In this document: positions 1 through 64,000 of the stretch, piece by piece | How the letters are laid out: each line of letters begins with the position of its first letter | Numbering within the stretch: the stretch's first letter is position 1 | Source of the DNA: Flavivirga spongiicola | GTDB lineage: Bacteria > Bacteroidota > Bacteroidia > Flavobacteriales > Flavobacteriaceae | Reading direction: 5' to 3' | DNA length: 64,000 nt | Assembly: GCF_030540825.1 (NCBI RefSeq) | Contig: NZ_JAUOEO010000001.1 | Coordinates: forward strand, 4,911,001-4,975,000 | The notes under the pieces: generated by a model | What the model saw: the letters and a program-made list of their open reading frames with translations, nothing else | Told to the model about the DNA's origin: nothing | Databases searched by the model: none | Program-made: the position numbers and the translations under genes

Positions 1-515
1 TTTATAATATTACCTAATAAAGTTGAATACATAGGATATTTAGTCATGGACAATCCATCACTAAACTGTTTAAAACCTTGAAAAATAATCAAAGGAATTA
101 AAGAAAAGGCAACTAAATCCAGATACGGAATTGCTAACTCTACAACCTCTACCGGCTGTTTCATAAAATACATGAGGGGTTTTGCAAAAAATACCATTAA
201 GAATAATAATACTCCCAAAACTGTACACAAAAACAAGCCATGTTTAAAGGATGATTTTCCTTTTATAAAATCTTTTGCAGCATCAGCTTCAGCTATTAAA
301 GGTGTTATAGCCGTAGAAAAACCAATACCTAAAGACATGGCAATAAACATAAAACTATTACCCAAGGACACCGCAGCTAACTCGGCAGTTCCTAATTGTC
401 CTACCATGATATTATCAACAAAACTAACAAAGGTATGCCCCAACATACCTAACATAACAGGAGAAGCTAATTTCCAATTATACTTAAATTCTTTGGTATA
501 GTCTTTTAATTGCAT
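1..515 (-). CDS. MATE family efflux transporter, N-terminal part (cut by window edge)
   Basis: Reading the minus strand from the ATG at 513-515 gives an open frame to the window edge that begins MQLKDYTKEFKYNWKLASPV. It continues with hydrophobic helices and the segment VDNIMVGQLGTAELAAVSLG, typical of helix 1-2 of NorM/DinF-like multidrug and toxic compound extrusion (MATE) transporters. These inner-membrane antiporters export cationic compounds using Na+ or H+ gradients. About 171 residues are visible of the usual 440-460, so the gene is complete at its 5' end only. The assignment rests on the motif and hydrophobicity. The substrate cannot be told. Confidence 0.85.
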   Translation of the reverse strand, partial: MQLKDYTKEFKYNWKLASPVMLGMLGHTFVSFVDNIMVGQLGTAELAAVSLGNSFMFIAMSLGIGFSTAITPLIAEADAAKDFIKGKSSFKHGLFLCTVLGVLLFLMVFFAKPLMYFMKQPVEVVELAIPYLDLVAFSLIPLIIFQGFKQFSDGLSMTKYPMYSTLLGNII

Positions 516-608
516 TAGGCAAAAGTAAACTTTAGCCTTATATTTTTGTGGCTTTTGTAATCTTCTTTTAGTTTTTTTTAAAAAATTAATAATTGTTAAT
601 AACTCTAT

Positions 609-707
609 ATGACTTTTAAACTATTTACTGTAGTATTTTCATACATTCGTTGCGCTGTAAAAAGCAAACTAAATAAGAAACAGTACTTTAAACATTTAGC
701 TTTTTAA
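609..707 (+). CDS. Possible 32-residue small protein
   Basis: A short frame starts with MTFKLFTVVFSYIRC, ends in HLAF, and has 32 codons before TAA. It lies in the 341-base gap between the divergent MATE and PD40 genes and is followed 46 bases later by a strong intrinsic terminator (754-785) on the same strand. The terminator needs a plus-strand transcript ending before the PD40 gene, so this ORF or a small RNA is the obvious candidate. In DNA this AT-rich an open frame of this length can arise by chance. I do not recognise the peptide. Confidence 0.22.
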   Translation: MTFKLFTVVFSYIRCAVKSKLNKKQYFKHLAF

Positions 708-753
708 TTTAAAGGGATTAAAAATTATATTAGCTTAGAAGTTTCAGTATTTC

Positions 754-785
754 AAGGAGGAATTTAAAATTCCTCCTTTTTTTAT
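754..785 (+). terminator. Intrinsic terminator in a divergent intergenic gap
   Basis: The 11-base arms AAGGAGGAATT (754-764) and AATTCCTCCTT (768-778) pair perfectly around a 3-base loop and run into a T-rich tract. It lies upstream of the PD40 gene and downstream of no recognised plus-strand gene, so it ends an unannotated short transcript or attenuates the PD40 leader. Confidence 0.75.
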
Positions 786-856
786 TTTTTAAGATTAACA
801 TTCCTTTTAGAATTCTAAATCTTCTCTTTTAGTATCTTGTAAAAAATACATTTCTT

Positions 857-1792
857 ATGAGGCATCTATACTTATTAATCTTTATATCTAATATATTTTT
901 AGGCTTTTCACAACAAACAGCTAAACCCTTTATACCTGAAATTGTAAAACAGTTTCCAAATGTTCGTGACATAGCTATCTCTCCAAACGGAAAAGAAATT
1001 ATGTTTTCTGCACAAAGCGTTATGGGTACTCTATCAGCCATAATAACTATAAAAAATGAAGGAGATACATGGAGCACTCCGCAAGTAGCTTCGTTTTCTG
1101 GGCAACATTTTGATCTAGAACCTTTCTTCTCTAATGATGGTTTAAAGATTTATTTTGTTTCTACCAGACCTTTAGATGCTTCATCAAATAAACCCAAAGA
1201 TTTTGATATATGGTATGCAGAACGAGCAACACTAAATAGCGATTGGTCACAACCTATAAATATAGGGGCGCCCATTAATACAGAGCATGGCGAATTTTAT
1301 CCTTCAATAGCTAACAATGGTAATTTTTATTTTACTAGAGATAATCCAAATTTAAAACGTAAAGATGATATTTACGTAAGTGTCTTTACTAATGGAACAT
1401 ACTCAGAGCCCAAAACCTTACCTAATACAGTAAACTCTGCAGGTTATGAATACAATGCTTTTATTTCACCTGACGAATCGTATTTAATTTACGGTTGTTA
1501 TAACAAACAAGGAGGTTATGGTAGTGGTGACTTATACATTAGTTATCATATTAATAATGAGTGGTTAGAAGCTAAAAACTTAGGAGAAAGCATTAACACG
1601 AGTAAAATGGATTATTGTCCTTTTGTTGATAATAAAACAAATACTTTATACTTTACAAGTAAACAAGATAATACCAAAATAGATTTTAAAAGCCCATTAC
1701 CTATAAATGAGTTAATAATAGAGTTTAATAAATATGACAATGGATCAAGTCGATTATATCAAATCCCTCTGAGTGAATTACCTAAAAAATAA
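857..1792 (+). CDS. Secreted PD40/WD40-like beta-propeller protein
   Basis: The 311-residue protein starts with a signal peptide (MRHLYLLIFISNIFLGFSQQ). It then carries repeated PD40/TolB-type propeller blades, seen as ISPNGKEIMFSA, FSNDGLKIYFVSTRP, SIANNGNFYFTRD and ISPDESYLIYGC. Such proteins are exported beta-propellers of the cell envelope; most have no assigned reaction and probably bind proteins or glycans. The gene stands alone, divergent from the MATE gene and convergent with the nitronate monooxygenase-like gene. No catalytic motif is visible, so only the fold is assigned. Confidence 0.8.
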   Translation: MRHLYLLIFISNIFLGFSQQTAKPFIPEIVKQFPNVRDIAISPNGKEIMFSAQSVMGTLSAIITIKNEGDTWSTPQVASFSGQHFDLEPFFSNDGLKIYFVSTRPLDASSNKPKDFDIWYAERATLNSDWSQPINIGAPINTEHGEFYPSIANNGNFYFTRDNPNLKRKDDIYVSVFTNGTYSEPKTLPNTVNSAGYEYNAFISPDESYLIYGCYNKQGGYGSGDLYISYHINNEWLEAKNLGESINTSKMDYCPFVDNKTNTLYFTSKQDNTKIDFKSPLPINELIIEFNKYDNGSSRLYQIPLSELPKK

Positions 1793-1808
1793 AGAATTTC
1801 AATGGAAA

Positions 1809-1828
1809 CCCGAGGCTGAGCCTCTGGG
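1809..1828. terminator. Hairpin between convergent genes
   Basis: GAGGC (1812-1816) pairs with GCCTC (1820-1824), extended past a one-base bulge by CCC/GGG, and is followed by AATTCTTTTC. It lies between the stops of the PD40 gene and the minus-strand monooxygenase-like gene and probably terminates the PD40 transcript. Confidence 0.55.
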
Positions 1829-1848
1829 AATTCTTTTCGACTAAACAT

Positions 1849-2790
1849 TTATAAACTAGGTATTCTTTTTTTAGCTTCTTCATACTCTTGCACCATATCT
1901 TCAACAATTTTTGATACTGGTTTAACATCGTGAATCAAGCCTGCAATTTGTCCGATTTCTAATTCTCCTTCCTCCAATTGGCCTTCAAACATGCCTTTTT
2001 TTGCCCTGGCACGACCTAATAAATTTTTAAGTTCCTCAACTGTTGGTCCTGTTTTGTATAAAGCTTGTATATCGTTATAAAATTTATTCTTTATTAAACG
2101 TACAGGGGCTAGTTCTTTTAAAGTTAATTGAGTATCCCCTTCTTTAGCATCAACAACTACTTTTTTAAATGCTTCATGCGCTGAGCTTTCAACACTGGCA
2201 ACAAACCGACTCCCTACCTGTACGCCATCTGCTCCCAAAATCATGGTTGCTAACATCGCTTTTCCTGTGGCTATACCTCCAGCAGCTATTACTGGAATAC
2301 GAACCTGTTCTTTAACCATAGGGATAAGTGTCAACGTAGTCGTTTCATCTCTACCATTGTGTCCACCTGCTTCAAAGCCTTCCGCAACCACTGCATCGAC
2401 TCCAGCTTCTTGTGCTTTTAAAGCAAATTTCACGCTACTAACAACATGTACTACTGTAATCCCTCTTTCCTTTAACCAATGCGTCCATGTTTTAGGGTTC
2501 CCCGCAGATGTAAATACAATTTTCACACCTTCTTCTACAATAATATCCATGATTTCCTCAATATTAGGATACAACATAGGTACATTAACCCCAAAAGGTT
2601 TATCAGTAGCTTTTTTACATTTTTGGATGTGCTCTCTTAGAACATCAGGATACATTGATCCGGCTCCAATGAGCCCTAAAATACCAGAATTACTTGCTGC
2701 CGATGCTAATCGCCAACCACTATTCCAAATCATACCCGCTTGAACAATCGGGTATTTAATATCAAATAATTCAGTAATTCTGTTATTCAT
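1849..2790 (-). CDS. Nitronate monooxygenase (2-nitropropane dioxygenase/FabK-like)
   Basis: A 313-residue FMN-dependent TIM-barrel protein. It shows YPIVQAGMIW near the N-terminus, AEGFEAGGHNGRD around residue 140, IPVIAAGGIATGKAMLA, and GADGVQVGSRFVAS for FMN phosphate binding. This is the nitronate monooxygenase/FabK superfamily, which oxidises alkyl nitronates or, in FabK, reduces enoyl-ACP. The GGHNGRD motif carries the His typical of nitronate monooxygenases. It starts 13 bases after mnmA on the same strand, so the two are probably co-transcribed. Family assignment is firm; substrate is not. Confidence 0.88.
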   Translation of the reverse strand: MNNRITELFDIKYPIVQAGMIWNSGWRLASAASNSGILGLIGAGSMYPDVLREHIQKCKKATDKPFGVNVPMLYPNIEEIMDIIVEEGVKIVFTSAGNPKTWTHWLKERGITVVHVVSSVKFALKAQEAGVDAVVAEGFEAGGHNGRDETTTLTLIPMVKEQVRIPVIAAGGIATGKAMLATMILGADGVQVGSRFVASVESSAHEAFKKVVVDAKEGDTQLTLKELAPVRLIKNKFYNDIQALYKTGPTVEELKNLLGRARAKKGMFEGQLEEGELEIGQIAGLIHDVKPVSKIVEDMVQEYEEAKKRIPSL

Positions 2791-2803
2791 ATAATTTTAT
2801 CTA

Positions 2804-3991
2804 TTAGGAAATAACTCCAGAACCTATAAGTTCATCTTCTAAATACCATGCTACAAATTGCCCTTCGGTGATTGCAGATTGAAATGCTTCAAATTCAACA
2901 TATAAGCCACTTTCTACTTTATATAACACAGCTTTTTGTAATGATTGTCTATAACGAATCCTAGCCATAACTTCCATAGTTTCATTTAAACCAAGTTTTA
3001 AATCTTCACGAATCCAATGTAGTTCTTGATTAGTTACAAACAATGCCTTTTTGAATAAACCAGGGTGCTCTTTTCCTTGTCCAGTATAAATAACATTCTT
3101 ATCTACATCGGTGTCAATTACGAATAACGGTTCTAAAGTACCACCTACAGCCAATCCTTTACGCTGCCCTTTGGTGAAATAATGAGCACCTTGATGTTTG
3201 CCCACTATTTTTCCATAGTCAATCTTATAATCGATCTTACGAGATAAATATTTTAATTTCTCTTCTTCTGAATTAAATTGAGTCTCAACATGACCAAAAA
3301 CATCTTGCTCTTTGGGTATTTCTACAATAACACCTTCTTTTGGTTTTAGCTGTTGCTGAAGGAAATCTGGTAATTTTACTTTCCCTATAAAGCATAAGCC
3401 TTGAGAATCTTTCTTTTCGGCAGTTACCAGATCCAATTTAGTCGCTATTTCCCGTACTTCTGGTTTTGTTAACTCTCCAATTGGAAATAAGGACTTCGCT
3501 AGTTGATCCTGAGATAACTGACATAAAAAATAAGACTGATCTTTATTAGCATCAACTCCAGCAAGTAATTGATATATTTCTTTGTCTCCTTTTTGAAGTG
3601 CTCCTTTTCTACAATAATGACCCGTAGCGACATAATCTGCTCCAAGATCTAGAGCAATTTTCATAAAAACATCAAACTTAATCTCTCTATTACAAAGTAC
3701 ATCTGGGTTTGGTGTTCTACCTTTTTCATATTCATGAAACATATAATCAACTATACGTTCTTTATACTGCTCACTTAAATCTACCGTTTGAAATGGTATT
3801 CCTAATTTTTCGGCAACTAACATGGCATCATTACTATCATCTAACCAAGGGCATTCGTTAGATATAGTCACAGAATCATCATGCCAGTTTTTCATAAACA
3901 AGCCAATAACCTCGTACCCCTGCTCTTTTAATAAATAAGCAGCAACACTGGAATCTACACCTCCAGAAAGTCCAATAATGACTCTTTTCAT
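2804..3991 (-). CDS. mnmA: tRNA-specific 2-thiouridylase MnmA
   Basis: MnmA makes 2-thiouridine at wobble U34 of Lys, Glu and Gln tRNAs in the cytoplasm, taking activated sulfur from a persulfide relay. The PP-loop [10 protein letters not shown] binds ATP. Two catalytic cysteines are visible, in [12 protein letters not shown] and in [10 protein letters not shown], and the family motif ATGHYCR is present. An upstream in-frame ATG would add 17 residues ([10 protein letters not shown]...). I chose the ATG at 3989-3991 because [15 protein letters not shown] is the usual N-terminus, giving 395 residues, close to the bacteroidotal family length. A monooxygenase-like gene follows in the same operon. 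Confidence 0.96.
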
Positions 3992-4136
3992 TTTACACAA
4001 ATTAGGCTGCAAAGATACATATAATTGGAGAAAATGATACACCTCAAAAGGGATGGATAAATGTTTTAAAAATATTTTTGTTTAACTATTTTAAAAAATA
4101 ATTGAACAAAATTTCATTTTTTGTTTAATTATTTGT

Positions 4137-4144
4137 TATTTTTG
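4137..4144 (+). promoter_or_regulatory. Candidate -7 box (TATTTTTG) of the fasciclin gene
   Basis: TATTTTTG fits the Bacteroidota TAnnTTTG -7 consensus exactly and ends 26 bases before the fasciclin ATG. I see no TTG at the expected 19-21 base spacing, so the -33 element is weak or absent. Confidence 0.45.
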
Positions 4145-4170
4145 TTAAACAAAATAAAATTATAGAAATT

Positions 4171-5580
4171 ATGAAACGATTAAATGCTCTTAAAAAATTA
4201 CTATTTTTATTCTTAGCACTGATATTATTAGGGTCATGTAGTAATGATGATGACAACACCGTAGAATTTGTTCCGGAAACTATTGTTGAATTAGCACAAG
4301 CTACACCAAGCTTAAGTAGTTTGGTTTCAGCTTTACAACGTGCTGGCTTAGTTAATACATTAAATGGCTCACAACAATTTACTGTCTTTGCTCCAACAAA
4401 TGATGCTTTTACAGCCTTTTTGGCTGCAAATAATTTTGCCTCACTAGAAGATATTCCTGTTGATGTATTAACCCAGGTGCTTTTAAACCACGTCATAGCT
4501 GGCGAATTTGCTTCTACAGATTTATCCACAGGTTATATAAGTACCTCAGCTACTCAAGTGGATACAGGTTTAAACTTAAGCATGTTAGTTGATACGTCTT
4601 CTGGTGTAACATTAAACGGAGTTTCTAATGTTGATACACCAAATATTGATGCTACTAATGGTATTATTCACATTGTAGATGCCGTTATTGGGTTGCCTAC
4701 TGTTGTAACTCATGCTTTGGCTAATTCAAGCTTCACAAGTCTAGTTGCTGCTTTGGGTGCTGCAGATGGAGGCTTAGTAGATGTGTTAAATGGTACTGGG
4801 CCTTTTACAGTATTAGCGCCAGATGTTAATGCTTTTACTGACTTTTTAGATGGAACACCTCTAGCTAATGTACCAACAGATACTTTAGCTAATATTTTAT
4901 TAAACCATGTTGTTAGCGGCGTAGTAACCTCTACAAATTTAGTTGATGGTGGTTCAGGCTATACGAATACACTTGCTACTGGCCCTGGAATGAATAATTT
5001 AAGCCTATATTTTGACACTTCTGATGGTGTTACTTTTAATGGTATATCTAGTGTTACGACCGCAGATGTTGTATGTTTAAATGGTATTATTCATGCCATT
5101 GACACTGTAATAGGCATACCAACGGTTGTAACATTTGCAACCGCAGATCCTCTTTTTTCAACTCTTGTAGATGCTTTGACTACATTAACACCAGCAACAG
5201 ATTTTGTTAGTATTTTAAGTAGAACTGCCGATGGAAATGGTGATGGTATTAATCCTCCCTTTACCATATTCGCTCCTACTAATGATGCCTTTGCAGCTAT
5301 AACCGTTCCTGAAGAATCTATTTTAACTCAGGTATTATTGCATCATGTTGTAGGTGGTTTAAATGTACAATCCGGGGATTTAACACCTAACGGTGATACA
5401 GTTGCTCCTAGCTTACAAGGTGACAATTTAACTATTACTCTACCTGGAACTGGAAATAACATTGCCAATATAACTGATGGATCTGGAGTATCTGATATTG
5501 GGATAATTGCTGTAGATGTACAAGCCGGAAACGGTGTTATACATGTTATAAACAAAGTGGCCATACCAAATATTCCATAA
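4171..5580 (+). CDS. Lipoprotein with three fasciclin (FAS1) domains
   Basis: The 469-residue protein has a lipoprotein signal ending LILLGSC (Cys 23), then an acidic SNDDDN stretch that may favour surface export. Three FAS1 repeats follow, at about residues 38-170, 172-308 and 312-466. Each starts with a segment like SLVSALQRAGL and carries FTVFAPTNDAF or a variant, and each ends with NGIIHIVDAVIGLP-type H2 motifs (the last is NGVIHVINKVAIP). FAS1 domains mediate cell or matrix adhesion. The second repeat has FTVLAPDVNAF, slightly diverged. The gene is monocistronic: a -7 box precedes it and a strong terminator follows. Confidence 0.93.
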   Translation: MKRLNALKKLLFLFLALILLGSCSNDDDNTVEFVPETIVELAQATPSLSSLVSALQRAGLVNTLNGSQQFTVFAPTNDAFTAFLAANNFASLEDIPVDVLTQVLLNHVIAGEFASTDLSTGYISTSATQVDTGLNLSMLVDTSSGVTLNGVSNVDTPNIDATNGIIHIVDAVIGLPTVVTHALANSSFTSLVAALGAADGGLVDVLNGTGPFTVLAPDVNAFTDFLDGTPLANVPTDTLANILLNHVVSGVVTSTNLVDGGSGYTNTLATGPGMNNLSLYFDTSDGVTFNGISSVTTADVVCLNGIIHAIDTVIGIPTVVTFATADPLFSTLVDALTTLTPATDFVSILSRTADGNGDGINPPFTIFAPTNDAFAAITVPEESILTQVLLHHVVGGLNVQSGDLTPNGDTVAPSLQGDNLTITLPGTGNNIANITDGSGVSDIGIIAVDVQAGNGVIHVINKVAIPNIP

Positions 5581-5650
5581 TTACAAGTTATTAGTTTGGT
5601 TTGTTGATTGTAGACATGCAAATTTTGGATTAAAATTGTCTATGAAAAAG

Positions 5651-5680
5651 AAAGCTCCTTTTTATTAAGGAGCTTTTTTT
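5651..5680 (+). terminator. Intrinsic terminator of the fasciclin gene
   Basis: AAAGCTCCTT (5651-5660) pairs perfectly with AAGGAGCTTT (5667-5676) around TTTATT and ends in a run of T, 70 bases after the stop. Confidence 0.88.
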
Positions 5681-5689
5681 AATTTATTG

Positions 5690-5737
5690 AAGTGTTTTGA
5701 ACTTTTTATAGTCAATTATAAAAAGTTCAAAACACTT
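5690..5737 (-). terminator. Long hairpin terminator of the MORN-type gene
   Basis: Perfect 21-base arms (5690-5710 and 5717-5737) enclose a 6-base loop, starting three bases past the stop of the minus-strand gene. The arms are AT-rich and palindromic, so the structure may also act on the opposite strand. Confidence 0.7.
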
Positions 5738-5739
5738 TA

Positions 5740-6438
5740 TTATTTCTTCTTGTACTTTCCTTTTGGCGAAAAATCTTTCTCGTTTATTAATTTTCCATTT
5801 TCATAGTATTTCCAAATACCGTGTTTCTTTCCTTGTTTATAGCGTCCTTCCGTTATCAACTCCCCTTTGGAGTTATAATATTTTGAATCCCCGTGCAGTT
5901 CTCCATTAACATAAATAAAAGCTTTTAAAACAACATTATTAGCAGCATACCAAGTTGAAACGCCATTCAGTTTTCCATTATTATAATTTTGTTCTTCTGC
6001 TATTTGTCCGTTAGGATAATAAACAAAACGTTCACCATGCAAATTCCCTTTATTATCATAATGCTCTAAAGTCAATAGTTCATCGGAAGTTTTTTGATAA
6101 TATTTCCATGCTCCGATATAAAGCTTGCCATCCATAGGGCCTTCGCTAATGACTTTTCCTCTGGATGTGAAAAATTTAACATAGGTTTTATTATCATTTT
6201 CGTTGAAAGTCCTTGTAGCCGTTAAAACAGCTTTCTTTCTAATATTCTTATAAAACTTAAAAACCCCTACTTCTTTACCATGCAAAAATTCACCTTCATA
6301 CCTAAGAACATTTGTATTTTTAAATGTCTTTTTCCAAATGCCATGACGCTTGCCATTTTCATCAAATTGATTAACGTTTTGAGAGAAGCTTAAACTATAA
6401 ACTAATAAAACAAATAGAGTTATTATTATTTTTTTCAT
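5740..6438 (-). CDS. Secreted MORN/YwqK-like repeat protein
   Basis: The ATG at 6436-6438 gives 232 residues with a signal peptide (MKKIIITLFVLLVYSLSFSQ). An upstream ATG would add MIPFE before the basic signal start, so I prefer the inner one. The mature part is a run of MORN-type repeats: DENGKRHGIWKK, GEFLHGKEVGVFKFY, NKGNLHGERFVYYPNG, GELHGDSKYYNSKG and GKKHGIWKYYENGK. These match the YwqK-family repeats common in exported Bacteroidota proteins, which form beta-hairpin solenoids. The function is unknown; the link to antitoxins in the family name is not evidence here. It lies downstream of yidC beyond a terminator. Confidence 0.82.
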   Translation of the reverse strand: MKKIIITLFVLLVYSLSFSQNVNQFDENGKRHGIWKKTFKNTNVLRYEGEFLHGKEVGVFKFYKNIRKKAVLTATRTFNENDNKTYVKFFTSRGKVISEGPMDGKLYIGAWKYYQKTSDELLTLEHYDNKGNLHGERFVYYPNGQIAEEQNYNNGKLNGVSTWYAANNVVLKAFIYVNGELHGDSKYYNSKGELITEGRYKQGKKHGIWKYYENGKLINEKDFSPKGKYKKK

Positions 6439-6475
6439 TTCAAAAGGTATCATTTTTAATGTAGATTAATAGTAA

Positions 6476-6497
6476 ATTCCAGCCTACGCAGGAATAA
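6476..6497. repeat. Dispersed ATTCC-type imperfect palindrome, copy 1
   Basis: ATTCC and GGAAT flank AGCCTACGCA. It is nearly the same as the copy at 8547-8566 on the other side of yidC, so it is a small dispersed intergenic repeat. Confidence 0.5.
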
Positions 6498-6540
6498 CAA
6501 TATAGAAACGACAAAAGTAATGCCAAATTGTATATAACAA

Positions 6541-6572
6541 AAGAGCTATCAATATTTCTTTGACAGCTCTTT
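6541..6572 (-). terminator. Terminator of yidC
   Basis: AAGAGCTATCAA pairs with TTGACAGCTCTT with one wobble pair. Both outer sides are A/T runs, so on the minus strand the stem is followed by TTTTGTTA. It lies about 50 bases past the yidC stop. Confidence 0.65.
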
Positions 6573-6621
6573 TTTACGCTTCCGCCTTTTGATAAAATAA
6601 GGGAAGGAATCTAATATTGTA

Positions 6622-8520
6622 TTATTTACGCTTCTTTTGTGCTTGTTTTTGTTTTTCAGCTTGCTCCATCATATCCTGCATACGTGCCTGAAATTTACTT
6701 TGCTTCTTAGGCTTCTTTTTATTTTCTTGCATTTGTGCATGAATTTTATCTTCATCAAGAATGTAGTTTTTAATAACTAAGATGATTCCAATACTAATTA
6801 AGTTAGAAATAAAGTAATATAAACTTAATCCGGATGCATAATTATTAAAGAAAAACAACATCATTATTGGTGAGAAGTACATCATATACTTCATCATTTT
6901 CCCCATATCTGGCATACCTTCTTGCTGTGGTTGCGATGCTACTTGCTGTCCTGTCGTTAAACGCATGTAAAAGAAAATAGCAATGGATGCTAATATTGGA
7001 AACAAACTTACGTGGTCTCCATAGAATGGAATATTAAATGGAAGATTTGCCACGGTATCATATGATGATAAATCTTTTACCCACAAGAAACTTTTCTGTC
7101 TTAAATCAAATGCAGACGGGAAAAATTGAAACAAAGCATAGAATACAGGTAACTGTACTAAGGCTGGTAAACAGCCCGCCATAGGGCTTGCCCCTGCTTT
7201 GGTTTGCAGCGCCATAGTTTCTTGCTGTGCTTTCATTTTGTTATCCTTATGCTTCGCTCGAATAGCGTCCAATTCCGGTTTTAGAATTTTCATCTTTGCC
7301 TGCGATAAAAATTGCTTATACTGCACAAAAGACATTACTAATTTGATTAATATCGTCATAACAATAATAGCAATCCCGTAAGATAAAAACCCTCCTAAGA
7401 AACCAAATAACGGAATAAAAAGATACTTATTAATCCATCCGAAAATACCCCATCCAAGCGGTACAACTTCATCTAAATTTCTATCGTATGCATTTAATAT
7501 TTTAAAATCACTTGGTCCATAGTACCAATCCATTGTTTTATTAATCTCTCCTCCAGCTAATTCTAAAGGTAGCTTAGCTACAAAAGCTTTAGTATAAACG
7601 GTATCTACTTCTTCATCCTGAACTAAATTTTTAGATTCAAAAGCTGCCGTTTTAAATGGTGCGTCTGCTAATAATATAGATGTAAAAAAGTGTTGTTTAA
7701 ACGCAACATAACTAACATCTGCAGCAGTATCCTCTGTTTGTTCTTGTTGACCTAAATAATCATCTTTACCATCTTCATATTCAAAAACCACTTCTGTGTA
7801 TCTATTTTCATAAGAAATACTTTTTGCATGACGATAAGTTTTTAAATTCCAATCTAAATTAACTGCTTGTGAGCTGTTTATAACATCACCGAATCCTTGT
7901 GAACGAATGGTAAAATCGATCATATAATCGTCTTTTTTCAACTCGTAGCGATATTCTAAAAATTGACTTTCAGACACCTTAAGTTTCATCGAAACAATCG
8001 TATTGTCTCCATTTTTAGTTACAGTAGGTGTAAAATATCTATCCTTCGTATTAACAATTCTACTTTCAGTAGTTCCAAAATTAATATTAAAAGAAGCATT
8101 ATTATCTTTTACAATATAAATGGGTTCATCATTAAAATCTACAAACTCCTTTAATTTCACCTCAGATAAATAACCTCCTCTATTATTAAACTTTAAAGCA
8201 AATAGATCTGTTTCAACAAGCGTTTCTTTTTCCCCAGAAGCCAAGGTTTCTGAATATGCAAAAGCTCCTAGTTTATTTTTAAGATGGATTAATTGAAGAG
8301 AATCTGAAACTCCCTCTGTTGTATAATCTTCTGTTGTAGTAATTTTGGTTTGATTTTGCTCTTCGGCTTTTTTCTCAGCCTCAACCTGTTCTTGTTTTGC
8401 TTTTTCTTGGGCCTCTAACTCCTCGGGAGTCGGTTGATTTTGCCAAAGCATGTACATTAATATTCCGAAAATAAGTAAAAACCCTATAATCGAATTAATA
8501 TCTAATTTTTTTTCTTCCAT
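6622..8520 (-). CDS. yidC: Membrane protein insertase YidC
   Basis: YidC inserts and folds inner-membrane proteins, alone or with SecYEG. The 632-residue protein has an N-terminal membrane helix (IIGFLLIFGILMYMLW), a charged linker with coiled-coil character (residues 30-60), and a large periplasmic beta-domain of about 300 residues. The conserved core follows: FGFLGGFLSYGIAIIVMTIL, the cytoplasmic hairpin KMKILKPELDAIRAKHKD, and ASPMAGCLPALVQLPVFYAL. The tail is Lys-rich (KKPKKQSKF...), as usual in the family. The length is typical for Bacteroidota. It follows pyrG by 75 bases on the same strand, a common flavobacterial order. Confidence 0.97.
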   Translation of the reverse strand: MEEKKLDINSIIGFLLIFGILMYMLWQNQPTPEELEAQEKAKQEQVEAEKKAEEQNQTKITTTEDYTTEGVSDSLQLIHLKNKLGAFAYSETLASGEKETLVETDLFALKFNNRGGYLSEVKLKEFVDFNDEPIYIVKDNNASFNINFGTTESRIVNTKDRYFTPTVTKNGDNTIVSMKLKVSESQFLEYRYELKKDDYMIDFTIRSQGFGDVINSSQAVNLDWNLKTYRHAKSISYENRYTEVVFEYEDGKDDYLGQQEQTEDTAADVSYVAFKQHFFTSILLADAPFKTAAFESKNLVQDEEVDTVYTKAFVAKLPLELAGGEINKTMDWYYGPSDFKILNAYDRNLDEVVPLGWGIFGWINKYLFIPLFGFLGGFLSYGIAIIVMTILIKLVMSFVQYKQFLSQAKMKILKPELDAIRAKHKDNKMKAQQETMALQTKAGASPMAGCLPALVQLPVFYALFQFFPSAFDLRQKSFLWVKDLSSYDTVANLPFNIPFYGDHVSLFPILASIAIFFYMRLTTGQQVASQPQQEGMPDMGKMMKYMMYFSPIMMLFFFNNYASGLSLYYFISNLISIGIILVIKNYILDEDKIHAQMQENKKKPKKQSKFQARMQDMMEQAEKQKQAQKKRK

Positions 8521-8546
8521 TTATTCTTTCCGTATATATTAAAAAG

Positions 8547-8566
8547 ATTCCTGCCTACACAGGAAT
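8547..8566. repeat. Dispersed ATTCC-type palindrome, copy 2
   Basis: ATTCCTGCCTACACAGGAAT has perfect 7-base arms around CCTACA. It lies between pyrG and yidC and resembles the copy at 6476-6497. Confidence 0.5.
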
Positions 8567-8595
8567 TAATAGCTAATCAATAAGTTATCCAAATT

Positions 8596-10269
<1,674 letters not shown>

Positions 10270-10387
10270 TTAAAATAGTTATTTCAGAATTAGTTTTGGG
10301 TTATTTAATGAGAGTTTTAAACAATATGAGGGTATGAAAAAACCTCAATTTTATTATTGAAATATTAAGTTTGTAAGAAAGAAAACA

Positions 10388-10395
10388 TATTTTTG
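10388..10395 (+). promoter_or_regulatory. Candidate -7 box (TATTTTTG) of the ELWxxDGT gene
   Basis: TATTTTTG fits the TAnnTTTG consensus 65 bases before the ATG. A TTG lies 14 bases upstream, closer than the usual 19-21, so the -33 match is poor. Confidence 0.35.
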
Positions 10396-10460
10396 CTTAA
10401 CATTTTAGAGATTAAAACGACTTCATGTCTAGTTCAATTTAAATACTTTTTTACAAAAAA

Positions 10461-12065
10461 ATGAAAAACCTCCCCCTAATCATGAGCTTATTTATATCTA
10501 TTGGTATTAATGCTCAAATACAAATCTCTAATTTCACATATAACAGTGTAAGCTCGGGCTCACCTTATGGTTTTGTTGAATATAATGATAAAATATATTT
10601 TATAGGTAGAACGGATGGTTTTGGTAGTGAAATATGGCAAAGTGATGGAACTAATATAAATACAAAAATTCTTAAAGACATAAATCCAGGTGAAAGCGAT
10701 GCAATAAACCTCACTCTTCTATCCGCAACTCTTAATAACGAATTATATTTTGTGGCAAAAAGTGTCCACCCTTACATAGGTGGTGAAATATGGAAAACTG
10801 ATGGAACGGAACAAGGAACGACTAAAGTAATAAGTTATACCGGAAGAACTTATGGCCTTACTACTGTAGGGAATCAAATTTATTTTATAGTATTGACCGA
10901 TGAAACCTCCTTAGAAATATGGAAAACAGATGGAACTGCACTTGGGACAACCATGGTAAAAGGAGGCATTAAAGCTTTAAGTCCACCATCATTTCAAGGA
11001 AAGATAAATAATACTTTTATATTCTATGCAGTAATTGATGAATCGGGCTATAAAAACAAGGTATGGAGAAGTGATGGTACTACAAATGGCACTTACCCAA
11101 TCACTGATGATTTAGATGGAAATGGTTCTTCAAACGGTACATTAAGCCAATACATTGAATATAATAATAAATTATATTTTGTTAGCAGATATTTTTTACA
11201 TGAAACCGACGGAACACTTGAAAACACAAAGGTCATTGCTAATTTATGGAATGCAACAACAAACTTAGTAGATTTTAGTGATGTCATAGAGGTAAACAAT
11301 AAATTGTACTTTTTGTTTTATTCTATGGATTTATTAAAATTATCAATATATGAATCGGATGGAACGAGCAGTGGAACTAATGAAATTTATACCGATATTA
11401 GCGATCAGTATTTTTACCCCTCATACTTATCCAAAAAAAATGATGATTTATTGTTCACGACTGTAAACAATACCAAAGGAACATCTCTAAAATCATTAAA
11501 TACAAATAACCATGAAGTATCAGATTTAGTAGAATTAGATAAAAACCTTGCACAGCCCACTACTTTCTTCGATCCATTCAATGCTTGCTCCATTGATAAA
11601 ATTAATGGTACCGATTACATCCTCACTACTAATACAAGTGGAACTCGAAAAAAAGGGAGAATATACAATTCATCTTCAAACACAATAAATGATCCTGAAG
11701 CCTTAAGTTCTTTATATATGAATATACCTAATTTCACAAGTTATGGTATTATTTATAATCAGGAATTATATTATTCAAAAGAAAATCAAGTATGGAAATA
11801 TGACCAAAATAGCCTAAGTAATAAGGCGCAAGCATATAATTTATCAACTTCTATTCATCCAAATCCATCTTCAGGTTTTCTTTATTTAAATACATCCAAT
11901 AAAATTAAAAACATTAGTATTTACGATATAAATAGTAGGCTAATTTTCGAAAACCAAGAATTGAATAATGGCAAAATTGACATTACTGAGTTAAAAAAAG
12001 GAGTTTATTTTTTGAAAATAAATTATAACGGTAATATAGTTACCAAAAAAATTATAAAAAAATAA
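10461..12065 (+). CDS. ELWxxDGT-repeat protein with T9SS C-terminal sorting domain
   Basis: The 534-residue secreted protein has a signal peptide (MKNLPLIMSLFISIGINAQ). It carries at least six ELWxxDGT-type repeats: EIWQSDGTN, EIWKTDGTEQGT, EIWKTDGTALGT, KVWRSDGTTNGT, HETDGTLENT and YESDGTSSGT. They probably form a beta-propeller. The last ~75 residues (SIHPNPSSGFLYL ... GVYFLKINYNGNIVTKK) are a type A sorting domain. That domain is cleaved as cargo crosses the outer membrane through the type IX secretion system, leaving the protein surface-attached or released. The substrate is unknown. Confidence 0.9.
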   Translation: MKNLPLIMSLFISIGINAQIQISNFTYNSVSSGSPYGFVEYNDKIYFIGRTDGFGSEIWQSDGTNINTKILKDINPGESDAINLTLLSATLNNELYFVAKSVHPYIGGEIWKTDGTEQGTTKVISYTGRTYGLTTVGNQIYFIVLTDETSLEIWKTDGTALGTTMVKGGIKALSPPSFQGKINNTFIFYAVIDESGYKNKVWRSDGTTNGTYPITDDLDGNGSSNGTLSQYIEYNNKLYFVSRYFLHETDGTLENTKVIANLWNATTNLVDFSDVIEVNNKLYFLFYSMDLLKLSIYESDGTSSGTNEIYTDISDQYFYPSYLSKKNDDLLFTTVNNTKGTSLKSLNTNNHEVSDLVELDKNLAQPTTFFDPFNACSIDKINGTDYILTTNTSGTRKKGRIYNSSSNTINDPEALSSLYMNIPNFTSYGIIYNQELYYSKENQVWKYDQNSLSNKAQAYNLSTSIHPNPSSGFLYLNTSNKIKNISIYDINSRLIFENQELNNGKIDITELKKGVYFLKINYNGNIVTKKIIKK

Positions 12066-12098
12066 AGACATAAATGATTTAACTAATTAAATATAAAT

Positions 12099-12707
12099 TT
12101 AATTTAAGTAAAGGTTATATTCCTCTATTCCTTTTTTAGTAAGATATGGGAAAACTAAGTTATTTATATATTTTACGTATTTATTCTTTAATTCTATGTT
12201 ATCAAAGCTTTCTGGATGAAGGTTAAGAAAAAAGAAAGTTCTCATAGCCCCACTTAAATCCATTAAATAATTTAAGTCATCTGTAGATAACTCTTCCCTT
12301 AATAGCTTTTGGGCTTGTAGCTGTTTCAATAGTCTCATATAATTCTCTTTCCTAAAGGCATTATCTTTTTCTGCTTTCAAATAAATATCTTTATAACTCC
12401 TTCTAACCTCTACATAATCTACATAGAAGAATAAGTATTTCATTGAAATCTCAAATGTTTTTTGAGGAGCAGCCAAAATCCCGTGAAATAAATTTTGAAA
12501 ATTAAACGATAACATGATTTCACTCGTTTCTGCAACCATATCTTCATATAATTCAAAAATAAGCTCATTTTTTGTTTTAAAATGATAGGTTATATTCCCG
12601 TAACTCTTTTCAAGACTCTTTGCGACCTCTCTTAAAGTGACATTTTTAAACCCTTTTTTATTAAATAACTCTCTGGCTTTATTCTTTATTTTCTCTTTTG
12701 TTTTCAT
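12099..12707 (-). CDS. TetR family transcriptional regulator
   Basis: A 202-residue protein with the N-terminal TetR helix-turn-helix: KNKARELFNKKGFKNVTLRE, then VAKSLEKSYGNITYHFKTKN, where ITYHFKTKNELI is the recognition helix and its follow-on. The C-terminal ~140 residues would be the ligand-binding and dimer domain. The gene diverges from an alpha/beta hydrolase gene across 56 bases that contain a 16-base palindrome. TetR proteins usually repress such neighbours until a ligand binds. Its own -7 box (TATTTTTG on the minus strand, 12716-12723) touches the palindrome, which suggests autoregulation. Confidence 0.88.
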   Translation of the reverse strand: MKTKEKIKNKARELFNKKGFKNVTLREVAKSLEKSYGNITYHFKTKNELIFELYEDMVAETSEIMLSFNFQNLFHGILAAPQKTFEISMKYLFFYVDYVEVRRSYKDIYLKAEKDNAFRKENYMRLLKQLQAQKLLREELSTDDLNYLMDLSGAMRTFFFLNLHPESFDNIELKNKYVKYINNLVFPYLTKKGIEEYNLYLN

Positions 12708-12721
12708 ATTATTTGCAAAAA

Positions 12722-12737
12722 TAGTCCAAATGGACTA
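12722..12737. promoter_or_regulatory. Candidate TetR operator between divergent promoters
   Basis: TAGTCCAAATGGACTA has perfect 7-base arms around AA. A consensus -7 box for the TetR gene (TATTTTTG, minus strand, 12716-12723) overlaps its left end. A near-consensus -7 (TAATTTTA, 12736-12743) for the hydrolase overlaps its right end. One bound dimer would block both promoters. Confidence 0.65.
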
Positions 12738-12763
12738 ATTTTAGAAATTAAATAAACTAAGTG

Positions 12764-13627
12764 ATGTCTGCAATATACAAGAATAAACAAGTCAAAAAAG
12801 CTTTAATGAAACTATACGAAGAAAAACTAGAGGGTTTGGATATCGAATATACTGAAATCGATATTGACACTCAATTTGGCAGAACAAGAATAATTAAGAC
12901 CGGGAATCCGAAAGGCAAAAAGGTTGTATTATTTCATGGATATAATGCCGGAGCGCCAGTAACATTAGAAGCTGTTAAAGAATTAAGAAACATTTATTGT
13001 TTTTATGCTATTGATACCATCGGGCAAGCAACAAAAAGTGCTGAAACGAAAATGAACATAAAAGATGATTCTTTTGCTATTTGGTCTGATGAAGTTCTTG
13101 AAAAATTAAATATTAATAAAGGGAACATTATAGGTATTTCATATGGTGCATTTATTGTTCAAAAACTCATTACATATAGGCCTCAAAGAGTTAAAAAATG
13201 TGTTTTTGTTGTTCCCAGCGGTATTGTAAATGGTAATATATGGGAATCAATGACTAAACTCACAATTCCATTGATACGTTTTAAGATCACAAAAAAAGAG
13301 CGCCATCTTAAAGCTTTTTTAAATGCTTTCGTTCCAGAAGGTGATAAATTCATGTTTAAAATGCTCAAACTAATAATGGAGGGGGTAAAACTTGATACTA
13401 GAATACCAGCTTTACTAAAAAGAAAGCATATTAAGCATTTTAACAAGCCTGTTTATATAATGTCAGCATCAAATGATATTTACTTTCCTAGTAAAAAGAT
13501 TGCAAAAAAAAGCAAATCTCTATTCAACAACCTCAAAGAAGTATATCTTTTAGAAAACTCAAAACATATGCCTTCGAAAAACACATTTGGCGAAATACAA
13601 TTTAAGATTAAAGAATGGATAAACTGA
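12764..13627 (+). CDS. Alpha/beta hydrolase, TetR-linked
   Basis: A 287-residue alpha/beta-fold hydrolase. KKVVLFHGYNAGAP is the oxyanion region and IIGISYGAF holds the nucleophile elbow G-x-S-x-G. The late MSASNDIYFPSKK and LENSKHMPSK supply the Asp and His of the triad. There is no signal peptide, so it is cytoplasmic. GTG and ATG stand next to each other at the start; I chose the ATG at 12764. Control by the divergent TetR is suggested by the palindrome in the shared promoter region. The natural ester or other substrate cannot be read from the sequence. Confidence 0.85.
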   Translation: MSAIYKNKQVKKALMKLYEEKLEGLDIEYTEIDIDTQFGRTRIIKTGNPKGKKVVLFHGYNAGAPVTLEAVKELRNIYCFYAIDTIGQATKSAETKMNIKDDSFAIWSDEVLEKLNINKGNIIGISYGAFIVQKLITYRPQRVKKCVFVVPSGIVNGNIWESMTKLTIPLIRFKITKKERHLKAFLNAFVPEGDKFMFKMLKLIMEGVKLDTRIPALLKRKHIKHFNKPVYIMSASNDIYFPSKKIAKKSKSLFNNLKEVYLLENSKHMPSKNTFGEIQFKIKEWIN

Positions 13628-13629
13628 GC

Positions 13630-13810
13630 TTACTTCAAATACTGTCTTTAAATATTTCTAATCAAATCCGCCAGCCATTTATTTTTAAATCATAGACCTA
13701 TGTAAACATATCTCCAAGCTTTCCTTTTGAAAACCCATTGTTATGGTACCATACACATAATATTCTGGTAAATCAATTAGGTACCAGTCCTTACATTTAC
13801 CAAAAGACAC
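13630..13810 (-). pseudogene. Decayed copy of the DUF3820 gene
   Basis: Read on the minus strand, this stretch aligns along about 180 bases with the intact DUF3820 gene at 14327-14554. It keeps recognisable peptides such as YLIDLPEYY and KGKLGDM. Compared with the intact copy it has a 2-base deletion after the PEYY codons, an in-frame TAG before VYDLK, a 1-base deletion after KINGW and a GTG in place of the internal ATG. The first 15 codons are not recognisable. It ends two bases after the hydrolase stop. It looks like one member of a local duplication that has been inactivated. Confidence 0.85.
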
Positions 13811-13978
13811 TCATAATGCATTTCACATTCAAATTGGTATTAATCATCTTCCTTATAGAAATAGAATATACTTAAAAAAATGCAATACATTTAAAAAGAT
13901 TCGTCTATCTAATTGAAGGCTATTCAAAAAAGCTTTCAAACAAATTAAGAATCAAGTATAAACAAAGAAACAACTTAA

Positions 13979-14233
13979 ATGCTTAGCTTTTTTTATTATA
14001 ATTATAAGTCGCGTACAAAACTATTCATATTCAAAACAGATATTGAAACAAAAAACAAGGTAAAAACAATTAAATCATTCCTTGATAGCCATCCTTATAT
14101 TATAAAATGGTCTATAGACGTTGAACATACAGATAATGTATTGAAGATTGAAGCTAGAAATAACTTAAGTAAAAACGATATTATTAGTCAAATAAAAACT
14201 CAAGGGTTTTATTGCTCCCTATTGACAGATTAA
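13979..14233 (+). CDS. Small HMA-like (ferredoxin-fold) protein lacking CxxC
   Basis: An 84-residue frame whose core, LFIFKTDIETKNKVKTIKSF ... NNLSKNDIISQIKTQGFYC, has the beta-alpha-beta-beta-alpha-beta spacing of heavy-metal-associated domains. The metal-binding CxxC loop is replaced by TDIETKN, so copper binding is unlikely; a single Cys sits near the C-terminus. Similar small proteins are frequent in Flavobacteriaceae and have no known function. The real start may lie downstream of the given ATG, because MLSFFYYNYKSRTK is not part of the fold. It sits between the intact and the decayed DUF3820 copies. Confidence 0.65.
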   Translation: MLSFFYYNYKSRTKLFIFKTDIETKNKVKTIKSFLDSHPYIIKWSIDVEHTDNVLKIEARNNLSKNDIISQIKTQGFYCSLLTD

Positions 14234-14326
14234 TTTTTAATTGTCATATTTATAATTCTAACCTTAATGTTCCTCAATACACCACGCCTTGGCATGGCAC
14301 TCAAAGTTGCTCAAACATTATTCACA

Positions 14327-14554
14327 CTATTTAGGGTACTGTCTCTGAATGTTCCGAATCAAATCCTCCAACCCATTCATTTTTAAATCATAAACTTGTG
14401 TAAGCATATCCCCTAGCTTTCCTTTTGGAAACCCTTTGTTATGATACCATACTATGTAATATTCCGGCAAATCAATTAAGTAACGGTCTTTATATTTACC
14501 AAAAGGCATTTTGGTATGTGCCAAATCTATAAGAAATTGTTTGTCTGGAAGCAT
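14327..14554 (-). CDS. DUF3820 family small protein
   Basis: A 75-residue protein with the DUF3820 signature: MPFGKYKDRYLIDLPEYYIV, then WYHNKGFPKGKLGDML. Family members are annotated as putative quorum-sensing-regulated virulence factors, but no biochemical role is established. It begins 4 bases after the DUF922 gene and is probably translated from the same message. A decayed paralogue lies 500 bases away on the same strand. Confidence 0.88.
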   Translation of the reverse strand: MLPDKQFLIDLAHTKMPFGKYKDRYLIDLPEYYIVWYHNKGFPKGKLGDMLTQVYDLKMNGLEDLIRNIQRQYPK

Positions 14555-14558
14555 GTAT

Positions 14559-15098
14559 TTAATCTACCGATTTATATTTCGCGAGTTTTTTTAATTCGTT
14601 AGTTATATATATTTTCCATTTTGTTTGAGCATCAACATTTCTGGAATAATTGGTTTCAGAATCATATCTATTTTGCAGTTGTGAAAGCTCTTTATTAATG
14701 GTATTATGAATACTTTTTAATTGGTCTCTAACACTATTAGATATTTTTACCTGATCTATTCGTTGTCTAAATTTACGTGCATGCAACTCCGTAATATCAA
14801 AATGTAACTGTTCATGATCTAAAACATGACTATCTGCTTGTTCTTTTTTATACCATGATTTTTCCGGATAAAAATGCGCATGCACTTCGGAAGTAAAACC
14901 TACCACTTGGTCATCTGTTGTGCTTACCGAAAAACCAAACGTAATACCCGATGCCGTTACGGCTACGGCACTCACATGTTTATTGGGTGCGTCTTTAAAA
15001 TCTGACCAGGATAATTTATAAGACTCGTTCCAGGACATGGCTGACTCGTCTTGTTGAATACAAAGAAAACAGCATATAATAAAGAATAGTCTAATCAC
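14559..15098 (-). CDS. DUF922 predicted zinc metalloprotease-like secreted protein
   Basis: A 179-residue protein with a hydrophobic N-terminus (MIRLFFIICCFLCIQQ), then the DUF922 pattern SYKLSWSDFKDAP, FTSEVHAHFYPEKSW and VLDHEQLHFDITELHARKFR. HEQLH at 95-99 is an HExxH zinc motif. The downstream ELHARKFR helix probably holds a further ligand. DUF922 is regarded as a secreted Zn-dependent protease family, though activity is largely unproven. The gene precedes the DUF3820 gene with a 4-base gap, so they form a small operon. Confidence 0.85.
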   Translation of the reverse strand: MIRLFFIICCFLCIQQDESAMSWNESYKLSWSDFKDAPNKHVSAVAVTASGITFGFSVSTTDDQVVGFTSEVHAHFYPEKSWYKKEQADSHVLDHEQLHFDITELHARKFRQRIDQVKISNSVRDQLKSIHNTINKELSQLQNRYDSETNYSRNVDAQTKWKIYITNELKKLAKYKSVD

Positions 15099-15229
15099 AA
15101 GGTTTATTAAAATTAAATTTGTTGCTAGGAATTTTTATAAAACATCTATTTCTGTTAGTCATTCAACAGATTGTCGCAGTCGCACTTCCTTCGCAATGGC
15201 ATATACAAAACGTATAACCTATAAGCTTA

Positions 15230-17161
15230 TTATTTTACCTCAACAATGGTTAAATCATCATACATTACCAAATACACCGTATTGTTATAATAGCCACCAA
15301 AAAGTTTCTTTTTGTATGCAAATTTATTTTCTACATATTCGGTAAGCGATGCCTCATTAACTGACATATACAGATCTTCTGAAGATACTAAACGCAATAC
15401 AACATCCATGGTTAAATCGAAACCTTTAACAGCTCTATTATTAGGTGTTGTATTATACATTTGTTTATACTTTTTAACAAAGGCATTATTATCATTTTCA
15501 TTATACGCTCTTGACATCGTTGCAAAATGAAATTGTAAATCTGATAAATGGATGTTATCCACCGCATCATCTTCAAAAGCGGAATTGATATTGGTAGTAA
15601 CCAATACAATCTCTATAGCTTCTTTTCTTTCTTGTTTATTCTCTTCTTGAATTAATGATGCCAAAATACTTGTTACATTGGAAACAAATCCAGAATCCTG
15701 AGTTTCTAAAAACACGATATTTTTTCCTGGTTTTAACTCATCCTGAATATCATCCTTACTCACAAAGTACTTGTCTTCACCTTTTTTATCCTTCCTAGAA
15801 AGAATTTGTTTGGCATAATTAAACTCCCGCTTAAGATCATCAGAAACCGGTTTATTTTTAGTGTCCGAGATAATTATAATATTACTGGTTAAAGTATCAG
15901 CTCTTACAAAATTTACAATCTTCTTTTTTAATAGATCATTAGATGGTCTTGACTGAAATACATTATCATATAACTTTAAGTTGATTCCTATTGGTGATAT
16001 AACCGGTGTATTATACTTCCTTAATTCCGAAGCAACTTCTTCAAAATTATCAGGAGTTAATGGACCTATAACAGCATCAACATTTTCAAAGTCATTTTTA
16101 TCAATAATATGCTTTACTTCACCTATTTCATGTTTAGTATCGTACACATCTACTTTAAGAGAAACCCCTAAAGCTTTAAGAGAATCCAACGCCATTAAAA
16201 CACCTGAATGAAAATCTAGTGAGGCATTTAAATATGGATCTTTTTGAATACTTTTCTTGGTATCTGATGCAGAATCGAAATCTACCCGATTTAGTTTAAA
16301 AGGCAGCATAATAGCTATATGCTTTGTATTAAAATCGGTAATACTATCTACTAAATTAATCTTGTAAGAATCTAACCCTATAATACCATTGGCTAAATTA
16401 GAATATGGTATTTTTAAGATCATTCCTACTTTTAATCCACCTTCTTTTAAAATTGGATTTAAAGCTTCTAGTTCTGTCTGCTCCAAACCTAATTTAATTT
16501 TTAGTCTATAAAACCCTTCTTTTGGTAATACTTTATAATAGCTATACTGTTCGTCTACTTCTTTTTCTTCTTCATCGCCTATATTTGGTACATTTAAGAT
16601 TTGTCCTTCTTGCAATACCTCACCCATCTCAGGGTTAAGTTCTTCAAGCTCTTTAACTGTTATCCCAAATTTATAAGCAATACGCCATTTGCCTTCTTTA
16701 GGAAGTACTGTGTAAGTTTTAGTAAGTTCATTAACTTCCTCAACCTCTGTAACTTTAAATATTGGGATTTGAAGTTTATCTCCTTTTCGTAAAGGTTCAG
16801 CATATAAAAATTTATTATGCTTTTTAATTTCTTCAACAGTCACATTATACTGTTGCGATAAGCTATAAAGTGTTTGCCTTTTTTTGGTTCTATGTTTTTT
16901 AAAGCCCTCTAATTCTTTAGTTATAGTTATTTTAGGGGGTGAAACTTTAGATTTTGGGATAATTAAAACCGAATTAATTCTTAACTCCTTTTGGGCATCC
17001 GGGTTTAAACTGTAAATATCTGAAGGGGTTACTAAGTATTTTTTTGCAATACTTTCAATGGTTTCTCCTTGTTTAACCTTATGAGTGCTATAATTTTGAG
17101 CTTGAGCAGTACCAAAACTAAATAATAGTACTAAACATAAAACGAAAAAGAATTTATTCAT
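15230..17161 (-). CDS. LysM-repeat protein with a periplasmic-binding (type 1) domain
   Basis: Starting at the ATG at 17159-17161 gives 643 residues with a clear signal peptide (MNKFFFVLCLVLLFSFGTAQAQ); the upstream ATG only adds a polar tail. Four LysM motifs occupy about residues 24-260: HKVKQGETIESIAKKY, KKRQTLYSLSQQY, TVLPKEGKWRIAYKFG and KVLPKEGFYRLKIKLG. The C-terminal ~370 residues resemble receptor-family ligand-binding domains of branched-chain amino-acid transporters (HIAIMLPFKLN, DVDAVIGPLTPDNF-like and NTPVISPIG). It is probably a periplasmic, peptidoglycan-attached protein. No ABC transporter genes are nearby, so a transport role is not supported. Confidence 0.85.
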   Translation of the reverse strand: MNKFFFVLCLVLLFSFGTAQAQNYSTHKVKQGETIESIAKKYLVTPSDIYSLNPDAQKELRINSVLIIPKSKVSPPKITITKELEGFKKHRTKKRQTLYSLSQQYNVTVEEIKKHNKFLYAEPLRKGDKLQIPIFKVTEVEEVNELTKTYTVLPKEGKWRIAYKFGITVKELEELNPEMGEVLQEGQILNVPNIGDEEEKEVDEQYSYYKVLPKEGFYRLKIKLGLEQTELEALNPILKEGGLKVGMILKIPYSNLANGIIGLDSYKINLVDSITDFNTKHIAIMLPFKLNRVDFDSASDTKKSIQKDPYLNASLDFHSGVLMALDSLKALGVSLKVDVYDTKHEIGEVKHIIDKNDFENVDAVIGPLTPDNFEEVASELRKYNTPVISPIGINLKLYDNVFQSRPSNDLLKKKIVNFVRADTLTSNIIIISDTKNKPVSDDLKREFNYAKQILSRKDKKGEDKYFVSKDDIQDELKPGKNIVFLETQDSGFVSNVTSILASLIQEENKQERKEAIEIVLVTTNINSAFEDDAVDNIHLSDLQFHFATMSRAYNENDNNAFVKKYKQMYNTTPNNRAVKGFDLTMDVVLRLVSSEDLYMSVNEASLTEYVENKFAYKKKLFGGYYNNTVYLVMYDDLTIVEVK

Positions 17162-17382
17162 GTAATCTGTTTTTAAATGGCGTTTAAGGGGCATTCCCGC
17201 GATTTTATTCAGGGTAAACGATCCTTTCTTTTTTTAATGATACATATAGTATGCCAAAAAAAATACGGCGTGCAACCTGACAATATTTTTGAGTTCACTT
17301 ATTTATATACGGTTGTTTATAATAACTAAGATGATTTCAAAAAATAAATATAGTTTATAAATATTATAACGTCCAACTTAAT

Positions 17383-17444
17383 AATGTTATTTTGGTTTAT
17401 TTATATCATAATTTATAATGATATAAATAAACCAAAATAACATT
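17383..17444 (-). terminator. guaA: 27-base perfect hairpin at the guaA 3' end
   Basis: The arms 17383-17409 and 17418-17444 are perfect 27-base complements around an 8-base loop. The right arm overlaps the last bases of the guaA stop codon. It should terminate guaA transcription before the LysM gene and could protect the mRNA end. Confidence 0.75.
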
Positions 17445-18978
17445 ACTCCCACTCAATAGTAGCTGGTGGCTTTGAACTAATATCATAAACTACCCTATTA
17501 ACGCCTTTTACTTTATTTATTATATCGTTTGATGTTTTTTGTAGAAATTCATATGGTAAATTCACCCAATCGGCTGTCATACCATCCGTACTTTCTACTG
17601 CTCTAAGCGCTACACATTTTTCATAGGTACGCTCATCTCCCATAACACCAACACTATTAACCGGAAGTAGCATGGCTCCTGCTTGCCAAACATTGTCATA
17701 TAGATTCCATTCTTTTAAACCATTTATAAAAATGGCATCAACTTCTTGTAGAATACGTACTTTTTCTGCAGTTATATCTCCTAAAATACGAATCCCTAAT
17801 CCTGGTCCGGGAAATGGGTGACGTCCTAAAAGTTCTGGATCAATTCCCAAAGTAGCTCCTACACGCCTAACTTCATCCTTAAAAATGGCTCTTAGAGGTT
17901 CTACTATTTCGAGTTTCATAAAATCCGGTAAACCTCCTACATTATGATGACTTTTTATAGTTGCAGAAGGGCCTCCTGTTGCAGAAACACTTTCAATAAC
18001 ATCTGGATAAATAGTCCCCTGTGCTAACCATTTTACATCTTCTAGCTTATGTGCTTCATCATCAAAGACTTCAATAAATGCATTTCCTATGGCTTTACGT
18101 TTTTTCTCAGGATCTTCTATGCCAGCCAAAGCATCTAGAAAACGTTGTGAAGCGTCAACACCTTTTACATTGAGTCCCATCCCTTCATATTGATTTAAAA
18201 CATTTTGGAATTCGTTTTTACGAAGTAACCCGTTGTTTACAAATATGCAGTACAGGTTTTTACCAATCGCTTTGTTAAGTAAGACTGCTGCGACTGTGGA
18301 GTCTACGCCTCCAGAAAGTCCCAGTACGACTTTATCATTTCCTACCTTTTCTTGAATGGCTTCAACGGTTTCTTCTACAAAAGAGTCTGGTGTCCAATCT
18401 TGATGAAGTCCAGCTATACTCACTAAAAAGTTTTCTAATATTTGTTTCCCATCTGTTGAATGATATACTTCAGGGTGAAATTGAATGGCGTACGTTTGCT
18501 CTCCTTCAATTTTATATGCCGCATTTTTTACATCATGTGTACTTGCTATTAAAACACTACCAGTTGGTAATTCTTTAATAGTATCACTATGACTCATCCA
18601 AACTTGACTCCCTTCACTAACATTTTCGAAGAAAGGGTCGTCCGTTTTTATGAATGATAAATTGGCTCGACCATATTCTCTGGTATTGGAAGGTGCGACT
18701 TCACCACCTGAGAAATGCGCCAAATACTGTGCTCCATAGCATACCCCTAAAAGCGGCTTTTTACCACGTATTTGAGATAAATCCGGATGTAACGCTTCCT
18801 TGCCTCTTACAGAAAATGGGCTACCAGAAAGTATAACGGCTTTATAGCTTTCTATATTTGTTGGAATCTTATTAAATGGATGTATTTCGGAGTAAATGTT
18901 GAGTTCCCTAACTCGACGGGCAATAAGTTGTGTGTATTGCGATCCGAAGTCTAAAATTAGTACCTTGTCATGTTGCAT
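17443..18978 (-). CDS. guaA: GMP synthase (glutamine-hydrolysing)
   Basis: GuaA aminates XMP to GMP with ATP and glutamine in the cytoplasm. The 511-residue protein has the amidotransferase domain first, with Cys in [12 protein letters not shown] and the His/Glu pair in [10 protein letters not shown]. The ATP-pyrophosphatase domain follows with [16 protein letters not shown], then the dimerisation domain with [16 protein letters not shown] and the invariant end [13 protein letters not shown] two codons upstream is in frame, but [14 protein letters not shown] is the usual start. Confidence 0.98.
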
Positions 18979-19039
18979 GCGCAAAAGTAATAATTGATTT
19001 TAGAATGACGAATATATGACTATCGATTTTTTAAAATTT

Positions 19040-20410
19040 TTATTTCATAGTATCTAAAATCATCTCAATGTCCTTCCCGGTAGTATCAGGGTTAATAAAA
19101 CAGAATCTTGAAACGGTCTCATAAGTATCTCCTGTTTTCCATTTGGTTGGAGTTACTAATGCGAAACCTTTTCTATGGTTTTCATAAGTCCAATTGGTGT
19201 AATCTTCTGGCTTCCATCCTATTCTTCTATACAATACACAAGACAAACTTGGTTCTCGAACAAGTTCCACATAAGGATTCTCGGTGATCATCTTCCCTGC
19301 CATTTGAGCGAGTTCAATACCTCGCTCTACAGCTTTTTTATATTGATCTGTTCCGTGAGTCGCTAACGAAAACCATAAAGGCAAACCTCTTACCCGACGT
19401 GTTAATTGTATTTGATAATCGGTTGGGTTAAAACCATGAGCCCCTTCATCCTTAAAAATATCGAGATACGATCCTTCCTGTGAATGCGCTTGTTTAGCTA
19501 ACTCGGGGTTTTTATAAATAACTGCTCCACAATCATAAGGAGAGAACATCCATTTATGAGGGTCTATAGTAATGCTATCAGCTTTTTCAATACCGTTAAA
19601 CAAATGCCTAACAGAATCTGCAGCCAAGGCACCTCCACCATAAGCAGCATCTACATGAAACCATAAGTTTTCTATTTTACAAATATTGGCTATGCCATCT
19701 AAATCATCAATAATACCTGCATTTGTTGTTCCTCCTGTTGCTACCACAGAAAATAAGCGTTTACGCTGGTGCTCGGTTAGACCATTAATAGTATCCTGTA
19801 ATTCTTTTCCAAACAACCTGTCTTCAGAATCCACCAGCAACACATCCACATCTATAACCTTTGCCATAGCTTTAATTGAAGAATGGGCACCAATAGAAGT
19901 AATAATAAGCCCTTTTTCTCCTTTAAAATCATCATTTTTTCTCCAATGTTCTCGAGCAGTTACCATAGCAGAAAGGTTGGCTGCCGTACCACCACTTGTA
20001 AACACACCAAATGCTCCTTCTGGTAAACCTGTTAATGAAACAATCCACTTCATGGCTTCATTTTCACAGAAAATACCGCCAGCACCTTCCATCCAATAGG
20101 CTCCATGAATACTAGAAGCAGATGTTACTAAATCGAACATAATGGAGGCTCTTGTTGGTGATGCAGGTACAAAAGCCAAATTTCTTGGGTGATCTACTGG
20201 CACCGTGGCCTTCATTAAATATTTCTTCCATAAATTAAAAGCATACTCGCCCCCAATACCTTTATCAGTAATAGTTTCACCTACCAACTCCTTTAGTCTG
20301 GCTTCACTTTTAGGTTTCCCTATTTTACTTTGTGTTGCAGAAAGTCTATCTATGGCATATTTCATGACATCCATAGTCATTTCGACCAATTCAATATCAA
20401 TTTTGTGCAT
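19040..20410 (-). CDS. PLP-dependent decarboxylase (aromatic/glutamate decarboxylase family)
   Basis: A 456-residue group II decarboxylase. VFTSGGTAANLSA binds the PLP phosphate, FHVDAAYGGG supplies the Asp contacting the ring nitrogen, and TIDPHKWMFSPYDCG carries the Schiff-base Lys. This family decarboxylates aromatic amino acids, glutamate, aspartate or 2,4-diaminobutyrate. The overall pattern resembles aromatic-L-amino-acid and tyrosine decarboxylases, but the substrate cannot be fixed. It starts three bases after bshC, so the two genes are translated from one transcript; no functional link is obvious. Confidence 0.9.
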   Translation of the reverse strand: MHKIDIELVEMTMDVMKYAIDRLSATQSKIGKPKSEARLKELVGETITDKGIGGEYAFNLWKKYLMKATVPVDHPRNLAFVPASPTRASIMFDLVTSASSIHGAYWMEGAGGIFCENEAMKWIVSLTGLPEGAFGVFTSGGTAANLSAMVTAREHWRKNDDFKGEKGLIITSIGAHSSIKAMAKVIDVDVLLVDSEDRLFGKELQDTINGLTEHQRKRLFSVVATGGTTNAGIIDDLDGIANICKIENLWFHVDAAYGGGALAADSVRHLFNGIEKADSITIDPHKWMFSPYDCGAVIYKNPELAKQAHSQEGSYLDIFKDEGAHGFNPTDYQIQLTRRVRGLPLWFSLATHGTDQYKKAVERGIELAQMAGKMITENPYVELVREPSLSCVLYRRIGWKPEDYTNWTYENHRKGFALVTPTKWKTGDTYETVSRFCFINPDTTGKDIEMILDTMK

Positions 20411-20413
20411 TTG

Positions 20414-22006
20414 TTAAAGATTTAGTATTAAGAATTCACCTTTTAAAGGCTCTAGGTTTTTAATAAGGTTAGGAATGAGTCGCTCACCATATTCTAAATA
20501 AAACTCAGAGAAATTGGTATTTCGTTCTTGTAAACTTTGACCAGGGAATAATTGTTCCTGCAACTCGGTGATTCTGGAAACCTGATCTGCCAGCGTTTTT
20601 TTTTGAGCTTTAAGTAGTCTTTTTTCTAAGTTTTCTATTCCTTTTAGCTGTTTTACTTCTTGAGCTTTCACAGCTCCCAAAAAGGATTTATCTGTTTGCT
20701 CTGCTAACTTGAACAGCGTTTTAAATTGTACTTCCAAATGCTCTTTTTGGGATGAAAAGTCTATATTTATATTCGATATCTCTCTTACTTTCTTATTAAT
20801 AAAAGCATCTCGTTTTAAAAAGATATCGGCATTCGAAATATTCAGTTTTTTTAATTTATCAGATTGCTGCTTGGTCTTAATTAAAGCAGAGTTACGTAAC
20901 AACAATATTGGGAATGGGACATGAACCGTATTAAAAAACTGTTTTAATTGAAACCAGTAGGCTAATTCTCCGCCACCTCCAATATAACATAGATTAGGTA
21001 ATATCACTTCTTGATACAATGGACGCATAATCACATTTGGCGAAAACCTTTCCGGCACCTCACGGAGATGTTTTAGTATCTCACTCTTGCTCCATGAGAT
21101 ATTGGTGTTGTTCACCTTGAATATGTCATCTTCAAAAAGTATACGTTCTCTTAGATTTTCTTTTAAATAAAACAAATTAATCTCGCGTGGATTTACCTGA
21201 ATATCATATGCTTTAGAAAGATCTTTATTTGTTTCTAAAACAGATTTAAAAGATTTTTGATGCAGTAATTCATCTTCTATAAAAGGAGCAAATTGTTTTT
21301 TTAAATTGGTATCATTAGCATCAATAATAACTAAGCCATAATCTTTAAATAATTCGTTTGCAAGATACCGTGTAGCATCTGCTAAATTAGTATGATTTAA
21401 GTAAGCTCTACTAAATAAATCTCTTAAATAATCAGCATTTTTACTAACCCCTAGCTCTTTTGAATATAATTTAAATATATCTTCTAAACCTTCTAACGAT
21501 AATTCTCCCGCTGCACCTTGGGATTCCCTATTCCATTGTACTTTCTTTCCTTTAAAATTGAAATAATTAATTTCATCAAAATCATGATCCTCTGTTGCCA
21601 TCCAATAAACTGGTACAAAATTATATGATGGATATGTTTCGTTTAATTCTTTTGAAAGATTGATCGCAGAAACTATTTTATATAAAAAGTATAAGGGACC
21701 AGTAAATAAATTAAGCTGATGTCCCGTTGTAATCGTGAATGTGTTTTCTTGTTTTAAAGCATCAATATTTTGATGTGTTAAATCTGATGCGTCAATATCT
21801 TTATATTGTTGCTTTAAACTATCAACCAGAACGATCCTTGATTGCTCTTGAACAGATATTTGTTTTTCTTTTATCTGATTTTCAAAATTTTCAATTTTAG
21901 GGAAATGATGATAAAACGCCTTCAATTCTGATTTCTCTTCTAGATAATCACAGATTAGTGATGAAAAATAGCCTGTTTTTTTGAATGAGATCCTCTCTGA
22001 CGACAT
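20414..22006 (-). CDS. bshC: Bacillithiol biosynthesis cysteine-adding enzyme BshC
   Basis: BshC joins cysteine to glucosaminyl-malate in the last step of bacillithiol synthesis, the main low-molecular-weight thiol of Firmicutes and many Bacteroidota. The 530-residue protein shows the family hallmarks TITTGHQLNLFTGPLYFLYK, PVYWMATEDHDFDEI and PNLCYIGGGGELAYWFQLK, followed by a long C-terminal coiled-coil segment (about 410-500). The nucleotide-binding-like core and length fit. bshA and bshB are not in the window. It is the first gene of a pair with the PLP decarboxylase. Confidence 0.95.
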   Translation of the reverse strand: MSSERISFKKTGYFSSLICDYLEEKSELKAFYHHFPKIENFENQIKEKQISVQEQSRIVLVDSLKQQYKDIDASDLTHQNIDALKQENTFTITTGHQLNLFTGPLYFLYKIVSAINLSKELNETYPSYNFVPVYWMATEDHDFDEINYFNFKGKKVQWNRESQGAAGELSLEGLEDIFKLYSKELGVSKNADYLRDLFSRAYLNHTNLADATRYLANELFKDYGLVIIDANDTNLKKQFAPFIEDELLHQKSFKSVLETNKDLSKAYDIQVNPREINLFYLKENLRERILFEDDIFKVNNTNISWSKSEILKHLREVPERFSPNVIMRPLYQEVILPNLCYIGGGGELAYWFQLKQFFNTVHVPFPILLLRNSALIKTKQQSDKLKKLNISNADIFLKRDAFINKKVREISNINIDFSSQKEHLEVQFKTLFKLAEQTDKSFLGAVKAQEVKQLKGIENLEKRLLKAQKKTLADQVSRITELQEQLFPGQSLQERNTNFSEFYLEYGERLIPNLIKNLEPLKGEFLILNL

Positions 22007-22202
22007 AGATAATGTTGGAAATTAGAAATGCAAAGATACAGATATTCAATTTCGAAAATCTAAAAAATTCGTTAAGAGTTTCCTCATAATCCTGACTATT
22101 TTATGAGTCTTTATAATGAACGCATTTCAACTTAAAAAAGCCTTGTAATAAACGGGAGCTTAATTAACCGATAACATTAACTGCTTACTATTAATATTTC
22201 TC

Positions 22203-22227
22203 TAACCTTATTAACCTTACAATAACC
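22203..22227 (+). promoter_or_regulatory. Three-fold TAACC repeat upstream of the PhoX-like gene
   Basis: TAACC occurs at 22203, 22212 and 22223, each followed by T or C. The group lies about 55-80 bases upstream of the candidate -7 box of the PhoX-like operon, where an activator would bind. The 320-base gap contains no ORF of note. Confidence 0.3.
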
Positions 22228-22280
22228 CTAAATTAATATAGCAATATTAATGACTTAACAGACTTTAAATTGTCTCACAA

Positions 22281-22288
22281 TAATTTTG
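22281..22288 (+). promoter_or_regulatory. Candidate -7 box (TAATTTTG) of the PhoX/peroxidase operon
   Basis: TAATTTTG fits TAnnTTTG and ends 38 bases before the ATG. No TTG stands at the right distance upstream, which would suit a promoter needing an activator. Confidence 0.4.
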
Positions 22289-22326
22289 AAAACAAATTAT
22301 AACCAAAATAATATTCTAATTAAATT

Positions 22327-23847
22327 ATGAAAAATTTATTTAAACTTTTTTTACTACTAGTAGTTACAATTACTACCGGTTTAACAGTAACAAGCTGTGA
22401 TATTGAGGATGGAAAAGATGGAAAAGACGGTCTGGATGGTGTAGATGGTAGTGATGGAACAGATGGCGCAAATGGTAGCGATGCCTCTGTTTATCTAGCA
22501 GCATCAAAATCTCCAAGCCTATTAAAAGTAACAAGCGATTTTGTAGGTTTAAAAATCACACCTATTTTATCTTCCGAAGATGTCATTCCAAACACTCCTG
22601 ACTTTGTATATGGTTCTATGGCCGACGGAGCTGGGTTAATTAACAATGGAAATGAAACGTTTACCTTAATTAACAATATAGAAGCGGATTATTCTATTGC
22701 CCGTATTTTATTAAACAAAAATCTAAGACCATATCATGGTGAATATATTCTAAATGCTGCTGCTACTGCTGAAACAGCTCAATGTTCTGGATCTTTGATT
22801 AGCCCTGAAGAACATGGGTTTGGTCCCTTATACCTATCTGGAGGAGAATGGGGAGGTGCTTCTAAAGGTGTGTTTTTAACAGACCCGGCAAAAGATGCTG
22901 CCGATGCTAGTACTGGAAAATTATTAACTGCTTTTGGACAGTGGTCTACCGAAAATGCTGTTGTTATTGGTAAAGATGCTTATGAAGATAAAACTGTTGC
23001 CTTTATTGGAGATGATCATTCTGATAACAGCGTACCTTCTGGTCAATTAGGCATGTATGTTGGAAACAGAGGAGATTTAGAAGGCGGTAAATTATATGGT
23101 TTAAAAGTAACTTCTGCTGGTATTGATTTTGAAGTAGATATGGTTGAGGGTACAGAGTATGATGCTGAATTTGTTGAATTAACCGAAAGAGAAATTGCAG
23201 CTCTAGATGCAGAAGCTAAATCTAAAGGTGTGATGGGATTCTCTAGATTAGAGGATATCGATTGGAGAAGAGGTTCTGCTGCAAACCAAAAAGAAGTTTA
23301 TTTAGCTGTTACTGGTAGAGATAAAGCAGATTTAGTTGGAAAAGGAACTATTTTAGGTAGGGTTTACAAAGTTGTATTAAATGATACAGACCCCACTGGG
23401 GCTTGTAAAATTACTTGTGTCCTAGATGGTGATAAAGTTGGTGGTAAAGCTGAAGGCTTCCACTCACCTGATAATATTTTAGTCACTGAGAACTATGCAT
23501 ATATACAAGAAGATCCAAACGGGTATTTAGATACTACTGCTAACGGTTTTGCCAAATTATATCAATATAACTTAAGCACAGGCGCTATAAAAACTGTTTT
23601 AGAGTGTGACCAGAATAGAGCTGCCGGTTTAGGCTATGGTACCATTGATAGAAACTGGGAAATTACTGGTATGATAGATGTTACTGATGTCGTTAATAAT
23701 GGAGATAACACATTCTTATTAATAACTCAAAATCATGGGTGGGAGCCTGCAGACGGAACTTCGTTTACAGATCCAAAAGCTAATCCAGACTTAGCAAACA
23801 GAAAAGAAGGCTCTATGCTTTACATAATCAAAGGTTTAGAAAGATAA
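22327..23847 (+). CDS. PhoX-like (DUF839) lipoprotein with collagen-like linker
   Basis: A 506-residue lipoprotein with an SPII signal ending LTVTSC. It is followed at once by a collagen-like run of Gly-x-Asp triplets (GKDGKDGLDGVDGSDGTDG) that probably acts as a stalk. The remaining ~430 residues match the PhoX/DUF839 beta-propeller pattern: MGFSRLEDIDWRR, EVYLAVTGRDK, GRVYKVVLND, FHSPDNILV and MLYIIKG. True PhoX is a Ca/Fe-dependent phosphatase usually exported by Tat. Here the export is Sec/SPII, and I cannot confirm the metal ligands. A di-heme peroxidase-like lipoprotein gene follows after 4 bases. Confidence 0.75.
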   Translation: MKNLFKLFLLLVVTITTGLTVTSCDIEDGKDGKDGLDGVDGSDGTDGANGSDASVYLAASKSPSLLKVTSDFVGLKITPILSSEDVIPNTPDFVYGSMADGAGLINNGNETFTLINNIEADYSIARILLNKNLRPYHGEYILNAAATAETAQCSGSLISPEEHGFGPLYLSGGEWGGASKGVFLTDPAKDAADASTGKLLTAFGQWSTENAVVIGKDAYEDKTVAFIGDDHSDNSVPSGQLGMYVGNRGDLEGGKLYGLKVTSAGIDFEVDMVEGTEYDAEFVELTEREIAALDAEAKSKGVMGFSRLEDIDWRRGSAANQKEVYLAVTGRDKADLVGKGTILGRVYKVVLNDTDPTGACKITCVLDGDKVGGKAEGFHSPDNILVTENYAYIQEDPNGYLDTTANGFAKLYQYNLSTGAIKTVLECDQNRAAGLGYGTIDRNWEITGMIDVTDVVNNGDNTFLLITQNHGWEPADGTSFTDPKANPDLANRKEGSMLYIIKGLER

Positions 23848-23851
23848 TCTT

Positions 23852-25657
23852 ATGAACATATATTTGAATTTTATATTCAAAGCTAAGACATACACTATGA
23901 GTGTATGTCTTTTGCTTTTAAGCGTTTCTTGTATTGATAAAGAAAAAAACAATACAGAAGAACAGATTACAAAAACAGATAAATTAGAAAAGCTATATAG
24001 TAACCATCTTGTTATGGCTTATAAACATTTGGATAGCATTGATATTACAAACAATAATGACACCAACAAGAAACACTATATAAACTCAAGAACATGCTTT
24101 AAAAAGAGCGAACCTATACTAGCGTACATAGAAAAAGAAAATTACAAGTCTTTAAACGCTCCAAACTTACTGCGAATCCAAGAAGAAGATCCTACAGATA
24201 TTAAAATAAACCAACCCATAGGATATCAAGTCATAGAAGAAAATTTATTTTCTGAATCCATGGATACTTTAGTTTTATCCAGGGCTCTAAAAGTAACAAG
24301 TGGGAGGTTAAAATTAATAGAACATAATATTGATCTAAATTTTAAAGACTATCATATATTATGGCTTATTAGAGATGCTATAGTTAGAATGGCTACAACG
24401 GGTTTATCTAATTTCGATTCTCCAGTGTTAGAAGCTTCATTAAGCGAATCAGGTTACGTTTTAGGTACGTTAAATGACATCTTTAACATTTATCAAAGCA
24501 ATTTTAAAAATAAAGATCTCTTTCAAAAATGGAAAACGGAGCTAATAAATTCCCAGAAAATACTAAATACAGATTTTGATAGCTTAGATAGATATGGGTT
24601 TATTAAAAATCATACCAATAAACAATTAGAACTTTTAAAAGCCACTCAAAAAGATTGGAATATAGAATTTCCTTTCGAGTTAGCTTTAAAAAACAATTTA
24701 ACCAGTTTATTCAGTAAAAACACTTTTAACTTAGAATACTTCTCAGATTATAAAAGTGATACCATATATTTAAACACAAAAATAGAGCTAGGGAAACAAC
24801 TATTTAATGACAAAAGGTTTTCTGTAAAAAATGATATGTCTTGTGCTACTTGCCATATTAAGGAAAAAGCCTTTACAGATGGAAAAGTAACTTTTAATAA
24901 AAATTTAAAAAGAAACTCACCTACCCTTACATATTCAGGTTTACAGAAAGCCTTTTTTTTAGATAATAGATCAGGTAGTTTAGAAGGACAAATAGCAGGA
25001 GTTGTTACTAACCATGATGAATTTAATGCTGACCTAAAACATATCGTCAAGGTCGTAAAAAGTGATAAAAACTACGCAAAGGCATTCGATACGCTATATT
25101 CAAGAGGAGCAAACGATATGAACATCAGACATTCTATTGCTTCATATGTTAGATCGCTAAATGAATTTAATTCAAAATTTGATAATAACATTAATGGAAA
25201 AGAAAATACGCTTACACATGCAGAAAAAAGGGGGTTTAACATATTTATAGGCAAAGCTGCATGCGCTACCTGTCATTTTCCTCCATTATTCAATGGTACA
25301 GTACCTCCAAACTTTAATGAGTCAGAGCTTGAAATTATTGGCGTTCCGGAAACAGAAGAAAACAAAAAGCTAGATGATGATCTAGGCCGTTATAACCTTT
25401 TTAAAACGGAAGAACGAAAAGGCGCTTTTAAAACGCCTTCTATTCGGAATGTGGAACTGACTGCTCCATATATGCATAACGGTGTTTATGAAAGTTTAGA
25501 ACAAGTCATGGATTTTTATAACAAAGGTGGTGGCTCCGGATTAGGTTTCGATGTACCTCATCAAACATTACCATTTGACAATTTAGATCTTTCTGAAGAA
25601 GACATACAAGATATCATTGCTTTTATGAAAACACTCACCGATTACAGTATAAATTAA
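23852..25657 (+). CDS. Lipoprotein di-heme cytochrome c peroxidase (MauG/CcpA family)
   Basis: A 601-residue protein with lipobox LLLSVSC. It has an N-terminal helical domain of about 270 residues without known motifs, then the bacterial di-heme peroxidase module. CATCH at 331 and CATCH at 471 are the two c-type heme sites. KAFTDG, RNSPTL, FLDNRSGSLEGQ, KTPSIRNVELTAPYMHNG and the final IIAFMKTLTD are family signatures. These enzymes reduce H2O2 or, in MauG types, oxidise a protein or organic substrate in the periplasm. It is co-transcribed with the PhoX-like lipoprotein. The long extra N-terminal domain may dock a partner. Confidence 0.9.
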   Translation: MNIYLNFIFKAKTYTMSVCLLLLSVSCIDKEKNNTEEQITKTDKLEKLYSNHLVMAYKHLDSIDITNNNDTNKKHYINSRTCFKKSEPILAYIEKENYKSLNAPNLLRIQEEDPTDIKINQPIGYQVIEENLFSESMDTLVLSRALKVTSGRLKLIEHNIDLNFKDYHILWLIRDAIVRMATTGLSNFDSPVLEASLSESGYVLGTLNDIFNIYQSNFKNKDLFQKWKTELINSQKILNTDFDSLDRYGFIKNHTNKQLELLKATQKDWNIEFPFELALKNNLTSLFSKNTFNLEYFSDYKSDTIYLNTKIELGKQLFNDKRFSVKNDMSCATCHIKEKAFTDGKVTFNKNLKRNSPTLTYSGLQKAFFLDNRSGSLEGQIAGVVTNHDEFNADLKHIVKVVKSDKNYAKAFDTLYSRGANDMNIRHSIASYVRSLNEFNSKFDNNINGKENTLTHAEKRGFNIFIGKAACATCHFPPLFNGTVPPNFNESELEIIGVPETEENKKLDDDLGRYNLFKTEERKGAFKTPSIRNVELTAPYMHNGVYESLEQVMDFYNKGGGSGLGFDVPHQTLPFDNLDLSEEDIQDIIAFMKTLTDYSIN

Positions 25658-25770
25658 ACAGTATAAACTTTTACTAATTTGCTAACAGACTTAAAGCTCT
25701 ATTTTATCTAAAATTCATTGAAGTGGTATTAATTATAGTTGAATCAAGATAAAATATCATAGAGTGAGTA

Positions 25771-25801
25771 GACCTGACAGGTTTTAAAAACCTGTCAGGT
25801 C
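25771..25801. terminator. Palindromic terminator between convergent genes
   Basis: GACCTGACAGGTTTT (25771-25785) and its exact complement (25787-25801) form a near-perfect palindrome followed by TCTTT. It lies 114 bases past the peroxidase stop and upstream of the stop of the minus-strand DUF1097 gene, so it can serve both strands. The rest of this 266-base gap shows nothing. Confidence 0.7.
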
Positions 25802-25923
25802 TCTTTAAAACATAAATGCCGATTATGTTAAATTATTATGATTTAGCCATACACACTGATATAATAATATCGATATTTTTTTTTCAAGCTCTAAAAAGAA
25901 AAAATCTATATATGTAAAGAATA

Positions 25924-26445
25924 TTATGATTTACTTATTTTTTTCTCATAAGCACCTCTTAAACTAACAGTAACATATCCATATATCAATCCAAGAACAC
26001 AATAAATTAGTTCCGTTTTTGCAGCAATTACAAAGCTTGCATTAGGGACATAAGACATGAATGCAAAAAATGCTCCAGCTCCAACAAAAATGGCTGGTAT
26101 AAAATCTAACCATTTAACTTTTTCAAGAAAAATAACAGGTATTACCACTAAAAAAACGGCAAGAGGGAAAGCAAAAAATCCTAATCCAGCAAACTGACCA
26201 CTTCCTAAGACCATAATTAAAATAGAAGCAATAATTCCCATCACATAGCCTAAAAGGGTTCGAACCCCTCCCTTAATATCACATCCTGCTAGAAAATACA
26301 TGGCCCATGCCTGAAAAGCTATCCAGCCAAAACCTACATTTCCTACCGGCTCTACATGAAGGTGAAGAAGTTGATCTACAATTTGAATTGATCCAGCCAA
26401 TAAAGCAATTAAAATTGGAATTGCAATAAATTTACGTAAACTCAT
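25924..26445 (-). CDS. DUF1097 integral membrane protein
   Basis: A 173-residue protein with about five membrane helices, including FIAIPILIALLAGSIQIVDQ, VGFGWIAFQAWAMYFLAG, LLGYVMGIIASILIMVLGSG, FFAFPLAVFLVVIPVIFL and ELIYCVLGLIYGYVTV. The GWIAFQAWAMYFLAGCDIKG motif is typical of DUF1097 (relatives include E. coli YcdZ), a family without a proven role. It lies downstream of the IclR-headed cluster, separated from its last gene by a MITE and a hairpin, so it may once have been the cluster's last gene. A transport role is possible but unproven. Confidence 0.8.
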   Translation of the reverse strand: MSLRKFIAIPILIALLAGSIQIVDQLLHLHVEPVGNVGFGWIAFQAWAMYFLAGCDIKGGVRTLLGYVMGIIASILIMVLGSGQFAGLGFFAFPLAVFLVVIPVIFLEKVKWLDFIPAIFVGAGAFFAFMSYVPNASFVIAAKTELIYCVLGLIYGYVTVSLRGAYEKKISKS

Positions 26446-26495
26446 AATATTTAAATTTTAGTGGTTATTAGATATTTTTTTTACCAAGTAACTTT

Positions 26496-26655
26496 GAACT
26501 CATTTAAACTTTTTCCGTTTAAGCGAAAATGAGACATTTTTTGACCATTTGAAGCCTTTTTTGAGTTGCATAGCAGAGCTACGGAAGAAGAAAAAGACAA
26601 AAAATGGGTGAAAAAGGATCGTTTTTTAGCAAATGAAAAAAGTTTAAATGAGTTC
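26496..26655. mobile_element. MITE-like element, copy A (160 bp)
   Basis: Its ends are 19-base perfect inverted repeats (26496-26514 and 26637-26655, GAACTCATTTAAACTTTTT and complement). TTT flanks it on both sides as a possible 3-base target duplication. A central CATAGC-AGA-GCTACG hairpin is present. It has the same length as copy B (49426-49585) and is about three-quarters identical to it by eye. No ORF. Confidence 0.85.
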
Positions 26656-26673
26656 TTTTATTAAAAGCCGTCC

Positions 26674-26701
26674 GGTAAGAAGATCTAATAGACTTCTTAC
26701 C
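26674..26701 (-). terminator. Hairpin after the large fusion gene
   Basis: GGTAAGAAG pairs with CTTCTTACC around a 10-base loop, extended outside by GCC/GGC with unpaired bases. It lies 43 bases past the stop and probably ends the cluster transcript. The T tract is weak. Confidence 0.5.
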
Positions 26702-26744
26702 AGGCAACCTGTAAATTAATTTTTATTATCCTTTTAATAGATGC

Positions 26745-29700
26745 TTATTCTTCAACAATAATTCGAAACCCTACATTAAATACTTTTTGATTAGATGCAT
26801 ATTTTTTTCGATAAAACGAACTGGCCTTTTCCGACCTATCCTTCCACGAGCCACCACGAACGGCTTTTTGAACTTTTAGATTTCCAGAATTTCTTCCATC
26901 ATCATTTTTGTAAGGATATGGCTTATAATCAGAACGAGTCCATTCCGAAACATTTCCAATCATATCGTATAACCCCCATGGATTAGGTTTGTAAGAACCA
27001 ACACTAACCGCCAACATACTACCATCATCTACAACTTTTGAACGTGGTATGTAATCAAAATAAGGGCGTAACGGATTGTTTTTTGACATTGGTTTTGGAT
27101 CAACACCTGTTACGGCCATGTCAGCTAATTGCATATCGGCCAAATTAGCATATTCTGAAAAATCAATTGATTCGTCCCCATACCAAAATTCACTATCACT
27201 ACCTGCCCTTGCTGCCCATTCCCACTGAGATTCTGTTGGCAAAGAAATTTTCAACCCTGTTTTATCCGACAAGATTTCACAAAAGGTCATGGCTTCTTCC
27301 CAACTTACACGAACCGCTGGTTGATTAGGGTTATTGGCAGGATAACCTGGTGTGGTATGATCTTTCCAAAACTGTACTTGATATCTACTATCGTGGGTTG
27401 GGAATAATGCTCTTAATTGCTCATTACTTATCTCGTACTCCGACATCCAAAATCCCTTTTTCAAAACTTGTTTGCTTGGAGGGTAGGCATCAACATCTCC
27501 ATGATTAGCCCCCATTACAAATGATCCCGCAGGAATGTATTTGAGTTTAATTTTGATAGTCTCATTTAAATCGACCACGATCTCCTTTTTCCTTGTTTGA
27601 GATTGCATTTTTGTTGCCGTTGTGGTATCAAATGGCCAATTTTTAAGTTTAATTTTCTTTTCCTTTAGTGGCTTCACCTCTTCCGGAATAACTGGCTCAA
27701 TTTTTCCTTTGCTATCTAAATGGTTAATATATTCATCAATCTCTTTTATCCAATCTACTTTTGTATTGGCATATTTTACCATTAACTCATTACGGCGAAT
27801 TTCTGGATTTATACCAAATACATCCTGAATTTTAAAGGTACCGTGATAAGGGACATTTAAATCAATCCACTCATATACTGTTCTTAATTCCCTATCAGTT
27901 AATTTAACATTTTTATGTCCTTTTTCTAGATGTTGTATTAAATCAGAAGTGCTTACGTGGTATTCCATTGGATTGGTTACAGGCATTTCGCCTTCAGGAC
28001 CTTGACGATTAACGAATGGGTGTAAAGCCAAATAACTCTTACCAAAACCTGTAACCTTATCTATAGAACGATCTTTAAAGTTGAGTTCTGATTCATTCCC
28101 ATCATGACATGAAATACAATGACGATCTAGAATTGGTTGAATTTCTAGATCAAAAGTAAATGCTCTGACTCCAGCTTCCGGAGGCGTAATTTTAATTGGG
28201 GTTTTTCGTGATGCTAGTGTAAATTTAGGTTGTGCAATTGTATTTTGGTCTTCATGACACCCCGTACATGAAATAACTTCTCCAGGCATACCGGTAACCC
28301 ATGATCTCATTAATTGTACAGCAGCTCCATTTTCGTCCAATGGCTGCATAGAAATTGGAATATTAGATGGTATTTTGAAAATAACGGAACCATCTTCTTC
28401 CACAGGAACAGTCCCTAATATTCTTTTCATATCCCAACCTGCCTGAATGCCTTGCACCATATGTCCAGATGGCGATTTTGCATAAGCAAACTCATAAGCA
28501 AACACTCTTAGTTCCTTAATGGTTCCTCGTTCAATTCCTTCTGTACCTTGGCCTGTATAGATATCTTGAATATATACCGTAGACTCCATATTATCCAGAT
28601 TCACTTTATCTGGAATAATAGGAGGCGTTTCTTTTTTAAATACAGGGATTGTTTCTGCTAAACCTTCACCTTCAAATTCTGCAATAAGTGTTACATTATC
28701 AAAAACATCAACCAAATACAAACCCCATAAAGATTCTGGATTTAATTTGGCCGTAACTAGAAAGTAATCTTTTGATAATACTTGAGGTTTCAAAAACTGA
28801 GGCCAAACATCATCAACTAGCCCATCTTTAATTTCTGGAATTACTGACTTATATCTATAAGGTATCTCTTGCATAACACCATCAGCTTCTCTTCGTCCTT
28901 TAGCTGGATCGAACATAACTAATCGCCCGGAACGAGCAATGCCGTGGTGACCTGAGACAACTCCAATAAATTGACTATTATTTTTACCAGGTAAAGGTTT
29001 TGCATCAAACAAAGAATTAGGCCAATAAGAACCACTACCGTATAATTCTTTCTTATTGGTTCCATCAGGATTCATATGCAGCATGATTCTTGAGAAATAG
29101 TGAGTAATATCACTATATTCCCAACGCAATTGCATTAATCTTCCGTTGTTCATTACTTCTGGACACCAATCATTATCCTGTCCAAAGCTAATCCTTCTTA
29201 AATCTTTACTTTTTGGGTCATAAACACAAAAACTTCCAACAATATCAGCACTATTAACACAAGGTACACCCTGATAAGCAATATTAGACGCTGCTACTAT
29301 TTTTCCGCTTGGAAGATAAGCGCCATCGAAGAATTCTAAATCTTCTTCATCTACCTGCGTTAATTGACGAACTTTGTTAGAATTTAAATCCATCTCGAAA
29401 ATCTGCCATAGATTATCTTTATTTACGCTCGTAAACATCAATCTATCAGCATCCCAATGTAGTTTTAAACTATTTAAAGGAGCACTATTAATAGGCTTGT
29501 AAATTGTTTTAGATTGAACATCTCCTCTTAAATTACTCAAAACACTTAATTCACAATCAAAATTACTCTTCCTTGCGGACATATGAGAACTCCAATTATT
29601 ACTTTGTGTCCCAATTTCAGGAGCCATAGCCTTACGCGCACGATTACCTAATTTGTAACGAACAGCAATAATTTTATCAAAATCTAAAAGCGGATTAGCA

Positions 29701-30737
29701 AGTAAAAGTTCATCTTTGTACTCACTAATCTTATTCAAGTTTTTAATAGACTCCAAATCTTCTCTGTACATGCCGTTAACAGAAGTAGCATATACTTTTT
29801 CTATAAAATCAAGTTTTTCCTGGTATTCAAAAGCTTTAAATTTGGTATTCAATTTCATATTATCAAAAGCCAAACGTATCGCTACAGGATTAATCCATTT
29901 CAATTTATTTTGAAGGTTGTAAATTTCGCTCGCTCTTTTGAATAACTCTAGATATTTACCTAATTGTTCTGACTTCGGCAATTCTGCTGCTTCCTTAAGT
30001 AAATTTTCAAAATGCTCTGGCTTATCTAACAAATTAACAAGATTGTTAACTACTGTCCTTTCAGCCAAACAATCGTCAGACATCAACCATGATAAAGAAC
30101 TTATATTCAACATATTAAAAAACAAAGGACCTATTTTGGGAAACTTCGAAACTAATTGTTTCTTAATAATGTTTGCAGAAACGTTTTGGACTACAAACCT
30201 AACAGAAGCTTGTGCATTAGAGCCGTCATCAATACCAACAAGTGCTTCAAACCGAACGTATTTTTCATTTAGATTAAAAACAACTTCTCCATCTGCATGA
30301 AGAAAAATTCCATGATCATACACTTTTGATTGTATTGTAAGCTTTTTACCATGACCATTAATATTTTTTAATGGTTCCCAATATCCAGCATGCCCGGATT
30401 GTATCTCTAGCGCATCCACGTAATCAAAACTACCATCAGCTTTAAATAATTTTACGTCTGCCCATACAGCATGATCCCAACCATTTCCATCTTCAGTACC
30501 ATCTGAGATCATAACTAAATTCTCAACCCCAGTTATGTCTACAGATAATTTCTCTGGTGTATCTCCTTTTCTTAATACTTTTGAATTAACCGGGAAACGA
30601 TCCCCTAACTCCTTTCGGAGTTCCTTCTTCAATTCAATTACACTTTGACTCCAATTCTTTTTAGCAGTTGGAGTTTGTGCCCAGCCACTGGCTGCTAACA
30701 TTAAAAACACCAATAATAAGTTTATAGATTTCAACAT
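26745..30737 (-). CDS. Giant exported fusion: NPCBM, beta-propeller with c-heme motifs, and FGE-like domain
   Basis: The 1330-residue protein has a signal peptide (MLKSINLLLVFLMLAASGWAQ). An NPCBM carbohydrate-binding-like domain follows at about 50-190 (WDHAVWADVKLF, GIFLHADGEVVFNL, FEALVGIDDG), then a long helical part. Next is a WD40/hydrazine-synthase-alpha-like propeller at about 400-820, and two CxxCH c-heme motifs (CTGCH at 824, CISCH at 874). From about 1055 to the end is a formylglycine-generating-enzyme fold (IPAGSFVMGAN, PAVRVSWEEAMTF, LPTESQWEWAARAG, MIGNVSEWTRS, AVRGGSW). The C-terminal FGE cysteine pair is absent, so sulfatase activation is unlikely. It is the last gene of the IclR cluster. 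The architecture is known mostly from Planctomycetes-type genomes. Confidence 0.85.
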   Translation of the reverse strand: MLKSINLLLVFLMLAASGWAQTPTAKKNWSQSVIELKKELRKELGDRFPVNSKVLRKGDTPEKLSVDITGVENLVMISDGTEDGNGWDHAVWADVKLFKADGSFDYVDALEIQSGHAGYWEPLKNINGHGKKLTIQSKVYDHGIFLHADGEVVFNLNEKYVRFEALVGIDDGSNAQASVRFVVQNVSANIIKKQLVSKFPKIGPLFFNMLNISSLSWLMSDDCLAERTVVNNLVNLLDKPEHFENLLKEAAELPKSEQLGKYLELFKRASEIYNLQNKLKWINPVAIRLAFDNMKLNTKFKAFEYQEKLDFIEKVYATSVNGMYREDLESIKNLNKISEYKDELLLANPLLDFDKIIAVRYKLGNRARKAMAPEIGTQSNNWSSHMSARKSNFDCELSVLSNLRGDVQSKTIYKPINSAPLNSLKLHWDADRLMFTSVNKDNLWQIFEMDLNSNKVRQLTQVDEEDLEFFDGAYLPSGKIVAASNIAYQGVPCVNSADIVGSFCVYDPKSKDLRRISFGQDNDWCPEVMNNGRLMQLRWEYSDITHYFSRIMLHMNPDGTNKKELYGSGSYWPNSLFDAKPLPGKNNSQFIGVVSGHHGIARSGRLVMFDPAKGRREADGVMQEIPYRYKSVIPEIKDGLVDDVWPQFLKPQVLSKDYFLVTAKLNPESLWGLYLVDVFDNVTLIAEFEGEGLAETIPVFKKETPPIIPDKVNLDNMESTVYIQDIYTGQGTEGIERGTIKELRVFAYEFAYAKSPSGHMVQGIQAGWDMKRILGTVPVEEDGSVIFKIPSNIPISMQPLDENGAAVQLMRSWVTGMPGEVISCTGCHEDQNTIAQPKFTLASRKTPIKITPPEAGVRAFTFDLEIQPILDRHCISCHDGNESELNFKDRSIDKVTGFGKSYLALHPFVNRQGPEGEMPVTNPMEYHVSTSDLIQHLEKGHKNVKLTDRELRTVYEWIDLNVPYHGTFKIQDVFGINPEIRRNELMVKYANTKVDWIKEIDEYINHLDSKGKIEPVIPEEVKPLKEKKIKLKNWPFDTTTATKMQSQTRKKEIVVDLNETIKIKLKYIPAGSFVMGANHGDVDAYPPSKQVLKKGFWMSEYEISNEQLRALFPTHDSRYQVQFWKDHTTPGYPANNPNQPAVRVSWEEAMTFCEILSDKTGLKISLPTESQWEWAARAGSDSEFWYGDESIDFSEYANLADMQLADMAVTGVDPKPMSKNNPLRPYFDYIPRSKVVDDGSMLAVSVGSYKPNPWGLYDMIGNVSEWTRSDYKPYPYKNDDGRNSGNLKVQKAVRGGSWKDRSEKASSFYRKKYASNQKVFNVGFRIIVEE

Positions 30738-30766
30738 CTCTTTTGTTTATAAATTAAAAAAACAGT

Positions 30767-31669
30767 TTACCTTTTATATTTTGGAAATGATTCCATATCG
30801 AGAGTGGATACATTTCCAAAATTCTTATAATCTTCAATTTTCCAAATCAGGTTTTTATCGGCATCAATTTCAAAAACCTGTGCTACTTTTTTCTCATCTC
30901 CGGCATGCCCTCCCCAATTACAAATAATGGTATTCCCATTTTTAAGCCGAATAGCTTCTGCTACAAATCGAAGCGGAACACCAGCAAGATCATGTTCTTT
31001 AAGTTCCCAAACGACTGCCCCGGTATTAGGGTTTATTTCCCTCATTTTATGAGTGTCGCCACAGCTTAACAACCAATTTCCGGATTTTAATACGACCAGA
31101 GAAAAAACAAATATGCCTGTTTTGACCTGTCTAACAACTTTACCTCTTGCGTCAATTTCAAAAACTAACTTCTTTCCTAAAAGTGGGACTAAATAGTTTC
31201 CGTTGGCCGTTTTACTAATTTTTCTAAATTGACCATGAGGGTTTTTAATACCTGTTTCAAAGGAAATATCTACTATCTTTTCTCCATCAGACGAAAATTC
31301 TAATAGTTTAGCCGGATTGCCACAAATTCCGAGTAAAATATTACCTTCATCTGTTAATGAGGCTGATTGAACCTCAGAACTCTCATCACATAGATACTCC
31401 CAAAGTACCTGATGATTTTGATCAATCAGTTTAGCGCCTTGTCTAAAAGAGTACAATACCTTTCCTTTAGAAAATTGGTTAACCGAATTGCATTCTTGTC
31501 CTTCTTCTAATTGATGGCTCCATAACTTCGTTCCCTGGTTATCAACAAGGGCAATTTCCTTCCAACCAGAACCTCCAATATAATAGTTGGATTTAGTTGT
31601 TGAACATGAACATATCAAAAACGAATAGACTATACATACAACTACGGAAACCTTTATATTATGTATCAT
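30767..31669 (-). CDS. PQQ-like beta-propeller lipoprotein
   Basis: A 300-residue lipoprotein (signal ends FLICSC) made of propeller blades of the type WKEIALVDNQGTKLWSHQ, VLWEYLCDES, LEFSSDGEKI and GAVVWELKEHD. It ends with NTIICNWGGHAGDEKKVAQV. The D-x-x-G-x-x-x-W pattern resembles PQQ-binding-like and arylsulfotransferase propellers, but I see no quinone ligands. It lies 54 bases after the LsrF-like gene in the cluster and 29 bases before the large fusion gene. It probably sits in the envelope beside the cytochrome proteins of the cluster. Function unknown. Confidence 0.75.
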   Translation of the reverse strand: MIHNIKVSVVVCIVYSFLICSCSTTKSNYYIGGSGWKEIALVDNQGTKLWSHQLEEGQECNSVNQFSKGKVLYSFRQGAKLIDQNHQVLWEYLCDESSEVQSASLTDEGNILLGICGNPAKLLEFSSDGEKIVDISFETGIKNPHGQFRKISKTANGNYLVPLLGKKLVFEIDARGKVVRQVKTGIFVFSLVVLKSGNWLLSCGDTHKMREINPNTGAVVWELKEHDLAGVPLRFVAEAIRLKNGNTIICNWGGHAGDEKKVAQVFEIDADKNLIWKIEDYKNFGNVSTLDMESFPKYKR

Positions 31670-31723
31670 AGAAGCCCATGAATAATAAGTATTTTCATAA
31701 CGAGAATAACTAAATACATTAAA

Positions 31724-32611
31724 TTATATGCTAGTAACTTCATGTGATTTTAAATCATTAAACATTTCAAATGCATCTTTAGGGATCAAATTCTCATGAA
31801 CCACAGCGCTAACAGCCTGAATCATAGCCCCAGGGTTTTCTGACTGAAAAACATTACGTCCCATATCAACCCCGGCAGCTCCCTCATTAATTGCCATATA
31901 ACTAAGTTTTAACGCATCTAACTCTGGCAGTTTTTTTCCTCCAGCAACTACAATAGGTACTGGACAAGATGAGGTCACCTTTGAAAAGCCTTCAGTATAA
32001 TACGTTTTAACAATGTTCGCTCCATTCTCGGCACACATACGTGATGCCAGACTAAAATAACGGGCATCTCTAACCATATCTTTACCAACAGCCGTTACCC
32101 CCATTACAGGAATACCCGCTTTTTGACCAGCATCAACAGCTTTACATATATTAGCCATCGTAATAGCCTCGGTGGATGTATCTCCTACTGAAGCCATAAC
32201 AGCTATGGCCGAAGCATTCATACGAACAGCATCTTGAATATCAATTAATACGTTGTGATTCAACTCAGTCAATATGGATGTTCCAGCATCAGATCGTAAA
32301 CAGATTGGTTTATTCGAATTAGCAGGAATATTTGAACGGATCATACCGCGAGCCCCCATTAAACAATCTGCATATTTAATTAATGGTGTAATAGTTAAAT
32401 CAATTCGTTCTAGACCAGAAGTAGGTCCCATAATAAAACCATGATCGAAAGCCAACATGACTGTTCGTCCTGTAGATGGCCGGAAAATACGGGAAAGACG
32501 ATCTTTCATTCCCCAGTCCATGTTATCACTCCCTTTTAAATAAAAAGCTTGGTTACTAACAGGTTCATTTGAAAAATTATTCCCTTCTCTTAAATCATCT
32601 AAATCAGCCAT
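31724..32611 (-). CDS. LsrF-like DeoC/FbaB-family aldolase/thiolase
   Basis: A 295-residue TIM-barrel protein that resembles E. coli LsrF almost end to end: MADLDDL start, DWGMKDRLSRIF, TVMLAFDHGF, GPTSGLERID, VGKDMVRDARYFSLA, KTYY with the Schiff-base-type Lys at 202, PVPIVVAGGKKLPE and GVDMGRNVFQSE. LsrF transfers an acetyl group of phospho-3-hydroxypentane-2,4-dione to CoA, giving DHAP and acetyl-CoA in AI-2 breakdown. Here no lsr transporter, LsrK or LsrG is present; DhaL and DhaK stand directly upstream instead. It may act on a related phosphorylated diketone or as a class I ketose-phosphate aldolase. Confidence 0.88.
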   Translation of the reverse strand: MADLDDLREGNNFSNEPVSNQAFYLKGSDNMDWGMKDRLSRIFRPSTGRTVMLAFDHGFIMGPTSGLERIDLTITPLIKYADCLMGARGMIRSNIPANSNKPICLRSDAGTSILTELNHNVLIDIQDAVRMNASAIAVMASVGDTSTEAITMANICKAVDAGQKAGIPVMGVTAVGKDMVRDARYFSLASRMCAENGANIVKTYYTEGFSKVTSSCPVPIVVAGGKKLPELDALKLSYMAINEGAAGVDMGRNVFQSENPGAMIQAVSAVVHENLIPKDAFEMFNDLKSHEVTSI

Positions 32612-32653
32612 AATATTTTTTTAAATTATATAATACTCTTTAATTATTTACAT

Positions 32654-33277
32654 TTATACGTATTGTTCAATTGCCTTGGAAAATGACTCAAACATGCAAG
32701 CCCAAGAAGTAGCTCCTGGATCTGCTGTTCCAATTGATCGTTCTCCTAAATGACGTGCTCTGCCAAAATTTGCCTTCATAGCAATGGTTTTTTCTGCTCC
32801 AACCAAAGCTGCCTTTGCTCCTTTATTTAAGATTTCAACTATATCGCCTTCAGCACTCTCAATAGCCTCGACTGCTGGAACTAAAGCGTCCATCATAGTT
32901 TTATCTCCTATCTTTGCCTTTGTTTGTGTTTGAAGCATGTTTAAACCAGATCTAAACATGTTCTTTACTTCCTTGACATCTAATGCATCACCTTTTGAAG
33001 CATCTGCCATTCCCATAAAAAAAGCGCCCATAAGTGTACTTGTAGAACCACATGATTCTTCCATAGTGCCAAAGGCCATGTTACCTAACATTTCGTTAAA
33101 TTCGACACCACTTTCACCTGCTTTCATTACAGCATTAAGAGCAGCAACAATGGCTGTTCCATGATCTCCATCTCCAGCTACAGCATCTAAGTTTGAGAGT
33201 TCTTCGGCACGTTCGGTAATATTTGTTAACGCAAACCTCATCATACTTTTAAAAGCATCTATAGTCAACTTCTCCAT
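32654..33277 (-). CDS. DhaL-like kinase ATP-binding subunit
   Basis: A 207-residue DhaL-family protein. DAVAGDGDHGTA (31-42) holds the Asp residues that bind Mg-ATP. CGSTSTLMGAFFMGMA and GRARHLGERSIGTADPGA are the other family motifs, including the arginine-containing phosphate contacts. In dihydroxyacetone kinases this subunit supplies the phosphoryl group to a substrate bound covalently in DhaK. It begins 3 bases after the dhaK-like stop. No PTS component DhaM is nearby, so an ATP-dependent kinase is more likely than the PTS type. Confidence 0.88.
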   Translation of the reverse strand: MEKLTIDAFKSMMRFALTNITERAEELSNLDAVAGDGDHGTAIVAALNAVMKAGESGVEFNEMLGNMAFGTMEESCGSTSTLMGAFFMGMADASKGDALDVKEVKNMFRSGLNMLQTQTKAKIGDKTMMDALVPAVEAIESAEGDIVEILNKGAKAALVGAEKTIAMKANFGRARHLGERSIGTADPGATSWACMFESFSKAIEQYV

Positions 33278-33280
33278 AAC

Positions 33281-34318
33281 TTAATTTTTGCCTATTACTG
33301 TCCAATATGGAGCATCAGAAGTGCAATCTTTCAAGTAAATAGCATGATCATCATCACATTTACCTAAAATCATCTGAAAACCAGATTGCTCTTGTACAGT
33401 TAATATTTCTGTTATTTTACCTTCCACTAATTGACATCCTGCTGCTTCAAGGATTTGACAAGATTTTCGGAAAATAATATTCATTTCCATATGTGTGGTA
33501 GCTCCAACACCATTGATATAAAGAAGCATTCTGTCATCTGTCTTTGCCTCTAACTTTTCCATAAGTTGGGTTATCATATATGTGGCTGTTTCATCTGCAC
33601 TAAGAAGTTCCATACGACCGCCACCGCCTTCACCATGCTGTCCCATACCAATTTCCATAACACCTTCTGGAAGCTCAGCTATAATGCCACCATTTTGTGG
33701 ATGTGTACATGACTTCATTGCCACAGCAAGCGTTGCAACCTGATTATTGAAACGCTCGCCTATTTCACATAACTCATCTAGCGATTTACCTTCCTCTGCT
33801 GCTGCACCTAAAATTTTATATAAAGGCACGCAACCTGCTAATCCACGACGATCCTCATCAGGTGTAGAATTACCTGCACTTATATCATCATGAGTAAGAA
33901 TGCTTTTTACATTGATGTTATGGCGTTCAGCCATTTGCATAGCCATATTAGCACTCATAACATCACCAGCATGATTTAAAACAATTAGGAGTACACCAGC
34001 TTCACGATTAAATTCTTTAAGCGCTTGAAGGAGACGAGGTGCACCAGGAGCAGCGAAAATATCACCAACTACTGAGCAATCAAGCATGCCCTCTCCCACG
34101 AAACCACTTAGAGCAGGCTCATGACCAGCACCACCTAAAGTAACAATGGCAACCTTATCTTGAGGCTTTGGATGGGTACGAACAACCGTATACTCATCTA
34201 AAAGTGTCACTTTATCCCTATATGCCATCGTATATCCCTCTAATAACTCTTTAGTAATATTATTAGGGTCATTAATAAATTTTTTGATTTGAGAAGTGTT
34301 TGCTATTTCAGACATCAT
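33281..34318 (-). CDS. DhaK-like kinase substrate-binding subunit
   Basis: A 345-residue DhaK-family protein. TLGGAGHEPALSGFVGEGML (60-79) and GMGQHGEGG (225-233) match the substrate site; His 228 aligns with the His that forms a hemiaminal with dihydroxyacetone. The usual NYTGD motif reads NHAGD here, and THDDISAGNSTPDEDRRGLA also differs from classical DhaK. The substrate may therefore be another small ketone, such as erythrulose or a dihydroxy-pentanedione. Two adjacent ATGs open the frame. It is coupled to the DhaL-like gene and followed by the LsrF-like gene. Confidence 0.87.
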   Translation of the reverse strand: MMSEIANTSQIKKFINDPNNITKELLEGYTMAYRDKVTLLDEYTVVRTHPKPQDKVAIVTLGGAGHEPALSGFVGEGMLDCSVVGDIFAAPGAPRLLQALKEFNREAGVLLIVLNHAGDVMSANMAMQMAERHNINVKSILTHDDISAGNSTPDEDRRGLAGCVPLYKILGAAAEEGKSLDELCEIGERFNNQVATLAVAMKSCTHPQNGGIIAELPEGVMEIGMGQHGEGGGGRMELLSADETATYMITQLMEKLEAKTDDRMLLYINGVGATTHMEMNIIFRKSCQILEAAGCQLVEGKITEILTVQEQSGFQMILGKCDDDHAIYLKDCTSDAPYWTVIGKN

Positions 34319-34347
34319 TTTATATTTTTTGTTTTAACTAAGTTTTA

Positions 34348-34665
34348 TTATTTGTCAAATTGCATAAGCTCGATAGGAGCGCCTTCTTCTTCTACAAAAG
34401 CAATGGTTAAACCATCTTTTGGAGAGAAAGGCTCAATTAAAATTGTTTTGCCTTCCATTTCGACTTGCAAATCTTCAACCTGATAAGCAATATGTGCTGT
34501 CGTCTGAATCAATTCTGGAAATTCAGAACCTGATTCAAATCGTAACCACTCAATTTTGTTTGCGCTATTGGTATAGTCTGTAATAAATAATTTGGCGCCC
34601 TCCATATAATTTTCTTCAGGCTGAACGACTTTCGTTGGAATCCCAATGTGATCTAATTTTCTCAT
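34348..34665 (-). CDS. VOC superfamily (glyoxalase-like) protein
   Basis: A 105-residue single-module vicinal-oxygen-chelate protein: RKLDHIGIPTK opens the first beta-alpha-beta-beta-beta unit, and TTAHIAYQVEDLQ and GLTIAFVEEEGAPIELMQF close the second. The His in LDHIGI, the His in TTAHIAY and the Glu in PIELMQ could bind a metal. VOC enzymes isomerise or cleave compounds with adjacent oxygens (hemithioacetals, epimerisable acyl-CoAs). In this cluster it might isomerise the diketone or ketose intermediate, which is inference only. It lies 29 bases before the dhaK-like gene. Confidence 0.82.
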   Translation of the reverse strand: MRKLDHIGIPTKVVQPEENYMEGAKLFITDYTNSANKIEWLRFESGSEFPELIQTTAHIAYQVEDLQVEMEGKTILIEPFSPKDGLTIAFVEEEGAPIELMQFDK

Positions 34666-34764
34666 TTTTAAACCATTTAAATAATTAATAACATTATTGA
34701 TTAAGAACAGAAAAAGTGATTTCTACAACTGTTAAGTCCTGCTCTTTTTAACTAAAACAACTTC

Positions 34765-35460
34765 TTACATATTACCCATAATATCAGTAAAGGATACATT
34801 TGGATTGGTAAAACGAAGCGCTGCACCATCATGATAATTCGCATACTCCGAGACCACAGCTCCTTGATCTCCAGCCAACATAAAGTGTGGGGCTTCCAAT
34901 CGACCTAAAGTCTGTAAGCCATTTAATTTTAGTTCATTCACATTAGACACAGTGATAAAACCTTTCTGACTTTCAGGCGTTTTAGGGTTATTGGCCGTAG
35001 TTTCACCTTCTCCAAAATTGTAAATGGAACCACCACGTACATGCCACGTTTCCATTTTGGTTATATCATCAGTTTTTACATGTTTGTGTTCTGCAATCAT
35101 CTGTCCAGGCAATAGAAAAATTTCATGAGCAAAATAGGTATACTCCTTACTATTATGCCAAAACACACCTGCCATACCAACATTAGCAAAATCACCTAAT
35201 CCAAAATCTGTGATAAACATATTTTTCTCCAAAAACGCATCAAAAGGAACATGATAAAATGCCATCAATTCCTTATAAGCATTTAAAGCCTTTTCTGGGT
35301 TTAATATCCCATCGTCATAGAAATACTCATTAGTATACTTCTTCATTTCTGTTTTTTTAAAATCTAATTTTTTTTCACCTGAACCAAAGGAACATGACGA
35401 ACTCGACACAAGTCCTAAGGAGCCGATTGCTGTAGCTTTTAATGCGTCTCTTCTTTTCAT
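34765..35460 (-). CDS. Tat-type lipoprotein with D-lyxose-isomerase-like cupin domain
   Basis: A 231-residue protein. MKRRDALKATAIGSLGLVSS looks like a twin-arginine signal and is followed by a Cys (SSSC, residue 23) that would be lipidated. The mature part has cupin features: PGQMIAEHKH (His 125 and 127), METWHVRGGSIYNFGEGE and a late AGDQGAVVSEY. The arrangement resembles YdaE-type D-lyxose ketol-isomerases, which hold a metal with His, His, Glu and His. If that is right, it acts outside the cytoplasm, unusual for an isomerase. Annotation by resemblance only. Confidence 0.6.
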   Translation of the reverse strand: MKRRDALKATAIGSLGLVSSSSCSFGSGEKKLDFKKTEMKKYTNEYFYDDGILNPEKALNAYKELMAFYHVPFDAFLEKNMFITDFGLGDFANVGMAGVFWHNSKEYTYFAHEIFLLPGQMIAEHKHVKTDDITKMETWHVRGGSIYNFGEGETTANNPKTPESQKGFITVSNVNELKLNGLQTLGRLEAPHFMLAGDQGAVVSEYANYHDGAALRFTNPNVSFTDIMGNM

Positions 35461-35572
35461 TTTTTAAATTTTTAATTGCCCTAACTGTTAGTATAAGTCT
35501 GTACCTAACAAAATGATACTAATAATCTTAGCTTGATTTATAATTATTTATATACTATATATAGAATTCATT

Positions 35573-36682
35573 TTATACTGTAACTTTTGCAAATGCCTCG
35601 ATCTCTACCAGTAGTTCTTCTCTGCAAATATCTGCTTCTACATAAACAGCTGGTACATCAGATAAACGACTCTCACAAACTCGTTTCACAGCCCCATAAT
35701 CAGGAGGATTCTTCACATAAACACGTATAAATTCCAACTTGGGTTCACAGAAACTTAATGCCTCTTTAGAAATCAGGTTTTTAATATTATCAATGGTAAT
35801 ATTGGTTTGCTCAGAAGCATTATTCAATGCCAAACTTTCTTCACCAACAATAGCAGCTGTACCAGATACAAAAACAGAAACAGATTGCTTTTCTTCGATT
35901 AGCTTTGCTCTTTCAAATTTGGGGGTAGATCTTTGCTTCAAGACGCTATCTCCTGCTCCCAACAAAACGTCATTTGAATAGATATGTGCATTAACTTGTT
36001 TCGAGTTCATTAATGGAAACTCTCCCAAATGTCCCTTCATAGCAATGACATCAATTAATAAAGGAGCATAACGTGTTCCAATACCTGTAGCCGCAGGAAA
36101 CCCTTTCTTCCAATTTACGCCCTCATAAAACAGCGTTCTTGCATCGTTAAATTGCTGGTAATGTTGAAAATCTTTTTCAAACCGAGTAATATCAGGAATA
36201 TAATTCCATTGACGAACAATAGATGAAATAGGCATATTTTCAAATTCCAACACCGCTCTAATCACTCGGAAAATGGCTCTAGATTGTTGTGGAATAGTTT
36301 GATCTTTTTTGCCGTGTATCCCAGAAATAAATAGCATTTTTTCATCACCAACACCAACTTTTGCATAAGAAACATCGTTATAAGAAGTATATAAAACTTC
36401 GCTTTCTTTTTTGGCCAGAATAAGTTCTATAATAAGTTCTGAGTTTAGAGGTTTTTGAGATACATAAGAAATCCCCATCATATTGGAACCAAACTTGGCC
36501 TGTCCCTTTTCACGGATGAAGTCTAAATTCTCAAAATAATTTTCTTCTGAATTTGAAGCAAAAAAAACACTCATCTTCAACAAACACTCTTCCTGTTCAA
36601 TTTTAGAGAAAGCATCCATAAATGCTGTTTTAAAACTGCCTGTAACGGAGGAGTAAGCATATTCAAATTTCAAATCCAACAT
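35573..36682 (-). CDS. Rid/YjgF- and chorismatase-like protein
   Basis: A 369-residue protein without signal peptide. The C-terminal ~130 residues look like a RidA/YjgF domain (VFVSGTAAIVGEESLA ... VYVKNPPDYGAVKRVCES ... AVYVEADICREELLVEIEAF). The Arg typical of the RidA active site is replaced by a Cys-Arg context (DICREELLVE). The N-terminal ~200 residues (MLFISGIHGKK, ATGIGTRYA) recall FkbO/Hyg5-type chorismatases, which are built from two Rid-like halves. A hydrolase or lyase acting on an enol ether or imine is possible. It lies 14 bases after the MauG-like gene. Confidence 0.6.
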   Translation of the reverse strand: MLDLKFEYAYSSVTGSFKTAFMDAFSKIEQEECLLKMSVFFASNSEENYFENLDFIREKGQAKFGSNMMGISYVSQKPLNSELIIELILAKKESEVLYTSYNDVSYAKVGVGDEKMLFISGIHGKKDQTIPQQSRAIFRVIRAVLEFENMPISSIVRQWNYIPDITRFEKDFQHYQQFNDARTLFYEGVNWKKGFPAATGIGTRYAPLLIDVIAMKGHLGEFPLMNSKQVNAHIYSNDVLLGAGDSVLKQRSTPKFERAKLIEEKQSVSVFVSGTAAIVGEESLALNNASEQTNITIDNIKNLISKEALSFCEPKLEFIRVYVKNPPDYGAVKRVCESRLSDVPAVYVEADICREELLVEIEAFAKVTV

Positions 36683-36696
36683 ATCTCTAACTTATA

Positions 36697-38466
36697 TTAT
36701 AAGGAGTTCACAAACTCAATTAAATATTTCATTTCTTTTTTACTCAGATTCACATTTCTTAAACCATGTCTTTTCTTTCGAAACAGTGCATCGATGGTCT
36801 GGGCTGATCCATCGTGCAGATAGGGTGCTGTTCGCCAAACTTCCCTAAGTGTTGGCGTGTCCCAACCATCTTCAAATTCGACTTCACCTACTTTATGCAT
36901 TTTCATATCTGTATACAAGGGGCCACTGTGACAGAAAGAACACTTCGCCCGTTTAAATATGCCTTCACCTTTTTTAGCATTTTCACTTAATCCCCCATCC
37001 TTTAGATAAGGACTTGGTAGTGGTTCTAAAGACTTTATATATTCGATGACTCCAAGCTTTATTTCCGGATCTATCTCCGCAAACTGAATATGGAGGAACC
37101 CTGCGTTTACAGCCGTCGCTGCATCTGCTCGAATACCTGAAATCATAGAAGGAGGCGTCTGGTAAGCATAAAGCATGCTCTTACAGTTCTTAGGATTACC
37201 AATACCATCATTTAATAAATCCCAATTCAGGCCATCGGTACGAGCATCTCCGGGATGACAGCCATTACATGATTGCCAGCCTTGAAAACAATGGCTGGCA
37301 TCGTTAAAATACTTCTCCCCTTTTTGTGAAATACTTTCCTTAAAGTTAGGGTTGTAAGCAATCGCTGAAACCGAAAGCGTCGATCGTTTAACAATATTAA
37401 GTGTATCTGAAAAATAGGTCGGTATGAGAATCTCTTTTTCGTCCATTACCAAAGACCTAGGGCCATTTCCTTTAATATTGAACCTATCTCGAATACCATT
37501 TAAAAAACGAAGATCATAAGATAATGTTGACTTATCTACTGTTTGCTCCATTCGCTCTTTTAGTTTAGCATAGTTTATTACACTAAGATCGTGTGTCCCC
37601 GATTGGCTAACCACTAAACTTTTGTTATCACAAGCAAGTCCCCAAACACCTGCAGCACCCGCCTCTGGCTCATCTACCAAAAAAGATCCAAGCAAACTAT
37701 GGTTACTTGTACGAATAACACTTATGGCACTCGTATTCATCCACCCTTGTTGCAATTGTGATGTAGGCACTTGAAATCGTCCTAAATTATGAGAAACAAA
37801 TACATAGTTTCCCATAGGTGAAAGACAGATATCCCTTAGGGCATTACTACCGTTCGTTAATGCTATATGTTTAGAAATTTTAAACGTTTGCGTTGAAATA
37901 ACACTTAGTTTTGCGGTAACCACTTCTTTATCTGCTCTTTGCTCAGGTAAAAAATTAGCAACATATAAGGACTTTTCATCTTGACTTAAAACCATGGTTC
38001 GGGGTTCCCGCAATAGTTTCGCCTCTCGGCGAACCCTTTTAGTGAGCAAATCTACCTCGCTTACCGTATTGCTAAACTGATTACAAACATATAATTTGGT
38101 ACCATCTTTAGTAACAACAGGTGAAATGGCTCCCATACCAACAGACACATTCCAATCAACCTTCTTTGTCTCTAAATCAATGCAAGTCACATAACCCTTT
38201 GCATACGTACTCGTTACATAAAGTTTATCGTTTTTACATACAAGACCTGTAGGTGGTTCGCGGAAAGCCCACTCATGTATGGGCTTCATACTTTCACGAT
38301 CGTACATTAATACTTTCTTAGTCTTTTGATGCGCCATAAAAACAAGGTCACCATTACTGGAAAGTGTTATGGCACTTGTCCTAAATACATTTTGATCCTG
38401 AGTCTCCGCATCTATTGAAAAACTGATTAAAAGAACTAAACATATTAAACGGAAAATCGATTTCAT
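36697..38466 (-). CDS. Exported YVTN-propeller/MauG-type di-heme cytochrome
   Basis: A 589-residue protein with signal peptide (MKSIFRLICLVLLISFSIDA). A YncE/YVTN-type beta-propeller (about 25-370; TKDGTKLYVCNQFSNTVSEV, DEKSLYVANFLPE, SVIRTSNHSLL) precedes a di-heme peroxidase-like module. CNGCH at 400 and CSFCH at 509 are c-heme sites, and GWDTPTLREVWRTAPYLHDG with LIEFVNSL are family signatures. MauG relatives oxidise partner molecules in the periplasm. It is the second gene of the cluster, 10 bases after the IclR gene, and suggests that an oxidation in the envelope starts or accompanies the pathway. Confidence 0.85.
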   Translation of the reverse strand: MKSIFRLICLVLLISFSIDAETQDQNVFRTSAITLSSNGDLVFMAHQKTKKVLMYDRESMKPIHEWAFREPPTGLVCKNDKLYVTSTYAKGYVTCIDLETKKVDWNVSVGMGAISPVVTKDGTKLYVCNQFSNTVSEVDLLTKRVRREAKLLREPRTMVLSQDEKSLYVANFLPEQRADKEVVTAKLSVISTQTFKISKHIALTNGSNALRDICLSPMGNYVFVSHNLGRFQVPTSQLQQGWMNTSAISVIRTSNHSLLGSFLVDEPEAGAAGVWGLACDNKSLVVSQSGTHDLSVINYAKLKERMEQTVDKSTLSYDLRFLNGIRDRFNIKGNGPRSLVMDEKEILIPTYFSDTLNIVKRSTLSVSAIAYNPNFKESISQKGEKYFNDASHCFQGWQSCNGCHPGDARTDGLNWDLLNDGIGNPKNCKSMLYAYQTPPSMISGIRADAATAVNAGFLHIQFAEIDPEIKLGVIEYIKSLEPLPSPYLKDGGLSENAKKGEGIFKRAKCSFCHSGPLYTDMKMHKVGEVEFEDGWDTPTLREVWRTAPYLHDGSAQTIDALFRKKRHGLRNVNLSKKEMKYLIEFVNSL

Positions 38467-38476
38467 AACCTCAATA

Positions 38477-39274
38477 TTATTGGTTATAGCCTAACTGACG
38501 TGAAATACCGAGACACATGTCCCGAATCATATCTCCTACTTCTTCAAATTTTTCTAAAGGCAAACGAGCAGAAGGTCCAGTGACCCATATTGCTGAAATA
38601 GGGCAACCATACTGATTAAATATAGGAGCCCCAACACAATGAACTCCTTCTAACTCCTCTGCATAATCTATACTGTAACCACAGGAACGAACTTTATTTA
38701 ATGCTTCTTTAAAATCATGAATATTAGTAATGGTACGGTCATTAAACTTTTCAAAAGACATACTCTCTATGATGGCTTCTCTTTCAGATTGGGGTAAAAA
38801 AGCAATAATAGATTTACCTGGTGCAGATGGATGCAAATGAAACCCCTGACCAGCATTCAACATAAATGTAAATGGATGCGAACCTAAAACCTGTTCTAAC
38901 AAAACACCTTTTTTTTCTACCAGAGCCCCAACCAAAATGGTTTCTTTTAATTCATCACGCAATAAACGCATGACTGGCAGACATTTTTCTAGTAGATTTG
39001 GCTCTGAAAGTGTTGATAACCCAATATGTAAAAACCGTTTAGACAAGGAAAAAAGTGAAGGCTGACCTGACTTTATAAGATACCCACGATTGACCAACGT
39101 TTGAGTAATTCGAAATATTGAACTTTTAGGAAAGCCTAAACGTTCCTGTAATTCGGTTAAACTAAAACCTTGTGGAGAATCTTGTAAAAGTTCGACGATA
39201 GATAATGCTCTATCTAGGTTCGGAACGGAATACGATTTCTCTACGTCTTCAATTAAATCTTTTCCTTGTTTCAT
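38477..39274 (-). CDS. IclR family transcriptional regulator
   Basis: A 265-residue protein with the IclR winged helix at the N-terminus (LDRALSIVELLQD, FSLTELQERLGFPKSSIFRI, VNRGYLI). The effector-binding domain follows: PCMR-like region KCLPVMRLLRDELKETILVG, HPSAPGKSIIAFLP, YSIDYAEELEGVHCVGAPIF and ISAIWVTGPSARL. IclR proteins sense small carbon-source metabolites and often control the operon they head. It is the first gene of the cluster and just downstream of a 24-base palindrome and a -7 box, which suggests autoregulation and control of the cluster. Confidence 0.93.
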   Translation of the reverse strand: MKQGKDLIEDVEKSYSVPNLDRALSIVELLQDSPQGFSLTELQERLGFPKSSIFRITQTLVNRGYLIKSGQPSLFSLSKRFLHIGLSTLSEPNLLEKCLPVMRLLRDELKETILVGALVEKKGVLLEQVLGSHPFTFMLNAGQGFHLHPSAPGKSIIAFLPQSEREAIIESMSFEKFNDRTITNIHDFKEALNKVRSCGYSIDYAEELEGVHCVGAPIFNQYGCPISAIWVTGPSARLPLEKFEEVGDMIRDMCLGISRQLGYNQ

Positions 39275-39307
39275 ATATGAATCTCTGTTTCAAATAGTAT
39301 TGTGCAC

Positions 39308-39315
39308 CAAATGTA
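39308..39315 (-). promoter_or_regulatory. Candidate -7 box (TACATTTG) of the IclR cluster
   Basis: On the minus strand TACATTTG fits TAnnTTTG exactly and lies 33 bases upstream of the IclR ATG. No clear TTG stands at -33; the region is taken up by the palindrome at 39333-39356. Confidence 0.5.
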
Positions 39316-39332
39316 TTTCCTTTTCTATAAAA

Positions 39333-39356
39333 GAAATATGATTTAAATCATGTTTC
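39333..39356. promoter_or_regulatory. Candidate IclR operator palindrome
   Basis: The core ATGATTTAAATCAT (39338-39351) is a perfect 14-base palindrome. GAAA and TTTC outside one unmatched base pair extend it to 24 bases with a single mismatch. It lies 17 bases upstream of the -7 box, where the -33 element would be, a fitting place for a regulator. Confidence 0.55.
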
Positions 39357-39384
39357 CTAATAAAAAAAGAAGGTTAAAGGTGAT

Positions 39385-39678
39385 GTGATAATAATTGAAA
39401 TGAAGGGCAACTATGAAGTTATGGGATTTAGAAGTACTGTGAGTACTACTAATAGTTTTAAAGGAAGAAATATTCTTAACCGATCCATATTAGACTTCTT
39501 CAAAATGATATCTATGAACAAGGTAAAGAAACTGAGCTTAGATGATTTTATTTTGAATCCTAAAACGAATAAAGCGTTTTCGAAAAAGATCCTTTTTGGA
39601 ATCAATTCTTTTATGTCTAGAAATCATATATTAGAGAAGGAACTTTATGTTGAATTGCTTTCTGATACCATTTCTTAA
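39385..39678 (+). CDS. Uncertain 97-residue hypothetical protein
   Basis: A frame of 97 residues in the 675-base gap between the IclR promoter and the next gene, with SMNKVKKLSLDDFILNPKTN and FGINSFMSRNHILEKELYVE in its second half. The lysine/leucine-rich composition is plausible for a small helical protein, but I recognise no family, and an antisense frame overlaps it. A remnant of an insertion or an orphan gene are both possible. The remaining ~270 bases up to 39949 hold nothing I can name. Confidence 0.3.
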   Translation: MIIIEMKGNYEVMGFRSTVSTTNSFKGRNILNRSILDFFKMISMNKVKKLSLDDFILNPKTNKAFSKKILFGINSFMSRNHILEKELYVELLSDTIS

Positions 39679-39949
39679 TTAAAAATCTTGTTATAACTAT
39701 TTATTAAATATTGATAGACAGTTATGTTTTAACTGTTTGGTTATCTGTTTTCTTTATTTATTATGTGTGTCATTTTTTCTTCAAGAATGTCTAAATGATT
39801 TAAAAATTTCCAAAAGAACACTTAAGATAAATAACTGTTTCGGTAGAGTTATTATACTATCTATCTACTCCTCTAAAACGTTAAAAATCATTAAATTAGT
39901 TAATATTCACTTTTTTTTCGTATCTTATTTGGACTAAATTCCTAACACA

Positions 39950-41239
39950 ATGAAAAGTCCTACATCCTTAACATTAAGAGTTTTAACTCTATTTTTAATT
40001 TTTAGCTTTTCCTCTTTAACAGCACAAGATAAGCAATTCGTAAAAGAGATTAAAGGAGAAGTTATTGACCAAAAGACTAAAGACGCGTTAGTTTTTTCGG
40101 ACATAGTCATTGCTAGTTCAAATATTAGTACTGTAACTAACACCGACGGCAAATTTCTATTAAAAATACCTCAAAACTTATTAAATGGTACTTTAATTAT
40201 TTCTCATTTAGGTTATGAGAAAAAAGAAATTAAAATTTCAACTTTAGAAAACAAATTAAAAATAGCACTAACTCCTGCAGTTACTGAGTTAACTGCTGTT
40301 GAAATTGACACATACAAAGATGCTAAATCTCTTTTAGAAGCCACACTTAAGAATAGAAGCTTGTTATACAACAATAGCAATACCTTAATGACAGCTTTTT
40401 ATAGAGAAACTATCAAAAAGAGAAGGAAAAATGCATCACTGTCTGAAGCGGTTGTGCAAATACATAAACGCCCTTACGATAGTCATAAAAAAGATGCGAT
40501 AGAGCTTATTAAATCAAGAAAAAAAACAGATTATACAAGACTTGATACCCTTGCCGTAAAATTACAAGGAGGCCCTTTTAGTAATTTGTACACTGATATT
40601 ATAAAATATCCGGAGTATATTTTCACAAGTGAAGATATCTCTCTTTATGATTTTAGCTTCGATGCATCTACTCGAATAAATGAAAATTTAGTTTATGTTG
40701 TTAATTTTAAACAAAAGCCTAACGTTACCACGCCCCTATACTATGGTAAGCTTTATATTGATGCAAAAACGTTAGCACTTACCAATGCTGTTTATAGTTT
40801 AAATGTTGAGAACAAAAAACTAACCAGTCAAATGTATGTCCGCAAAAAACCTGGCTCGGCTATTGTTTATCCAACCCAAGCCACATATAGGGTTAATTAC
40901 AGAACTAAAAATGGTAAATGGCATTATGCATATAGTAATATTTCATTAACCTTTAAAGTTAATTGGAAAAGAAAATTATTTAACAATGTTTACACGCTAA
41001 ATAGCGAAATGGCTGTTACCGATTGGCGGATTAAAGACGCGGTTATCGAAAAACCCAGAAATAAAATGATGCGTCCAACTACCATTTTAGCTGATGCGAC
41101 CTCAGGTTTTTCTGATCCCAAATTCTGGGGCTTGTACAACATTATAGAACCTGAAAAATCAATAGAATCTGCTATAAAGAAAATACAAAGACAATTAAAA
41201 AAAGCTAAAGCGAATCAGGCTAAAGCGGAAAAGGCATAA
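39950..41239 (+). CDS. Exported CarboxypepD_reg-like protein
   Basis: A 429-residue protein with signal peptide (LTLFLIFSFSSLTAQ). A carboxypeptidase-regulatory-like beta-sandwich follows at about 30-110 (IKGEVIDQKTKDALVFSDIV, TNTDGKFLLKIP, LIISHLGYEKKEIKI). A long C-terminal region then has YRETIKKRRK, YGKLYIDAKTLALTNAVYSL and a Lys/Ala-rich tail. The layout matches the protein at 60586-62061 and DUF5686-type outer-membrane-associated proteins of Bacteroidota. Function unknown. It is a single gene. Confidence 0.75.
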   Translation: MKSPTSLTLRVLTLFLIFSFSSLTAQDKQFVKEIKGEVIDQKTKDALVFSDIVIASSNISTVTNTDGKFLLKIPQNLLNGTLIISHLGYEKKEIKISTLENKLKIALTPAVTELTAVEIDTYKDAKSLLEATLKNRSLLYNNSNTLMTAFYRETIKKRRKNASLSEAVVQIHKRPYDSHKKDAIELIKSRKKTDYTRLDTLAVKLQGGPFSNLYTDIIKYPEYIFTSEDISLYDFSFDASTRINENLVYVVNFKQKPNVTTPLYYGKLYIDAKTLALTNAVYSLNVENKKLTSQMYVRKKPGSAIVYPTQATYRVNYRTKNGKWHYAYSNISLTFKVNWKRKLFNNVYTLNSEMAVTDWRIKDAVIEKPRNKMMRPTTILADATSGFSDPKFWGLYNIIEPEKSIESAIKKIQRQLKKAKANQAKAEKA

Positions 41240-41555
41240 TGTGAAGTTGACTCTTTTGAAGCCCTATGAAACTTTCAATTTTTATAACTTTTCTATAAAA
41301 CTTGTACTTGATAAAGCAAAAGAGCTCGAAGAGACACGTATTATAGTATTATGCCATTTGACTGCAAATTACTCATTAATAAAATCAGGCTAACAGCAAA
41401 TCAAAAATTGTAAATTTTACAAAAAATACAACATGCTCAAAATAATTAACCCATGATCATAATTTAGGAAACCAGACTAATATTAAGCAATAAGTTATGG
41501 TTCAATTAAATCTTTTTGTTCTTATTAAAGTTTTTTTTATTTTTATGGTAAAGCA
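41240..41555. other. Intergenic stretch with no recognised feature
   Basis: 316 AT-rich bases between the CarboxypepD-like gene and the small membrane protein. I see no convincing ORF, terminator, repeat or RNA gene; TTGTAAA-T-TTTACAA near 41410 is a short chance-level palindrome. Confidence 0.5.
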
Positions 41556-42020
41556 ATGAAAAAAAGCAAAGAACTCAAATATAATGCTTGGAATGAGCAT
41601 TTAAATAACACTAAGGAAAGGACCAATTATTCTATACGAAGAATGGACCTATTAATAATTTCTATCAGTGGGGCAGGTATTTATATTATTTTTGAAACCT
41701 TACGTGAATTTAAAGCAGGTGAAATAGCTATTAATAACTCAAATCTTTTGTTATTTACAGGGTTGTCATTCTTATTTGCTATTGCGATTAATTTTCTATC
41801 TCAACTATCTGGATATCATGCTAATAATTTTGAAGAAAAGTATATAAACTTAGAATTAAGGAAAATACAAGGAAAAGATATAGATGAATGTATACAAACT
41901 CAACATGATAAAAAGATAAAACTATTTAACCTATTAACTAGTATATTTAATTCGGCTTCAATGGTACTTATGTTTATAGGCTTATTATTACTTACTATAT
42001 TTAATTTTAAACTGTTTTAA
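41556..42020 (+). CDS. Hypothetical protein with three membrane helices
   Basis: A 154-residue protein. A charged, helical N-terminus (KKSKELKYNAWNEHLNNTKE) precedes helices at about 31-50 (LLIISISGAGIYIIFETL), 62-84 (LLLFTGLSFLFAIAINFLSQ) and 130-152 (FNSASMVLMFIGLLLLTIF). A charged stretch, LELRKIQGKDIDECIQTQHD, lies between the second and third. I do not recognise the family. Its stop codon overlaps the stop of the convergent 44-residue gene by two bases. Confidence 0.65.
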   Translation: MKKSKELKYNAWNEHLNNTKERTNYSIRRMDLLIISISGAGIYIIFETLREFKAGEIAINNSNLLLFTGLSFLFAIAINFLSQLSGYHANNFEEKYINLELRKIQGKDIDECIQTQHDKKIKLFNLLTSIFNSASMVLMFIGLLLLTIFNFKLF

Positions 42021-42151
42021 TCAGGTCTATTACCAGAACCTTGTCCTTTAAAATCTCCACCTCCTTTTTTCTTGTGTCTATTTGCTCTTCTTCGTTTCTT
42101 CCGGTTGTGTGTGGCTACCTTATGTCTTTTTCGTTTTTTACCACTTGGCAT
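42017..42151 (-). CDS. 44-residue basic protein of the MPSGKKRKRHK type
   Basis: The frame begins MPSGKKRKRHKVATHNRKKR and continues RRANRHKKKGGGDFKGQGSG to a final NRPD. The first ~30 residues match a short basic protein that recurs throughout Bacteroidota and looks like a small RNA- or ribosome-binding protein; its role is not established. The C-terminal GGGDFKGQGSGNRPD is an addition that resembles the end of the next gene upstream. The gene is too short for most gene finders. The stop overlaps that of the convergent membrane-protein gene. Confidence 0.8.
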   Translation of the reverse strand: MPSGKKRKRHKVATHNRKKRRRANRHKKKGGGDFKGQGSGNRPD

Positions 42152-42165
42152 AAATAAAATCCTTT

Positions 42166-42300
42166 TTAATCTTTATCAGTTTTTGGTCTAGTTCCCGTTC
42201 CTGATCCGCTAAAATCATCACCTTTAGGCTTTACACTAGGATTATTCCTAGGAATTGGTTTATTATTGCCACCATTGTTATTGTTGTCTTGTTTAGCCAT
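42166..42300 (-). CDS. 44-residue Asn-rich small protein, tandem partner
   Basis: The frame begins MAKQDNNNNGGNNKPIPRNN and ends PKGDDFSGSGTGTRPKTDKD, with 44 residues as in its neighbour. The last part, GDDFSGSGTGTRP, parallels GGDFKGQGSGNRP of the gene 14 bases downstream. The N-terminus is Asn/Gly-rich and likely disordered. I recognise no family. The shared tail, equal length and tight spacing suggest a co-transcribed pair. The 217-base gap upstream to the next gene shows nothing else. Confidence 0.6.
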   Translation of the reverse strand: MAKQDNNNNGGNNKPIPRNNPSVKPKGDDFSGSGTGTRPKTDKD

Positions 42301-42517
42301 TATTTTTTAATTTGTTTAAAGATACAAAATGTAAGAAAAATATAAAAACCATTTACTTAGATGTGTTATTTCTGTTGTCCAAATCTCTTCTCTTTAAAAA
42401 AATAGATTGAATTTACAAGTTGTTTTGGCTCTTGGGTATAAATATTTTATTGCAGTAAAAAATAAAAATCTAAAAATATCATAGCTAACGTATATATGTT
42501 TTTAACATATATCGCAG

Positions 42518-43636
42518 ATGAAAAACTTAACCTACAAAATCATCAAGAGTATATTTATTATAATTCTTGTTTTTACTTTTGCTAATTGTTCTAAAGAGAA
42601 TGATAATACTTTAAATTCGATCCACAACCCTCTTGAAAACCCAGAAAATGGTCCTGCGGCTGGAAATCCTGAAGGGAACTCATCAATTCCTATTGAAGCT
42701 AACTTAGAAGATGTTTCAAATCCTGATGTTATTGTTGGTGACGGAACTCCTGAAAGTTGTACTTGCGAGGCTGTTGTAAATGCAGTGGCTCAGGGAGGGA
42801 AAATAGTATTCAATTGTGGTCCGACCCCACACACCATCGTTATGGATAGGCCGGCCAAGGTATTTAATAATGCCAATCCTGATGTTATTATTGATGGTGG
42901 TGGATTAATTACTTTAAGTGGTGGTGGAAACACACGTATATTATATATGAATACCTGCGATTCAGATCAAGTATGGACAACAGATCATTGTCAAAACCAA
43001 GACCACCCAAAACTTACAGTACAAAATATCACTTTTGCAGACGGTAACTCTACTTCTGAAACCGAATACACTGGCGGTGGTGCTATTTGGGTTCGTGGTG
43101 GGCGATTTAAAGTCATAAATTCACGTTTTTTTAATAATTTTTGTGAAAGTAATGGTCCAGATGTTGGAGGCGCAGCTATTCGTGTTTTTAGTCAATATAA
43201 TAATCAACCTGTCTATGTTGTAAATACTACTTTTGGAGGAGCTGATGGTTATGGCAATGTAGGGTCTAATGGTGGTGGTATAAGTAGTATTGGAGTGTCC
43301 TGGACCATTATAAACAGTCTCTTTTCTCATAATAAAGCTATTGGCAATGGCGGAAATCCTGCAGAGTCAGGAACTCCCGGAGGCGGAAGCGGAGGCGCTA
43401 TTTATAATGATGGGAACACCATGACTTTAAAAATATTTGGTACGCGTATTGAAGAAAACGAAGTAAACGCTTATGGCTCATCTGTTTTTTTTGTTAGTAA
43501 TGATCATTCAGGAAATATTATTATAGATAATTCCATAATACAAAATAACATTGGTGGCTCCTGGTATCCAGCTTACCCTAGTATTTCTATGCATGCCGAT
43601 ACACCGATAGCAGTAACGAATTCGACAATAGAATAG
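42518..43636 (+). CDS. Lipoprotein with right-handed beta-helix (pectate-lyase-like)
   Basis: A 372-residue lipoprotein (signal ends FTFANC). A Pro/Asn/Glu-rich linker (about 25-75) precedes a beta-helix with repeated short strands ending in Asn/Gly: LTVQNITFADGNS, FKVINSRFFNNFCES, VYVVNTTFGGADGYG, WTIINSLFSHNKAIGN, LKIFGTRIEENEVNAYGSS and IIIDNSIIQNNIGG. This is the parallel beta-helix pattern of POMP/pectate-lyase-like proteins. No catalytic site can be assigned, so adhesion or glycan binding is as likely as lysis. The last strand abuts the stop, so the helix may be capped by another protein. Confidence 0.75.
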   Translation: MKNLTYKIIKSIFIIILVFTFANCSKENDNTLNSIHNPLENPENGPAAGNPEGNSSIPIEANLEDVSNPDVIVGDGTPESCTCEAVVNAVAQGGKIVFNCGPTPHTIVMDRPAKVFNNANPDVIIDGGGLITLSGGGNTRILYMNTCDSDQVWTTDHCQNQDHPKLTVQNITFADGNSTSETEYTGGGAIWVRGGRFKVINSRFFNNFCESNGPDVGGAAIRVFSQYNNQPVYVVNTTFGGADGYGNVGSNGGGISSIGVSWTIINSLFSHNKAIGNGGNPAESGTPGGGSGGAIYNDGNTMTLKIFGTRIEENEVNAYGSSVFFVSNDHSGNIIIDNSIIQNNIGGSWYPAYPSISMHADTPIAVTNSTIE

Positions 43637-43672
43637 GAAACTGGGGGTTAGGTGTTTTTTAGGTATTAGGTG

Positions 43673-46339
43673 TTAGAACAACGTTTTTTGTCCTTCATCA
43701 TCAGAATCATCATCCTTGGGTGATTTTTTATTATCCGAGTTTGAATTTCCATCACCAGCCTTTTCAGAAATTTCTGCTGTAACTTCTGTTTCATCAATGA
43801 CTTCTATATCGTCTGCGTGTACTTCCTTTGGAGCTTCATAAGGTAATGGATCCAACAAATTAACTTGATTCACTTTATCCCTTGTTAACTGATTTCCTAA
43901 AGCGTTTATACCTTTAATCGAAATAAATGCTTCAAGATCTATTTCTAAATTGGCTTTTCTGTCTTTACCTCGTTCTTTAGCAAATACTATTTCTGCCATG
44001 GGTTTCCAATCTGTAGATACAATTTCTAATTGCGAATTAGGATGTTCTGAAATAAAGGATTCTTCCCTTCCTTCATTTTCTATTAAAAAACGTTTTACAT
44101 AATAGATTTCTTTTTCACCATTATAATAAATAGCAGATATTGGCTTTTTAGGAATCCATTTTTCCATAACAATCATATCATTATCAAAATGCATGGTAAC
44201 TTCTGGCGTAACTGTTTTAATCATTCCAGATTGATTGATAATAAGGAGTTTGTCTTCACCTCTAAATTCTCCAATTAATTCACCTCTGCCATCAACATTT
44301 AAACGCTGTACAGCATCATCAAACCAAATCTTACGTGGCTTTAATGTAGAAACACCTTTTTCTTTTAGTTCAACACGTTTTATAGAATATTTAGTAACCA
44401 AATTTCCCTTGGAAACCCTACCTTTAATAAGTATATCTGCAAAATCAATATCCCATTTTAATTTCTTTATGCTACCAGCTTGTCGTAACAATATGGTAAC
44501 AACTTCTGCCTCTCCATTTGGATTTGCAGAAAAATAAAGCACCGTAGAACCTTTATTCCCATTCGTTAAATCGTAATCTTTATCTCTTGTTATACCTGTA
44601 ACGGCAAACCTCTTAATATATGAAGGTCCACTCTTGCCATCACGATAAATCAAATTATAAATAGTACGTTTATCTTTCTTTTTAAAGACAGCAACGTGTA
44701 TGATATCTTTACCAATAAAGGTTTTTGTACCTACTTTAGTAATCATCATCTTCCCTTCTTTGGTAAATACTATAATATCATCTATATCACTACAATCACC
44801 TACATATTCGTCACGACGAAGTGATGTTCCTATAAAACCTTCTGCTCTATTTACATAAAGCTTCGTGTTTCTTATAACCACTTTAGTCGCATCTACATCA
44901 TCAAAAGCACGAATCTCAGTTTTACGTTCTCTGCCTTTCCCATAATCCTTCTTCAATCTTGTAAAATAAGCTATAGAGTAATCAATAAGATGCTCTAAAT
45001 GATGTTTTATTTCAGCAATCTGATCCTCTAAAGCATCAATTTTTTGCTGCGCCTTATCAATATCAAATTTTGATATACGTTTAATTCGAATTTCTGTTAA
45101 CCTAACAATGTCATCTTCCGTAACAGCTCGCTTTAAATGTTTTATATGTGGTTGCAAACCTTTATCAATAGCGCTTATAACACCTTCCCACGTTTCTTCC
45201 TCTTCTATATCGCGATAAATTCTATTTTCAATAAAAATTCGTTCTAAACTTGCAAAATGCCATTGCTCTTCAAACTCTTCTAATTTAATTTCAAGTTCAC
45301 TTTTAAGAAGTTGCACGGTATTATCTGTGGAGCGGCGTAGCATTTCAGAAACACCTATAAATAAAGGTTTATTGTCTTCAATAACACAACCTAAGGGTGA
45401 AATAGACGATTCGCAACTAGTAAATGCATACAGTGCATCAATAGTTTTATCTGGTGATAATCCCGAAGGCAAGTGCACTAAAATCTCAACTTCTGCCGCT
45501 GTATTATCTTCTATCTTCTTAACCCTTATCTTCCCTTTATCATTTGCTTTTAAAATAGAATCTATAAGTGATGATGTAGTCGTTCCATATGGAATTTCTG
45601 AGATGACAAGCGTATTTTTATCAAGCTGCGAAATTTTAGCACGTACTCTTGCTTTACCACCTCGTAACCCATCATTATAATTAGAAAAATCAGCAATTCC
45701 TGCCGTTGGAAAATCTGGTAATATTGTAAATCGTTTCCCTTGTAAATGCTTAATAGAAGCATCAATAAGTTCAATAAAATTATGTGGTAATATTTTTGTT
45801 GACAATCCTACCGCAATACCTTCGCCACCTTGTGCCAAAAGTAAAGGAAACATAACTGGTAAGTTAACAGGCTCTTTACGTCTACCGTCATAACTAGCTT
45901 GCCATTCGGTTATTTTAGGGTTATATACAACATCTAGCCCAAATTTAGAAATACGAGCTTCTATATAACGTGATGCGGCAGCACGGTCTCCTGTTAATAT
46001 ATTTCCCCAGTTTCCCTGTGTATCTATTAATAAATCTTTCTGACCAATTTGTACCATCGCATCTGCAATACTCATATCCCCATGCGGATGATACTGCATT
46101 GTGTGACCAACAATATTCGCTACTTTATTATAACGTCCATCATCTAAATCTTTCATAGAATGCATGATTCGACGTTGAACTGGCTTAAAACCATCTTCAA
46201 TAGCAGGTACAGCTCTCTCTAAAATAACATAAGAAGCATAATCTAGAAACCAATCTTTATACATCCCCGTTATTCGGGTAATAGTTTCTTGCGGCTCCTC
46301 TTGATCGTTAATTAAATCGTCATTTGGGTCTTCAGTCAT
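43673..46339 (-). CDS. parC: DNA topoisomerase IV subunit A
   Basis: ParC is the DNA-breaking subunit of topoisomerase IV, which decatenates daughter chromosomes. The 888-residue protein has LERAVPAIEDGFKPVQRRIM, the GHTMQYHPHGD motif and the catalytic Tyr 125 in AAASRYIEAR. The coiled-coil gate lies at about 400-470, and the six-bladed C-terminal domain (about 490-800) ends in an acidic tail (KSPKDDDSDDEGQKTLF). Pairing with parE and the diverged C-terminal domain without a clear GyrA-box favour ParC over GyrA. It follows parE by 64 bases. Confidence 0.95.
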   Translation of the reverse strand: MTEDPNDDLINDQEEPQETITRITGMYKDWFLDYASYVILERAVPAIEDGFKPVQRRIMHSMKDLDDGRYNKVANIVGHTMQYHPHGDMSIADAMVQIGQKDLLIDTQGNWGNILTGDRAAASRYIEARISKFGLDVVYNPKITEWQASYDGRRKEPVNLPVMFPLLLAQGGEGIAVGLSTKILPHNFIELIDASIKHLQGKRFTILPDFPTAGIADFSNYNDGLRGGKARVRAKISQLDKNTLVISEIPYGTTTSSLIDSILKANDKGKIRVKKIEDNTAAEVEILVHLPSGLSPDKTIDALYAFTSCESSISPLGCVIEDNKPLFIGVSEMLRRSTDNTVQLLKSELEIKLEEFEEQWHFASLERIFIENRIYRDIEEEETWEGVISAIDKGLQPHIKHLKRAVTEDDIVRLTEIRIKRISKFDIDKAQQKIDALEDQIAEIKHHLEHLIDYSIAYFTRLKKDYGKGRERKTEIRAFDDVDATKVVIRNTKLYVNRAEGFIGTSLRRDEYVGDCSDIDDIIVFTKEGKMMITKVGTKTFIGKDIIHVAVFKKKDKRTIYNLIYRDGKSGPSYIKRFAVTGITRDKDYDLTNGNKGSTVLYFSANPNGEAEVVTILLRQAGSIKKLKWDIDFADILIKGRVSKGNLVTKYSIKRVELKEKGVSTLKPRKIWFDDAVQRLNVDGRGELIGEFRGEDKLLIINQSGMIKTVTPEVTMHFDNDMIVMEKWIPKKPISAIYYNGEKEIYYVKRFLIENEGREESFISEHPNSQLEIVSTDWKPMAEIVFAKERGKDRKANLEIDLEAFISIKGINALGNQLTRDKVNQVNLLDPLPYEAPKEVHADDIEVIDETEVTAEISEKAGDGNSNSDNKKSPKDDDSDDEGQKTLF

Positions 46340-46403
46340 ATTTTATTCAGTTCTGAGTAGGAGAATTTTATTTTGTATGCTTCATTATGTGTTTTACGCA
46401 TAA

Positions 46404-48263
46404 CTATGTCGTTTCTTCAATTAAATCTAATTCAACTTTTAGATTATCAATAATAAACTCTTGTCGTGTTGGCGTGTTTTTACCCATATAGAAAGATAAC
46501 AATTCTTCAATAGACATATTATCATCCAGCATAATGGGATCTAATCGAATATCATCACCAATAAAATGTTTAAATTCATCTGGCGAAATTTCCCCCAGTC
46601 CTTTAAATCGGGTTATTTCTGGTTTTGGTTTTAATTTCTCAATAGCATCCCGTCGTTCTTCTTCTGAATAACAATAAATAGTTTCTTTTTTATTTCTCAC
46701 ACGAAACAAAGGTGTTTGCAATATATACAAATGCCCTTCTTTGATTACTTCGGGGAAAAATTGAAGAAAAAATGTTATTAATAGTAATCGTATGTGCATC
46801 CCATCGACATCAGCATCAGTTGCAATAACAACATTATTATAACGTAAATCTTCTAAGGATTCTTCTATGTTTAAAGCTGCTTGCAGCAGATTAAATTCTT
46901 CATTTTCGTAAACAATTTTCTTGCTCAATCCATAACAGTTTAAAGGTTTTCCTTTTAAACTAAAAACGGCCTGAGTATTAACATCCCGAGATTTTGTTAT
47001 ACTTCCAGAAGCTGAATCTCCCTCGGTAATAAAAAGTGTTGTTTCTAAATTACGTTCGTTTTTAGTGTCGCCAAAATGAACTCTACAATCTCGCAATTTC
47101 TTATTATGAAGACTCGCTTTTTTAGCTCGGTCCTTTGCTAGTTTTCGGATACCTGAAAGTTCTTTACGTTCCCTTTCTGCTTGTAATATTTTACGCTGAA
47201 TGGCTTCTGCTGTATCCTGATTTTTATGTAGAAAATTATCTAATTGCCTCTTTACAAAATCGTTTATATACGTCCTCACTGTAGGCAAATCACCTCCCAT
47301 ATCTGTAGAACCTAGTTTTGTTTTAGTCTGACTTTCAAAAACAGGCTCCATAACCTTAATAGCTATAGCACTAACTACTGATTTTCTAACATCGGACGCA
47401 TCATAATTTTTACCATAAAATTCACGTATGGTTTTTACTAATGATTCTCTAAATGCGTTTAAATGCGTTCCTCCTTGAGTCGTATTCTGTCCATTTACAA
47501 ACGAATGATACTCCTCACTATACTGCGTTTTACTATGGGTTAATGCTATTTCAATATCATCACCACGTAAATGAATTATAGGATATAATCTATCTGATTC
47601 ATTAATATTTTCACTTAATAAATCTTTTAATCCGTTTTCGCTGTAATATTTTTCACCATTAAAAACGATGGTTAAACCTGGATTTAGATACACATAGTTT
47701 TTAAGCATCTTAACGATGTACTCATTTCTATATTTGTAATTTTTGAAAATGAGATCATCTGGAACAAAAGATACCTTGGTTCCTTTTCTTCGCGAGGTAT
47801 CTTCTAATAATTCTTTATTAATTAGATTACCCTGCTCAAATTCTGCGGAAGCAGACTTACTATCACGGGTAGATTCTACTCTAAAAAATGATGAAAGTGC
47901 ATTTACTGCTTTGGTACCAACACCATTTAATCCCACAGATTTTTTGAAAGCCTTAGAATCATACTTACCACCAGTGTTCATTTTAGAGACCACATCAACC
48001 ACCTTACCTAAAGGAATACCACGACCATAATCACGAACTGTAACCTTAGTACCTTGAATAGCTATTTCAATGGTTTTTCCAGCACCCATGACATACTCAT
48101 CAATAGAATTGTCTAAAACTTCTTTTAGTAAAATATAAATACCATCATCTGGAGACGATCCATCACCTAGTTTACCAATATACATCCCAGGACGCATGCG
48201 AATATGTTCTTTCCAGTCGAGTGAGCGTATATTATCTTCGGTATAATTGGATTGTTCGGCCAT
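46404..48263 (-). CDS. parE: DNA topoisomerase IV subunit B
   Basis: ParE is the ATPase subunit of topoisomerase IV. The start at 48261-48263 gives 619 residues beginning [20 protein letters not shown]; the longer frame only adds [25 protein letters not shown] with the catalytic Glu, [11 protein letters not shown] and [14 protein letters not shown] form the GHKL ATP site. [11 protein letters not shown] and [10 protein letters not shown] form the TOPRIM metal site, and the C-terminal [16 protein letters not shown] is typical. With parC it makes an operon. Confidence 0.96.
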
Positions 48264-48374
48264 AGAATAGAGCAAAATTTTACGATAGAACGCTAATATA
48301 AGACAACGCTATAAAAAATAAAACCCCCTACGCACAAAGTAATTAACAATATAAAATTGTTTTTGTTGAGAACC

Positions 48375-49283
48375 TTATTCTTTGGTTTTCGGCTTCTTTA
48401 AAGACACTAATAAAATACCTATTATAACAGCCAGAGCACCAAAAAGTTGTAAAAATGTAAGCCTTTCATTTAAGAAAATAGCGGCTAAAATAATTGTAGA
48501 AATTGGTCCAATCCCCGCAACAATTGCAAAATTCGACGAACTGATCATTTTTATAGAAGCTGATACTAAAAATGACGGAATCACAGTCGCAAAAACAGCG
48601 ATTAAAAAACCAAGAAAATAAACTTCCCATGAAAAACTAAACAAATCAACTTTACTTATAATACTATAATGAATAAACACACAAATACATGAAACAATCA
48701 TAGCATAAGCCGTAAATTTCATAACACCGAATTTAGGAATTAGCCAGCCACTGCCAACCAAATATGAGGCATATGTTATAGCACTAAGCAAAATAAAAAA
48801 ACCTCCAATATAAGTGTCATTTCCAGAAATAGCGACCTCATCCCAAAAAGCAATAACAATTCCTAAATAGGTTAAAGCAATAGCGCCTCCTTGAATTTTG
48901 TTTATGGGTTGTTTTAAAAAGAATCTATTTAAGAGAAGTACGATAGTAGGATACAAAAACAAAATGATCCGCTCTAAACTCGCTTTTATGTAAGTAAGCC
49001 CTACAAAGTCGAAATAACTAGCCAAATAATACCCAACAAATCCAAAGAAAATAACCCAGGCATAATCTTTGTTTTTTATTGCAATCTCTCTATTTTGTTT
49101 TCGATATAAATAAGCAATGATGATGTAAAAAGGAAAAGAAAACAGCATTCTAATTAGTAAAATGCTAATAGTATCTACTTTATATTGATAAGCTAATTTT
49201 ACCATAACTGCTTTCGATGAAAATAGTACAATTCCTAGAATTCCCAATAGGACACCGTAAATAAATTCTTTTGTTGTTTGCAT
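48375..49283 (-). CDS. DMT-superfamily (EamA) transporter
   Basis: A 302-residue membrane protein with ten predicted helices and two EamA repeats. LGILGIVLFSSKAVMVKLAY opens the first and GGAIALTYLGIVIAF and GFFILLSAITYASYLVGSGW the second. IAVFATVIPSFLVSASIKMI and GPISTIILAAIFLNERLTFL are the conserved EamA motifs. Members export amino acids, metabolites or other small compounds. The substrate is unknown. It lies 111 bases past the parE start, same strand, with its own promoter likely upstream. Confidence 0.88.
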   Translation of the reverse strand: MQTTKEFIYGVLLGILGIVLFSSKAVMVKLAYQYKVDTISILLIRMLFSFPFYIIIAYLYRKQNREIAIKNKDYAWVIFFGFVGYYLASYFDFVGLTYIKASLERIILFLYPTIVLLLNRFFLKQPINKIQGGAIALTYLGIVIAFWDEVAISGNDTYIGGFFILLSAITYASYLVGSGWLIPKFGVMKFTAYAMIVSCICVFIHYSIISKVDLFSFSWEVYFLGFLIAVFATVIPSFLVSASIKMISSSNFAIVAGIGPISTIILAAIFLNERLTFLQLFGALAVIIGILLVSLKKPKTKE

Positions 49284-49425
49284 GAAACGAATATATATGA
49301 AGCTTATTTAAATAGTATTTATATTCCTAAAAAAATACGATGTCCAGACATAAACTTTAAATTAATCATATCATTAATTACTGCGACTTTTTATATCTTG
49401 CAATACCAAATTCCTTTTTTAAACT

Positions 49426-49585
49426 GAACTCATTTAAACTTTTTGGGTTGAAGCGAAAATTAGTCATTTTGTATCCAATTGAAAGCTTTTTAGAGTTGCA
49501 TAGCACCGCTATGGAATAAAAAAAAGGAGAAAAGTGGGTGCAAAAAGATAATTTTTTAGCCAATTTTAAAAGTTTAAATGAGTTC
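49426..49585. mobile_element. MITE-like element, copy B (160 bp)
   Basis: It has 18-base perfect inverted ends (GAACTCATTTAAACTTTT) flanked on both sides by ACT, and a central CATAGC-ACC-GCTATG hairpin. Its length equals that of copy A. It fills the gap between the DMT gene and the transglutaminase-like gene; the 69-codon frame within it is not a gene. Confidence 0.85.
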
Positions 49586-49686
49586 ACTATAAAAAGGATA
49601 CTAAATCATTACAAAAATGCTATCTACAAATTAGCATAAACCAAAAACTTTTTACTTGTCAAATGAATCACAGTGAACCCAAACAA

Positions 49687-50967
49687 ATGAAAAAACTATT
49701 TTTCCTTCTTATTACTCTTTATGTATTTACAGCCTGTCAATCAAAATATAATGATGTTCCTGACACTTATCATACACTTTTAGATTCTGCTCTTATAAAG
49801 GCTAATTCTAATGCGCCACAAATTTTAAAAGCATTAACAGATGCTCCTAAAAATCAAAAAGAAGGTATGGCATTTCTTATAAGCTATATGCCAAAAAGAG
49901 ATTTAACCACTCTATCTGCCTCATTTCTTTTAGAAAATGCAGCATATGCCTATAAAACAAGAGAAAAATACCCATGGAGCAAAGCCTTACCCGATTCCAT
50001 TTTTTTTAATGAAGTCCTTCCATATACAAACGTTGCCGAAACTCGAGACCCTTGGCGAAAAGATTTTTACGAACGCTTTTCAAAGTATGTGGAAGATAAA
50101 ACGAATTTAAAGGACGCCATTTTTGCTATTGCCAACCCTATTAAAGACGAAGTTAAAGTTGAATATAATGTTAAACGCTCTAAAGTGGATTCAAGCCCTA
50201 AAGAAGCTATGGCAGAAAATATGGCAACCTGTACAGGCTTATCTATTATATTAACGGATGCTTTTCGCTCAGTAGGAATTCCATCAAGGTTAGCAGGAAC
50301 TCCCATGTGGACTAACATGAAAGGTAACCATACCTGGTCTGAGGTTTTTATAGATAACGAATGGAAATTTATAGAATATTATCCTGAAGACCTTAATAAA
50401 TCATGGTTTTTAGCCGATGCTGGAAAAGCAGACCCAAACAATCCATTACATTGGATTTATGCCGTATCATATAAACCAACCAACCAATACTATTATGCTG
50501 GAAGAGCAGTAAAACATTTGATAAATAAAATGGATGTGAACGACATGCCCGCTCAAATGCGTAAAGGTTATGAAAACTCAAAAAAACATGATAGTATAAG
50601 CGAAGGTCCCTATATTTATGGTGTAAATGTAACACAACGCTATATTGATTTATATGAAAAGTCCTTGAAAGGCAAAAAACTTGAAGAAGATGAATTAATA
50701 GCAAGTTTTATAATATTTAAAGATAAAGACATTGCAAAAAGTGATTCGAGATTAGACTGTCGTGTTGATATTTTTATGGAAGACGAAAAAATAGATTTTG
50801 GGTACTCACCAAGTGCTACAGATGATATGAACAAGTTTTTAAAATTAAAACTAAAAAAGAACACCAATTATACCGTCATGGTTAGTAATACAAAAAACAA
50901 TATAGAACACTCTTTTTCAATATCAACAGATGATAACGCAACTCAAGAATTTAAACTAATATTATAG
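49687..50967 (+). CDS. Lipoprotein with transglutaminase-like core
   Basis: Starting at the ATG at 49687 gives 426 residues with a lipoprotein signal (MKKLFFLLITLYVFTAC). An in-frame ATG eight codons earlier would add a polar MNHSEPKQ, unlike a signal. The transglutaminase/protease triad is plausible: Cys 182 in MATCTGLSII, His 215 in GNHTWSEVFI, and an Asp or Glu shortly after in KFIEYYPEDL. The N-terminal helical part and the C-terminal beta-domain (about 330-426, KKNTNYTVMVSNTKNNIEHS) flank it. It probably cleaves or cross-links proteins or peptides at the outer membrane or in the periplasm. Confidence 0.8.
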   Translation: MKKLFFLLITLYVFTACQSKYNDVPDTYHTLLDSALIKANSNAPQILKALTDAPKNQKEGMAFLISYMPKRDLTTLSASFLLENAAYAYKTREKYPWSKALPDSIFFNEVLPYTNVAETRDPWRKDFYERFSKYVEDKTNLKDAIFAIANPIKDEVKVEYNVKRSKVDSSPKEAMAENMATCTGLSIILTDAFRSVGIPSRLAGTPMWTNMKGNHTWSEVFIDNEWKFIEYYPEDLNKSWFLADAGKADPNNPLHWIYAVSYKPTNQYYYAGRAVKHLINKMDVNDMPAQMRKGYENSKKHDSISEGPYIYGVNVTQRYIDLYEKSLKGKKLEEDELIASFIIFKDKDIAKSDSRLDCRVDIFMEDEKIDFGYSPSATDDMNKFLKLKLKKNTNYTVMVSNTKNNIEHSFSISTDDNATQEFKLIL

Positions 50968-51002
50968 AAAAAGTCATTTTATATTTTAATTTGTCTCAAA
51001 AG

Positions 51003-51045
51003 AAAAAAATCGTCCCCGTCCGTTGCAGAACTGGGATGATTTTTT
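51003..51045 (+). terminator. Terminator of the transglutaminase-like gene
   Basis: AAAAAATCGTCCC pairs with GGGATGATTTTTT with one G-U pair around a ~14-base loop, ending in T5. It lies 36 bases past the stop. Confidence 0.75.
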
Positions 51046-51189
51046 CTTTATATGAATAATTACTTCGTTTCCTGCCTGTCAACTGCGAGGACTGGGTATA
51101 ATCTTTTACTGAGAGTGCAATCGAAACTAAAAGATGAGGGGGTTATTTTGAATCATTCATTTTTTGCTTGTCCAAAAAACGAATCAAAA

Positions 51190-51345
51190 AAAGACCTTCA
51201 AGTCAAGGAATTTTCTCAGTTTTTCAAAACTGAGAAACCGACTTGAAAACTCCGTGTCGAACTTCGTTCTCCTGCCTTCGGAGCTTTTCTTCATCTATTC
51301 TTCGCCTTGAATTTCAATGTTACACATTGATTTCAAGTGGTATGA
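51190..51345. other. Hairpin-rich stretch in a 543-base gap
   Basis: Three structures stand in a row. First is a nested hairpin with 12-base perfect inner arms (51212-51223 and 51226-51237) and outer TCAAGTC/GACTTGA arms (51198-51204, 51240-51246). Second, CTCCG...CGGAG pair across 51249-51282. Third, CTTGAATTTCAATG (51306-51319) pairs with CATTGATTTCAAG (51325-51337) with one bulge. It could be a structured RNA or a remnant of a mobile element. The 64-codon frame 51052-51246 ends in the first hairpin and is not trusted as a gene. Confidence 0.4.
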
Positions 51346-51480
51346 ATAATTAATATCTCTTATTTTACTTTGAATAAATAAGAATATTATCAATTTATTA
51401 AAATCTCTGTTTTTTGTTTTTAAAACTTCTCGTTAGTAAGTTAATCATGTTCAGTAATCTATGGTCAAAAAAACAACCAA

Positions 51481-51508
51481 CTAACAACTAACAACTAACA
51501 ACTAACAA
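51481..51508. repeat. Four-fold heptanucleotide repeat (CTAACAA)
   Basis: Four perfect copies of CTAACAA lie two bases downstream of the ychF stop codon. Such repeats vary in copy number by slippage. Confidence 0.85.
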
Positions 51509-51510
51509 AA

Positions 51511-52605
51511 CTACACATTAAACAAGAAATGCATGACATCCCCGTCTTTAACGACATAATTTTTACCTTCAACACGCATTTTCCCTGCTTCTTTTACTTT
51601 GGCTTCACTACCAAAAGACACATAATCTTCATAGCCAATAACTTCAGCACGAATAAAGCCTTTTTCAAAATCGGTATGTATAACGCCTGCAGCTTGCGGA
51701 GCACTAGCCCCTATATCAACAGTCCAGGCTCGTACTTCTTTTACACCTGCAGTAAAATAGGTTTGTTGATTTAATAATTTGTATGCAGAACGAATTAATT
51801 TAGCAGAACCAGGCTCGTCTAATCCAATATCCTGTAAAAACATTTGGCGCTCTTCGTAATCATCTAATTCGTTAATATCTGCTTCTGTGCCAATAGCTAA
51901 TACTAAAACCTCAGCATTTTCATCTTTAACAGTTTCTTTTACTTGTTCAACATAAGCATTGCCAGAAACCGCTGCCCCTTCATCAACATTACAAACATAC
52001 ATAACCGGTTTATCTGTAATAAATTGGGATGGTTTCACAAAATCGGTATAATCATCTTCACTAAATTCCAAAGCACGAACCGATGTCCCAGCCTCTAAGC
52101 CAGCCTTTATTGTTAACAATACAGCTTCTTCTTTTTGAGCATCTTTATTTCCTGTTTTTGCAGCTCGCTTAACCTTATCAAGCTTTTTATCGGCAGTCTC
52201 CAAGTCTTTAAGTTGTAATTCCATATCGATAGTTTCCTTATCTCGTATCGGATCTACATTGCCATCAACATGCACAATATTATCATTATCAAAACAACGC
52301 AGCACATGCAGAATTGCATCAGTTTCCCTAATGTTTGCTAAAAACTGATTCCCTAAACCTTCTCCTTTACTTGCCCCTTTAACCAATCCGGCAATATCTA
52401 CAATCTCAACGGTTGCTGGTTGTACACGCTCCGGGTTTACCAACTCTTCTAATTTTTCTAATCTCGGGTCTGGCACATTAACCACACCTATATTAGGCTC
52501 TATAGTACAAAAGGGAAAGTTTGCACTTTGCGCTTTGGCATTCGATAAACAATTAAATAAAGTTGACTTTCCTACATTAGGCAATCCTACAATTCCTGCT
52601 TTCAT
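51511..52605 (-). CDS. ychF: Redox-regulated ATPase YchF
   Basis: YchF (OLA1-type) is an Obg-related P-loop protein that hydrolyses ATP in preference to GTP and binds the ribosome. The 364-residue protein has [15 protein letters not shown] (P-loop), [20 protein letters not shown] (G3 region) and the VCNVDEG variant of the NKxD motif that explains ATP preference. A coiled-coil arm lies at about 130-180 and a TGS domain at the C-terminus ([20 protein letters not shown] ... [14 protein letters not shown]). Length and motifs are complete. Confidence 0.97.
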
Positions 52606-52684
52606 TATGGCGTAATATTTTAAGAGTGCAAATATAGTCGTTTGTATTAATAAACCTATTAGCTATTTCTCAGTTTTCAATTAA

Positions 52685-52843
52685 TACCATTTCTAACTTA
52701 AAATTACTCACTAAAATTTGCCCTTTTTCACCTATGCTTCAAAATAAAAATTGACCATAGCTAAAGCTATGCTTGCATTTTCTTTTTCGCTTATGTAAAA
52801 AATCGCTGTGTTTTATTTAAGTGATTTTAAATCAGAACTGGTA
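52685..52843. mobile_element. MITE-like element, related family, copy C (159 bp)
   Basis: The imperfect inverted ends TACCATTTCT... and ...AGAACTGGTA are flanked by TAA on both sides. The centre carries a perfect CATAGC-TAAA-GCTATG hairpin, like copies A and B, and the inner part shares GGTGAAAAAGG-like text with them when inverted. Length is about the same, ends differ, so it is a related family. Confidence 0.75.
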
Positions 52844-52885
52844 TAACATGCTATTACATTTATAATCTTCTATTAAAAAATAATC

Positions 52886-52893
52886 TATATTTG
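52886..52893 (+). promoter_or_regulatory. Candidate -7 box (TATATTTG) of the FecI-like operon
   Basis: TATATTTG fits TAnnTTTG and ends 52 bases before the sigma factor ATG. The MITE copy C lies immediately upstream and supplies the -33 region or ends just before it. Confidence 0.5.
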
Positions 52894-52945
52894 TTTAAGT
52901 TGAAATTAAACTCTACTGGTTGATCAGGCTTATTAATAACTGATT

Positions 52946-53521
52946 ATGAATAATTTAACAGATTATGATTTATGGGCATCACTTAAAAGTGGTGACTTAA
53001 AAGCATTCTCTACACTATTTAAAATTTATTATCCGCTTTTGCATAATTATGGCTTAAAACTTTCTAATTATAATGAGCAATTAACAGAAGATTGTTTACA
53101 AGAATTTTTTCTTTACGTTTATGAACATAAAGAAAATTTAGCTAATCTAAATTCGATAAAACCATATTTGTATGTTTCATTTAGGCGACATTTATTTCGT
53201 GAAATAAAAAAGGCTTCGAAAATGGTCAACTATGACAAAAATGAAAACTTCTTTGTTGAAATTAACTTTTCTACTGAAGACCTTATTATTCAACAAGAAA
53301 TTGATGCTTTAAAACATGGAAACTTAGTTAAATTTTTAAATGAACTACCAAGTAGACAAAAAGAAGTCTTATACCTAAAATATTACAGCGATTTAAATAT
53401 TGATGAGATAGCTAAAGTTTTGGAAATAAATTATCAAAGTGTATTAAATTTAATACACAAAGGCATTAAAAAATTACGGCAAAACACATCACTTAATGAG
53501 CTTTTAAAAGATATTATATAA
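52946..53521 (+). CDS. FecI-like ECF sigma factor
   Basis: A 191-residue extracytoplasmic-function sigma factor. Region 2 (about 10-75; LKAFSTLFKIYYPLLHNYGL, TEDCLQEFFLYVYEH) and region 4 (about 125-180; LPSRQKEVLYLKYYSDLNID, IAKVLEINYQSVLNLIHKGI) are present, with the helix-turn-helix in the last. With the FecR gene after 98 bases and an STN-containing TonB receptor beyond it, this is the three-part cell-surface signalling type. Ligand binding at the receptor passes to FecR and releases the sigma factor, which transcribes the receptor genes. Confidence 0.95.
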   Translation: MNNLTDYDLWASLKSGDLKAFSTLFKIYYPLLHNYGLKLSNYNEQLTEDCLQEFFLYVYEHKENLANLNSIKPYLYVSFRRHLFREIKKASKMVNYDKNENFFVEINFSTEDLIIQQEIDALKHGNLVKFLNELPSRQKEVLYLKYYSDLNIDEIAKVLEINYQSVLNLIHKGIKKLRQNTSLNELLKDII

Positions 53522-53619
53522 ATTATAAATAAATACTTTAGAGTAAGAGAGTATATAAAATACAAACAACTCTTATAATAAGTATAGAAAATAAAATTGC
53601 TGAATAAGTAATTCGGTTT

Positions 53620-54615
53620 ATGAAAAATAGAGCATACACAAACATAGAAGATTTAATAAATGATGCATCATTTGTTAATTGGGTTCATAAAAAGCAAATG
53701 GCAGATATAGACTTTTGGGATAATTGGCTTCTTGAAAATCCAGATAAAAAACAACTTGTATTTGATGCAAAGGATATTCTTATTGGTGTTAAGTTTAATA
53801 AATCTTTTGTTTCTGAACAAAAAACGTTTGATGCATGGGAAAAGTTTGAGAAACATGCAACTTCTACAGATAAAGTTTATAAAATTCCTTTTTACAAAAA
53901 CAAAAAATATCAAGGCATTGCTGCCGCTATTTTATTGTTTATTGCTGTCTCTGCGTTTTATTTCACGAGTAAACCTGCAACTATTGTACACAAAACGGCA
54001 TACGGAGAAATACTTGATATTAAATTACCTGATGGAACGAAAGTTAAATTAAATTCAAATTCTGTTCTATCCTATAATGATCATGACCTTAGAGAAGTTG
54101 TTTTAGAAGGCGAAGCTTTTTTTAACGTAGAAAAGAAACCTGTAACAAATGCTAAATTTTTAGTTACAACTGACGATTTAAAGGTTGAAGTTTATGGTAC
54201 TTCATTTAATGTTAATAAGCGCAACACAAGAACACAAGTGTTTTTAGAGGAAGGGAGCATTGCCCTTAAATTAAAAAATGGTATACAAAAGAAGATGATT
54301 CCAGGAGATTTAGTTTCATACTCTTATAAAACGGATAAAATTATTGAAGAAAAAAGAATTTTAAGACCCGAATTACAAACTTCTTGGAAAAATGGATCCT
54401 TAATTTTTGATAGATCTACCTTAGAATCTGCTATGAGTAAAATTGAAGATACGTACGGTATTACTGCTATTTTTGAAGACGATGACAGTAAAAACATACT
54501 AATAACTGGAGCCGTACCGACTCAAAATCTAGAAATTTGCATTAAAACAATTGAGAAATCTGCACAGGTAGCTATTGTAAATCAGAATAATAAGTTATAC
54601 ATTAACAAAAATTAG
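53620..54615 (+). CDS. FecR-type anti-sigma factor
   Basis: A 331-residue protein. The N-terminal cytoplasmic part (about 1-95) would bind the sigma factor, a membrane helix lies at about 101-120 (GIAAAILLFIAVSAFYF), and the FecR domain is periplasmic. That domain shows TAYGEILDIKLPDGTKVKLN, REVVLEGEAFFNVEKKP, VEVYGTSFNVNKR and FLEEGSIALKLKNG. The C-terminal part with GSLIFDRSTLESAMSKIEDT is the segment that contacts the receptor's STN domain. It acts as anti-sigma factor of the preceding ECF gene. Confidence 0.95.
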   Translation: MKNRAYTNIEDLINDASFVNWVHKKQMADIDFWDNWLLENPDKKQLVFDAKDILIGVKFNKSFVSEQKTFDAWEKFEKHATSTDKVYKIPFYKNKKYQGIAAAILLFIAVSAFYFTSKPATIVHKTAYGEILDIKLPDGTKVKLNSNSVLSYNDHDLREVVLEGEAFFNVEKKPVTNAKFLVTTDDLKVEVYGTSFNVNKRNTRTQVFLEEGSIALKLKNGIQKKMIPGDLVSYSYKTDKIIEEKRILRPELQTSWKNGSLIFDRSTLESAMSKIEDTYGITAIFEDDDSKNILITGAVPTQNLEICIKTIEKSAQVAIVNQNNKLYINKN

Positions 54616-54632
54616 ATTCTAATTTACGTAAA

Positions 54633-57599
54633 ATGTATTCTCGTAGACTTTTAAAAGTAATCTTGATTTTCATTTTGATTATAAATTATAGTCTTGGGTT
54701 AAATGCACAGAATACTGAAAATCAAAAAATAAAATTAACTCACTTTTTATCTAAATTAAGTGAAGAACATCAGGTATTTTTCACTTATGATGTTGATTTG
54801 CTTAATAATATTAATATAGATGCAAATCAATTAAATAACACAGATTTACAACTAATAATTGATTCTTTAAGAGCAAAAACCAATCTTCATTTCGATAATT
54901 TGGGCAATAATTACTACGTAATTTATAATGACAGCGAAAAAGGGAAAGCCTCTTTAGAAAATGCAAAGAAGCGATTAAATGAGACTATTGCTACACTTTC
55001 TAATTCTAATGGTTTTACAAACTTTACAATGAAAGGCAAAGTTGTTAATATATTTAATGAGCCCCTAGCCGAAGCTAACATTATTGAAAATGGATCTATT
55101 AACGGAACAACAACGGACATACATGGAAATTTCACACTACAAACAAATTCAATAAACAACCTATTTATTACCGTTAGCTATGTTGGTTATGCTTCGAAAG
55201 TCATTGCTGTTCAAAATGAAAATGATATAACGATTGTATTAGAGCCTGAGGAATCTTTAAAAGAAGTTCAGATAGTTGGTTCAAGAAATGCAAATAGATC
55301 GGTATTAGACACCCCTTCAGTAATAGATGTTGTCCAGCTAGAAGAGGCAATCAAAAGAACCGGGCAAATAGAAATAAACCAAATACTTCAGTTTGTTATT
55401 CCTTCTTTTAATGCTTCAAAACAATCTGGTGCAGATGGTTCAGATCATATTGTTCCAGCCACATTGAGAGGCTTGGGTCCCGATCAAACATTAATTCTAA
55501 TCAATGGAAAAAGGAGACATCAATCGTCCTTAATTAATTTATATGGAACGCGAGGACGAGGCAATTCGGGAACAGATCTAAATGCTATACCAGCATCAGC
55601 CATAGAAAAAATCGAGGTTCTCCGTGATGGTGCTTCCGCTCAATATGGATCCGATGCCATTGCAGGCGTGATAAATATTGTTCTGAAAGATGATATAGAC
55701 ACCTTTAACGGAAATATAACCTATGGCTTTAATAATGCCAATGTAAAAGGAGATTTTAGAAACTCTACATCTGGAATCGATGGCAATACCATGAAACTAT
55801 CCGGTAATTATGGCATGAAAATTTTAGACGACGGATTTGTAAATATCACTACCGAATATCTGTCAAAAGATAAAACCCTAAGACCGGGAGCAGATTTTAG
55901 AGAAAAATATGGTGAAGCAGGGTTAAATGAGTATAGTATTTTTATAAATACTGAAATCCCCATAAACGATCATTCCAATTTCTATGCTTTTGGTGGTTAT
56001 AGTTGCAGAAATTCAGAATCTTATGCTTTTACCAGATTTGCAGATAGCCCCAGAAATGTTCTTGAAATTTATCCAAACGGATTCAATCCTTTAATAACCG
56101 CAAAAATAAAGGACAACTCTATTTCTGCTGGTTTTAAAACCAAATTTAATGGCTGGAATATTGATATCAACAACACCTTTGGTAGAAATAACTTTCAGTA
56201 TTTCATTAAAGAAACATTAAATGCCACCTTATTATTTAATTCGCCAACAAGTTTTAATGCCGGCGGCCACATCTTAAATCAAAATACTACAGATGCTGAC
56301 TTTACAAGGTTTTATAAAACCATTTTTAACGGTGTAAATATCGCTTTTGGCACGGAATATAGAATAGAGAATTTCAAAATATTTGCGGGAGAGCCGGGCT
56401 CCTATGCAGCCTTTGATATTAATAAAAACATGGTCGACCAAAACACAGCACCAGAGGATTTGGTCATGTTAAATGGTTCTCTACGCCCAAGGGGGTCTCA
56501 AGGATTTCCTGGATATGCTCCTGAAAATAAAGTAGATCAAACCAGGTCTAACTTAGCTTTATATATTGATACAGAATTTGATTTTACCAATAAGTTTATG
56601 TTTGGCATTGCGGGGCGCTATGAAAAATATAGCGACTTTGGTAATACATTCAATATTAAACTCTCCTCAAGATATAAAGCTAGCGACAACTTTAATATGC
56701 GAAGTGCTTTTAGCTCAGGATTTAGAGCGCCTTCTTTAGCACAATTTTATTACAACTTAAAATTTACAAATTTTATAGGTGGTGAACCATCAGAATCCTT
56801 ATTAGAGTTAAATGATAGCCCCGTAACCCGAAGCTTTGGTATTAGCAATTTAATTGAAGAAAAGGCTCTTAATGGTAGCCTTGGTTTTACAGCAAAAATG
56901 AAGAATTTTAAAGTAAGTTTGGATGCCTATTATGTAAATATTAAAGATAGAATTATTTTAACAGGAAACTTTGATGCCTCAAATCTTAATTTGAATGTAA
57001 ACGATGTTCAATTTTTCGCTAATGGTGTGGATACAAGTACAATGGGTTTAGATGTTATACTAACTTGGAAAAAAAGCATTGCAAACAATTTTTTTTCAAT
57101 GTCTTTTGCTGGTAATATCAATAACATGACTATTGACAAAATAAAAAACAGAGCGCTACATGAAGAAACCTTCTTTAGTAAACGCGACCAACATTTTTTA
57201 TTAGCATCCGCTCCAAAAAGCAAATTTAATTTAAACCTTAATTACTCAAATAAAAAATTTAATACCAACTTAACACTTACCAGTTTTAACAAAGTAACCC
57301 TTATAGATTGGCAAATCGATATGCCTCTCATTACAGAAGATCCCAATTCAGAATATATTGATGAAGCTGACAGATTACAAAAAGCCACAGATACCTATAC
57401 CCCCAAATTAACTACAGACATAAATATTGGTTATGCTTTAACCAAGAAAATGGCACTTAGGCTTGGTGCAAATAATCTATTTAACATATACCCTAGCGTA
57501 CAACAAAACAACTGGACCGATAGTGGTGGCTACTGGGATTCTGTACAAATGGGAACTAGTGGCTCTTTTTTATATTCAAATATTTCTTACAAATTCTAG
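54633..57599 (+). CDS. TonB-dependent receptor with STN signalling domain
   Basis: A 988-residue outer-membrane receptor. The signal peptide is followed by an STN/secretin-N domain at about 30-105 (KLTHFLSKLSEEHQVFFTYD, LRAKTNLHFDNLGNNYYVIY) that contacts FecR. Then come a CarboxypepD_reg domain at about 130-210 (GKVVNIFNEPLAEANIIENG) and the plug (PSVIDVVQ, FNASKQSGADGSDHIVPATL, LRDGASAQYGSDAIAGVINI). The beta-barrel ends in YSNISYKF with the C-terminal Phe. It starts 18 bases after fecR. No SusD partner follows, so the ligand is probably a siderophore, cofactor or other small compound rather than a glycan. Confidence 0.92.
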   Translation: MYSRRLLKVILIFILIINYSLGLNAQNTENQKIKLTHFLSKLSEEHQVFFTYDVDLLNNINIDANQLNNTDLQLIIDSLRAKTNLHFDNLGNNYYVIYNDSEKGKASLENAKKRLNETIATLSNSNGFTNFTMKGKVVNIFNEPLAEANIIENGSINGTTTDIHGNFTLQTNSINNLFITVSYVGYASKVIAVQNENDITIVLEPEESLKEVQIVGSRNANRSVLDTPSVIDVVQLEEAIKRTGQIEINQILQFVIPSFNASKQSGADGSDHIVPATLRGLGPDQTLILINGKRRHQSSLINLYGTRGRGNSGTDLNAIPASAIEKIEVLRDGASAQYGSDAIAGVINIVLKDDIDTFNGNITYGFNNANVKGDFRNSTSGIDGNTMKLSGNYGMKILDDGFVNITTEYLSKDKTLRPGADFREKYGEAGLNEYSIFINTEIPINDHSNFYAFGGYSCRNSESYAFTRFADSPRNVLEIYPNGFNPLITAKIKDNSISAGFKTKFNGWNIDINNTFGRNNFQYFIKETLNATLLFNSPTSFNAGGHILNQNTTDADFTRFYKTIFNGVNIAFGTEYRIENFKIFAGEPGSYAAFDINKNMVDQNTAPEDLVMLNGSLRPRGSQGFPGYAPENKVDQTRSNLALYIDTEFDFTNKFMFGIAGRYEKYSDFGNTFNIKLSSRYKASDNFNMRSAFSSGFRAPSLAQFYYNLKFTNFIGGEPSESLLELNDSPVTRSFGISNLIEEKALNGSLGFTAKMKNFKVSLDAYYVNIKDRIILTGNFDASNLNLNVNDVQFFANGVDTSTMGLDVILTWKKSIANNFFSMSFAGNINNMTIDKIKNRALHEETFFSKRDQHFLLASAPKSKFNLNLNYSNKKFNTNLTLTSFNKVTLIDWQIDMPLITEDPNSEYIDEADRLQKATDTYTPKLTTDINIGYALTKKMALRLGANNLFNIYPSVQQNNWTDSGGYWDSVQMGTSGSFLYSNISYKF

Positions 57600-57748
57600 A
57601 AAGATAACTAATTGATTTACAGATTTTTAACATCAAAAATATTGTTAAGTTAAAAAATAGTTAATCCTCAACGAGTATATTATAAAGTTTATGTGCTTAT
57701 AAGTTATAAGTGACTAATTCTTTATAATAATAACTTAATAAATCATTT

Positions 57749-60448
57749 ATGAAAAAAACAACCCTTTTATTTTTATTAATTTTTAGTGTCTCATTTACTT
57801 TTGCACAGCAAAATGTCTCAGGTCTTATCTCTGATTCTTCCGGAATACCAATTGCAGGTGTGAATGTCGTAGAAAAAGGAACAACTAACGGTGTTGTTTC
57901 AAATTTCGATGGGAAATTCACCATCTCCGTCGATGGAAATTCAACCTTGGTTTTTAGCTACATAGGTTACAATTCGTTAGAAGTTCCTGTTAATAATCGA
58001 CCCATAATTAATGTTACTTTAGAAGACGGTGTTAATCTTGATGAAGTCATTTTAGTCGGTTCTCGTAGCCCTAGAAGAACAGCTACAGACACTCCAGTTC
58101 CCGTAGATGTCTTAGATGTTGCAGATATTGCATCAACCACAGGTAAGGTTGAAGTGAATGAAATATTGCAATATGCTGCCCCCTCATTTAATGCCAGTAA
58201 GCAATCAGGTTCAGATGGAGCTGACCATATTGTACCTGCTTCTTTACGTGGTCTGGGACCAGACCAAACCCTTGTTTTAATAAATGGTAAACGAAGACAC
58301 CAATCCTCTTTAGTAAACGTTTTTGGAACTAGAGGTCGTGGAAATTCAGGAACTGACCTTAATGCCATTCCTGCAAACGCTATTAAAAGAATAGAAGTAC
58401 TAAGAGATGGCGCTTCTGCTCAGTATGGTTCTGATGCTATTGCTGGCGTTATTAATATTGTTTTAAAAGATAATACCGATGGTTTTTCTGGGGGTATTAC
58501 CTATGGTGCTTACAGTACAGCTATCGGTGATGGTTGGGAAGATGCAACTGGTGAAACACTTAGTAACGTGGAAGGTAAAAACCGATTAGACGGTGATGAT
58601 AAAAGTTGGGATGGTGAGACTGTTAAAATAGATGCCAACTATGGTGTTTCATTAAATGATAAAGGCGGTTTTATAAATTTCACAACAGAATTCTTATCAA
58701 GACAAAATACCTTAAGACCTGGTTTTTCATGGAGAAAAGGTTATGGTAGTGCAGGAATTGATGGTTTTAACTTTATGATTAACGCTGCTTTACCCATAAA
58801 TGATAACACTGAAGTGTATGCCTTTGGTGGCAGAAACTTTAGAGATACAAATGCGTATGCATTTTCTCGTGGAGCGTTCGATGATGCTCCTAATGGAGAA
58901 CTTCGTACAGTTTCAAGTTTATACCCAAATGGTTTTACACCAAGAATTACATCGTTAATTACAGATGTATCTATCTCAGCTGGTATAAAGCATAAAATGG
59001 ATAATGGTTGGAATTTAGATTTTAATAATACTTTTGGAAAAAATAACTTTCATTATTACATAAAAGGAAGTAATAATGCTTCTATGAAAGACGCATCTCC
59101 TACCGATTTTGATGCTGGCGGTCATTTTTTATCACAAAACACTACAGGGATAGACTTTAGTAAATATTTTGAAGATATTGCTTCTGGGATGAATATTGCT
59201 TTTGGTATGGAATATAGGACAGAGAATTTTGGGATTTTTGCTGGCGAAGTTTCTTCTTATGGGCTTTATGATGAGAATGGAGCCGTAATCACCAACCCTG
59301 CTGCCCAGAGTGTTGCTACATCTCCGTTAGGGAATGATTTACCTGGAGGTTCTCAAGGCTTTCCTGGATATAGCCCTGACAATGAGGTTGACAGAAGCAG
59401 ATCTAATTATGGTATTTACTTCGATTCAGAACTTAATGTAAGCGAAACTTTTATGCTAGCTGCTGCTGTTAGATATGAAAATTATAGTGATTTTGGGAGC
59501 ACCATTAACGGAAAACTAGCCAGTAGATTAAAAATTAGTGATGACTTTACACTAAGAGGTTCTATCTCTACAGGATTTAGAGCACCTTCCCTTGCACAAT
59601 TATACTATAACTTGATCTTTAATAATATTGTTGCCGGTGCGTCAGTGCCTTCTTTATTATCTGCAAACAACAGTACCGTTACTAAAGCTTTTGGTATCGG
59701 ACAATTAAATGAGGAAAAGGCCTTTAATGCTAGTATTGGATTTACTTATAAAAATGGTGGATTTACGGCAACTGTTGATGCCTATTCTATTACCGTAGAT
59801 GATAGAATTATTTTAACTGACAACTTTACAGATCAAACCATTTTAGGTCCCTTGAATGTGGATGCTGCACAATTTTTTGCTAATGGTGTAGACACTAAAA
59901 CCAGTGGTCTTGATATTGTTTTAGGTTATGAAACTAATGTTGGCGAGCATGGTAAGGCAAGAATTGGATTGATTGGTAATTTTAATGATCTGGAGATTAA
60001 GAGTATTAATAATGGTAACTTAAACGAATTTACCTTTTTTGGTCCATTCTCTCAAGCCTATCTTGAAGCTGCCGCTCCCGATTATAAATTTGGACTTAAT
60101 CTGGGATACTCATGCAAAAAGTTTGATACTACAGTGTCATTAACACAATTTAGTGAAGTAACTCTTCAGGATTTTCAGTGGGTGGACTCCCCTGCTACAA
60201 CTCAAGCAGAAGCAGATGCCCTTTTCCCCGTAGCAACAGATATTTATGAAGCCGCTTTAGTTGTAGATCTTAGCATAGGGTATCAATTATCTGAAAAGGT
60301 TAAATTTAGCTTGGGAGCTAACAACCTGTTTAATAAATATCCGACACCTCAATTTGATGGATGGACGGATCAAGGTGGTTTAGCCGATTCTGTTCAGATG
60401 GGGTCTGATGGCACCTATGTTTTTGGAAGACTTAATTTTAAATTATAA
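57749..60448 (+). CDS. TonB-dependent receptor, paralogue without STN domain
   Basis: An 899-residue receptor closely similar to the preceding one through the plug and barrel: DTPVPVDVLDVADIA, PSFNASKQSGSDGADHIVPA, RRHQSSLVNVFGTRGRGNSG, GASAQYGSDAIAGVINIVLK and the end YVFGRLNFKL. It has a signal peptide and CarboxypepD_reg domain (QNVSGLISDSSGIPIAGVNV) but no STN domain, so it can import but not signal to FecR. It lies 149 bases downstream and is probably driven by the same sigma factor or by its own promoter. Tandem duplication with loss or gain of STN is likely. Confidence 0.92.
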   Translation: MKKTTLLFLLIFSVSFTFAQQNVSGLISDSSGIPIAGVNVVEKGTTNGVVSNFDGKFTISVDGNSTLVFSYIGYNSLEVPVNNRPIINVTLEDGVNLDEVILVGSRSPRRTATDTPVPVDVLDVADIASTTGKVEVNEILQYAAPSFNASKQSGSDGADHIVPASLRGLGPDQTLVLINGKRRHQSSLVNVFGTRGRGNSGTDLNAIPANAIKRIEVLRDGASAQYGSDAIAGVINIVLKDNTDGFSGGITYGAYSTAIGDGWEDATGETLSNVEGKNRLDGDDKSWDGETVKIDANYGVSLNDKGGFINFTTEFLSRQNTLRPGFSWRKGYGSAGIDGFNFMINAALPINDNTEVYAFGGRNFRDTNAYAFSRGAFDDAPNGELRTVSSLYPNGFTPRITSLITDVSISAGIKHKMDNGWNLDFNNTFGKNNFHYYIKGSNNASMKDASPTDFDAGGHFLSQNTTGIDFSKYFEDIASGMNIAFGMEYRTENFGIFAGEVSSYGLYDENGAVITNPAAQSVATSPLGNDLPGGSQGFPGYSPDNEVDRSRSNYGIYFDSELNVSETFMLAAAVRYENYSDFGSTINGKLASRLKISDDFTLRGSISTGFRAPSLAQLYYNLIFNNIVAGASVPSLLSANNSTVTKAFGIGQLNEEKAFNASIGFTYKNGGFTATVDAYSITVDDRIILTDNFTDQTILGPLNVDAAQFFANGVDTKTSGLDIVLGYETNVGEHGKARIGLIGNFNDLEIKSINNGNLNEFTFFGPFSQAYLEAAAPDYKFGLNLGYSCKKFDTTVSLTQFSEVTLQDFQWVDSPATTQAEADALFPVATDIYEAALVVDLSIGYQLSEKVKFSLGANNLFNKYPTPQFDGWTDQGGLADSVQMGSDGTYVFGRLNFKL

Positions 60449-60470
60449 TAATTACTGAGTGACTAATTCT

Positions 60471-60504
60471 AAAAGAGGTTATCTGAATCAGATAGCCTCT
60501 TTTT
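60471..60504 (+). terminator. Terminator of the second TonB receptor
   Basis: AAAAGAGGTTATCTGA pairs with TCAGATAGCCTCTTTT with one G-U pair around a one-base gap in the loop and ends in T5. It separates the receptors from the CarboxypepD-like gene. Confidence 0.78.
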
Positions 60505-60585
60505 CTTTCTTAATTATAAGGTTTCAATAGCTCTCTACGTAACATTTTTCTAATTGATTCGTCAATATTTATGAAACCATCGATT

Positions 60586-62061
60586 ATGAAAAAATTAGCC
60601 TTACTTACCGTCCTTTTACTTATTGGAATAAACATCCATTCTCAAAATATCACAGCCAAACTAGTAGACAAAAGTAATGATGCTCCCATACCCTATGCCA
60701 CTATTAAAACAGGTGAATTTAGTGGTGTTATTTCTAACGAAGAAGGTTATTTTAGTTTGAGTTTAGAAGATCTTCAAACTAAAACCATTACTATTTCTTG
60801 TATGGGGTATCAAAACAAAACACTTAGTATCAAAGCTATCAAGGGGTTTAACTTTGTGGTTCCTCTGGAAGCAGCTATTAATCAACTTAATGAGGTTTAT
60901 ATTAGTAATAAAAGACCAAATGCAGATTCCATTATTGCTAGAACAAAAGCAAAACTTGGCGAGAATTATGATATTAATCTTAACAAATACAACATATTTT
61001 ATAGAGGTACAGAATATGCCAATTTTAAAAGTTTAGATTTTGAAATTGAAAAAGCGTCGCATGTTAAGTCAAAAAATTTAGAGAAGGCGAATAAAAGTTT
61101 AGACTCTCTATCAAAACATATTATATCCAGTAACATTATCCATTTTTCAGATTTTAAGGGTGAATTGTCAAGTCTAAATAAAGATAGTACCAAACTGGTT
61201 GTTAATAAAGCTACCAAACTTATTGACCATAAGAATGACTTCTCTATTGACGCTGTACAAGAAAAAGCACAAACATTGGTATTAAAATACCTGGATACTA
61301 CGAAAACCTATAAAGTAAAAACGGGATTATTTAAAGTTGAAGATTCACTGTCTTTAAAAGATGAAGATTTTAAAGACGATGAAAAAAATGAATATGAAGT
61401 GTCTCATTTAAAAAGTACGACAGGTTCGTTATTACGCAAATCTATGTTTGTAGATAATTCTTTTTTAAAAACCATTTTAGACTCTAAATTATACGATTAC
61501 ACTTTTGAAGATGTAGGCTATAACAATGGTGACCTCACCTATATTATAAGTTTTAAACCAAGAAAAGGAAAAGCAAAATTTACAGGTAAATTATTTATAT
61601 CGGACGAAAATTATGCCATTACTAAAGTTGATTATAAATATTACGGATCACGCCACGGAAAAAAGGTAAATTTAAAATTTCTTCTTGGCATCAAGTTTAT
61701 AGAAAATGTTAGTGAGGGCACTTATATCTATGAAAAAAACAGTGCCAATAAATACCAACCAAAATATATTAAAAGAATAAAAGGAGCTTATTTTTATGTG
61801 AATAGAGATTTAAAACTTATTGAAAATAGCCACGAAAAAAACAAAGTTGGCTTTAGCTTTAAAATTGAAGGTGATAACCGTAATAAAGAAGAAATACTTT
61901 TTACAGATATTAATCATATTACTTTAGAAGATTTCGCTTCAATAAAACAAGAAAAAGTAGCACCGTTCACCATGTTAAAAGCTTTTGAAAAAACGATGTG
62001 GCAAAATGAAGAAACCTTAGAGCCTTTGGAAGAAATGAAACGGTTTGGGAGTGGGGAATAG
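60586..62061 (+). CDS. Exported CarboxypepD_reg-like protein
   Basis: Starting at 60586 gives 491 residues with a signal peptide (MKKLALLTVLLLIGINIHSQ); an in-frame ATG five codons earlier adds MKPSI and is less fitting. The CarboxypepD_reg domain follows at about 20-105 (NITAKLVDKSNDAPIPYATI, GVISNEEGYFSLSLEDLQTK, ISCMGYQNKTLSIK). A long region then has repeated helical stretches and YIISFKPRKGKAKFTGKLFI. It resembles the protein at 39950-41239 in layout. Function unknown. It may be read from its own promoter, since a terminator stands before it. Confidence 0.78.
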   Translation: MKKLALLTVLLLIGINIHSQNITAKLVDKSNDAPIPYATIKTGEFSGVISNEEGYFSLSLEDLQTKTITISCMGYQNKTLSIKAIKGFNFVVPLEAAINQLNEVYISNKRPNADSIIARTKAKLGENYDINLNKYNIFYRGTEYANFKSLDFEIEKASHVKSKNLEKANKSLDSLSKHIISSNIIHFSDFKGELSSLNKDSTKLVVNKATKLIDHKNDFSIDAVQEKAQTLVLKYLDTTKTYKVKTGLFKVEDSLSLKDEDFKDDEKNEYEVSHLKSTTGSLLRKSMFVDNSFLKTILDSKLYDYTFEDVGYNNGDLTYIISFKPRKGKAKFTGKLFISDENYAITKVDYKYYGSRHGKKVNLKFLLGIKFIENVSEGTYIYEKNSANKYQPKYIKRIKGAYFYVNRDLKLIENSHEKNKVGFSFKIEGDNRNKEEILFTDINHITLEDFASIKQEKVAPFTMLKAFEKTMWQNEETLEPLEEMKRFGSGE

Positions 62062-62259
62062 TTTGGATTACGCTTATCGGTTCGGCTATGAACAGTACGG
62101 GAGCAAACTAGCGTTTACTTTCCGCCACGCACATAGCAAAATCTTTTTGTTTTGTTTTTTCTTTTCTTGTTTAAAGCAAAATCCCAAAGATTTTGCGGAC
62201 TTCATAAAAATACATAAACCTTTCGATTAAGCCCAAAGCCTGTATTGTTTATAGCCTTT
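62062..62259. other. Non-coding stretch with inverted GCAAAATCTTT
   Basis: GCAAAATCTTT (62136-62146) and AAAGATTTTGC (62186-62196) form an imperfect hairpin. The first half (GCTTATCGGTTCGGCTATGA ... CCGCCACGCAC) is richer in G and C than its surroundings. It abuts the inverted repeat of the cassette-like region. A 61-codon frame (62045-62230) is rejected as a gene. Confidence 0.4.
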
Positions 62260-62275
62260 GTTATGCATAGTTAAT
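62260..62275 (+). repeat. Left 16-base inverted repeat of cassette-like segment
   Basis: GTTATGCATAGTTAAT matches the complement of 63143-63158 with one difference. The pair encloses a single gene, as in gene cassettes or small insertion units. Confidence 0.6.
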
Positions 62276-62295
62276 TGTATTCTATTCATTTTCCC

Positions 62296-63138
62296 TTAAA
62301 TTTTTATTGGGCATTTTTCACTTCTTTTAATCCATTCAATTTTTCCGTTCTTATAAATTTTAACTATGTTCAATGGTAAACCTGTCTTGTCAGGATTAGC
62401 TTTGACCTCAGTCATTAATAAATCTTTAATTACCTGATCAGGGTGTTTGGAAAAAACGGTCGGATCTTTTACATACTCATCAATAGCAGAATGAGAACCT
62501 ATATAAAAAGCTTTCGCATCAGTTTTTTTTGAACTCGGTAAAGGGAAAACCTTTTCTACAGTTTCAAGCTGATAAGTTTTAGAATCAGTTAATGAAAATC
62601 GACACATATAAGCAAAAGGTATTCCTTCTTCAAGTCCAATAATAACATAGGTGAAAACAGGGTTATGTTTAAGATAAACACTATTGTAATAATCAGGCAT
62701 TCCTTTTCTTATATCCTCCGCTTGTATAAGTAAAGATTCTTTGAGTTTTGTATTTGCCATTGCAATAGCCGAATTAAAATTGTCACCATCTTTAATTTGA
62801 TTTCCTATGATATATGGTAATACGTTTAGATTTGACATTTTTCCGATGACTCCCGAAGCAGAGAAATAATATTTTCCCACTTCAAATATCTTAACGATTT
62901 CTTGGAACTTTAATTCACCTGTAATTCCGTCTTCTATCCCCATTTTACTATCAACCCCAAGCAACACGTAATCTGAAGTAACAATAATTACAATCGTTGT
63001 CGCATGCAATTGATTTGTTGATACTGAAGTAATGAAGAGGGCAAAAATCAAACTTAACACTAGCCGTTGATACTTATTTATGTTTGAAATGGTTATAAAG
63101 CTATTATTTTCCATACTGAAATTATCTTGAGACTTCAT
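62296..63138 (-). CDS. Secreted Ntn-hydrolase-like protein with proteasome-beta-type motifs
   Basis: A 280-residue protein. A signal segment (about 24-46; QRLVLSLIFALFITSVSTNQ) ends in LHA, followed directly by TTIVIIVTSDYVLLGVDSKM. That matches the start of proteasome beta/HslV subunits: Thr as N-terminal nucleophile, Asp 17 residues on, and a Lys in IVKIFEVGKYYF where Lys 33 of beta subunits lies, allowing a four-residue insert. SASGVIG fits the glycine after the second strand. Signal peptidase cleavage after LHA would expose the Thr. The family and activity are inference. Inverted repeats flank the gene. Confidence 0.6.
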   Translation of the reverse strand: MKSQDNFSMENNSFITISNINKYQRLVLSLIFALFITSVSTNQLHATTIVIIVTSDYVLLGVDSKMGIEDGITGELKFQEIVKIFEVGKYYFSASGVIGKMSNLNVLPYIIGNQIKDGDNFNSAIAMANTKLKESLLIQAEDIRKGMPDYYNSVYLKHNPVFTYVIIGLEEGIPFAYMCRFSLTDSKTYQLETVEKVFPLPSSKKTDAKAFYIGSHSAIDEYVKDPTVFSKHPDQVIKDLLMTEVKANPDKTGLPLNIVKIYKNGKIEWIKRSEKCPIKI

Positions 63139-63142
63139 TTTG

Positions 63143-63158
63143 ATTAATTATGCATAAC
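63143..63158 (-). repeat. Right 16-base inverted repeat of cassette-like segment
   Basis: ATTAATTATGCATAAC is the complement of the repeat at 62260-62275 apart from one base. It lies four bases upstream of the start codon of the Ntn-hydrolase-like gene. Confidence 0.6.
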
Positions 63159-63280
63159 GACTTGATATAAAACCATTTTAATGTTTTATATCTAATGATA
63201 AGCGAAGTTATAATTTTTACGCAAGAAAATAAATACAAATTAAATTAGTTTATACAATTTATATTAACAATAAAAACAAA

Positions 63281-63305
63281 AATCCTAATCCAAAAGCCTA
63301 GGATT
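63281..63305 (-). terminator. Terminator of the methyltransferase gene
   Basis: AATCCTA (63281-63287) pairs with TAGGATT (63299-63305). On the minus strand the stem is followed by TTTTTGTTTTTA. It lies 24 bases past the stop. Confidence 0.65.
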
Positions 63306-63328
63306 CAATATATAAACTAAATAAATTA

Positions 63329-63967
63329 TCATTTAATAGCACTCCCATGAACTTGAGGAATAATAGGAATAAATGGTGAGTATAAATTATATGTTTCTAA
63401 CTCCAACTTACTAAATCCAACAGATTCTAATAATTGCTTGGTATTTCTATTGGTGTGGCATCCTTCAAAAAACCAATGCCATGGCTTATGAATCAAACTT
63501 TGAATAAATGACAGCATCGTATTTTCTCTAGCCTCCACATGTTCAATGAATATAAAAATGCCAGAAGGCTTTAAGATGCGTTTAATTTGCTGAAGACATT
63601 GTAAAGGATCATGAACTGTGCATAAAACTAATGTACAAACCACAAAATCATAAGACGCATCGGGTAAATCAATAGCTTCCCCCATAAGTGACTTGATCTC
63701 TAAATCGATACCATATTTCTCTGCGCTTTTTTTTAAATTATTATGCATATAAATATTAGGCTCAATAGCTATAAGCCTTGTTCCTTTTTTTAGATAACGC
63801 ATATTAGCACCAGCACCTGAACCAATTTCAACAACAGTTTCCGGATGGTTTTTAAAAAGTTCTCGTTTTGAATTTCCGAAAAGTCTATCCATATACCCAG
63901 AAAGCATTTTAAAAATAAACGCATTTATGGGACCACGAATAGCATTAGTTTGAAATTTATTAGCCAT
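63329..63967 (-). CDS. Class I SAM-dependent methyltransferase
   Basis: A 212-residue methyltransferase. VVEIGSGAGANMRYLKKGTR is motif I (SAM binding) with the acidic residue in LIAIEPN. LPDASYDFVVCTLVLCTVHD is motif II and IKRILKPSGIFIFIEHVEAR is motif III. The ordering and the FIEHVEAR ending recall METTL7- and UbiE-type small-molecule methyltransferases. The methyl acceptor is unknown. It probably starts at the ATG at 63965-63967. A single gene with its own terminator. Confidence 0.88.
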   Translation of the reverse strand: MANKFQTNAIRGPINAFIFKMLSGYMDRLFGNSKRELFKNHPETVVEIGSGAGANMRYLKKGTRLIAIEPNIYMHNNLKKSAEKYGIDLEIKSLMGEAIDLPDASYDFVVCTLVLCTVHDPLQCLQQIKRILKPSGIFIFIEHVEARENTMLSFIQSLIHKPWHWFFEGCHTNRNTKQLLESVGFSKLELETYNLYSPFIPIIPQVHGSAIK

Positions 63968-64000
63968 ACTTATATATTAGGGTTTAAGCGCATGACTCGA

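Follow-up and report, generated by a model that had tools for sequence, protein, structure and literature searches.

The DhaK, DhaL and LsrF genes of Flavivirga spongiicola form the core of a conserved cluster, in which a kinase for ketone sugars and a cleavage enzyme of the LsrF type are joined by relatives of anammox hydrazine synthase, and which probably serves to break down a sugar. They lie on the minus strand of the analysed stretch of 64,000 nucleotides (NZ_JAUOEO010000001.1, positions 4,911,001 to 4,975,000), referred to below as the window. ORF calls leave 3 bases between DhaK and DhaL and 42 bases between DhaL and LsrF, and Pfam and NCBIfam matches confirm the initial annotation in describing a DhaK-like and a DhaL-like gene followed by a close LsrF homologue. 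The unit is larger than initially noted: the triad belongs to a minus-strand run of ten genes that spans 26745 to 39274, neighbouring genes being separated by 3 to 112 bases. VOC and cupin genes are located directly upstream of it, genes of hydrazine-synthase-like heme proteins flank it on both sides, and a DUF1097 gene lies downstream of the run. The flanking heme proteins, as well as the kinship of the cupin to isomerases and its secreted character, had been missed in the initial annotation. The genes, all on the minus strand, are:

38477..39274, minus: IclR-family regulator, 265 aa, the cluster's first gene (PF01614 120 bits, PF09339 54 bits)
36697..38466, minus: secreted propeller and diheme cytochrome c, homologue of fused hydrazine synthase beta-gamma (hydrazine_BC and 5c2v profile matches)
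35573..36682, minus: chorismatase (FkbO/Hyg5)-like protein (PF21168 52 bits; profile matches 5ag3 E 7e-39, 4bps E 4e-31)
34765..35460, minus: cupin, relative of D-lyxose/D-mannose isomerases (profile matches 7nzo E 5e-21, 2y0o E 3e-18)
34348..34665, minus: small VOC-fold protein, 105 aa
33281..34318, minus: DhaK-type substrate-binding kinase subunit of a separate clade, 345 aa (Dak1 PF02733 318 bits)
32654..33277, minus: DhaL-type nucleotide-binding kinase subunit, 207 aa (Dak2 PF02734 133 bits)
31724..32611, minus: LsrF-type thiolase/aldolase, 295 aa (NF006081 433 bits, cut-off 297)
30767..31669, minus: Mal s 1-like propeller protein, N-terminus lipoprotein-like by eye (PF22701 175 bits)
26745..30737, minus: 1330-aa protein with NPCBM domain, hydrazine-synthase-alpha-like propeller, two c-hemes and FGE-type C-terminal domain
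25924..26445, minus: DUF1097 membrane protein, possible transporter, of uncertain cluster membership given the 299-base gap (PF06496 61.5 bits)

Among the 80 closest DhaK loci, 78 have DhaL and LsrF downstream of DhaK on the same strand, and the remaining two (L023, L064) lie on contigs that stop within 180 bases of DhaK. The triad is therefore not a chance arrangement. Among the 50 loci with long flanks, the VOC gene is present in 48, and the cupin, alpha and beta-gamma genes in 44 each. The association is also visible at the level of genomes: across 149 genomes of one order, DhaK and LsrF (over 400 bits) were each found in five, the same five, all of which carry beta-gamma, a protein found in six in total (Fisher p 3e-7, centre genome left out). 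Across 295 genomes of the window's class, DhaK, LsrF and beta-gamma each occur in the same two only, one of them the window's own, and 199 genomes of its family gave a strong LsrF match in two (one the window's) and a weak partial one in a third. Some findings run against a strict link. In genome G882, DhaK and LsrF are on different contigs, but about 50 bases and less than 300 bases from a contig end, respectively, so that the assembly breaks there; in G805, beta-gamma was found without DhaK or LsrF, on a contig of 4 kb. In the phylum of the Pirellulaceae genome G204, LsrF is matched in 46 of 294 genomes at 1e-50. Its surroundings were covered for 40 of these 46 (41 with L020, the G204 locus; five were left out), and DhaK adjoins LsrF in six of the 40 (L143-L148) and in L020, while three loci (L141, L142, L149) are too short, or stop too close to LsrF, for the absence of DhaK there to mean much. 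Most of the DhaK-less relatives from this phylum form a separate LsrF-like group in the LsrF tree. One such gene (L167) adjoins a zinc alcohol dehydrogenase. No report of the cluster was found among open PMC papers.

The kinase differs from the dihydroxyacetone kinases used for comparison. DhaK carries NHAGD at the position of E. coli NYTGD, as noticed initially, and the change turned out to be a property of the whole clade: NHxGD was found in all 84 clade sequences including the window's (NHSGD in 61, NHAGD in 21, NHEGD in 2), whereas six other DhaK proteins have NYTGD, NVVGD, NYSGD or NFSGD. In the DhaK tree, the window's protein falls in a clade of its own, apart from these six references, several of which are long-branched, and the program warned of long-branch joins; the separation rests also on the identity of 32-37% to five of them. 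DhaK is below the equivalog cut-off (TIGR02363; 287.9 vs 406.25 bits), and DhaL is marginally below its own (TIGR02365; 131.4 vs 138.3 bits). The catalytic residues are intact: equivalents of H56, D109 and H218 are present in 84/84 DhaK sequences, and those of D30, D35 and D37 in 84/84 different DhaL sequences. The Ala-Ala change in the DhaK pocket is common to three of the six references and therefore gives little information on substrate size. As the window genome gave no DhaK match besides that of the cluster, this protein may have a side role on dihydroxyacetone. In L085 and L086, the surroundings of the triad contain no annotated DhaM or glycerol gene.

LsrF, judged by score and tree, belongs to the thiolase subfamily. 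It is 55.2% identical to E. coli LsrF, exceeds the curated cut-off of NF006081 (432.9 vs 297 bits), and groups with the E. coli and Klebsiella LsrF proteins. The equivalent of the catalytic lysine K203 was found in all 111 different LsrF sequences, stand-alone relatives included. With the references used here, the trees thus place DhaK in its own clade and LsrF with E. coli and Klebsiella LsrF, not DhaK among glycerol-metabolism kinases beside an unrelated LsrF, the placement that had been named in the initial annotation as evidence against its reading. In E. coli, according to PMC8016206, LsrF transfers an acyl group to CoA and DHAP is freed.

The heme proteins have the alpha and beta-gamma architecture of hydrazine synthase, with two c-heme motifs each. 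The profile matches of beta-gamma are 5c2v_B (E 3e-34) and 5c2v_C (E 5e-29), and two CxxCH motifs occur in 20/20 beta-gamma sequences; both proteins are far below the curated NCBIfam cut-offs (hydrazine_BC 121 vs 1250 bits; alpha 59 vs 800 bits). Tyr591, four residues past the heme alpha-I His, is absent, being Asn in 19 and Arg in one of 20 sequences. By hand count on the 5c2v alignment, and with the numbering taken from PMC12758564, gamma Cys165 falls in an insertion which the window protein lacks and gamma His144 is aligned with Ile. The proposal that the pair is a true hydrazine synthase was rejected, since nothing in it corresponds to the axial Tyr of heme alpha-I, to gamma Cys165 or to gamma His144. 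Of the 80 loci, 40 contain a gene for cytochrome c maturation (ResB/CcsA), which argues that the heme proteins belong to the task of the cluster. Heme genes that are not beside a triad are located elsewhere in the genome; a cluster of IclR, beta-gamma and alpha is present in four Alistipes genomes and one Parabacteroides genome. Hydrazine-synthase-like cytochromes were also seen in Parabacteroides, Bacteroides and Alistipes genomes, and GH29 beside unlinked alpha genes. An alpha-like match was obtained in 12/12 genomes examined, with 46 matches in G204 and best matches of 31% and 38% identity in G205 and G210; alpha paralogues being common in Planctomycetota, alpha co-occurrence proves little there.

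The N-terminus of the cupin resembles, by eye, a secreted lipoprotein signal, and the metal ligands H125, H127, E137 and H192 (His-His-Glu-His) are invariant in 15/15 sequences. The VOC protein gives a weak profile match (E 0.0009) to a fold that hosts many reactions. An LsrG-like isomerase had been proposed among these two; both genes are indeed nearby, but the cupin, as a secreted relative of D-lyxose/D-mannose isomerases, is more than a plain replacement for LsrG. The chorismatase-like protein is clearly homologous in sequence to FkbO/Hyg5 chorismatases, although it is below the subfamily cut-off (TIGR04444; 119.7 vs 325 bits); its gene is present in 51 of 80 loci, seldom in those of Planctomycetota and Verrucomicrobiota. 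No constant transporter accompanies the cluster: DUF1097, a sodium:solute symporter or an MFS protein is found, varying by locus, and DUF1097-related genes adjoin cluster genes in L012, L026 and L049 and are annotated 5' of VOC in L086. Pfam and NCBIfam scans of neighbour genes of relatives gave varied matches (GH20, GH36, GH130, RtcB, Memo/AMMECR1, P-type ATPase and others), which indicate no single substrate; carbohydrate-active neighbours occur in some relatives (GH20 in L037, GH36 in L024, GH130 in L085), and the glycosidases vary from locus to locus. Matchless neighbour frames (both of L147, one of L101) were dropped as probably spurious ORFs.

It is tentatively proposed that the cluster is a sugar-catabolic operon, and we consider this the leading reading, if somewhat short of an even chance. 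The four-heme alpha/beta-gamma pair, with its NPCBM domain, would oxidise a glycan-derived sugar outside the cytoplasm, the electrons going to the respiratory chain. A shift of the carbonyl from C1 to C2 by the secreted cupin might follow, and the resulting (di)ketose would be imported into the cytoplasm. There, DhaK would hold it via the histidine and, with DhaL and ATP, phosphorylate the CH2OH adjacent to its keto group, after which LsrF would cleave the phosphorylated product with release of DHAP. A kinase-isomerase-cleavage route of unspecified substrate, as initially suggested, remains a good reading. The conserved triad and its usual neighbours, the matching presence and absence across genomes, the cytochrome maturation genes, the isomerase-type cupin, the thiolase subfamily of LsrF and the carbohydrate-active neighbours of some relatives favour the scheme. 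Against it, the chorismatase-like protein and the DAHP-synthase-like gene, within the operon in 7/80 loci, have no place in it, the glycosidases nearby vary, the VOC match is weak, and transporters are inconstant. The most speculative part concerns the substrate of LsrF. Because LsrF falls within the thiolase subfamily and its constant companion resembles an oxidoreductase, a 2,4-diketose 1-phosphate (R-CO-CHOH-CO-CH2OP) is proposed. The VOC protein, taking over the role of LsrG, might make this compound from the 2,3-isomer, and LsrF would convert it to DHAP and acyl-CoA in the same way as phosphorylated AI-2, in which R = CH3. That the cluster thus encodes an undescribed oxidative-thiolytic pathway, in which the heme complex oxidises a sugar ring carbon, the secreted cupin gives the diketose, and Lsr-type chemistry of DhaKL, VOC and LsrF leads to DHAP and acyl-CoA, is unlikely, at about one chance in a handful.

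A plain ketose 1-phosphate route is possible, if doubtful. It assumes that the cupin converts an aldose to a ketose (e.g., D-xylulose), DhaKL phosphorylates it at C1, and LsrF acts as a retro-aldolase giving DHAP and an aldehyde (e.g., glycolaldehyde), with the heme proteins serving a separate or earlier step. The isomerase family of the cupin, the class I lysine-type aldolase fold family of LsrF (DeoC), and the analogous module of DhaL, DhaK and ‘tagatose 1,6-diphosphate aldolase’ annotated on Rhodobacterales plasmids agree with it; however, LsrF is placed with the thiolase LsrF rather than among other aldolases, and the route assigns no clear role to the VOC protein or to the heme pair linked with it. 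An improbable alternative is a biosynthetic cluster, in which the chorismatase-like and DAHP-synthase-like proteins would make a hydroxybenzoate-type aromatic, LsrF would work synthetically, and the product would be a redox cofactor or shuttle for the heme pair. Besides the chorismatase homology and the occasional DAHP-synthase-like gene, it can be supported by matches of LsrF and the DAHP-synthase-like protein to the bagremycin/ferroverdin aldolase and synthase models, although these are far below cut-off. The DAHP-synthase-like protein is also below the cut-off of its own model, as is the chorismatase-like one, whose gene is not constant, and breakdown accords better with the IclR regulators and with a secreted cupin that resembles sugar isomerases.

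The initial annotation had presented the triad as a possible stand-in for AI-2 breakdown. The degradation of AI-2 (DPD) or a close analogue, scavenged from other bacteria, with DhaKL acting for LsrK and the VOC protein for LsrG, would fit the resemblance of LsrF to its E. coli counterpart, and DhaKL could phosphorylate a hydroxyketone. Of the eight E. coli lsr proteins searched in the window, a match was obtained for LsrF alone, so the reported lack of LsrG and the transporter holds there, and LsrR is absent as well; for LsrK the lack extends to the whole genome, where the best matches are 24% and 23% identical. Nor did a search of 13 genomes give an LsrK orthologue, no match exceeding 30% identity. 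LuxS gave no match in the window genome and is present in 3 of 13 genomes of the group. The negative LuxS and LsrK searches in the window genome lower the AI-2 route, which also leaves the heme pair, the secreted cupin and cytochrome maturation unexplained, and we regard it as improbable. Finally, it is scarcely credible that DhaK is a conventional dihydroxyacetone kinase employed in the use of glycerol or dihydroxyacetone, beside which LsrF lies by chance, a reading which its full set of catalytic residues and its being the sole DhaK match of the genome would allow, but which was rejected on clade (with low identity and a score below the equivalog cut-off), motif and context, i.e., LsrF as fixed neighbour and the lack of annotated glycerol or DhaM genes noted above.

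If the sugar-catabolic reading is correct, then it would provide a biochemical setting for two orphan groups, the LsrF enzymes that lack an accompanying LsrK and the hydrazine-synthase-like cytochromes of non-anammox bacteria, would bear on the origins of hydrazine synthase and of the AI-2 breakdown route, and would imply that anaerobic gut bacteria oxidise a sugar in a cytochrome-c-dependent manner. If the oxidative-thiolytic pathway also exists, the breakdown of AI-2 by LsrF would represent a single specialised branch within a larger family that degrades sugars, and hydrazine synthase would be related to complexes that oxidise sugars and are present also in gut bacteria.

Homologues of hydrazine synthase outside anammox bacteria have been reported before (PMC12758564, sections 7 and 8); the alpha fold, two c-heme motifs each and clustered genes are common to the enzyme, its homologues and the proteins described here, while the fused beta-gamma is shared with the non-anammox homologues. 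Unlike them, the window alpha carries extra NPCBM and FGE domains, and the heme genes are linked to DhaK, DhaL, LsrF, cupin and VOC, a linkage which these sections do not mention. With PTS- and ATP-dependent dihydroxyacetone kinases, the cluster shares the two-subunit architecture and the catalytic residues, but its DhaK represents the separate NHxGD clade, below the equivalog cut-off. The cupin has the sequence profile and metal ligands of D-lyxose/D-mannose isomerases (YdaE, 2y0o; 7nzo), from which isomerase activity is predicted, and differs from them in its secreted-looking N-terminus and length of about 230 residues. In the Rhodobacterales plasmid modules (L184, L186), DhaK and DhaL genes adjoin a DHAP-type class I aldolase gene, as here; they differ in the aldolase annotation, the DhaK clade and an annotated sugar phosphate isomerase/epimerase, and no cytochrome is annotated in the stretches shown. 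The E. coli Lsr system (LsrK, LsrG, LsrF) has the same LsrF subfamily and the same logic of kinase, isomerase and cleavage to DHAP. In comparison with it, DhaKL would replace the FGGY kinase LsrK and the VOC protein would replace LsrG, and instead of Lsr transporter and LsrR genes, the window contains those of heme proteins and of a cupin, all of them secreted.

The triad lies on the minus strand in the middle of a larger gene cluster, a run of ten same-strand genes from 39274 down to 26745 with 3 to 112 bases between neighbours; 299 bases past the run comes a DUF1097 gene. The genes follow one another in this order:

IclR regulator
propeller protein with two c-heme motifs
FkbO/Hyg5 chorismatase-like protein
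secreted-looking cupin
VOC protein
34318-33281, minus strand, DhaK (Pfam Dak1, 318 bits)
33277-32654, minus strand, DhaL (Dak2, 133 bits), 3 bases from DhaK
32611-31724, minus strand, LsrF (433 bits, curated cut-off 297), 42 bases from DhaL
Mal s 1-like propeller protein
1330-residue NPCBM / HZS_alpha / FGE protein

Pfam and NCBIfam are concordant on the three triad assignments. Across 288 residues the LsrF and its E. coli counterpart share 55.2% identity; the DhaK, the only DhaK match in its genome, shows 32-37% identity to five others. Near the 3' end of the cluster (22327-25657, plus strand), a protein that bears a collagen-like Gly-Xaa-Xaa stretch close to its start was read by eye, and 4 bases after it a MauG/cytochrome c peroxidase-like protein.

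A DhaK scan of species genomes gave at least 555 stretches encoding a relative, and the best 80 of these (65-85% identity; Bacteroidota, Planctomycetota, Verrucomicrobiota and Kiritimatiellota) were compared by our own ORF calling and phmmer, so that the counts describe the nearest DhaK relatives, that is this clade, and not DhaK genes at large. DhaL and LsrF share the strand of DhaK in 78 of these best 80, and at the two exceptions (L023, L064) the contig ends just past DhaK. The same 80 loci contain genes for VOC (72), cupin (62), the hydrazine synthase alpha-like (60) and beta-gamma-like (56) proteins, chorismatase-like (51) and Mal s 1-like (43) proteins, a ResB/CcsA cytochrome c maturation protein (40) and IclR (16). 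When only loci with long flanks are considered (50 with 9.2 kb or more upstream and 7 kb or more downstream), DhaL and LsrF are found in all 50, VOC in 48, beta-gamma, cupin and alpha in 44 each, chorismatase-like in 39, Mal s 1-like in 32, the maturation protein in 31 and IclR in 9. The presence of the cluster on annotated plasmids of two Bacteroidota, Parabacteroides distasonis (L085) and Aureibacter tunicatorum (L086), points to mobility.

Few genomes carry the cluster, and its linkage is tight. Among 149 genomes from the order to which a Parabacteroides genome (G203) belongs, the clade DhaK occurs in 5, LsrF above 400 bits in the same 5, and beta-gamma in those 5 and in G805, where it lies on a 4 kb contig (DhaK against beta-gamma, Fisher p 3e-7 with the centre genome left out). 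A further LsrF match in G841 (209 bits) is of a distant kind, and G882 has DhaK and LsrF on separate contigs, each near a contig end. In a class-level survey of 295 genomes, DhaK, LsrF and beta-gamma each occur in the same 2, including the genome of the window. For 12 of the loci that lack an alpha-like gene in the examined stretch the genome was searched, and all 12 have an alpha-like match elsewhere in it, which is less telling in Planctomycetota and Verrucomicrobiota because alpha paralogues are many there: G204, the Pirellulaceae genome of locus L020, has 46 matches to the hydrazine-synthase-alpha-like region, a large paralogous family, and the best alpha matches in G205 and G210 are no more than 31% and 38% identical. 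Four Alistipes genomes have the cluster in two parts, VOC-DhaK-DhaL-LsrF at one site and IclR-beta-gamma-alpha elsewhere; one Parabacteroides genome has IclR, beta-gamma, chorismatase-like, cupin, alpha and CcsBA, in this order, as its second part.

After identical rows were dropped, equivalents of E. coli DhaK H56, D109 and H218 and of DhaL D30, D35 and D37 were present in 84 of 84 sequences, and that of LsrF K203 in 111 of 111, all of them catalytic positions. Where E. coli DhaK has T79-S80, 84/84 sequences have Ala-Ala, but so do three of six references; the NHxGD motif marks 84/84 clade proteins and 0/6 references. In the DhaK tree (31 rows against six references, with long branches) the cluster proteins stand apart with support of 100/99. 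The LsrF tree, built from a chosen subset of 61 rows, has a 100/99 branch that sets 25 stand-alone relatives apart from the cluster LsrF, which fall on the same side as five stand-alone proteins and the LsrF of E. coli and Klebsiella. A separate LsrF-like group (L167 and similar loci) is 40-50% identical to the LsrF of the window and has no DhaK nearby; at L167 a zinc alcohol dehydrogenase adjoins the LsrF-like gene.

The initial annotation had considered a possible analogue of AI-2 breakdown, in which DhaKL stands in for LsrK and a VOC and a cupin protein could do the isomerase step of LsrG, or a new ketose pathway. The genome of the window gave no LuxS match and no LsrK orthologue, which makes the AI-2 reading less probable, although AI-2 might still be scavenged. 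We favour sugar catabolism and infer its every step: heme oxidation, isomerisation, import, phosphorylation by DhaKL and cleavage by LsrF to DHAP. DhaK-type kinases phosphorylate at a CH2OH adjoining a ketone. E. coli LsrF transfers an acyl group of a phosphorylated diketone to CoA, freeing DHAP (PMC8016206; PMC7828210). To convert a sugar into a diketone suitable for LsrF would require an oxidation, for which the candidate partner would be the steady neighbour of the triad, the oxidoreductase-like heme pair with its NPCBM domain. Gut members have a cytochrome c maturation gene within the cluster, which speaks against the heme proteins being bystanders. The isomerase-type cupin also points to sugar chemistry, as do nearby carbohydrate-active genes in some relatives, namely GH20 (L037), GH36 (L024) and GH130 (L085). 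In two Opitutales loci (L033, L047) genes for a sodium:solute symporter and a PF12831 FAD-dependent oxidoreductase lie divergently upstream of DhaK-DhaL-LsrF, and this oxidoreductase could stand in for the heme oxidation step.

A DAHP-synthase-like gene (about 250 aa, under curated cut-offs) lies inside the operon in 7 of the best 80 of at least 555 loci (L021 at 17534-18289, L018, L024, L025, L035, L038, L070), with the alpha-like gene on one side and CcsBA on the other at L021 and L035; its occurrence together with the chorismatase-like gene hints at a possible chorismate link.

By annotation, plasmids of Paracoccus seriniphilus (L184) and Parasedimentitalea marina (L186) carry another DhaKL-plus-class-I-aldolase module, in which DhaL-DhaK lie beside a tagatose 1,6-diphosphate aldolase, with a sugar phosphate isomerase/epimerase. 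No report of the fixed combination of a separate DhaKL clade, LsrF and the heme pair was found among the open PMC papers listed; hydrazine synthase homologues outside anammox have already been published. All proteins of the cluster fall in known superfamilies, and we rate it as a probable catabolic gene cluster, an oxidative-thiolytic sugar pathway being the bolder reading.
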